Positions 1 through 25,894 of a DNA stretch of 25,894 bases are shown piece after piece (position 1 is the stretch's first letter; each line of letters begins with the position of its first letter). The translations under genes and the position numbers were made by a program. Location of the stretch: the IMG/VR virus record IMGVR_UViG_3300003635_000023, positions 1 to 25,894 of that record. One strand, given 5' to 3'. Source of the stretch: a virus. The notes under the pieces are model-generated. The model saw only the letters and a program-made list of their open reading frames with translations, was not told the DNA's origin and made no database searches.

Positions 1-1717
1 CCATCGACTTCTGTGCGGTTTCAGATGAGGCTTCAGCAAGCTCGTCAATCATTCCAAACCGCTGTGCCAGAAGTCCAAGTGCCTCTTGAGCGCCTGTCAG
101 GTGGAGTGCTGCAAGGACGGAATTAAATGCACCGAGAGCCGTCCGTGAGGTCATAATAGCAGTACCGAGTCCACCAAAGAAGCGCCCCATACGGATACCA
201 AGACTGAGCGCACCGCTCATTGCTCGGCTGAGAACGAGGAATGCTGTAGCGGCAGCAATTACCTCATTCGGTAGCATATTAAGAATATCGGCTACCATCC
301 GAATAGCTTCGAGGACGCCAGCAATAGCTGGAAGAATGCCCTCGAATGCGGCAATACCAACTTCAGTAATCGCTCGGAAGAAGTTCAAGAAGGAACGACC
401 GAACTCTCCGAGGAATCCAAGGAACTCCATTCCTTCCGTGTTGAAGAACTCAAGTGCCGCTGGTAACTTCTCCATAAACCACACGAAGAAGTCTGCAATA
501 ACTGGAAGGAACGCTTCTACAGTGCTTTCGAGTGCAAGTAGTATTTCGTTTGCGTTATCGAAGAACGCTGTCGAAAGTTCACCAAGGAAGGCGTCGAGTT
601 CTCCACGGAGCCTATTAGCAAGCTGTGCAAAGAGGTTCAGTGCAGATGCAAGTCCTGTAATTGCATCTTTGAACATCTCCACGTTTTCTTGATTAGCTAA
701 TGGCTCTAAGGCCCGCATAATAGTTCCACGGACCTCTTTCATTACACCTTCCATCGCTTCCCACGTATTCTTGTACTCGTCGTTGGTCTGTGCCATTTGA
801 CGAGCCATAGCCAACATTCCACCACCATAAATGGCGGCGAGTGCTGAACCAGCAGTTACAGCGGCGGTTGCGAGACCACCGAGTGCTGCGGCAAGCGAAC
901 CTGTCACAGCAGCAAGCTGTGGGATTTGGACAGCAGCTTGTCGGAGAGCGAAGTTGAACGGACCAAGGTTAAAGCTTGTGGCTGCGAATGCGCCGCTCAG
1001 TCCTGCCATTTCGAGAGCAGTTTGTGACGCCTCATCACCTGTTTCCTCAATAGAGTCTTTGAGGTCGTTCAAGGCTTCTTCGTCAATTCGAGCAGCGACA
1101 GCGTTCGCCAACTGTGCCGAGGTCATACTTTCAATATTCATCTCGGCAAAGTCTATCGACTCCGCAAGCTGTAACTCGCTATTACGGAGGTCGTCGGCAA
1201 GCTCTTCAGCACTGTCTGCTGCACGCGCCATCCGGTAGAGCGCACCAATTTCTCCCTGTAGCGCGTCCTGTGTTGCCTTTGCTGTACCACTGAGCATCTG
1301 GTTCGCTCTGGAAACGGCGTCCTTGGCTTCTTCAAGACTCCCGGCACTCATTACGGCTTCTCTGAAGGTCTGTGCCTCTTCAGCCAGCGAGCGCTCTGCT
1401 GACTGGTTGGCTTTGTCCATTGCCATCTGCGCGTTCCGAACGTTTTCACCGGCATCAGCAAAGTCTTCAGCAGACATTGCAGCTTGCCGTGCTTCAACGC
1501 TCACACCTTCGAATCCTTCCTGAGCTTCCTGCAATACAGCAGACGTTTCGGCCATTGCATTGCGTACTTCATCCGCTGCATCCTCAGTAGAATCCATAGC
1601 TTCGCCACTAACGCCAGCAGATTCAGCTACCTCGTCCAACGCATCAGCTACACTCGCCAGTGACTCAGAAATAGTTTCCTGAGCGCTTAGAATAGCAGTA
1701 AGAGCCTTCTCAGCCAT
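1..1717 (-). CDS. Tape measure protein, N-terminal 572 residues (cut by window edge)
   Basis: I translated this frame by hand: it is open from an ATG at 1717 to the window edge, so the C-terminus is missing. The first ~240 residues are Ala/Glu/Ser-rich and helical (likely coiled coil). A long hydrophobic stretch follows at about residues 262-305, rich in Ala, Gly and Leu, and a second hydrophobic region lies further on. This pattern, together with the position just after the tail assembly chaperone, is typical of tail tape measure proteins, which set tail length inside the tube and may insert in the membrane. The start follows a weak AGGGA ribosome-binding motif, 12 nt after the chaperone-extension stop. 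The call rests on composition and gene order, not on a diagnostic motif. Confidence 0.8.
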   Translation of the reverse strand, partial: MAEKALTAILSAQETISESLASVADALDEVAESAGVSGEAMDSTEDAADEVRNAMAETSAVLQEAQEGFEGVSVEARQAAMSAEDFADAGENVRNAQMAMDKANQSAERSLAEEAQTFREAVMSAGSLEEAKDAVSRANQMLSGTAKATQDALQGEIGALYRMARAADSAEELADDLRNSELQLAESIDFAEMNIESMTSAQLANAVAARIDEEALNDLKDSIEETGDEASQTALEMAGLSGAFAATSFNLGPFNFALRQAAVQIPQLAAVTGSLAAALGGLATAAVTAGSALAAIYGGGMLAMARQMAQTNDEYKNTWEAMEGVMKEVRGTIMRALEPLANQENVEMFKDAITGLASALNLFAQLANRLRGELDAFLGELSTAFFDNANEILLALESTVEAFLPVIADFFVWFMEKLPAALEFFNTEGMEFLGFLGEFGRSFLNFFRAITEVGIAAFEGILPAIAGVLEAIRMVADILNMLPNEVIAAATAFLVLSRAMSGALSLGIRMGRFFGGLGTAIMTSRTALGAFNSVLAALHLTGAQEALGLLAQRFGMIDELAEASSETAQKSM

Positions 1718-1729
1718 ATGATATAGTCC

Positions 1730-2001
1730 CTATAGTTGGTGCTTCAGTTGTTGTTTGTTTTGCTCTGCCTCTACTTTCTCTTGCTTCATCTTCTCGCGCT
1801 CTTGCTCGGCCAAGAAGCCGAACTTCAACTGACCATCAGTTAGGTCACCCATAAAGGCTTCGCGCTCAGTGGTTGGATGCCTGCAATCTTCGTCAGGGAA
1901 GCCGGGTGTCTCGTAGCAGTTACAGACGTACTCAGTTACAGAGTACGATTTTCCGTTTGTGACTGCTGAGAGGAGCGACTGCCCTAACTGCGTTCGTGAA
2001 A
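1730..2001 (-). CDS. Tail assembly chaperone, -1 frameshift extension (GT-like)
   Basis: A reading frame of about 89 codons runs from near 1999 to a TAG at 1730-1732, in the -1 frame relative to the upstream chaperone. It has no good start codon near its beginning: the only ATG lies far inside. A TGA closes this frame about 30 nt upstream of the zero-frame stop, so ribosomes must change frame between roughly 2031 and 1987. Slippery candidates there are GGGGGC and GTTTTC (TTT re-pairs perfectly after a -1 slip). The encoded segment has four Cys in its first half and ends in a charged Glu/Lys/Gln helix. A chaperone lengthened by -1 frameshift just before the tape measure is the conserved arrangement of tailed phages (lambda G/GT). 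The fusion would be about 235 residues. Inferred from frame geometry. Confidence 0.6.
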
Positions 2002-2436
2002 ACTTTGGACAGCGCCCCCGTTCTCAAGGGAGTACGTAAGTACTTCGCTGCCAAGTTCGAACAGCATTTCGAAGCCGAAGTCTTCGATAATGTCACGCAT
2101 CTGCGTGGTAGAAAGGCCGTCGTGGTGAAGCGAGTTAGAACAGAGATTTTCGAACGCTTCAACCATCTCCGGTGAAACTTGCGTCGTTCCACCGGCTTCT
2201 CGGGCCATCTCCTCGGCCTCTTCAGGGTCAATGTCTTCTTCCTCAGCATCAACCGCTTGGAATAGTTCTTCAGGCATCGAGCTAATCGCTTCGGCAAGGT
2301 CTTCCTTGCTTACAACGTGTAGTTCGACTCCTGTAAGTAGAGCGCCGTCGTCGCGCTCGAACTCGATTTCCTTCGATGCTCCAGTACCCTTGATGGTACG
2401 GTCGTAGAACTCTTCTGCATCAACTTCTTGTGTCAT
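1984..2436 (-). CDS. Tail assembly chaperone (G-like)
   Basis: A 150-residue acidic protein lying between the tube gene and the tape measure, the standard place for the tail assembly chaperone, which holds the tape measure protein soluble while the tube polymerises around it. The middle is a Glu-rich segment (about residues 60-85) and the C-terminal half looks like a helical bundle. No catalytic motif is visible. The -1 frame continues past its stop (see the extension at 1730-2001), which supports the assignment. The ATG at 2436 follows a weak GGGACTGA motif. Its 120-nt upstream gap holds hairpins and the palindromic motif GGTGAACACACC, so it may have separate control. Confidence 0.65.
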   Translation of the reverse strand: MTQEVDAEEFYDRTIKGTGASKEIEFERDDGALLTGVELHVVSKEDLAEAISSMPEELFQAVDAEEEDIDPEEAEEMAREAGGTTQVSPEMVEAFENLCSNSLHHDGLSTTQMRDIIEDFGFEMLFELGSEVLTYSLENGGAVQSFHERS

Positions 2437-2477
2437 AGTTAATCAGTCCCGTTGGGTCAAAAGTTTTTGTTCTTTGC

Positions 2478-2489
2478 GGTGAACACACC
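2478..2489. promoter_or_regulatory. GTGAACACAC motif before the chaperone gene
   Basis: GGTGAACACACC sits about 45 nt upstream of the chaperone start. The 10-mer GTGAACACAC recurs in two other intergenic regions (16656-16665 inverted, 17449-17458), and GAACACAC recurs inside two of the array repeats. It could be a binding site for a viral regulator. Confidence 0.3.
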
Positions 2490-2514
2490 GCGCACGTCTG
2501 TAGAGACGAAAATC

Positions 2515-2537
2515 GGCAGCCAGAACAAGTGGCTGCC
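2515..2537 (-). terminator. Hairpin after the tail tube gene
   Basis: GGCAGCCA / TGGCTGCC form a perfect 8-bp stem with a 7-nt loop about 20 nt after the tube stop codon. On the minus strand it is followed by GATTTTCG, so it may act as a partial terminator that lowers transcription into the chaperone and tape measure genes. A second small stem (CGTCT / AGACG) lies just downstream. Confidence 0.5.
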
Positions 2538-2558
2538 TGTGTTCATCTTCTCTGTACG

Positions 2559-2987
2559 TTAGTTGGTCTTAACGACCATCTCTTCCGCAACGAAGTCATA
2601 GCTCTCGCTCGTCCGGTCGTCCGAAGGAACGTCCTTGTCGCGGGAGCTAATGATTACTCCACGGAAGATTACAGTTCGTTCGTGTTCCTCGACTCGCAGC
2701 GTGAAGCTGTTAGGGTCTACGGGAAGGCCGTTATCCTGTCGAACAGCACCTCGAAGGTCTTCGTTAGAGCCTGTATGCTCGAACGAACCGGAGTAGGACA
2801 TTCCTGTCGTTACGATGGACTGTCCCATCCCAGTCGAGAACTGCTGCTCGGAGGTGTTGGCCTCAGCGGAGTAGCTGACGTTCGTGACAGCGTACTCGTC
2901 ACCGCCGATGATAAGGCGGTTGTCGTAGCCAATCTCCTTCTGCGGGTCATCACGGAGAGGTCGGTTTGGTTGTGGTCCTGTAGGCAT
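2559..2987 (-). CDS. Tail tube protein
   Basis: A 142-residue beta-rich protein directly downstream of the sheath gene, the usual sheath-tube order of contractile-tailed viruses. The tube polymerises as stacked hexamers forming the inner channel through which DNA passes. Supporting features are the alternating beta-strand pattern from about residue 22 on, a Gly/Ser/Thr-rich centre, and a short length compatible with myovirus tubes. The ATG at 2987 follows AGGTGAT, 7 nt upstream, matching the ribosome-binding site of neighbouring late genes. It is followed by a hairpin that may attenuate the transcript. Confidence 0.75.
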   Translation of the reverse strand: MPTGPQPNRPLRDDPQKEIGYDNRLIIGGDEYAVTNVSYSAEANTSEQQFSTGMGQSIVTTGMSYSGSFEHTGSNEDLRGAVRQDNGLPVDPNSFTLRVEEHERTVIFRGVIISSRDKDVPSDDRTSESYDFVAEEMVVKTN

Positions 2988-2999
2988 AATTCATCACCT

Positions 3000-4352
3000 T
3001 TAGGTGTTGATGGTAATGGACTCGTCAACTCGCTTGACGATGCCCTGTGGCGTGATGCCAATGTCGATATTTACTTGGTCAGCGTCGTTGGCATCCTGAT
3101 ACACGTCTACGTACCAGTTTGTCTCGCTGTCCGTGTTCGGCTCAAGGAGCCGTTCACCGACGAGAGCGTCAAGCTCTCCGAAGAGTGTGGCCTCTGCTGC
3201 GTTACGAGTCTGCTCGTCGTTGATTCGACCAACCGTGGCGTCACCAACAATCTTCCCGAGCAGGATAACGCGGTCAACGATACGACGCCGCCAGAAGTCA
3301 CGCTGCCAGTCGGTCTCAGTGGACGTGGAGAGGTTGTCCTTGAGTCGGACAGTACCAGACTGTCGGACTGGAATTACCTCTGTATCACGAAGGTCCTGAG
3401 CCTCGGAGCGAGCGAGCTTCTGCTCAATGTCAGTGTAGCCGCTGATAGCGTCATTGTACACCGGCTCGTTGATGGCGTGGCCTGCGAAGAGACCAGCGAC
3501 ACCACCAACAATAGTGTACGCAGAGTCCAGCGGTCGCGCTGGAGCAATCAGGAACATCGAGCCGTCGTCAATGGCGTCGGAGTAGTTAGCCGTGTCGTAC
3601 CGTGGACGGAGGTCAGTACCGTCAGCGACGGCGGTAGCATCGTCTGCAACCGTGTCGTTCGGTTCTGCGGCTGTAACTCCCTTGACCATCTGGTACTCGC
3701 CACGAAGCGTCGTGACCTTACCGCTGAGAGTACTTGCAACTGCTTCTGTGTCAGTGAGAGCGGCGTAAACTGCTGTCTCGTCTTCGTCTACAACGTTATC
3801 GGCTGCACCGAACGCACCGCCCCAGTCAGGGGTCTTGTACGTCACGTCGTAGTCGTCGCTCGTGTCAGCAGTCCACTCACCAGTCTTCGGGTTGATGAAG
3901 ATGGTGTCAGCAGTGGTCGGCGTTGGTGGAGCAGTACCTCCAGAGCCATCACCGTAGTAGAATGCTACGGTAATGTCGTTAGCGCTACCATCCTGAACGG
4001 ATACGCTTTCCTCTTCAACTGGCGTGTTGGAGAGAGTGCCGCTTGCTGTAGCGGAGAAATTCTCCGTCGTGTCTGTATCGTAGTCGTAAGCGACACCGTA
4101 GAGGTAGTTGATGTTTGCTCCGTTTGCCAGCGCTTCTTTCATCGCATTGGCAAGCTCAGAGCCGTCACCAAACTTAGCGTCAGCATCCTGCCGCGACCCA
4201 ACCTGAGTCGGGTCGTTTACGGAAGCAGAGCCGTTGTTGGTATCGGCTGCACCGAAGAGAACAAGTGTCTCCTCAGCACCAACTTGGACACCACTAATGC
4301 CGCCTCCCTGCGTCTGAACCTGTACACCGGGGAAGCTTCCAAATGTTGTCAT
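3000..4352 (-). CDS. Contractile tail sheath protein
   Basis: A 450-residue acidic protein recognisable as a sheath by overall organisation: an N-terminal FPGVQVQ strand as in other sheaths (the segment that links subunits), a variable Gly/Thr/Ser-rich surface domain in the first half, and a conserved C-terminal domain containing the RRRIVDRV helix, the GRINDEQTRNAAEATLFGEL segment and a terminal strand ending near residue 450. The sheath surrounds the tube and shortens to drive it into the host envelope, so this virus has a myovirus-type tail. The ATG follows CAGGTGATAA. A gap of 51 nt separates it from the tail-completion gene, and the tube gene starts 12 nt after its stop. Confidence 0.85.
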   Translation of the reverse strand: MTTFGSFPGVQVQTQGGGISGVQVGAEETLVLFGAADTNNGSASVNDPTQVGSRQDADAKFGDGSELANAMKEALANGANINYLYGVAYDYDTDTTENFSATASGTLSNTPVEEESVSVQDGSANDITVAFYYGDGSGGTAPPTPTTADTIFINPKTGEWTADTSDDYDVTYKTPDWGGAFGAADNVVDEDETAVYAALTDTEAVASTLSGKVTTLRGEYQMVKGVTAAEPNDTVADDATAVADGTDLRPRYDTANYSDAIDDGSMFLIAPARPLDSAYTIVGGVAGLFAGHAINEPVYNDAISGYTDIEQKLARSEAQDLRDTEVIPVRQSGTVRLKDNLSTSTETDWQRDFWRRRIVDRVILLGKIVGDATVGRINDEQTRNAAEATLFGELDALVGERLLEPNTDSETNWYVDVYQDANDADQVNIDIGITPQGIVKRVDESITINT

Positions 4353-4403
4353 TGTTTATCACCTGTAGTTTGTGTCAGTCTGCTATCGTCCGACAATTCC
4401 CCA

Positions 4404-4973
4404 TCAACCAGCAGGTTGAGGGTTGAAGTTAACATCCGAGACGGATGTTTCGCTGTCGGTTTCGAACTCGCTGGCAGACCAGACTGACACGTCAATCCGC
4501 CAGCGTCGTAGTTCGGGTGTCGTCTCAAGCTCGTGCGCTGGTTGACCGTCACCAACTTCGAGCCGCCACGACGCATCCATATCCCCACCATCTTCGGCAG
4601 GGAGTGGCTGATTTGGACCTGCGTTATCGTGTGTGTACAACACAGACCAGAGCTTCGTGCCCAGTTCGCGGGCATCGTACTTGCTGCCCTGTGCTGTGTA
4701 CACATCGAATTGCAGGTCGAGCCTGTACTCAGAATGGTAAATCCGACCAATGGCGTTTCCATCGTCGTCGGTCTTCACATCCACTACGTCAGTGTTGAAG
4801 TCCTGAATCTGGATTTCATCAATGGGTTGTACTTCCACAATCGGAAGCTTGATGTTCCCATCTTGTCCATTTCGAGATGCCTCGTATGGGAGATAGTTCA
4901 TCTCTGACGGCATCTTACCGGAGGTCTTGACAGACCGCATCAGTCCATCAATAATGTCTTCGGGTCGAACCAT
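4404..4973 (-). CDS. Putative tail terminator/completion protein
   Basis: A 189-residue protein between the gp10-like neck protein and the sheath. Its start ATG overlaps the upstream stop (TGATGG context), implying coupled translation; GAGGTG lies about 12 nt upstream. It has an alpha/beta pattern with strands such as YRLDLQFDVYT in the middle and an RRWRIDVSVW strand near the C-terminus, reminiscent of tail terminator proteins that cap the tube and sheath and receive the head. No motif proves this, so the call relies on gene order and secondary-structure feel. It could instead be another neck component. Confidence 0.5.
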   Translation of the reverse strand: MVRPEDIIDGLMRSVKTSGKMPSEMNYLPYEASRNGQDGNIKLPIVEVQPIDEIQIQDFNTDVVDVKTDDDGNAIGRIYHSEYRLDLQFDVYTAQGSKYDARELGTKLWSVLYTHDNAGPNQPLPAEDGGDMDASWRLEVGDGQPAHELETTPELRRWRIDVSVWSASEFETDSETSVSDVNFNPQPAG

Positions 4974-5479
4974 CAGTTGAACACCTCTTGGAACATCTCT
5001 TCAACAGACTCAATTGCCTGTTCTGCAAGCCATCCTTCCTCTTCTGCCTTGTTGACAGCACTTCGGAAGAACGACCGGGGCTTCATCCCTTCAACGGATG
5101 CCACAACAACCTGCTCACCGTCTGCCGTTTCGAACGCCAGCGCTTGCATATCGGTTGGTGTGATTGGCTCGTTACCACCTGAGCGCTCATTGTAGATGCC
5201 TGTACCGTACTCGATGTAGATAGCGTGTTCAGCCGTGGGTCCGACTGTGTACACACCGGACTCGATTTGAGTCCATTGAACCGAGTTGAATAGCTCTCCA
5301 GTATCGTAGGCATCAAGCCGTAGGATGTTTTCACGCATCTGCGACTGGAGAAGCTTGGCGGTCTGTTCTGCGCCATCGTCAACTGCTCGCGGTACTCGTT
5401 GCTGCGCCTCCTCGACCTCGTTCTTAAACTCCTGAATCTGCTCTTGTAGCTCGTCAAAGCCTGAGAAGTTCATACTCAT
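4973..5479 (-). CDS. HK97 gp10-like neck/minor tail protein
   Basis: A 168-residue protein with an N-terminal helix (about residues 5-60, likely coiled coil), then the signature order of the HK97 gp10 family: YDTGELFNSV, a strand YTVGPTAEHAIYIEYGTG, a Pro/Thr loop, a strand pair around EQVVVASVEGM, and the PRSFFRSA helix. These proteins sit in the neck between connector and tail terminator. Its start overlaps the connector gene by 4 nt (ATGA), so the two are probably translated together. Confidence 0.75.
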   Translation of the reverse strand: MSMNFSGFDELQEQIQEFKNEVEEAQQRVPRAVDDGAEQTAKLLQSQMRENILRLDAYDTGELFNSVQWTQIESGVYTVGPTAEHAIYIEYGTGIYNERSGGNEPITPTDMQALAFETADGEQVVVASVEGMKPRSFFRSAVNKAEEEGWLAEQAIESVEEMFQEVFN

Positions 5480-5940
5480 ACGTCGTAATCATCCTCCACG
5501 TCGAGGTCGAAGTCCACGTCGTTGAAGTAGCGGTCCCAGTCGGACCAGTCTTCGGACGGACTCGTGTTGTACACGTAAACACCTGTGTACTCGTTTTCGA
5601 GGGCTGACTGAATACCGTCAACAATTTCTTTATAGCGTTCACAGAACGCCTGCATCGAGTAGTCTACTTTCGTGTCACCCGTATCATCGAGGTCGGCAAG
5701 CGCCACATCGTCATTATCTTCTGCACCTTTGGCAAGTTCGCACGTACCTTTCTGTTTTAGTGCAGCAATGTGATATGGCGTTAAGTCACCGTCAGCAATC
5801 TCTTCTCCACCGTTTACATCGAGTTCCAGCATTGCCTCTGCGAACTCGATAGCATCCAGCTTCTCGTCCCTGTCGTAATCGTCAGGGATTTGAACTGGAA
5901 TATCGCTCGGGGAGATGTATTTTGGGTCGTAGTCTGACAT
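5476..5940 (-). CDS. Putative head-tail connector (gp6-like adaptor)
   Basis: A 154-residue acidic protein immediately after the major capsid gene, where head-tail adaptors normally lie. The first half is helical with AIEFAEAMLELDVNGGEEI followed by YHIAALKQKGTCELAKGA, a pattern seen in gp6-like adaptors that form a ring below the portal. The C-terminal 25 residues are almost entirely Asp/aromatic. The start ATG has no clear ribosome-binding motif and lies 58 nt after the capsid stop, beyond a hairpin. Confidence 0.5.
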   Translation of the reverse strand: MSDYDPKYISPSDIPVQIPDDYDRDEKLDAIEFAEAMLELDVNGGEEIADGDLTPYHIAALKQKGTCELAKGAEDNDDVALADLDDTGDTKVDYSMQAFCERYKEIVDGIQSALENEYTGVYVYNTSPSEDWSDWDRYFNDVDFDLDVEDDYDV

Positions 5941-5987
5941 TGCTGGTAGATTGTAGGGTGTCGGACGATAGCAGGCGATTCAAGTAT

Positions 5988-6004
5988 GGATAACGAAGTT
6001 ATCC
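5988..6004 (-). terminator. Hairpin overlapping the capsid stop codon
   Basis: GGATAA / TTATCC is a perfect 6-bp stem with a 5-nt CTTCG loop, and the capsid stop codon TAA lies in the stem. There is no T-tract afterwards, so it may protect the 3' end of the abundant capsid message or attenuate read-through rather than terminate fully. Confidence 0.45.
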
Positions 6005-6848
6005 AGTGATGGCGACGGCAGCATCTTGGAAGATTGCCTTCCACGAGCGCCGCGTGTAGACCTGAACGTTGTCGGCCATCCGCTCGTTGTCTTCGTAACG
6101 GTTGGACGCCATTCCGGTACGAGTAAGCTCGTAGCCGAAGTAGTCAGTGTCTACGATGAACGCACCGGGACCGGAGTCGTCACCGAACTCAGAACCGATG
6201 GCGTGAGCGTTGTCAACGACAACGTTGAGGCCAGCAATCTGACCAATCTCACCGCTTGCAACAACGTCGTCCCCGCTTTCCGTAGCGCGGTTGAAGTTGT
6301 TGTCAGTGAGGAGGTCACCGTAGGCCTCAAGGTCGAGGATGAGCATATCCGGCGAGTAGTCTCCGCGACGGACCTCAATCATACCGTCACGAATGTCACC
6401 GAACGTCATCGTTCCGTTGTCGTCACCAGCGTACCCAACGTCCGTGGAGCCAGTACCGTAGTCGGCGTCCGGCTTCACGTTGTCACGAAGCTCTACGAAA
6501 GCCTCGAAGTTAAGGCGCTCGTCCATAGCACGAGCAAGCTGGTCAACTTCTCGGGCCTTCATATCGAGAAGACCGTCCTGCTGTGCCTCCATCGTGATGG
6601 AGATTTCGCCAGCGAACTTGTCGAACGTGACGAGAACCTCCTTCACAGTCGTCTGGTGACGCGGAACCTCAGCGCCCTCGGGGACAACCTGCACACGTCC
6701 CATATCGTCTTGGGCGATGTTGAATTGGTAGGCGTTACTACCAATTCTGTGCGAAGGCGTCTCGGTAAATGAGGTCCTCCTCCACAAATTCTTCTACCGT
6801 ATCACGGACGAAATCCTCAGTGATAACGTCCTGAACTTTAAGTGTCAT
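5999..6848 (-). CDS. HK97-fold major capsid protein, reading frame broken near 6745
   Basis: The natural start is the ATG at 6848, with AGGTGAATAA just upstream. It reads MTLKVQDVITEDFVRDTVEE and continues to ...YRDAFAQ, then meets TAG at 6738-6740 after 36 codons. The rest of the capsid protein continues in the +1 frame to 5999, beginning around GSNAYQFNIAQDDMG. Removing one A at 6745/6746 would give AQ-I-GSNAY, a smooth capsid N-arm to body transition of about 282 residues. The body shows HK97-type features: VPEGAEVPRH, a long MDERLN helix of the spine, an ILDLEAYGDL segment and a C-terminal domain ending in RRSWKAIFQDAAVAI. A perfect 10-bp inverted repeat (6722-6747) covers the break. Options are programmed +1 frameshift, real mutation, or sequencing error. 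It forms the icosahedral shell. Confidence 0.85.
6722..6747. repeat. Perfect 10-bp inverted repeat at the capsid frame break
   Basis: GAATTGGTAG and CTACCAATTC flank a 6-nt loop. The zero-frame stop codon lies inside it. A hairpin this perfect inside an essential coding region is unexpected by chance. Confidence 0.8.
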
Positions 6849-6868
6849 ATTTATTCACCTCTTCTATA

Positions 6869-7294
6869 TTATGGTCGCTGCGAGACCAGTGCGTAGTCGT
6901 CGTCAGAATCACTACGCGGATTTGTCTTCGTACCTACACGGAGTACAACGTACTCGTCGCCGTTGACCGAAAGGTCGCCAGCATCGACGTTCTCTGCGGA
7001 ACCGTCGTGAGTACCTACCGTGTCACCAGCCGTGGCGTCAGCCTCAACAGCAGCGAGAACTGGGCCGTTGGTCTTAATGGTGACTTCTTCACCTGACGAA
7101 GCGTTGATGTACGCGATACCGTCAACGGAATCGCTACCGTTGGCCGATACACGAGTTGCTTCGCCGTTCGAGTCGATGGTGACAGCCTCGCCAGCGTAGA
7201 GGTCTTCCGCTGCGTCCACGTAGATGTAGTGACCGTAGCGGGAAGTCTCGTCTCCGGGGTCGAGGTCTTCACCGATTTCGTTTGTAAATGCCAT
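6869..7294 (-). CDS. Putative capsid decoration protein
   Basis: A 141-residue acidic, almost wholly beta-strand protein between scaffold and major capsid genes, the usual position of head decoration/stabilisation proteins. It has a Gly/Ser-rich pattern with AGEAVTIDSNGEATRV, DGIAYINASSGEEVTIKT and a terminal EYVVLRVG strand, resembling small beta-barrel decoration proteins of the DUF2190 sort. These bind the expanded shell after maturation. The ATG follows GAGGTGAACAA, the common late ribosome-binding site, and the stop lies 20 nt before the capsid start. Family membership is inferred from composition and order. Confidence 0.55.
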   Translation of the reverse strand: MAFTNEIGEDLDPGDETSRYGHYIYVDAAEDLYAGEAVTIDSNGEATRVSANGSDSVDGIAYINASSGEEVTIKTNGPVLAAVEADATAGDTVGTHDGSAENVDAGDLSVNGDEYVVLRVGTKTNPRSDSDDDYALVSQRP

Positions 7295-7310
7295 ATTTGT
7301 TCACCTCTTT

Positions 7311-7865
7311 TTACTCAAGGATGCGCTGTCGGATTTCTTCCTGCTTCTCAGAAGCCTCCTCCGATGTGGAGTCTCCTTCGCCCGCTTCAACCTCAGCAGC
7401 TTCCTCAAGCTCTTCCTCGTCAGGGTCAGCACCCTGCGGGTCAGGCGTAAGCTCACCTTCAAGCTCTTCACCTTCCTCAAGCTCGTCTTCGAGGTCTTCT
7501 CGCATTTCTTCGAGCGTCCACTTGTCCTGAATACGCTCTGCGGGGACACCAGTGCGCTCGGAGAGTGCTTCAGCGTAGAGCGAGCGAACCGATTCTACGT
7601 CTTCTTCGAGCTGTTCGTACTTTTCGCTCTCCATAATGTGAGGCTCGTCAGTCTCCTGAAGTGCCTCAACGTCAGAGCGGTCTACTTCGTCAAGGATTGC
7701 CGTTCGCTCCTTGAGTTCTTCAAGGTCCGACTGGAACTCCTCTCGAAGCTCCTCGACGGCCTCGGACGGGTCAGCCCCGCCCTCGTCGCCTTCCTCAAGC
7801 TCGTCGTAAGCGTCAGCCTTGCGACGAAGCTCTTCAAGCTCGTCCTGAGTAATCTCATCTGTCAT
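7311..7865 (-). CDS. Nested scaffold protein from internal start
   Basis: The in-frame ATG at 7865 (residue 682 of the fusion) is preceded by AGGTGATTCAACT, the same ribosome-binding sequence used by the late genes around it (tube, sheath, decoration, capsid). Translation from here would give a free 184-residue scaffold: acidic, heptad-patterned, beginning MTDEITQDELEELRRKADAY. An overlapping scaffold read from the 3' part of a protease gene is known in lambda (C/Nu3). A second internal ATG at 8270 follows GGAGGT and could give an intermediate form. Inferred from sequence signals only. Confidence 0.5.
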   Translation of the reverse strand: MTDEITQDELEELRRKADAYDELEEGDEGGADPSEAVEELREEFQSDLEELKERTAILDEVDRSDVEALQETDEPHIMESEKYEQLEEDVESVRSLYAEALSERTGVPAERIQDKWTLEEMREDLEDELEEGEELEGELTPDPQGADPDEEELEEAAEVEAGEGDSTSEEASEKQEEIRQRILE

Positions 7866-9908
7866 AGTTGAATCACCTGTGTTATCAGCAGCAACGATTG
7901 TCGCAGGCTCGTTGCCAGTGCCATCGTTGTCCGATACAACGTCGATGGAGCGGTCAGCGGAGAGAACAGTCACCGAGTCATCATTCTCTCCTGCCTCATC
8001 GCCCGCATCAGCCGTTGAATCGGCATCATCTGCGGGGGTATCAGACATTTCTTCTTCGTCGTCTTCGTCTTCTTCTTCGTCTCTGTGCTTGGAAGTCGAT
8101 GCAACAACGTCCATATACTCTTCGTGAGTGTCACCCGGAACCCACATCGTCTCACCGTCAAACTCCATCTGGTGGACGCCTGTGAGACCGTCAGTGTCTT
8201 CAACGAAAGCCATCGCGTCGTCCTTCGACGCAAACCGATGGTCTTCTGGTACTTCTCCGTGTTCAGCCATTTGTTCACTACCTCCGTGCATTTGAAGGTC
8301 AGAGTAACCAGCCGTCACGGTGAAGCCAGTCGATACAGGTTCGCCGTCCTGCATTTCGTGAACCTCTACCATCACAATGTCCTTCTCGTCATCAATGTGG
8401 ACAATCTTTCCGAACATCGCCGGGTTAACTTGCCACTCGACCATCTGACCTTCGCTAAATTCGGGCGCTTCGGCGGCTTCTTCCTCACCCCAGTCCTTGT
8501 CGAAAACTTCACTGGCGGTTTCGTTGACCCACTGCATAATACGGCTTTCCATTTCACTGGAAAGTCCATCAACAGCAGTCGCGCCACGTCCACCTTTTAC
8601 AGCGGAGAGAGCGTTCAACGAAAGCTCACCATCCGGTTCAACAACCGGAAGCTTTAAGTCTCCGTAAGACTCTGGAGGGAAGCCACCTCGCGCAATCAGG
8701 AAGTGATTCCCGATTGCATTTCGCGTATCCTCGTCAAGCTCACCAAAGTCAGTACCAGCTTCAAAGTCGTACTCACTGGCGAAATCTTCGAGGTTCGGAT
8801 TGTTCCATTCATCGGTGTGTTCGCCATCCCACTCAGGCGTGTGCATCGAGTAATCTGCAAGTTCTTCCACGTTCATCTCGTCTGCTTCAGATGCTCGTTC
8901 TTCCTCTTCATACTCGTGCATACCCTGACGGTCTTCGTCTGGCGTGTCACCTTCTTCTGGATACCGTTCCGGCTCTTCATCGTACTTGTGTGGGTTGCCG
9001 TCAAACTCTGCTCCTTCTGGAACGTCGTAGGACGACTGTTCTGCGGAATCCCACTCTTGGAGCGCCGAGAAGCGCTTTGCCATCAGTGTCTCGGTTGGTT
9101 GCCACTCACCTTCACTGTATTCGTACACGCGAAGAAGAGCAGCAGGATTTTGCTCCGTACCACTGACAGGTTGATTATTACTGATGTTCTGATTCTCGAT
9201 TGTTCCGTCGTAAACTACTTCCTCAATCCGAGCCGGTGTCGGATTTTCTTCATTGTTCATCACGCTGTCATTGAGTCCAGCAAGGACAAAATCGCCTTCC
9301 TTGAACTCTTGTAGCTCGTCACCGTCAACGTCAACGCCCATCATCTGAGCGCATTCGGCAGCGGAAAGTTCCGAAGACGGACCCATCTCGGCGGTGTTGC
9401 TCGGTGCAGCACCAGATGGGACAATACTCAAATTATCGAATTTGACTCTCTGAACCAACTTTGCACCGTTTTCGGCCTCCTCCATATTCTCAACGTCACC
9501 GTGATACCCACGGATAGAAACTTCGAGAAGACCATTCTTTACGCGCTCTGCAAGTTCCTCGTCGTATAGTTCGGCTTCGTACAGCACACCAACTCCATCT
9601 TTATAGGTAGTCGAAATAACTTCACCTACGACTCCTCGGGATGAATTGTCGTGGTCTTCCACAAGGGAACGACCTTCGAGGGAGTCTACGGCTGGCTTGA
9701 GCGCTTCTCGGGGCCACTTCTTCCGAATACCGGATTGACCACGAGTAACGTCACCTTCCCCAATAGCGATTCCGTGAATCGTCCACGGTGCATCACCTTC
9801 AAGTTCACTGGAAAGATGTGCGTTATTGCGTTCAAGTTCTACCGATTCTTGCTGTACACTCATATGTTGAAGTTCAGAAACAGCCAACTCAGTTGTGTCT
9901 CGTCTCAT
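7311..9908 (-). CDS. Prohead protease fused to scaffold
   Basis: A multidomain 865-residue protein. Residues ~20-175 look like a prohead serine protease: the His of EDHD (about 86), the Ser of EVSIRG (about 131) and the strand LSIVPSGAAPSN (160-171) fit the S78/U35-type fold. Residues ~390-470 carry a helical segment with NHFLIARGG and PVVEPDGEL. Residues ~484-540 form a tudor/KOW-like beta unit (GQMVEWQV...GKIVHI), and ~575-600 hold GLTGVHQMEFDG and the MWVPGDTHEEY segment. The last ~180 residues are a very acidic coiled coil expected of an internal scaffold. The protease would cleave scaffold and capsid arms inside the prohead. The ATG at 9908 sits at the end of a duplicated promoter module; TATA spacing suggests a leaderless message. 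Much longer than a lone protease. Confidence 0.75.
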   Translation of the reverse strand: MRRDTTELAVSELQHMSVQQESVELERNNAHLSSELEGDAPWTIHGIAIGEGDVTRGQSGIRKKWPREALKPAVDSLEGRSLVEDHDNSSRGVVGEVISTTYKDGVGVLYEAELYDEELAERVKNGLLEVSIRGYHGDVENMEEAENGAKLVQRVKFDNLSIVPSGAAPSNTAEMGPSSELSAAECAQMMGVDVDGDELQEFKEGDFVLAGLNDSVMNNEENPTPARIEEVVYDGTIENQNISNNQPVSGTEQNPAALLRVYEYSEGEWQPTETLMAKRFSALQEWDSAEQSSYDVPEGAEFDGNPHKYDEEPERYPEEGDTPDEDRQGMHEYEEEERASEADEMNVEELADYSMHTPEWDGEHTDEWNNPNLEDFASEYDFEAGTDFGELDEDTRNAIGNHFLIARGGFPPESYGDLKLPVVEPDGELSLNALSAVKGGRGATAVDGLSSEMESRIMQWVNETASEVFDKDWGEEEAAEAPEFSEGQMVEWQVNPAMFGKIVHIDDEKDIVMVEVHEMQDGEPVSTGFTVTAGYSDLQMHGGSEQMAEHGEVPEDHRFASKDDAMAFVEDTDGLTGVHQMEFDGETMWVPGDTHEEYMDVVASTSKHRDEEEDEDDEEEMSDTPADDADSTADAGDEAGENDDSVTVLSADRSIDVVSDNDGTGNEPATIVAADNTGDSTMTDEITQDELEELRRKADAYDELEEGDEGGADPSEAVEELREEFQSDLEELKERTAILDEVDRSDVEALQETDEPHIMESEKYEQLEEDVESVRSLYAEALSERTGVPAERIQDKWTLEEMREDLEDELEEGEELEGELTPDPQGADPDEEELEEAAEVEAGEGDSTSEEASEKQEEIRQRILE

Positions 9909-9939
9909 AATGCTTGTAATTAGGATGGGTACTTAAAAG
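9904..9939 (-). promoter_or_regulatory. Duplicated late promoter module, copy 1
   Basis: On the minus strand: CTTTTAA TATA box (9933-9939), 10 variable nt, then TAATTACAAGCATTATGAG ending in the protease start codon. The same TATA, spacing and 19-mer occur at 16594-16629. A TATA box ~27 nt before the ATG predicts a leaderless transcript. Confidence 0.7.
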
Positions 9940-10145
9940 GGTCCGATTCTTCTGTCCACAAGTGCGTAGACGACGAGTAAACACAGTACCAACAACGGCC
10001 ACAGCCATATACCCGATATGGAAGTGACGATAGTTAGCTTCTCAAGGACAGCCTCAAGCCAGAAAGTTGTCACTACTGTCAACGCAAAAAGCACTCGCGT
10101 TTTGAAGACGCTCTCTGTCTCCTCGTCGTCTATCTCTAAATCCAT
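9933..10145 (-). CDS. Small membrane protein with two predicted helices
   Basis: A 70-residue protein: an acidic N-terminus of ~12 residues, one hydrophobic helix (about residues 17-33, VLFALTVVTTFWLEAVL), a short turn with a lysine, and a second helix (about 45-63, GIWLWPLLVLCLLVVYALV), ending in RRIG. A two-helix small protein in a late operon could be a holin-like lysis factor, but no endolysin is visible next to it and haloarchaeal lysis is poorly understood, so the function is open. Its start lies just after the preceding gene's stop (spacing 2 nt). The duplicated promoter module overlaps its 3' end. Confidence 0.65.
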   Translation of the reverse strand: MDLEIDDEETESVFKTRVLFALTVVTTFWLEAVLEKLTIVTSISGIWLWPLLVLCLLVVYALVDRRIGPF

Positions 10146-10147
10146 AC

Positions 10148-10678
10148 TTATGAGTTCTGTAGCGTTTCAATCTCGACTTTGTGTTCACCTTGTTCGTCGC
10201 TATCTATAATAATGAGACCATAGTCAAGGTCTGTCAGAACACGTCTTCGTGAAATACCAAGTGTTCGTTGTGCGGATGTTCCTCCGGCATCTGATGTTGA
10301 ACTGATGCTTGCGTGACCAATCTGGTAACCGCCCGGATTTGTAAGAATATTAGCCGTTTCTGCACCATCAACATCCGTACCAACAGCGCTTGCGTCCGGT
10401 CCTGTCGGTGCGCCTGCTGCACCGTCACCTTCAACCTGTCGAATGGCGCTGTTCTGTTCACTGTGTTCAACAGGAACAGAAAAGTCTCCATCAACGTAAT
10501 TAGTAGAAGATGGGTCAACTGATACCATTATTACCTCAGCGTCAGTTGTGGATGATGGGGTTTTACGAATACTAATTTGGTCAATCACAGATTGTACAAG
10601 TGGTCTATCACTATCGGTTTGTATTATATTAAATACACTATCTTGTGCGTTTTTATGAAATTCAGAATCTTCTACCAT
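10148..10678 (-). CDS. Unknown late structural-type protein
   Basis: A 176-residue protein I do not recognise. The ATG at 10678 is chosen because GTGAGGATT precedes it at ribosome-binding distance; a GTG 12 nt further upstream is the alternative. The N-terminal ~60 residues are mixed alpha/beta (SVFNIIQTDSDRPLVQSVID, then a strand AEVIMVSVDP); the centre is a Gly/Ala/Asp/Thr-rich low-complexity stretch; the C-terminal ~30 residues form predicted strands (YGLIIIDSDEQGEHKVEIETL). Being packed between the portal block and the protease suggests a head role. Confidence 0.6.
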   Translation of the reverse strand: MVEDSEFHKNAQDSVFNIIQTDSDRPLVQSVIDQISIRKTPSSTTDAEVIMVSVDPSSTNYVDGDFSVPVEHSEQNSAIRQVEGDGAAGAPTGPDASAVGTDVDGAETANILTNPGGYQIGHASISSTSDAGGTSAQRTLGISRRRVLTDLDYGLIIIDSDEQGEHKVEIETLQNS

Positions 10679-10690
10679 AGTAATCCTCAC

Positions 10691-11302
10691 TTAGAAGCGA
10701 TTTCTCCAGAGTTCTGTGCCAAGAACTTCGTCTTTGAGTGCAGCACAGAATCGGGACGGACTACGAATATCTCCGACCATCTGTGCGCGGCACGTTGTAA
10801 ATGTTCCGCCGAGTGAAGCCCACGCATCGAGAACCGATGCACGGTCCCACCCTTCTGGAAGCTCACTAAATCCAACTTCAGGGTCGTCAACTCCCCGAAT
10901 ATTCAGTAGTTCGTCAACATTGTCAACGTCGTGCTTGTCACATAACATCCGCTCCTTCGCTCGCTGAAGCTCGGCGTAATCGTGTGGGTTGTCCGTGTAT
11001 TGATACACTTCTGCCATCTCAGCCTTACCAGCGAGGTCCTTTGCATCTGCGTCATCGTCTGCGAAACTTTCGCCGTCGTATTCAGACAGGTCAGACGCCC
11101 TGAAGACACCATTACCGCCTCCTGTGAGTCCCACGATGTACGCAGGAGAATCGGATGATGCTTCAACGTCTACCGTTTCAGGTTCATCATCGTCACCTTC
11201 TGGTGCGCCAGTCGGGAACTCAAAGTCTGTTGTCATCTTTCCGGTAATGACACCGGGACCTTCAGGTGTTTCGACTCTGTTTCCTTCTTTGAACTCAACC
11301 AT
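10691..11302 (-). CDS. Unknown protein with SH3/KOW-like N-terminus
   Basis: A 203-residue acidic protein. The start at 11302 is chosen because this ATG lies inside the last codons of the portal gene (AATGGTTGA), a usual coupled arrangement; longer versions would overlap the portal further and begin with an atypically basic stretch. Residues 1-25 (FKEGNRVETPEGPGVI) look like a small SH3/KOW-type barrel as also seen inside the protease fusion. Residues ~100-140 form a charged helix region containing RMLCDKHDVDNVDELL. The C-terminal segment has SPSRFCAALKDEVLGTELW. No known family is evident; a capsid-associated role is plausible from position. Confidence 0.6.
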   Translation of the reverse strand: MVEFKEGNRVETPEGPGVITGKMTTDFEFPTGAPEGDDDEPETVDVEASSDSPAYIVGLTGGGNGVFRASDLSEYDGESFADDDADAKDLAGKAEMAEVYQYTDNPHDYAELQRAKERMLCDKHDVDNVDELLNIRGVDDPEVGFSELPEGWDRASVLDAWASLGGTFTTCRAQMVGDIRSPSRFCAALKDEVLGTELWRNRF

Positions 11303-13688
11303 TGTTTTCAACCTCAATGCCGTACTTATCCTCAAGCTTTTCGAGAGTGAACACACTGCCTTCCTCGGGGGTCGCGTGTGTTAACTCTTCGCCGTCTTCT
11401 GTTTCTACGACTGGCACAATCTCTGTGTCGCAGCCGAAGTGCCACGGCGGTACTTGTGGAAGCGGGTCAAATCCACTGTATATATAAGCCCCGCTCGCTG
11501 CATCAGTCCACTGTTCACTCAGCGACTCCTCAGAGTCGAACCGAGCGATGGCAGGTTCACCGTCACCGCAGCCAACAAGCTGCTGACAAACCTGTGTCGT
11601 GCCCTCTCCACAGGTGTTGATAGGTTGCACTCCCACAACATCCTCGTGGTTCTCGAACTCGATAAGCTTCGTCGTGTTGACGGCAGACTGCATCTCCATA
11701 TGTGCAATCAGTCGTGCCCGTTGACGCAGCTTATCTCGCGTGAACGTGGCCTTGATGCGCTCCACGATGTTTTGCATTTCTTCGCCAGACTGTGCGCCTC
11801 GCGTAACGTGTTCGCTAATACGGTCTCCTAAGTCGTTAACAGCACGCTCCGTCGCTCTCATTACGTTGTTGGAAAACTGTGTCGTATTATTTCTGTGTGT
11901 TGTGTTGTACGACGCTGTGTAGTCCAACTGTGTGTCGCTCTCAAGAGTCGTGAGCGTGTCTCTGACAACTTCTTCCATCACCGAGGGTGATACATCCCGT
12001 AAGTCGCTGGAATCCATTGCCGACCGGCTCGCTCGCGTATTGATGGTATCAATCTGCGTCATCGCATTTCGGGGTGCGTTCCGGTACTGGTCACGTAATC
12101 TCTGGACAACGTTGTTTACGTAACCCTCGAACACACTGTCGATGGCTGACGTAAGTTGTCGCCGCTGTGGATTCGTTCCGACGAACCGTGGGTCAGCAAG
12201 CTCTGCGGTCCAGATGTTTTCCTCTTCGTCTTCGGGGGAGTCAGAGTCCGACTGCTCCCCATCCTGCTCTTGCTCGTCGTTGTTCTGCTGACCCTGATTC
12301 TGGTTTCCCGAACCATCTCCAGTCTCGTTCTGTCCACTGGTGTCGTTGCCGCCATCGTTACCTTTACCACGGTAGTCGATAACGTTCTGGTTCGGTCCAA
12401 CCTCTTCGTTCTGCTCGTTCGGTCTTCCCATCTTGAACTTCACTTCGTCAACGTCTTCGTCAGAGAGACCGAACATCTCCTGAGACTTCTCCTGTACGAT
12501 TTCGGAGAACTCAGACTCCATCTCACGACGTGCTTCCTTCAGTTGGCGCTGAATGTCGCGCTCCTGAGACTGTGAGACGAACTGGTTAATCTGACTCTCG
12601 AACGCACCGAGCGTGTACTTCGGCATCGGCATCGCAGTCAAGATGTAGTCAAGGTCGAACTGCAAGTATTCGGCAATGTCAGCGACCTCACCAGAGATAG
12701 TCTTTACGCTCACGTCACCACGGACACCTTGCTTGAGTCCGGGCTGGAAGTTATCCATATCGTGTGCGTTCATAAACCTGTCAATGTCGTCTCGCTCCCA
12801 CGGCTGCTCTTCGCTACCGAAGAGGAATAGCCAGAGGGGATATGCCTTGGACGCGATAGCTTCGTCGTTGTCCTGAAGTTTCTTCTTCAGACCTTCGACA
12901 CGAGAGCTAACGGACTCGATTCTCGATGTACCGAAAATCTCACCAACGTCAGCGTCACGAGTAAGCGGGACAATCTGCTCAGAGGTCCAGTACTGCGTGT
13001 ACTCGTCATTTCGACGCCATCTGTTCGTCGTCACGTCCTGCTGATATGCAGCAGCGAGACCATCAGACGTAGTAGGCACGTCGTCAACAGTAACGTTCGG
13101 GTCGTCGGCAAAGATTTCCCGTGGCCGTTCTGGTGGAAGGAGCATCGCCTGTCGCGGCATTGTGTTCACTTCCACTGTCTCGGCATTGATAAGCTTGACA
13201 CCGTACAGAATGTCGTTGTCTTCGCGTGCTGGAACCTTCTCGATGAGTGCAGTCCCACGCACTTCACGCTGTACAGCGGCCTTCTTAAGCAGCTTCATTA
13301 CGTCTCTGTCGCTCTTTCCGCTGACGATAGCTGCGTTCGAGAGCCACTGCTCGATGCGCTCGATTTCGTCTTCGGAAAGTACTTCGGCTTCAACTCTGTA
13401 TCCGGGTTCTACGACCTGTCGTGCGAACGACGTAATCGGTTCTCGGATGAGCGGCGTGGTCTCGAATTGACGCCAGTAGCGGCGCATTCTGTCTTTCGGT
13501 GGCTTCGAGCGATTGAAGTCACCCTTCGAGATGTGTGGCCGGTTAGCGAACTGGTCCTGACTCCGAGGAGCAGGCTTTCCTGATTGGTTCGCAAGCTCTT
13601 CGGTGTCAGGCGTGCCACCAGTCTCGGTTGCACGACCACCACCGCCGCCAAGAATCCGACTTCGTAGATTTGCTGTATTATTCGCCAC
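11295..13688 (-). CDS. Portal protein fused to MuF-type head morphogenesis domain
   Basis: A 797-residue fusion. Residues ~70-420 are portal-like: RRYWRQFETTPLIREPITSF, a wing with KAAVQREVRGTALIEKV, a clip/stem with SSRVEGLKKKLQDNDEAIASKAYPLW (~261-286) and a crown helix rich in Glu/Arg (~375-400). Residues ~425-490 form a Gln/Asn/Asp/Glu-rich linker. Residues ~500-765 resemble phage Mu gpF: AHMEMQSAVNTTKLIEFE (~662-679), a Cys-containing segment with VCQQLVG, and the PPWHFGCDTEIVPV signature (~747-760). The portal is the DNA gate at one vertex; MuF domains help head assembly. The start is GTG at 13688, preceded by AAGGTGATTAAT. Separate genes in many phages, fused here. Confidence 0.8.
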   Translation of the reverse strand: MANNTANLRSRILGGGGGRATETGGTPDTEELANQSGKPAPRSQDQFANRPHISKGDFNRSKPPKDRMRRYWRQFETTPLIREPITSFARQVVEPGYRVEAEVLSEDEIERIEQWLSNAAIVSGKSDRDVMKLLKKAAVQREVRGTALIEKVPAREDNDILYGVKLINAETVEVNTMPRQAMLLPPERPREIFADDPNVTVDDVPTTSDGLAAAYQQDVTTNRWRRNDEYTQYWTSEQIVPLTRDADVGEIFGTSRIESVSSRVEGLKKKLQDNDEAIASKAYPLWLFLFGSEEQPWERDDIDRFMNAHDMDNFQPGLKQGVRGDVSVKTISGEVADIAEYLQFDLDYILTAMPMPKYTLGAFESQINQFVSQSQERDIQRQLKEARREMESEFSEIVQEKSQEMFGLSDEDVDEVKFKMGRPNEQNEEVGPNQNVIDYRGKGNDGGNDTSGQNETGDGSGNQNQGQQNNDEQEQDGEQSDSDSPEDEEENIWTAELADPRFVGTNPQRRQLTSAIDSVFEGYVNNVVQRLRDQYRNAPRNAMTQIDTINTRASRSAMDSSDLRDVSPSVMEEVVRDTLTTLESDTQLDYTASYNTTHRNNTTQFSNNVMRATERAVNDLGDRISEHVTRGAQSGEEMQNIVERIKATFTRDKLRQRARLIAHMEMQSAVNTTKLIEFENHEDVVGVQPINTCGEGTTQVCQQLVGCGDGEPAIARFDSEESLSEQWTDAASGAYIYSGFDPLPQVPPWHFGCDTEIVPVVETEDGEELTHATPEEGSVFTLEKLEDKYGIEVENNG

Positions 13689-13699
13689 GATTAATCACC

Positions 13700-14089
13700 T
13701 TACTGTTGTAGGTCCTCGTAGATTCGCACGCCGACGAATCCATCTGTCGGGAACGTCCGTTCCTGCGAGGTGGAATCGTCAACGACGACAATTTCGAGGT
13801 CGTAATTGCCTTCTGCGTCTGTTTCTGCGCTACTCCACTCATATTTGACTTGACCGTCAACTTCATCAACGACGGTCATTGCTACACCATCAATCTGCTT
13901 GGAAGAAAGGTCAGACCCTTCTTCGTTCATATGTAGCTCTGGTGTCTTGCCGGTCAAGTCGTATGGGTCACCGTTGTGAAGCAGTTGTGCCTCGAATACT
14001 GGGAGTGTATCGCCAGCCTTGAGGGTCGTTCCCTGCTCCACGTCAACTGTTGCTTGTGTCATAGTTGTAGTAAATTCTATTTGCGCCAT
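13700..14089 (-). CDS. Ig-like / BppU N-terminal-like protein
   Basis: A 129-residue beta-sandwich protein: GDTLPVFEAQLLHNGDPYDLTG, then a strand TPELHMN, GQVKYEWSSAETDAEGNYDLEIVVV and a final TFPTDGFVGVRIYE. This order (strand, DLTG loop, W-S-x-x-(D/E)T, G-x-Y, T-F-P) is what I associate with the BppU N-terminal / phage Ig-like domain found on baseplates or virion surfaces. It lies between large terminase and portal, so it may be a virion surface protein rather than baseplate. The start could be ATG 14089 or ATG 14062; a perfect inverted repeat with TATA sequence lies at 14090-14109. Confidence 0.6.
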   Translation of the reverse strand: MAQIEFTTTMTQATVDVEQGTTLKAGDTLPVFEAQLLHNGDPYDLTGKTPELHMNEEGSDLSSKQIDGVAMTVVDEVDGQVKYEWSSAETDAEGNYDLEIVVVDDSTSQERTFPTDGFVGVRIYEDLQQ

Positions 14090-14109
14090 TGTTATAATCT
14101 ATTATAACA
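14090..14109. promoter_or_regulatory. Inverted repeat with TATA sequence
   Basis: TGTTATAA / TTATAACA (8-bp arms, 4-nt spacer) directly upstream of the Ig-like gene. If it acts as the TATA box, transcription would begin near 14078 and favour the second ATG (14062); it may also be an operator. Confidence 0.45.
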
Positions 14110-14121
14110 TCTCTAATATTT

Positions 14122-15462
14122 TCAACGGACACTGCCAAGATTAAAAGGCTTCATACTCTCCTTGTCCGACAGAGCCGTGTTCTTCTTATTTTTTGCCCAC
14201 ACAGCGAGTGCGAGCGAGTCACAGAAGTCGTCGTGACCGCCAGACGGGTGTGCAATCTTTAGCTTGCCTGTACTCGTGTAATCGTACTCCAGCGCCGTAA
14301 GCTGCTGCTTCATCGTGTTCGAGTCACGGCCAGCGTTTGGCTCGAAGCGGAACGTCAGCGCACGGTTCTGGAAGTTGTTCTTCAGGTTGGAATAGATGGA
14401 CTGCTTTTTGTCGTTCGTGAACTTGACACCTTCCACTTTTTGACCGAGGTCTTCCTGTACTTGGTCAACCACACCAGCACCGAGACCAGTCTGGTCGATA
14501 AGGATTTTGTCGTACTGGTTGTACTTGTCAAGTTCTCGAATACGTCCCATCGCGTCCGTAAGCTGCTTGCTCTTTGTGTGTTCAATGTCGAAGATGTTTC
14601 CGTTTCCGTCAACAGAGATGTACACAGATTCGTCTTCACCAGTGTGAGCAAGGTCTACGCCGAGGTATGCGTCGTTGGTCTCCCGAGTAACTGGGTGTCC
14701 AACGGCGACTTCCTCGTGCGTCACTTCTTCCTCCGTGAAGTACGCATCCGCGTTCTCATCGAACTCTCCACGAATCTCGCGCTTGAACTGCATTGGCGTG
14801 AGGTTGTTCCGCTGTCGCTCTATGAATTTCTCTGGTACACGCGGATTCTTCCACGTCGGAACTTGTTGAACGAAGTAGTCGTTCTCGTCCCGTTCGGCTT
14901 CATCGAAGCGCTTGTAGAAGAAGCCACGCTTGCCGCGTGGTGTGGAAATCATCACGAACTGGTTCTCACCAACAGCGAGGAACGGCATCAGGACTTCTTG
15001 GAAAATCTCCTCGGGAACGTAAGCTGCCTCGTCTACGATAAGGAGGTCAGCCCCGTATCCACGAATATTAGAGCCATCACGACCAAGAGGTAAACACACA
15101 ATGCGCGAACCGTTAGAGAAGTTAATCTCCGTTCGCGTCTCTCGCTGGATTCCCCATTCGTCGCTTTCAGCCTTACTGCCTCGCATCTCCGACTTGATTT
15201 GTCGGAACAGTTCCATCGACTGGCGCTGTGTCTTCGCTGTCAGCAGCACTTCTGCTTCAGCGTGCGTGATAGCGTACCAGAGCGCTTTCCACGAAGCAGA
15301 GCGTGACTTACCAACACGACGGCCAGCTACGAAAAGCTTTCGATTATTGGCGGAGTCCAAAAATTCCTTCTGGTAGTCGAACGGCTCGACACCGATAAAT
15401 TCCTCTACGAAGTACGAGGGTTCAGTGACAAGCCGCTTCAGGTCGAGGTCTTCACCAATCAT
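14122..15462 (-). CDS. terL: Terminase large subunit (DNA packaging ATPase-nuclease)
   Basis: A 446-residue packaging motor. N-terminal ATPase: Walker A GRRVGKS (about 47-53), Walker B LLIVDEA (140-146, with catalytic Glu145), coupling motif STPRGK (173-178). C-terminal RNase H-fold nuclease: first Asp in YLGVDLAHTG (270), second in ILIDQTGLGAG (323), third cluster in GHDDFCDSLALAVW (411-415). All key residues look present, so the enzyme should be active: it cuts concatemeric viral DNA and pumps it through the portal. Its ATG overlaps the preceding stop (ATGA), so translation is coupled to the unknown upstream gene. Normal length for the family. Confidence 0.95.
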   Translation of the reverse strand: MIGEDLDLKRLVTEPSYFVEEFIGVEPFDYQKEFLDSANNRKLFVAGRRVGKSRSASWKALWYAITHAEAEVLLTAKTQRQSMELFRQIKSEMRGSKAESDEWGIQRETRTEINFSNGSRIVCLPLGRDGSNIRGYGADLLIVDEAAYVPEEIFQEVLMPFLAVGENQFVMISTPRGKRGFFYKRFDEAERDENDYFVQQVPTWKNPRVPEKFIERQRNNLTPMQFKREIRGEFDENADAYFTEEEVTHEEVAVGHPVTRETNDAYLGVDLAHTGEDESVYISVDGNGNIFDIEHTKSKQLTDAMGRIRELDKYNQYDKILIDQTGLGAGVVDQVQEDLGQKVEGVKFTNDKKQSIYSNLKNNFQNRALTFRFEPNAGRDSNTMKQQLTALEYDYTSTGKLKIAHPSGGHDDFCDSLALAVWAKNKKNTALSDKESMKPFNLGSVR

Positions 15463-15860
15463 TGTTCGAATGGAACCTCCGAAATCTTTTCTTCGAGTCT
15501 CTCACTTGCAGAGAGCATATATGCGAATCCCGGCTCGACAAGCAAGACCCAGTGAATGTGCCCATTGTCGAGGACTGTGTGTTCCTCGATGAACCTCTCG
15601 GGTAGACCGAGTACGTTACCGGGCACACCCGGCTCGGCATCAAGCTCGAAGTACGGTGATTCTGTCATTCCAACACGCGCCCACGGCGGAGCGTCTGTCT
15701 GTTGGTAAATTGACGAGTCGATGTAATCGTAGAGCGTTTGCTCGATTACTGGCCCATCGTCGTAGGCCTGCACTTCCATTCGAGCGCCGTAGTAGCCAGC
15801 ACTGAACGGTTCGATTGGCGTGTCGGCAAACTCGCTCGCATTCGACCAGCCTTCACTCAT
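15459..15860 (-). CDS. Unknown protein between terminase genes
   Basis: A 133-residue acidic protein overlapping both neighbours by 4 nt (ATGA at each end), which strongly suggests it is made in step with the two terminase subunits. It is mainly beta: YYGARMEVQAYDDGPVIEQ, a W-containing centre, and HIHWVLLVEPGFAYML followed by a short C-terminal helix. I do not recognise a family. Tight packing suggests a packaging or head-joining accessory. Confidence 0.6.
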   Translation of the reverse strand: MSEGWSNASEFADTPIEPFSAGYYGARMEVQAYDDGPVIEQTLYDYIDSSIYQQTDAPPWARVGMTESPYFELDAEPGVPGNVLGLPERFIEEHTVLDNGHIHWVLLVEPGFAYMLSASERLEEKISEVPFEQ

Positions 15861-16558
15861 TCGTCATCACCTTCAGCCTCTTTTCGGAGTGCGGCGAGTT
15901 GTTCTGCAATCGACTCGCCACTCTGTGCCTTCTGACTCTCGGGGTCATCGAGCAGGCCAAGTTCCTTCATCTTTCGCGTCATCGTTCTGTCGAGGCGGTC
16001 GTAGGCGACGTTGATAGGGTTCTCCTCGTCTTCCGTGACGAGTTCCCCGTCTCGCATCACTGGGTCACCCTCGTCGTCGCGTACAATGTTTTCCTGAATG
16101 AGACCTTCCTCGGCAGTGTAGTCGTTAGCTCCGCGCTTCTTGTGCATATCAATCGCAATTTCGCGGAGCATCTGGAACTTCTGGAAGTTGTCTGCATTAA
16201 AGGGTGCATCGTTCAACATCGAGCGTACAAGCTCGTCAACCCACGCCTTCTCAATCTCTCCGAGGTTCTCGTAGTAGTTCGAGCGCTCGGTGTAGAGATT
16301 GTGCTTGGCAGCGTTGACGTTGTTCTTCGGTGCGCCACTCTTGCCACCGTGATAGGCACACCGACCAGCGCCAACGTGGTCAGTCTTGTATCCTGCTCGG
16401 TTGTTACAGTATCCTTTAAAGTACTGATTCTCCTTCTCGTCTTCATCTTCCCACCCCCACCGTCGTGCGTTACAGTCAAAGTCGGGGTCCTTCTTCGGAA
16501 CATCATCCATTGGTTCCCCAATGAGTTCCTCTTCGTCGGGTGTGTCTTGCTCAGTCAT
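15857..16558 (-). CDS. terS: Terminase small subunit-like protein with zinc knuckle
   Basis: A 233-residue protein. Residues ~45-75 hold C-N-x-R-AGY-x-T-DHVGAG-R-C-x-x-H-GG, a compact Cys/His knuckle that I associate with terminase small subunits of haloviruses and actinophages, followed by a long helical central domain (about 80-140) and an acidic C-terminal tail. Small subunits bind the viral packaging site and deliver DNA to the large subunit. The ATG at 16558 is chosen over GTG 16567 because GGTGATT precedes it; its first bases overlap the stop of a 15-codon uORF. Confidence 0.7.
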   Translation of the reverse strand: MTEQDTPDEEELIGEPMDDVPKKDPDFDCNARRWGWEDEDEKENQYFKGYCNNRAGYKTDHVGAGRCAYHGGKSGAPKNNVNAAKHNLYTERSNYYENLGEIEKAWVDELVRSMLNDAPFNADNFQKFQMLREIAIDMHKKRGANDYTAEEGLIQENIVRDDEGDPVMRDGELVTEDEENPINVAYDRLDRTMTRKMKELGLLDDPESQKAQSGESIAEQLAALRKEAEGDDE

Positions 16559-16598
16559 AGTAATCACCGTGTGGGAGTCGGGCGCAGTTGGTCCTCAT
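16551..16598 (-). CDS. Leaderless 15-codon uORF before terS
   Basis: Begins at the ATG of the duplicated TAATTACAAGCATTATGAG module, reads MRTNCARLPHGDYYD, and stops with TGA inside the start region of terS (TATGACTGAG). The TATA box at 16623-16629 places the transcription start at about the ATG. It probably lets a leaderless mRNA load ribosomes that then reinitiate on terS, or tunes terS output. The same ATG context starts the protease gene at 9908. Confidence 0.5.
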   Translation of the reverse strand: MRTNCARLPHGDYYD

Positions 16599-16629
16599 AA
16601 TGCTTGTAATTAGTGTTCGCCTTTAAAAG
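16594..16629 (-). promoter_or_regulatory. Duplicated late promoter module, copy 2
   Basis: CTTTTAA TATA box (16623-16629), 10 nt, then the same 19-mer ending ATGAG as at 9904-9939. GTGTGTTCAC lies 27 nt further upstream (16656-16665). Confidence 0.7.
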
Positions 16630-16674
16630 AGAATATGGGTCTCTATGGGGGTAAAGTGTGTTCACGGTCATATA

Positions 16675-17301
16675 TCAATAAAAGTCTGTTCTGTCTCTAA
16701 TCGCTTGTCGGATTTGTTGGTGGTCCTGTGAACCCATATCAAATGCCTCAAGTAAATCGCGGAACTCGTCGCGTAGAATAATACGGTTCTCGTAGACGGT
16801 TGTATTCTCGTCGGAGACGAGAGACGCACACGCGACTAATACCTGTTCACTCTTGTACGAACCAAAACTATTAAAATCTATCTCTTCTGTCATCAACAAC
16901 AGCTTTTCGCGTTCGTCGGGGGCCAGCGAAAGATGGTCGGCAATCAGTTTCGCATCGTTCATCTTGCCTGCTTGCCAGTTCCGTTTACCGCGATTCTTGT
17001 CCTGCACGCCGTCATTCAGTTGATTGAGCCATTCCCACTTGTCCATCCATTCACCCTGCCGGAATACTCGTTCCCTGTTCGAAGCATCGCGTGGGTCAAA
17101 GCCTGTCACAGTTTCAGAGCGTCCGTCATTTTCCTGTGGACTTGTACTATCAATAAAGCGTTCTTGGTCTCCATTCCCGCCACCAGTTTGCTGAGGACGA
17201 AGTGATTTTTCGTCCAGTTCGCGTACAGCGTGTTCGTTATCTGCTCGCTCGTCAGCAGTCATCGAAGAGAAGGCGGCAGAAGATTCGTCATCGGTAGACA
17301 T
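16675..17301 (-). CDS. Unknown first gene of the late block
   Basis: A 208-residue protein I do not recognise. The ATG at 17301 is preferred to a GTG 15 nt upstream because a TATAAAA box (minus orientation, 17324-17330) lies at the distance expected for a leaderless start there. The N-terminal ~90 residues are low-complexity and charged. Residues ~80-150 contain EWLNQLNDGVQDKNRGKRNW and LIADHLSLAPDEREKLLLM, and ~150-200 contain SEQVLVACASLVSDENT and NRIILRDEFRDLLEAFDMG, giving a mostly helical domain a little like archaeal cyclin/TFB core helices (weak impression). It is separated from terS by a promoter, so it may be an independent unit, possibly regulatory. Confidence 0.6.
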   Translation of the reverse strand: MSTDDESSAAFSSMTADERADNEHAVRELDEKSLRPQQTGGGNGDQERFIDSTSPQENDGRSETVTGFDPRDASNRERVFRQGEWMDKWEWLNQLNDGVQDKNRGKRNWQAGKMNDAKLIADHLSLAPDEREKLLLMTEEIDFNSFGSYKSEQVLVACASLVSDENTTVYENRIILRDEFRDLLEAFDMGSQDHQQIRQAIRDRTDFY

Positions 17302-17323
17302 ATATATGGTTTGCACCTACTGG

Positions 17324-17331
17324 TATAAAAA
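17324..17331 (-). promoter_or_regulatory. TATA box for the gene at 17301
   Basis: TTTTTATA on the minus strand, centred about 26 nt before the ATG, typical of haloarchaeal leaderless genes. Confidence 0.6.
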
Positions 17332-17448
17332 GGTTACGATTGTTGTCGAAGTAGTAACTGGTCGCCTCACGCGCACGCACGCGCTCGCGCATTTAATATT
17401 GATATAGTATATACTAATACACTATAGTAAGGGTGTACCCTATAGGGG

Positions 17449-17458
17449 GTGAACACAC
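17449..17458. promoter_or_regulatory. GTGAACACAC motif
   Basis: Second intergenic copy of the 10-mer, about 150 nt upstream of the late gene at 17301, next to the palindrome CCCTATAGGG. Confidence 0.3.
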
Positions 17459-17670
17459 GACTGCCTTAGTTTTCAAAAGGTAGTTCAAGTAGTACTGAAT
17501 GCTTAGTGTTGATTGGGAGAGTGTGGTTGTGGTTTGGGTGAGTGGGGAGGTGGCCGTGGTTGGGTGAGGTGGATAGGCTTGGGGGTGGGTAATGTTAGGT
17601 TTTTGAAGGGAAGGGGTAATTCGGTTGCATATTTGAGATATTTTCAATCGCGGGTTGCCCCCCTTAAATT

Positions 17671-17800
17671 CGCAAAGAAATCTTTGCGTTATAAAAAAAT
17701 TGGTTGGTGGTTCGCAAAGCGATTTTGGTGAATCACAAAACAATTTTTTGCGAATCACAAAAATCGTTTTGCTCACTGCTAAAATCGCTTTGCTCACAGC
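17671..17800. repeat. AT-rich imperfect tandem repeats and hairpin
   Basis: Begins with a 7-bp-arm hairpin CGCAAAG-aaat-CTTTGCG (17671-17688). AATCACAAAA occurs twice, 22 bp apart (17731, 17753), and AAATCG(T/C)TTTGCTCAC twice, 21 bp apart (17761, 17782). Two-helical-turn spacing and AT content resemble iterons. Related words reappear inverted near 20640-20700. Confidence 0.6.
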
Positions 17801-17841
17801 AATATATTGTTTGCATATAACCAAATATAGCGCACGTATTA

Positions 17842-17944
17842 CAGCAGCAGCACAGCAGCAGCACAGCAGCAGCACAGCAGCAGCACAGCAGCAGCACAGC
17901 AGCAGCACAGCAGCAGCACAGCAGGCAGCAGCACAGCAGCAGCA
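17842..17944. repeat. 11-bp direct repeat array of CAG triplets
   Basis: Seven perfect copies of CAGCAGCAGCA (17842-17918), one irregular 15-bp unit (17919-17933), then one more perfect copy (17934-17944). The 11-bp period is close to one DNA turn, and because 11 is not a multiple of 3 the repeat is open in all frames and makes spurious poly-Leu/Cys ORFs. Helically phased 11-bp repeats recall plasmid R1 parC centromere repeats, but no partition gene is seen here. Confidence 0.9.
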
Positions 17945-18034
17945 CAGACTCTTTTATAAGGGGTTTCTATATTGCCCCCTGAAAACAAGCTACGCAAAGC
18001 TTGTACCTCCAATATCCGGCAAATAGGCAATTTC

Positions 18035-18108
18035 CTTTATATGGGGGTTAATAGAAGGGTCTCATAGCCCCCCGAAATAACCCCGATTATAGCACCCCCC
18101 ATATAAAG
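18035..18108. repeat. Inverted repeat carrying two TATA-like boxes
   Basis: CTTTATATGGGGG (18035-18047) and its near-complement (18094-18108, one extra C) face each other across ~46 nt. Each arm resembles a TATA box, so the pair could be symmetrical promoters or a binding site for a dimer. Confidence 0.6.
18100..18107 (+). promoter_or_regulatory. Candidate promoter for the structured leader
   Basis: CATATAAAG lies ~26 nt before 18129, exactly where the first stem of the structured leader begins. A second weaker TATA (CCTTTATT) lies near 18120. Confidence 0.4.
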
Positions 18109-18128
18109 AATGACCGTAACCTTTATTG

Positions 18129-18341
18129 CTAACTCCCCGAAAGTTAGGGTGTAGTCAGATTCGGTGGAAGTCATCAACCCAAGTGGTTCCGTATCACCGA
18201 ATTGCTGTAAGCTCCCTCAAGTTGGCTAAGAAGGCCCCAAACACCTGAAATACCGTATTTCAGGCAGTAGGGATTTGAGATTGCGAACCTGCCTCAAGAG
18301 GGTCAAAAAACACGGTAGACGGCCTAACACGGTGTTTCACA
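18129..18341 (+). ncRNA. Candidate structured RNA / long 5' leader
   Basis: About 210 nt before the next gene with dense inverted repeats: CTAACT/AGTTAG (18129-18147); ATTCGGTG/CACCGAAT (18159-18202) with GGAA/TTCC inside; CCCTC/GAGGG closing a domain (18214-18302); CCTGAAATAC/GTATTTCAGG, a perfect 10-bp stem with one-base spacer (18244-18264); and alternative stems GGCAG/CTGCC or TTGAG/CTCAA within. An A-run follows at ~18305. It may be a cis-regulatory leader or a separate small RNA. I do not recognise a family and no tRNA cloverleaf fits. Confidence 0.4.
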
Positions 18342-18983
18342 ATGGATGTTAACACTAACAACGTTGGTCGCATAGCTACCCACAAGATTCCCGAGGAAAC
18401 CCGCCGAGCGACGGCGGATATAGAGGTTCCATACGTGGAATCGGTCGAACGTGATTTGGCCGATTCAAACGCTGGAAACCTCGCAAATCAGGGTGTTCGC
18501 CTACTTGACCTTTGGCACAAAGCCGAGGGTCAAGAGGGGGAATACATCCGTCTTCTGGAAGATGAAGCCGGGAAAGAGCTGGAAGCGGCTTACCAGCGCT
18601 CCTACGAGGCTCTTAGCAGCCTTACGGCCTTCCTCAATTCGGTTCAAGAAGACGGCGAGCTTCCCCTGCTGGCAAAAGAGATGATAGACGCGAAATTCGT
18701 CTCAGAAGTCAGTCACGGCGGAGAGATAGAGCGTCAAGGTCTCAAGGTCTTAGAAGACCACTGGGACGGAGACGAGACCCTGACGACCACGACGGAGATA
18801 GCGGCGGAAACCGGCGAGAGAGACCCGGAATCCGCCGGAATCGACGGAGTGGTGATGGTTGACGGAGACGCTCGCACAGTCCAAGTCAAAACCGGCGACG
18901 GCGGAGACCCACAGGACTGCGAGGCTGATTGGCTGGTTCGGGTTAACCCCGAAACTGGCAACGTCACCCTGAAGGAAATCTGA
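18342..18983 (+). CDS. Putative Mrr-like PD-(D/E)XK nuclease-fold protein
   Basis: A 213-residue protein, first plus-strand gene after the non-coding region. The N-terminal ~120 residues are helical and charged. The C-terminal part shows a nuclease-like series: GGEIERQGLKVLEDHW (helix with Glu, ~126-141), AGIDGVVMVDGDARTVQVKTG (Asp ~165 and Q-x-K ~179-181), then strands to the end. Asp followed by Q-x-K is the variant motif of the Mrr restriction family. If correct it would cut DNA, perhaps host DNA or recombination intermediates; the fold could also be catalytically dead. The start ATG follows a possible 210-nt structured leader with no ribosome-binding site. Moderate confidence in the fold, low in the role. 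Confidence 0.45.
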   Translation: MDVNTNNVGRIATHKIPEETRRATADIEVPYVESVERDLADSNAGNLANQGVRLLDLWHKAEGQEGEYIRLLEDEAGKELEAAYQRSYEALSSLTAFLNSVQEDGELPLLAKEMIDAKFVSEVSHGGEIERQGLKVLEDHWDGDETLTTTTEIAAETGERDPESAGIDGVVMVDGDARTVQVKTGDGGDPQDCEADWLVRVNPETGNVTLKEI

Positions 18984-19056
18984 GGGACACCCCCCTCAGT
19001 CCCCGGTTAAGGGGTATCAGGCTCAATATTTCGCCTGTGCCCCGCCGAGGGAAATT

Positions 19057-19227
19057 ATGGAAGCCAAATGTGCCCACTGTACGAACGTTGCACAGTACGT
19101 AATCACCTACGAAGACGCTCTGGCAGTCCAGACGCAGGAAGCGGCCTGTAATAGCTGCAAAGACGCTCGTAGTGCCCGAGACAACTTCGACGCAAAGAGT
19201 CTCAACGCGGTTAAGGTGGACTTCTAA
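19057..19227 (+). CDS. 56-residue zinc-ribbon-like protein
   Basis: Reads MEAKCAHCTNVAQYVITYED..., with two CxxC pairs (C5/C8 and C31/C34), a treble-clef/zinc-ribbon arrangement of the kind used in small nucleic-acid-binding proteins. It starts 74 nt after the nuclease-like gene and its stop overlaps the next start (TAATG), so it forms an operon with the membrane peptide and probably the second zinc protein. No specific family recognised. Confidence 0.6.
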   Translation: MEAKCAHCTNVAQYVITYEDALAVQTQEAACNSCKDARSARDNFDAKSLNAVKVDF

Positions 19228-19316
19228 TGTCCCACCGGACGATTCGGACGCTCGCCCTGCTGTGGGCGGTGACGGTGATAGTCGGTTGGACGATAGCGGT
19301 TGTCGCAGCAGTCTGA
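19227..19316 (+). CDS. 29-residue single-helix membrane peptide
   Basis: Reads MSHRTIRTLALLWAVTVIVG followed by WTIAVVAAV. A short basic N-terminus precedes ~21 hydrophobic residues, so it should insert with its N-terminus inside. Its ATG overlaps the stop of the zinc protein, good evidence of coupled translation. Small membrane peptides like this can act in lysis or host membrane effects; nothing in the sequence decides which. Confidence 0.5.
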   Translation: MSHRTIRTLALLWAVTVIVGWTIAVVAAV

Positions 19317-19344
19317 GGGGGTAACACCCCACCCCGGTAATACG

Positions 19345-19443
19345 ATGGAACGAAAATGCTACTGCTCCTGCTGTGGATACAAGGAGCGCTGTAGAAGCGG
19401 TATTCGATGCCCGCGCTGTAGACGCGGCGAAATGTTGCTGTAG
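19345..19443 (+). CDS. 32-residue Cys-rich zinc-finger peptide
   Basis: Reads MERKCYCSCCGYKERCRSGI then RCPRCRRGEMLL. Eight Cys or so in 32 residues, including CxxC-type pairs at the start and CPRC near the end, plus many Arg/Lys: a basic zinc ribbon likely to bind nucleic acid. It closes the small operon, and its stop codon is immediately followed by a strong terminator. Confidence 0.55.
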   Translation: MERKCYCSCCGYKERCRSGIRCPRCRRGEMLL

Positions 19444-19474
19444 CCACTCCCGAGAGGGGGTGGCTTTTTTTTTT
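19442..19474 (+). terminator. Strong intrinsic-type terminator
   Basis: AGCCACTCCC / GGGGGTGGCT (one G-U pair) with a GAGA loop, followed by ten T. It ends the plus-strand operon and separates it from the cassette array. Confidence 0.85.
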
Positions 19475-19481
19475 GGCTTTC

Positions 19482-19518
19482 GGGAACCGGAAACCTTATA
19501 TAGAACCCGGTTCCCTGC
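19482..19518 (+). repeat. Degenerate array element (IR0) at the left boundary
   Basis: The sequence from AAACCTTATATAG to CCCTGC matches the right half of the array repeat. It also contains a 9-bp inverted repeat GGGAACCGG/CCGGTTCCC around a TTATATA box. Its CCCTGC end and the next repeat's GCAGGG form a hairpin (19513-19529). Confidence 0.45.
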
Positions 19519-19523
19519 ATTGT

Positions 19524-19571
19524 GCAGGGTAAAACTATACTTAAAGGTTGGGGTGTATGGTTATACCCTGC
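19524..19571 (+). repeat. Array repeat IR1 (48 bp, short form)
   Basis: GCAGGGTAAAAC ... ACTTAAAGGTTGGGG ... TTATACCCTGC. Lacks the central GGGGGAAAGGTTTATG block. Lies between two gene 3' ends. Confidence 0.9.
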
Positions 19572-19612
19572 GAAGCTGAAGGGCGCGACCCTCAGATTAG
19601 GCCCGCTGCTAC

Positions 19613-19765
19613 CTACAACTCGAAAGTGAAATCACTTTGAGATACGCCTTTCATATTTTCGACTTCATCCCACGTATACCAAATTTCATCTATTACCTCG
19701 TTATCTTCCCCGTATACTGATATACTGATTCCTTCGTGTGTAAACCGACCGTCTACTGTAGGCAT
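19613..19765 (-). CDS. Cassette 1: 50-residue unknown protein
   Basis: Reads MPTVDGRFTHEGISISVYGE followed by DNEVIDEIWYTWDEVENMKG and a short tail. Very acidic, beta then helix, with two Trp. Not recognised. It fills exactly the interval between repeats IR1 and IR2. Its promoter is on the right: a TATA-like CTTTTTACTTA at ~19794-19804 preceded by TCGAATATAGAAAG, a diverged form of the array promoter. A weak hairpin (TGAAGGG/CCCTCA) follows its stop. Confidence 0.6.
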   Translation of the reverse strand: MPTVDGRFTHEGISISVYGEDNEVIDEIWYTWDEVENMKGVSQSDFTFEL

Positions 19766-19824
19766 TACAAATTAACAGAAGGGAGGGATAAGTAAAAAGC
19801 TTTCTATATTCGACAGACAGAGCC

Positions 19825-19908
19825 GCAGGGTAGAACTTTACTTAAAGGTATGGGTATAGGTAAAGGGGGATAGGTAGGTGGGGGATTTATATAGGGGGAA
19901 TACCCTGC
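19825..19908 (+). repeat. Array repeat IR2 (84 bp, long form)
   Basis: GCAGGGTAGAAC ... TTACTTAAAGG ... ATTTATATAGGG ... ATACCCTGC with extra G/T/A-rich sequence in the centre. Lies between the cassette 1 promoter and the cassette 2 3' end. Confidence 0.9.
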
Positions 19909-19914
19909 GAGACC

Positions 19915-19940
19915 GGGGGGAGGGGGGGGGGGGGTCGGGG
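19915..19940 (+). repeat. Poly-G tract
   Basis: G6-A-G13-TC-G4 on the plus strand just after IR2, where the cassette 2 message ends. Likely length-variable and possibly quadruplex-forming; sequencing length here should be treated with caution. Confidence 0.8.
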
Positions 19941-20102
19941 TTAGATGAGACCCGCCGACCGCATCGGGGAGGTATGCCCGTTGGGGCATTCCCCGTCGTC
20001 TTCTATCCGGTGACCACAGGGGCAGACGATAACCCCGTCAGCTCCGACCATCCAGTCACCGTCTTGTGATTCCACGAACTCGCGCTTGGTTTCTCCGAAC
20101 AT
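19941..20102 (-). CDS. Cassette 2: 53-residue zinc-ribbon-like protein
   Basis: Starts at ATG 20102 (the ATG 5 nt earlier is out of frame). The N-terminus is MFGETKREFVESQDGDWMVG; residues 27-43 hold CPCGHRIEDDGECPNGH, i.e. C-P-C-G-H and C-P-N-G-H knuckles that should bind one zinc. The N-terminal part is a small beta unit. Single-gene cassette between IR2 and IR3, promoter ATCGACAGACTTATAT (minus, ~20129-20144). Probably a small nucleic-acid- or protein-binding module. Confidence 0.65.
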   Translation of the reverse strand: MFGETKREFVESQDGDWMVGADGVIVCPCGHRIEDDGECPNGHTSPMRSAGLI

Positions 20103-20128
20103 CGCATTTAGTTAGAAGGGTGGGGGAC

Positions 20129-20144
20129 ATATAAGTCTGTCGAT
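20129..20144 (-). promoter_or_regulatory. Cassette promoter (cassette 2)
   Basis: ATCGACAG directly followed by ACTTATAT, about 27-40 nt before the ATG. Confidence 0.6.
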
Positions 20145-20161
20145 TTGGGGACGAGAGCGAT

Positions 20162-20226
20162 GCAGGGTATATCTATACTTAAAGGTTTGGGTAAGGGGAA
20201 AAGTTTATGTAGGGGTTATACCCTGC
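20162..20226 (+). repeat. Array repeat IR3 (65 bp, canonical)
   Basis: GCAGGGTATATC ... ACTTAAAGGTTTGGG ... AGTTTATGTAGGGG ... TTATACCCTGC. Confidence 0.95.
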
Positions 20227-20248
20227 GACGAGAGGGTGGGGGCGGGAG

Positions 20249-20464
20249 CTATTCGAGAACTATGTAGTAATTGTAACCATTTCCGCCGACCGGGGAGACC
20301 GTCAGTGAGTGACCCGAAAGGGTATCCATTATTTCAGGGGTGAGACTGTCGTATTCCCCATTCCGAATTTCCGCTTTGACGACACCTTCAGTAACCCCGG
20401 CGTCGGCACGTTCGACGTTTCGGCACTTTGCTAACTCGATAGCTAATTGGGTTTTGCTTCCCAT
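20249..20464 (-). CDS. Cassette 3: 71-residue unknown protein
   Basis: MGSKTQLAIELAKCRNVERA opens a helical N-terminal half; the C-terminal half is beta, ending SLTVSPVGGNGYNYYIVLE. Not recognised. The helix-then-strand pattern would suit a small DNA- or protein-binding domain but no motif supports that. Sole gene between IR3 and IR4, promoter ACCGACAGAGTTAAGTGATA on the minus strand. The predicted message has a short leader. Confidence 0.65.
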   Translation of the reverse strand: MGSKTQLAIELAKCRNVERADAGVTEGVVKAEIRNGEYDSLTPEIMDTLSGHSLTVSPVGGNGYNYYIVLE

Positions 20465-20483
20465 ACACGTATGATGGGCGGGG

Positions 20484-20503
20484 TATCACTTAACTCTGTC
20501 GGT
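20484..20503 (-). promoter_or_regulatory. Cassette promoter (cassette 3)
   Basis: ACCGACAG followed by AGTTAAGTGATA. Confidence 0.6.
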
Positions 20504-20520
20504 ATGGAAACGAAAGCGAT

Positions 20521-20583
20521 GCAGGGTATATCTATACTTAAAGGTTGGGGTATCCGGGGGTTTTAAGTATAGGAATACCCTGC
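20521..20583 (+). repeat. Array repeat IR4 (63 bp)
   Basis: GCAGGGTATATC ... ACTTAAAGGTTGGGG ... TTTTAAGTATAGG ... ATACCCTGC. Lies between divergent genes. Confidence 0.95.
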
Positions 20584-20732
20584 GGGGAGCGTGGCGCGGG
20601 CGAGCTTATTTCACGGTCTCGGGGCTTGAATTTGGGGAAGCGTTTTGTGATTCGGCAAGCCGATTTTGCGATTCCCAAAGCGATGTTCGCATATCCCCAA
20701 GACCTACCAATCTGGTGACCAAAGCTTTATAG

Positions 20733-20751
20733 GGATACACCGAGTGTATCC
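20733..20751 (+). promoter_or_regulatory. Hairpin/operator before cassette 4
   Basis: GGATACAC-cga-GTGTATCC, 8-bp perfect arms, sits between the TATA box (AGCTTTATAG, ~20722-20731) and the start codon. Placed to act as a repressor site covering the transcription start. No other cassette has it. Confidence 0.5.
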
Positions 20752-20758
20752 AATTGCA

Positions 20759-21052
20759 ATGTCGGACTACCACGACGCGGAAGGCGAGGCAGTGAGCAAA
20801 GAACAACTGCGAATCGGTGACCGGGTAGCTCTGCGCGTGAGCTGGTTCGGGGACTTTCAGGAGGCTCTGGATAGGCCCACGTTCTTCACGGTGACGGAAG
20901 CGCCGACTCACATAGCCGACCGCATTCTCGAAGGCGACGACGGACACACGTACAAGCTCTACGACTCTCGGGCGACGGTGGAATGTCTGAGTGACGACAA
21001 AGAAGGCAAGCACCGGGGGAACCTGTCGGGGAGAGTCAAGAAGCTGAACTAA
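20759..21052 (+). CDS. Cassette 4: 97-residue unknown protein
   Basis: Start ATG 20759 is chosen for the array-typical AATTGCAATG context and the TATA box 30 nt upstream; an upstream in-frame ATG at 20666 would put the promoter inside the gene. Sequence begins MSDYHDAEGEAVSKEQLRIG and contains GDRVALRVSWFGDF, a likely small beta barrel, then PTFFTVTEAPTH and a basic C-terminus (RVKKLN). Function not recognised. It has the longest upstream region of any cassette, containing AT-rich words related to the 17.7-kb repeats and the hairpin at 20733. H-type promoter lacks CGACAG (it has GACCAAAGCTTTATAG). Confidence 0.65.
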   Translation: MSDYHDAEGEAVSKEQLRIGDRVALRVSWFGDFQEALDRPTFFTVTEAPTHIADRILEGDDGHTYKLYDSRATVECLSDDKEGKHRGNLSGRVKKLN

Positions 21053-21085
21053 GAGGAGACCCTTCGGCTGCGGCTGCGGCTGGCC

Positions 21086-21167
21086 GCAGGGTATATCTAT
21101 ACTTAAAGGTTAGGGTAGAGGGGATGAACACACTCCTCCCTAAGAGTTAAGTAGGGATACACCCTGC
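21086..21167 (+). repeat. Array repeat IR5 (82 bp, GAACACACT form)
   Basis: Canonical ends, but the centre carries GGGGATGAACACACT ... AGAGTTAAGTAGGG, nearly identical to IR10. Lies between converging genes. AGTGTGTTT at 21184-21192 could pair with its GAACACACT. Confidence 0.95.
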
Positions 21168-21190
21168 GAAGCCGAGGGGCGCGAGTGTGT

Positions 21191-21427
21191 TTACTCGTCT
21201 ATCACTTCATAGTCGCGCCATTCGAGTTGTTCGTGTAGGTCAGAAAGTGCGATACTACGCGGGCCTTCGGGCGCATCAGGGGCGGTCTCTTCTATGCGAA
21301 GCTGAACCACGCCGTCCTCGTCGGCGTACATCGACTTGACGATGACCCTATCTTCAACGGGCGCACCGTCTGCCGGGCGCTGCCATTCGATGACCGTACC
21401 GGGTTCGATGATGGGGTATTCCACCAT
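21191..21427 (-). CDS. Cassette 5: 78-residue unknown beta-rich protein
   Basis: MVEYPIIEPGTVIEWQRPAD begins a protein with PGTVIEW, RVIVKSMYADEDGVVQLRIEE and IALSDLHEQLEWRDYEV. It looks like a small SH3-like or tudor-like barrel similar in style to the barrel inside the protease fusion, but no family is certain. Only gene between IR5 and IR6. Promoter ACCGACAGCTTTATC on the minus strand; the TATA-ATG distance fits a nearly leaderless message. Confidence 0.65.
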   Translation of the reverse strand: MVEYPIIEPGTVIEWQRPADGAPVEDRVIVKSMYADEDGVVQLRIEETAPDAPEGPRSIALSDLHEQLEWRDYEVIDE

Positions 21428-21450
21428 ATAGGGTAATAGAGTGGGGAAGG

Positions 21451-21465
21451 GATAAAGCTGTCGGT
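21451..21465 (-). promoter_or_regulatory. Cassette promoter (cassette 5)
   Basis: ACCGACAGCTTTATC, consensus form. Confidence 0.65.
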
Positions 21466-21472
21466 CTGCGAT

Positions 21473-21547
21473 GCAGGGTATATCTATACTTAAAGGTTGG
21501 GGGAAGGGGATGGGTTGGGGAAAGTTTATATAGTATAACCACCCTGC
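21473..21547 (+). repeat. Array repeat IR6 (75 bp)
   Basis: GCAGGGTATATC ... ACTTAAAGGTTGGGGG ... AAGTTTATATAG ... ACCACCCTGC. Lies between divergent genes. Confidence 0.95.
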
Positions 21548-21566
21548 GGGGAGGTAGCGGGGCTGT

Positions 21567-21581
21567 ATCGACAGCTTTATG
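21567..21581 (+). promoter_or_regulatory. Cassette promoter (cassette 6)
   Basis: ATCGACAGCTTTATG, consensus form, ~30 nt before the start codon. Confidence 0.65.
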
Positions 21582-21608
21582 GTTCCCCCACCCCTCTACC
21601 CATATGCA

Positions 21609-21911
21609 ATGGCGAAGCAGGTAATTTCCGTCGAGACCGAGGAACCGCGATTCAGTCAGAAGACCGTCTACCACGTCCACACGGACGCGGGCGAGACCTA
21701 CGTCTTCGAGCAGTGGCCCGACGCGCCGGGCGTGCGCTTCGTGCGCCGTGGCGCGGGCGACGACGGGCGCGAGGACTGTACCACCGTCAACTACACGCTG
21801 CCGCGCAACGTGCGCCGCGTGGCGAACGCGATGTTCGGGGGCGTGCGCGAGGCGTGCGGAGCCGACGCGGAGCCGCGCAAGGCCGAGCCGGTCGGCTGGT
21901 ACAAGGACTGA
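21609..21911 (+). CDS. Cassette 6: 100-residue unknown protein, GC-rich
   Basis: Start ATG 21609 chosen for the ATATGCAATGG context and promoter spacing; an earlier in-frame ATG at 21579 overlaps the TATA box. MAKQVISVETEEPRFSQKTV leads into strands (TVYHVHTDAGETYVFEQW, GVRFVRRG) then a helix NVRRVANAMFGGVREA. Not recognised. Base composition is much more GC-rich than the other cassettes (many GCG/CGC codons), suggesting recent acquisition from a high-GC haloarchaeon. A T10 tract follows its stop. Confidence 0.65.
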   Translation: MAKQVISVETEEPRFSQKTVYHVHTDAGETYVFEQWPDAPGVRFVRRGAGDDGREDCTTVNYTLPRNVRRVANAMFGGVREACGADAEPRKAEPVGWYKD

Positions 21912-21928
21912 ACCGGCCTTTTTTTTTT
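21912..21928 (+). terminator. T-tract terminator after cassette 6
   Basis: ACCGGCC followed by ten T, typical of archaeal oligo-T termination. Confidence 0.65.
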
Positions 21929-21940
21929 CGCAACCGCACC

Positions 21941-22006
21941 GCAGGGTATACCCTTACTTAAAGGTTGGGGGTAGGGGGAAAGGATTATATAGTGGAAAAA
22001 CCCTGC
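21941..22006 (+). repeat. Array repeat IR7 (66 bp)
   Basis: GCAGGGTATACCC ... ACTTAAAGGTTGGGGG ... AGGATTATATAG ... CCCTGC; right end partly degenerate. Confidence 0.9.
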
Positions 22007-22013
22007 GAGGAGA

Positions 22014-22030
22014 ACCGACAGGGTTAAGTA
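22014..22030 (+). promoter_or_regulatory. Cassette promoter (cassette 7)
   Basis: ACCGACAGGGTTAAGTA, ~30 nt before the ATG. Confidence 0.6.
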
Positions 22031-22058
22031 TCCGGGGAGCGTAGGGGGTAGTGTAACG

Positions 22059-22226
22059 ATGACGATGACCTACTGCCGAACGTGTCAGCGCGACGTGCAT
22101 ATCACGCACGACGAGGAAGAGTGTACCGGCGAGCCGAACCTTCGAGTCCCCGACGAGCTTCGAGGCGAGCGGGTGGCGCGAGAGGAACACGACGAGCCTG
22201 CGCGAGACCCACCGGACGTTTACTGA
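22059..22226 (+). CDS. Cassette 7: 55-residue Cys-His knuckle protein
   Basis: Reads MTMTYCRTCQRDVHITHDEE followed by ECTGEPNL and an acidic, Arg-rich tail ending PPDVY. C6 and C9 with H14/H17 and C22 could coordinate zinc. A second in-frame ATG (22065) gives a protein two residues shorter. Its stop codon lies within a perfect 6-bp hairpin with a GCGA loop. Single gene between IR7 and IR8. Function unknown. Confidence 0.6.
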   Translation: MTMTYCRTCQRDVHITHDEEECTGEPNLRVPDELRGERVAREEHDEPARDPPDVY

Positions 22227-22239
22227 GGCGCGAGCCTCA
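22224..22239 (+). terminator. Hairpin at the stop of cassette 7
   Basis: TGAGGC-gcga-GCCTCA: perfect stem with a stable GCGA loop, starting at the stop codon. Confidence 0.5.
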
Positions 22240-22244
22240 GCTTC

Positions 22245-22310
22245 GCAGGGTAGAACTATACTTAAAGGTTTGGGATAGGGGGAAAGCTTTTTATAGGGGA
22301 TATACCCTGC
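22245..22310 (+). repeat. Array repeat IR8 (66 bp)
   Basis: GCAGGGTAGAAC ... ACTTAAAGGTTTGGG ... AAAGCTTTTTATAGGGG ... TATACCCTGC. Lies between converging genes; shares its AGCTTTTTATAGG centre with IR14. Confidence 0.95.
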
Positions 22311-22332
22311 CGCGAGGAGGCCGCCCGACCTC

Positions 22333-22446
22333 TCAGTAGGGGTATTCCCCTTGTTCGAGTCTCTGGTTGGCCGGGTGGTCGTCCCGAACAACGCCGCCGA
22401 TGATTTCGTCCAATTCTCGCTGGTAGGTGGCTTTGTCGTAGGCCAT
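22333..22446 (-). CDS. Cassette 8: 37-residue unknown protein
   Basis: MAYDKATYQRELDEIIGGVV followed by RDDHPANQRLEQGEYPY. One amphipathic helix plus a polar tail. It is the smallest cassette but has everything the others have: the AATTGCAATGG start, promoter AACCGACAGACTTATACGT on the minus strand, and repeats on both sides. These signals are the main evidence that so short an ORF is real. Confidence 0.6.
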   Translation of the reverse strand: MAYDKATYQRELDEIIGGVVRDDHPANQRLEQGEYPY

Positions 22447-22470
22447 TGCAATTACGTCTAACAGGGGGAT

Positions 22471-22489
22471 ACGTATAAGTCTGTCGGTT
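22471..22489 (-). promoter_or_regulatory. Cassette promoter (cassette 8)
   Basis: AACCGACAGACTTATACGT, consensus form. Confidence 0.65.
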
Positions 22490-22505
22490 TGGGGAGAGTA
22501 GCACC

Positions 22506-22570
22506 GCAGGGTATATTTATACTTAAAGCTTTGGGTAGGGGGAAAGGTTTATGTAGGGGATATACCCTGC
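22506..22570 (+). repeat. Array repeat IR9 (65 bp, canonical)
   Basis: GCAGGGTATATT ... ACTTAAAGCTTTGGG ... AAGGTTTATGTAGGGG ... TATACCCTGC. Lies between divergent genes. Confidence 0.95.
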
Positions 22571-22579
22571 GTTGCGACC

Positions 22580-22594
22580 ACCGACAGCTTTATG
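22580..22594 (+). promoter_or_regulatory. Cassette promoter (cassette 9)
   Basis: ACCGACAGCTTTATG; TATA-ATG distance ~28 nt, so leaderless. Confidence 0.65.
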
Positions 22595-22618
22595 TTTGGG
22601 GGGTGCGTATGGGTAGGT

Positions 22619-22945
22619 ATGGCATACGACAGGGGAACCGTCGTGTTGGCCCGTGAACCGTACTCGACCAACCACACCGCCCGCCCGTTCCTGATAGTGT
22701 CAACCGAGGACTACGAACCGGACGGCTATCTCGGTGTCCCTCTGACGACGCGAGATAAGCCGAACACCTACGAGTTGACAGACTACGACAAGGAAGAGAC
22801 CTTCGAACCGTTCGAAAAGGATGAAAACTTTGTGAACCCTTCAAGTCCGTGTCAGGTCAACGACCCACAGCGCCCCCTCTGCCGAGTGTCTGACGACTTC
22901 GTGGATATGGTGGCGGAGTTGGTCGCAAAGGCGATAGGGGCTTGA
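22619..22945 (+). CDS. Cassette 9: PemK/MazF-like toxin-fold protein
   Basis: A 108-residue protein, start ATG 22619 (GGTATGGCATAC), placed ~28 nt after the TATA box; an upstream ATG at 22592 lies within the promoter. The order of motifs fits the PemK/MazF SH3-like barrel: RGTVVLAREPYS near the start (~5-16), ARPFLIVSTEDY (~30-41), YLGVPLTTRDKP (~46-57), SSPCQVND...CRVSDDF (~84-102) and a C-terminal helix VDMVAELVAKAIG. MazF-type proteins are mRNA interferases. No antitoxin is encoded next to it in this orientation, unlike a normal toxin-antitoxin pair, so it may act alone on host mRNA or be an inactive relative. Confidence 0.65.
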   Translation: MAYDRGTVVLAREPYSTNHTARPFLIVSTEDYEPDGYLGVPLTTRDKPNTYELTDYDKEETFEPFEKDENFVNPSSPCQVNDPQRPLCRVSDDFVDMVAELVAKAIGA

Positions 22946-22964
22946 GAGAGTGGGCAGCTTTCTC

Positions 22965-23046
22965 GCAGGGTATATCTATACTTAAAGGTTAGGGTAGAGG
23001 GGATGAACACACTGCCTCCCAAGAGTTAAGTAGAGGAATACCCTGC
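22965..23046 (+). repeat. Array repeat IR10 (82 bp, GAACACACT form)
   Basis: Same insertion as IR5. Lies between converging genes. GTGTGTTC at 23082-23089 could pair with its GAACACAC (23005-23012). Confidence 0.95.
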
Positions 23047-23095
23047 GGCGAGGAAGGCGAGGCCCCGCCGAGGGAAGGCGCGTGTGTTCGCCCGC

Positions 23096-23311
23096 CTACA
23101 GGTTGATGAATCCCCGAATCTGGTCGCCGTCCCGAAGCATTTCCGCGTCCACGTCGGCGCGACGGACAGCTCCGTAGAAGCTGCCTATGTCGTCTTCGGG
23201 GATGATAGCGTGAATATCGTCGTCCACGACAGCCGAAGCCTCTTCGACTATCGCGGCACTGGACAGGTTGGTTCGAATCTGTGCGACCGTGCGGGCAGTG
23301 TCTCGTGCCAT
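23096..23311 (-). CDS. Cassette 10: 71-residue unknown protein
   Basis: MARDTARTVAQIRTNLSSAA opens a helical, Ala/Asp-rich protein ending MLRDGDQIRGFINL. The ATATGCAATGG start and the promoter ATCGAAGGTGTTAAGTATCC on the minus strand place it firmly as a cassette gene. No family recognised; a short acidic helical protein could be a DNA-mimic or inhibitor, but that is guesswork. Confidence 0.6.
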   Translation of the reverse strand: MARDTARTVAQIRTNLSSAAIVEEASAVVDDDIHAIIPEDDIGSFYGAVRRADVDAEMLRDGDQIRGFINL

Positions 23312-23335
23312 TGCATATGGGTACAGGGCCGGGGG

Positions 23336-23353
23336 ATACTTAACACCTTCGAT
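23336..23353 (-). promoter_or_regulatory. Cassette promoter (cassette 10)
   Basis: ATCGAAGGTGTTAAGTAT, CGAA variant. Confidence 0.55.
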
Positions 23354-23370
23354 TTCGGACGGCGAGCGAT

Positions 23371-23433
23371 GCAGGGTATACCCTTACTTAAAGGTTAGGG
23401 GTGGGGGAACCTTTAAGTATAGAAGTACCCTGC
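23371..23433 (+). repeat. Array repeat IR11 (63 bp)
   Basis: GCAGGGTATACCC ... ACTTAAAGGTTAGGG ... CCTTTAAGTATAG ... GTACCCTGC. Lies between divergent genes. Confidence 0.95.
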
Positions 23434-23450
23434 GGTGCTGGTGAGAAGAA

Positions 23451-23466
23451 ATCGACAGCCTTAAGT
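23451..23466 (+). promoter_or_regulatory. Cassette promoter (cassette 11)
   Basis: ATCGACAGCCTTAAGT, consensus form. Confidence 0.65.
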
Positions 23467-23488
23467 GGATATGCGATAATGGTTATGT

Positions 23489-23923
23489 ATGGCCGCGAGC
23501 CTACTACTGAAACGGTTTGAGGCAACGTTTATCGACTGTGCCAGCGACAAATTCGCGCAGCATCTACACAGCCCTGAAGCCGTCGAAGAGCGGCTAATGA
23601 TGAAGGTTCACAACCTGTCGGGAGACCGGCGTCTGAAGTTGACCGACCGGGAAGCCGCTGCCTTGTGTGAGATTCTTCTCGAAGTGGAGACCTTTGAGGA
23701 ACCGCGCAGCGAGGCAGAGGTACAACTCGCTCGGGAGATTCTCGACCGGCTGGAGCTACCGGACGGGTGGGAAGACCCGTTCGAATTTGCGAAGGTGGTC
23801 GCAACCGCGAGCGAGGACAACCTTCGACCGGCGGAACCAATGAAACACGTCCCCGAGGGTGTGGACGAGATTCGGGCGGCACGCGAGCGACGGGGAGACC
23901 CACGCCGGGGATTCCTGCCGTAG
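23489..23923 (+). CDS. Cassette 11: 144-residue unknown helical protein
   Basis: The largest cassette gene. MAASLLLKRFEATFIDCASD starts an all-helical N-terminal half with LTDREAAALCEILLEVETF and SEAEVQLAREILDRLELPDGWEDPFEF in the middle; the C-terminus (HVPEGVDEIRAARERRGDPR) is basic. The helical repeats and basic tail would suit a small regulator or nucleic-acid-associated factor, but no known fold can be assigned. Sole gene between IR11 and IR12. Confidence 0.65.
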   Translation: MAASLLLKRFEATFIDCASDKFAQHLHSPEAVEERLMMKVHNLSGDRRLKLTDREAAALCEILLEVETFEEPRSEAEVQLAREILDRLELPDGWEDPFEFAKVVATASEDNLRPAEPMKHVPEGVDEIRAARERRGDPRRGFLP

Positions 23924-23941
23924 CGCGAGCGGGCGGTTTTT

Positions 23942-24003
23942 GCAGGGTATACCTATACTTAAAGGTTAGGGTGGGGAAAGACTTAAGGGTAGAAGTACCC
24001 TGC
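23942..24003 (+). repeat. Array repeat IR12 (62 bp)
   Basis: GCAGGGTATACC ... ACTTAAAGGTTAGGG ... GACTTAAGGGTAG ... GTACCCTGC. Confidence 0.95.
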
Positions 24004-24022
24004 GGCGCTGCCGTCAGGCGAT

Positions 24023-24038
24023 TTCGAAAGCCTTAAGT
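24023..24038 (+). promoter_or_regulatory. Cassette promoter (cassette 12)
   Basis: TTCGAAAGCCTTAAGT, CGAAAG variant. Confidence 0.6.
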
Positions 24039-24064
24039 CAATCCGGCTCTTGGTATAGGATGTA

Positions 24065-24433
24065 ATGGTTCGAAAGACCACGCGGAAAGCGGTCGCAGAG
24101 GTTTCGATTTCAGACAACGCCGGTACGCTGTACCTCGGTGTGGGAGTGAGGGAACAGTTGTCAATCGGCTACAACGACAAGGTTTCGGTCACTATCCCGA
24201 GCGCAGGCGAGACCGTGACGGGGTTCGTTGACTCGGCTGGTAACGTCTCTATCGGTGTCGGGAAGGCCCGCGAGATTCTCGAAGAGGCTACCACCGAAGA
24301 GGGACAGCGACAGGCAGAGGTCACCGAGGCAGAGGTCGAACCGGCCCGGCAGGTGTGGGAAGATGTTCACGGCGGGGCAGAGGCCCGGCGGGAGTCTGTC
24401 CCCCACCACGCTTCGCAGGTTCGCAACTGGTAG
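24065..24433 (+). CDS. Cassette 12: AbrB/MazE-like DNA-binding candidate
   Basis: A 122-residue protein. Residues ~18-65 read like a swapped-hairpin AbrB-type domain: GTLYLGVGVREQLSIG, then YNDKVSVTIPSAG and NVSIGVGKAREIL (compare the family pattern of strand, (V/I)RE-x-L-x-I, x-DKV-x-V). The N-terminus is basic (MVRKTTRKAVAE). The tail after ~75 is Glu-rich and helical, ending RRESVPHHASQVRNW. If the fold is right, this could be a regulator or an unlinked antitoxin for the MazF-like protein in cassette 9. Only the strand pattern supports this, so it stays tentative. Confidence 0.45.
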   Translation: MVRKTTRKAVAEVSISDNAGTLYLGVGVREQLSIGYNDKVSVTIPSAGETVTGFVDSAGNVSIGVGKAREILEEATTEEGQRQAEVTEAEVEPARQVWEDVHGGAEARRESVPHHASQVRNW

Positions 24434-24461
24434 GCCCGAGCGCTCGCGGTTCCTTCGCGGA

Positions 24462-24526
24462 GCAGGGTATATCTATACTTAAAGGTTGGGGTAGGGGGAA
24501 AGGTTTATGTAGGGAAATCACCCTGC
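24462..24526 (+). repeat. Array repeat IR13 (65 bp)
   Basis: GCAGGGTATATC ... ACTTAAAGGTTGGGG ... AAGGTTTATGTAGGG ... ATCACCCTGC. Confidence 0.95.
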
Positions 24527-24544
24527 GGTGCGGCTGCGGTGCGA

Positions 24545-24560
24545 ACCGACAGGTTTATAC
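24545..24560 (+). promoter_or_regulatory. Cassette promoter (cassette 13)
   Basis: ACCGACAGGTTTATAC, consensus form, ~30 nt before the AATTGCAATG start. Confidence 0.65.
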
Positions 24561-24586
24561 GTATCCCCCTCTTTGGTACAATTGCA

Positions 24587-24907
24587 ATGGCCGAACTACC
24601 GCACTCGGTGATGGACGTAGAGACTCGGGACAATATGCGCCGCGCACTCGAAGACAACGAACGGGTGTTCTTCCACCCACAGAAGGCACTCATAGCTGTG
24701 TGGTGTGGCGGTGCGACTGTGAACATCTACGACGCCGCGACGTGGGAAGAGGTCGATATGTTCACGCAGTCCCTCGCGTTCCGTGACGACTCCGAACTGT
24801 CGGACGTGGAGAACGCCGTAACGGTTCGGCTGGCCGACAGGGGCTTTGTGCGGGAAGGCCGGGGTTCAGGCACTCAAACACCACGCACACAGGTCACCCA
24901 ACGATAG
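24587..24907 (+). CDS. Cassette 13: 106-residue unknown protein
   Basis: Start ATG 24587 chosen for AATTGCAATGG and promoter spacing; an in-frame ATG at 24539 is upstream of the TATA box and cannot be used. MAELPHSVMDVETRDNMRRA leads to RVFFHPQKALIAVWCGGATVNIYDAATWEEVDMF, an alpha-beta unit, then a helix-strand pair with VENAVTVRLADRGFV. Not recognised. A possible tiny membrane peptide overlaps the end of the interval (see next entry). Confidence 0.6.
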   Translation: MAELPHSVMDVETRDNMRRALEDNERVFFHPQKALIAVWCGGATVNIYDAATWEEVDMFTQSLAFRDDSELSDVENAVTVRLADRGFVREGRGSGTQTPRTQVTQR

Positions 24908-24908
24908 C

Positions 24909-24968
24909 TTGTTAGGAATAATCATCGTCGGAATGATAGGCATAGGCATCTGGTTAGCCCTGCGGTAA
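24909..24968 (+). CDS. Possible 19-residue membrane peptide with TTG start
   Basis: Starting from TTG two bases after the stop of cassette 13, the frame reads LLGIIIVGMIGIGIWLALR, a perfect membrane helix with a basic end. The lack of ATG and the very small size make it uncertain. If real it is the only interval with two genes. Confidence 0.25.
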   Translation: MLGIIIVGMIGIGIWLALR

Positions 24969-24987
24969 GGGGCTTCGGCGGTTTTCC

Positions 24988-25053
24988 GCAGGGTAAAGGT
25001 ATACTTAAAGGTTGGGGGTAGGGGGAAAGCTTTTTATAGGGGATAGACCCTGC
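24988..25053 (+). repeat. Array repeat IR14 (66 bp)
   Basis: GCAGGGTAAAGG ... ACTTAAAGGTTGGGGG ... AAAGCTTTTTATAGGGG ... AGACCCTGC. Lies between converging genes. Confidence 0.95.
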
Positions 25054-25056
25054 GGC

Positions 25057-25072
25057 GAGGGGTTGGCCCCTC
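25057..25072 (-). terminator. Hairpin after cassette 14
   Basis: GAGGGG-TTGG-CCCCTC, perfect 6-bp stem 14 nt after the stop of the minus-strand gene. Confidence 0.45.
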
Positions 25073-25085
25073 AGCTACCTGTCAC

Positions 25086-25334
25086 TCAGCCGAGGAGCTT
25101 CCCGAGCGTATCGCGCTGTTCGGCTTCGACGTGCGCGACGATGTGCCCACCGACACGGGACGCCTCGAACTCGATACCCTCCGTGCGGAAGGTCTCGAAG
25201 AGCTGGCCCGCTTCGGCAGGGTGGGCCGAAACTCGAAGACCGCCTGCGTGTTCGGACTCTTCGACTTCGACGTTGTGTAGGTTGTTGTTCAGTGCGTTCT
25301 CCACGTCTCGTGCGTCGGGGATGTTGTCTCCCAT
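25086..25334 (-). CDS. Cassette 14: 82-residue unknown protein
   Basis: MGDNIPDARDVENALNNNLH opens a small alpha/beta protein with NVEVEESEHAGGLRVSAHPAEAG and FEASRVGGHIVAHVEAEQRD; the alternation of helix-strand-strand-helix-strand suggests a ferredoxin-like fold, unassigned. The AATTGCAATGG start and promoter ATCGAAAGACTTAAGG on the minus strand match other cassettes. Sole gene between IR14 and IR15. Confidence 0.65.
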   Translation of the reverse strand: MGDNIPDARDVENALNNNLHNVEVEESEHAGGLRVSAHPAEAGQLFETFRTEGIEFEASRVGGHIVAHVEAEQRDTLGKLLG

Positions 25335-25360
25335 TGCAATTGAATAGAAGGGCGGGTATA

Positions 25361-25376
25361 CCTTAAGTCTTTCGAT
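25361..25376 (-). promoter_or_regulatory. Cassette promoter (cassette 14)
   Basis: ATCGAAAGACTTAAGG, CGAAAG variant. Confidence 0.6.
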
Positions 25377-25393
25377 ATAGGACGAGCAGCAAC

Positions 25394-25457
25394 GCAGGGT
25401 ATACCCTTACTTAAAGGTTGGGGGTGGGGGAAGGTCTATGTAGGGGGAAGACCCTGC
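25394..25457 (+). repeat. Array repeat IR15 (64 bp)
   Basis: GCAGGGTATACCC ... ACTTAAAGGTTGGGGG ... AAGGTCTATGTAGGG ... AGACCCTGC. Lies between divergent genes. Confidence 0.95.
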
Positions 25458-25486
25458 GGGGCTGGAATCACCCTTATGGATATTGA

Positions 25487-25502
25487 ATCGAAGGGTTTAT
25501 AC
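25487..25502 (+). promoter_or_regulatory. Cassette promoter (cassette 15)
   Basis: ATCGAAGGGTTTATAC, CGAA variant; followed by CGTATCC as in cassettes 8 and 13. Confidence 0.6.
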
Positions 25503-25528
25503 GTATCCCGCTATATTATCTAATTGCA

Positions 25529-25873
25529 ATGGCGCAGAAGGCTACCACCCGACAGCAGCGAGCCGAAAAGCTTACGAACGTGCGCGTCTACGAGCTTCGA
25601 GACGGAGTGTTCGCGCTGCACTGTGAGAACGAGGACGGGGAATCGCGGAAGCGCGTTCTCGAACCCGGCGAGATGTACAGCAGTAGTCCCGATATGAAGT
25701 ACCGCCCGCACGTCATCGGGAAGTATATGCGGCGGCTGGCGATGGAGAACGAGAAGGCCCGGAAGCTCCTCGAAGACGGTGCGCGGGAGCGCATTCAGGA
25801 GTACGACAGTCGGGCCAACGACGCCCGCGAGAAGGCCAACACGCTACACTCGGGGCTTCTCGACGTTCGGTAG
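25529..25873 (+). CDS. Cassette 15: 114-residue unknown charged helical protein
   Basis: MAQKATTRQQRAEKLTNVRV begins a basic N-terminus, followed by a beta hairpin (VYELRDGVFALHCENEDGE) and a long C-terminal helix, about residues 60-105, rich in Arg, Lys and Glu (MRRLAMENEKARKLLEDGAR). Start AATTGCAATGG. It could be a small coiled-coil or nucleic-acid-binding protein; no family recognised. The stop is followed by ACCGGCCCCCGA and a T-run reaching the window edge. Confidence 0.65.
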   Translation: MAQKATTRQQRAEKLTNVRVYELRDGVFALHCENEDGESRKRVLEPGEMYSSSPDMKYRPHVIGKYMRRLAMENEKARKLLEDGARERIQEYDSRANDAREKANTLHSGLLDVR

Positions 25874-25894
25874 ACCGGCCCCCGATTTTTTTTT
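25874..25894 (+). terminator. T-tract terminator at window end
   Basis: ACCGGCC CCCGA then at least eight T, similar to the terminator after cassette 6 (ACCGGCC plus T10). Confidence 0.6.

Follow-up and report, generated by a model that had tools for sequence, protein, structure and literature searches.

The locus described here bears on how tailed viruses load and reshuffle many small genes of unknown function. Small single genes alternate with copies of one repeat whose 7-bp arm sets sharp boundaries, the elements of three related arrays are unrelated in sequence, and testable predictions follow. The window, i.e. the whole stretch of 25,894 nt that we analysed (IMG/VR record IMGVR_UViG_3300003635_000023, positions 1-25,894), is a fragment cut on the left within the tape measure gene and on the right within the array, so that the array probably continues past the window. 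Its terminase large subunit is 62% identical to the counterpart in Halogranum tailed virus 1 (HGTV-1). The virus is a salt-lake archaeal myovirus akin to this giant halovirus, and the region is best explained as an array of variable accessory genes in a tailed archaeal virus of Halomagnusviridae-like type.

Fifteen repeats of 48-84 bp lie at 15 gene borders, from 19524-19571 to 25394-25457, with one gene per interval (Table 1). Both the coordinates and a profile built from the 15 copies confirm this layout, which an earlier note on this DNA had described. The genes face both ways (8 plus, 7 minus) and all 15 repeats share one polarity, again as the earlier note had it; the junctions that carry them are convergent, divergent and tandem in five cases each. 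Junction-specific classes of the repeat were not seen over four types (p 0.55).

Table 1. Features of the array and its terminase marker (positions in the window; box, promoter-like box of the gene).
Feature	Position	Strand	Description
Terminase large subunit	14122..15462	-	marker placing the array and showing HGTV-1 kinship
Repeat R1	19524..19571	+	48 bp; convergent junction; without right AT box
Gene A	19613..19765	-	50 aa; box 19791-19807 (-)
Repeat R2	19825..19908	+	84 bp; tandem, minus genes
Gene B	19941..20102	-	53 aa, zinc-ribbon-like; HGTV1_311 homologue; box 20128-20144 (-)
Repeat R3	20162..20226	+	65 bp; tandem, minus genes
Gene C	20249..20464	-	71 aa; box 20487-20503 (-)
Repeat R4	20521..20583	+	63 bp; divergent
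Gene D	20759..21052	+	97 aa; box 20717-20733 (+)
Repeat R5	21086..21167	+	82 bp; convergent; 96% identical to R10
Gene E	21191..21427	-	78 aa; box 21449-21465 (-)
Repeat R6	21473..21547	+	75 bp; divergent
Gene F	21609..21911	+	100 aa; box 21567-21583 (+)
Repeat R7	21941..22006	+	66 bp; tandem, plus genes
Gene G	22059..22226	+	55 aa; box 22014-22030 (+)
Repeat R8	22245..22310	+	66 bp; convergent; 91% identical to R14
Gene H	22333..22446	-	37 aa; box 22472-22488 (-)
Repeat R9	22506..22570	+	65 bp; divergent
Gene I	22619..22945	+	108 aa, MazF-like (phrog_1936, E 1.6e-4); box 22580-22596 (+)
Repeat R10	22965..23046	+	82 bp; convergent
Gene J	23096..23311	-	71 aa; box 23337-23353 (-)
Repeat R11	23371..23433	+	63 bp; divergent; dyad nearly perfect
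Gene K	23489..23923	+	144 aa; box 23451-23467 (+)
Repeat R12	23942..24003	+	62 bp; tandem, plus genes
Gene L	24065..24433	+	122 aa; box 24023-24039 (+)
Repeat R13	24462..24526	+	65 bp; tandem, plus genes
Gene M	24587..24907	+	106 aa; HGTV1_309 homologue; box 24545-24561 (+)
Tiny membrane-peptide ORF, 3' of gene M	24909..24968	+	TTG start; LLGIIIVGMIGIGIWLALR
Repeat R14	24988..25053	+	66 bp; convergent
Gene N	25086..25334	-	82 aa; HGTV1_278 homologue; box 25360-25376 (-)
Repeat R15	25394..25457	+	64 bp; divergent
Gene O	25529..25873	+	114 aa; HGTV1_272 homologue; box 25487-25503 (+)

The profile recovered all 15 copies on the plus strand (E 2e-9 to 8e-18). It matched nothing else, either in the rest of the window or in L039, which is the same virus at 99.8% identity and spans the structural genes. 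Its minus-strand matches were weak echoes of the same 15 copies, since the element is an imperfect dyad. If up to two mismatches were allowed, GCAGGGTATA matched 42 times compared to 12.7 +/- 4.1 times in shuffled sequence. The left half of the repeat is 88% identical between copies and the right half 64%. The 7-bp arm GCAGGGT is invariant at 30 of 30 repeat ends and occurs just twice in the remaining 19.5 kb; of the longer ends given in the earlier note only GCAGGGT/ACCCTGC is constant, while the adjoining bases vary. Within the window the repeats occur only at gene borders of the array, contrary to a scattered distribution unrelated to genes. In viral and genome collections exact repeat patterns returned single chance matches or unrelated bacterial contigs only. 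We also considered an RNA-structure reading of the repeats and rejected it, as Rfam gave no convincing match and hairpins beyond the arms are not conserved.

Among the array genes one is MazF-like and the others have no known function. PADLOC and NCBIfam assigned no confident family to them, and comparison with viral contigs and phage records gave no relatives at the sensitivity used; homologues in HGTV-1 surfaced with a more sensitive local search. A candidate AbrB-like regulator (gene L) was dropped, the single-sequence model being too poor (mean pLDDT 50). The extra tiny peptide suspected in one interval looks real, and in HGTV-1 a similar unannotated peptide follows HGTV1_309.

To what extent do the repeats act as promoters of these genes? 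A promoter-like box was found 38-45 nt 5' of the start codon in 15 of 15 genes (13.5-23 bits); in its strict form this motif has 13 instances in the array compared to none in the other 19.4 kb. Its core, YCGACAG-N-TTA, would be consistent with short-leader or leaderless transcription, and the array genes of HGTV-1 bear a very similar box. Because every gene has a box of its own, the repeats are not simply the gene promoters, which the earlier note had already argued from the junction types. Each repeat contains two outward TATA-like boxes, each leading into a GCAGGGT arm approximately 15 nt further on. With promoter matrices from either virus, the boxes of the window's repeats point outward (left 15/15, right 13-14/15), whereas those of the HGTV-1 repeats point inward onto a central palindrome (26/26 and 25-26/26); in both viruses the TATA-like boxes are closely followed by the inverted motif. 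The repeat-borne boxes score far below the gene promoters (means of about 8 and 4 bits compared to about 20). They persist where a sense promoter drives nothing, e.g. at convergent junctions, and may therefore do something else.

The arm coincides with a change in what the sequence follows. From the first base outside the arm the sequence tracks the start or end of the gene, even across opposite sides of the repeat (p 0.0003-0.01), whereas from the first base inside no effect of gene role is seen (p 0.45-0.65). The effect in the flanks is small (approximately 5% identity) and could mirror functional motifs instead of moved DNA. Left-half and right-half similarities among the copies are uncorrelated, as expected if halves were reassorted. 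A close relative with a comparable array was not found in the viral and genome collections searched.

More distant arrays lie in HGTV-1 and in a further virus, L043, and all three occupy one genomic place, bordering the terminase module on its upstream side. The 26 intergenic repeats of HGTV-1, at 128.6-142.2 kb, adjoin this module across the ends of the circularly permuted genome, and outside that region HGTV-1 has no repeat of full length. L043 carries four to five copies of a third element, a TATA-like box plus TTGCACCATGGTGCA with a T-rich stem-loop alongside. The repeat sequences differ among the three viruses: a cross-search of the window and HGTV-1 profiles gave at best weak partial matches, and in the collections HGTV-1-like and L043-like patterns retrieved essentially only their own records. 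Four gene families are common to the arrays of the window and HGTV-1 (E 4e-5 to 5e-12), that of gene B through a short zinc-ribbon match to HGTV1_311. L043 and HGTV-1 have two more genes in common, one of the array (E 6e-10) and one that flanks it (E 5e-9). The related arrays differ in gene content, orientation and repeat sequence, and in HGTV-1 the array genes run in a single direction throughout. The earlier note had named it as a sign against exchange if relatives kept gene set and gene order while the repeats varied freely. The four families do keep their order from the terminase outward (by chance 1 in 24) and the repeats do vary, but three of the four are inverted relative to the terminase and most array genes of the window are not common to HGTV-1. 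The notion of cassette-like slots is supported.

The reading we prefer starts from what can be read in the DNA itself, i.e. the anatomy and position of the array, the promoter-like boxes of the genes, the orientation of the boxes in the repeats, the arm boundary and the shared genes. We consider the chances about even that the repeat is a bidirectional promoter/operator which separates exchangeable and invertible gene cassettes and works in a PeSL-like manner (see below). Each gene would be a self-contained cassette of 5' flank, own core promoter and small ORF, lying between copies of one virus-specific element. This element is an imperfect dyad of two half-sites, each with an outward TATA-like box followed by the GCAGGGT arm, and a viral or host regulator may bind at the arms. 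A repeat-borne promoter would then stand before every gene, whichever way the gene points, and antisense transcription would also reach each gene from its 3' side. The repeats could supply the homology for cassette exchange, duplication and in-place inversion. As the element is a dyad, inverted half-sites flank each gene, and flipping a gene would therefore keep the polarity of the repeats; repeats that spread via tandem duplication or conversion would likewise keep one direction. Promoter activity of the repeats, regulator, recombination mechanism and inversion are steps that we infer. In favour of this reading we also count the promoter activity measured for HF2 repeats (PMC8707807) and the RadA-like, Holliday junction resolvase and RecB-like proteins encoded by HGTV-1. 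Against it speak the low scores of the repeat-borne boxes and their persistence at convergent junctions, the small size of the flank effect, the 1 in 24 chance of a conserved order, the shortness of the gene B match and the uniform direction of the HGTV-1 array genes. A bolder version, which we offer as tentative, regards the intervals as orientation-neutral expression slots. Accessory genes might be inserted, or flipped where they stand, by recombination at the arms between back-to-back promoter/operator repeats, with sense transcription still coming from one flank and antisense transcription from the opposite one. Relatives would keep this slot architecture even as the sequence of the element is replaced.

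The repeats might also be regulatory only, a virus-specific bidirectional operator/promoter homogenised in the genome and without any role in moving genes; ordinary rearrangement and selection would then have yielded the mixed orientation and the arm boundary as side effects. The geometry of boxes and arms fits, as does a dyad that is specific to each of the three related viruses although the promoter context around it is conserved, and there are precedents in the promoter-active repeats of HF2 (PMC8707807), the SPBRE bound by the SPbeta repressor (PMC10516654) and regulatory motifs of archaeal early genes that contain inverted repeats (PMC11065993). We still think this rather unlikely, as it leaves unexplained why the arm is the exact point at which the sequence stops following the side of the repeat and begins to follow the role of the gene, and why genes changed orientation in place relative to HGTV-1. 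A bidirectional terminator or insulator that keeps every gene a transcription unit of its own would account for a repeat at every junction regardless of gene directions; many copies fold well as single strands (z to -8), and the stem-loop beside the L043 element points the same way. The plus strand folds more stably in every copy, with z-scores against shuffles of the same composition favouring it inconsistently. We judge this explanation improbable: no T-run follows the repeats, a T-run of at least 5 within 20 nt of the stop occurs in genes F, K and O only, R6, R7, R13 and R14 are, on one or both strands, no more stably folded than shuffled sequence, the arm never shows the compensatory change an RNA stem might have, and TATA-like boxes lie inside the repeat.

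Fixed polarity, a plus strand that is G-rich in most copies and the neighbourhood of the terminase module would suit polarity-dependent marks for replication, packaging or partition, or G-rich strand structures. Such marks have no need to track gene borders one by one, and G-runs are absent from the elements that HGTV-1 and L043 carry at this position, which makes this explanation very improbable; a G-quadruplex as cause of the polarity was dropped as it is not kept in relatives. It is harder still to credit the integron-like exchange raised in the earlier note, in which the repeats would be recombination sites of a site-specific integrase, in spite of one gene per interval and gene-delimiting repeats of one polarity. 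Neither in the 25.9 kb fragment nor among the annotations of the HGTV-1 genome was an integrase or attI found, no recombinase of any kind was found in the window, and those annotated in HGTV-1 (RadA-like, Holliday junction resolvase, RecB-like nuclease) do not go beyond homologous recombination. Integron cassettes lack promoters and mostly keep one orientation relative to attC, whereas each cassette of the window brings its own promoter-like box in either orientation; the repeats are unrelated among relatives, and the arms are 34-70 bp apart without a conserved crossover core or other integration-site features. Least credible of all is a MITE-like mobile element inserted repeatedly with GCAGGGTATA as terminal inverted repeats: the element is short and has inverted ends, but target-site duplications accompany 0 of 15 copies, the polarity is single, the copies are confined to gene borders of one array, and the genome and virus collections hold none.

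In other virus families archaeal anti-defence genes were found in arrays of single small genes under a common regulatory sequence (PMC11065993). The slots of the preferred cassette reading are therefore candidate places to look for such genes in haloviruses.

Among known systems, promoter-early stem-loops (PeSLs) were reportedly described in the T4-like phages RB49/phi1 by Arbiol 2010 and Comeau 2014. PeSLs, which PMC3950731 and PMC4503421 mention, are repeated modules of promoter and dyad that lie among small accessory genes of a variable region and have a proposed role in shuffling, and the window's array has a similar build. PeSLs contain a strong early promoter; the repeats of the window have promoter-like boxes with a consistent outward direction. 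PeSLs are read with the downstream gene and carry terminators, whereas the window's repeat ignores gene direction, has no evident terminator, and its shuffling role is inferred. The comparison with HF1/HF2 made in the earlier note proved relevant: HF2 class I and II are halovirus intergenic repeats with TATA boxes, for which promoter activity was measured, in some cases in both directions (PMC8707807). Class I measures 58 bp and comprises an alpha, a beta and a gamma motif (PMC8707807), and its TATA-containing beta core CTTTAAGT recurs, by eye, in the outward left box of the window. The HF2 sequence is otherwise unrelated as far as compared (alpha and gamma in part), and only nine copies stand at starts of long transcription units in contrast to one per gene (PMC8707807). 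The SAS/ESAS of cluster K mycobacteriophages and the 17-bp palindromes of cluster O are likewise present in many inverted-repeat copies among small right-arm genes, those of cluster O linked to gene insertions and deletions; here the hosts are bacterial, SAS are tied to translation starts, and cluster O sites are partly intragenic (PMC3203893, PMC4351075). The SPBRE of SPbeta is also a repeated intergenic phage element and a demonstrated repressor site, but promoter-associated, in a bacterial prophage, and without a single-gene array (PMC10516654).

The closest system is the HGTV-1 intergenic motif (Halomagnusviridae) of Sencilo et al. 2013, as related in PMC3950731; a comparison of these repeats to PeSLs is already in print. 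Both arrays share genomic place, a dyad with TATA-like boxes, fixed polarity, separate gene boxes, one element for every one or two small genes, and four gene families. They differ in element sequence and in the direction of the boxes, inward on a central palindrome in HGTV-1 and outward to terminal arms in the window; the HGTV-1 element moreover precedes each ORF in reading direction, which the window's does not. New here are the repeat sequence, the outward geometry, the combination of genes facing both ways with repeats of one polarity, and the arm boundary.

The minus strand of the window carries terminase, portal, capsid and sheath-like genes, and judged from its sequence the window is a piece of a tailed virus genome, cut within the tape measure gene at its left end and within the array at its right end. 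The terminase shares 62% identity with its counterpart in Halogranum tailed virus 1 (HGTV-1), an isolate with a circularly permuted genome of 143,855 bp (PMC3950731).

Fifteen element copies of 48-84 bp (R1-R15) partition 19.5-25.9 kb, with one small gene (A-O) per slot. A profile search covered the window and L039, which represents the same virus at 99.8% identity and spans the structural genes; it recovered all 15 on the plus strand and no further copies. Eight genes lie on the plus and seven on the minus strand, and the junctions at the repeats are convergent, divergent and tandem in five cases each. The layout claimed in the earlier note is thereby confirmed. All copies begin with GCAGGGT and end with ACCCTGC. 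An AT-rich box lies 15 to 17 nt inward from each end (ACTTAAAGG on the left, variable on the right, e.g. TTTATGTAG; R1 has no right box), and between-copy identity is 88% in the left half and 64% in the right half.

A YCGACAG-N-TTA box occurs 38-45 nt upstream of the start codon in all 15 array genes; its strict form is found 13 times in the array and not once in the remaining 19.4 kb. HGTV-1 array genes possess a closely similar box 32-46 nt ahead of the start. As every array gene has its own promoter-like box, the repeats are additional to the gene promoters, as had been suspected. To characterize the repeat boxes we scored them with promoter matrices derived from the gene boxes of either virus. 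In the window they point outward (left 15/15, right 13-14/15), in HGTV-1 inward (26/26 and 25-26/26), and in both viruses an inverted motif directly follows downstream, a position suited to transcription initiation or to an operator. Because the repeat boxes score below the gene boxes, the arrangement is regarded as promoter-like and not as a demonstrated promoter.

We compared the 30 repeat ends by gene role (start or end) and side of the repeat. Starting at the base immediately outward of the arm, gene starts resemble each other and so do gene ends, even across opposite sides (p 0.0003-0.01), a small effect accompanied by a side effect. Starting at the base immediately inward of it, the sequence depends on side alone (p 0.0003 or lower), with no effect of gene role (p 0.45-0.65). 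The switch from side-linked to role-linked sequence coincides with the invariant arm.

Four gene families (B, M, N, O) are common to the window and HGTV-1 (E 4e-5 to 5e-12). Counted away from the terminase, their order agrees between the two, and three of the four have the opposite orientation with respect to that gene. The suspected extra peptide looks real and lies after gene M: here and in HGTV-1 a membrane peptide of 19-20 residues with WLAL close to its end follows, and this two-gene cassette seems to be kept. The dyad form of the element places each gene between half-sites that are inverted to one another. Were the segment between them to invert, the gene would be flipped and repeat polarity left unchanged; tandem duplication or conversion, as routes of array growth, would likewise preserve it. 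Together, the proposed processes could account for mixed gene directions within fixed repeats.

The integron-like system considered earlier does not hold on the features tested, as no integrase was seen in the window or in the HGTV-1 annotation and the cassettes contain promoter-like boxes. Target-site duplications are absent at the repeats, so by that test the element is not a MITE, and a terminator reading is unlikely, the expected T-runs being missing and the folding uneven.

Further observations are listed below. R5 and R10 with their 3' flanks look like a single duplicated module. The L039 assembly stops inside the CAG-rich repeat, which therefore probably broke assemblies. The 36-nt repeat is possibly a late promoter class.

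Additional features of the window and related sequences
Sequence	Position	Feature
Window	9904-9939; 16594-16629	36-nt CTCATAATGCTTGTAATTAG... repeat (81%), near starts of two minus-strand structural-module genes
Window	17640-17830	Intergenic, origin-like; clustered inverted words, e.g. GCAAAGCGATTTT
Window	17841-17935	11-nt CAG-rich tandem repeat
Window	20600-20690	Unusually long R4-gene D gap; two exact 12-nt matches, inverted, to the 17640-17830 words
Window	21086-21200; 22965-23085	R5; R10 (with flank), convergent junctions; both repeats contain GAACACAC, which pairs with GTGTGTT immediately right of repeat
Window	22619-22945	MazF/PemK-like protein encoded in array; PHROGs match at E 1.6e-4, Pfam match under the cut-off; no obvious antitoxin partner beside it
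HGTV-1 record L052	28021-28092; 35109-35174; just below 41425	Three unannotated tiny membrane-peptide ORFs in array, one family (...WLALT)
L042	3939-6856	Terminase relative; adjacent region with long 66/132-nt tandem repeats

No close relative with an array was found. In HGTV-1 the small genes at 128-143 kb, which adjoin the terminase module when the record ends are joined, are separated by gaps of about 110-185 bp. These contain 26 copies of a 68-bp element, restricted to this region and of single polarity. At its centre is the palindrome CTCCTCGTG.CACGAGGAG, and it also has two TATA-like boxes. L043, a third related virus fragment (terminase 60% identical), has four or five copies of a different element at the same place, namely a TATA-like box and TTGCACCATGGTGCA alongside a T-rich stem-loop; HGTV-1 has counterparts of one array gene and one flanking gene of L043. 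Three arrays at one place with different elements indicate that place and plan are kept and the element sequence is replaced between viruses.

The HF2 repeats, for which promoter activity was measured (PMC8707807), have a TATA core related to that of the window repeats. According to a review (PMC3950731), Sencilo et al. already noted the HGTV-1 motif and compared it with the PeSL (promoter-early stem-loop) modules of T4-like phages. Array place, single-polarity element, TATA-like boxes and inverted motif are common to HGTV-1 and the window, whereas the boxes face inward on the palindrome in the former and outward in the latter. In our judgement from sequence comparison, the array is a variant of the PeSL-like array of HGTV-1, its new aspects being the outward-facing element and the orientation-independent slots.
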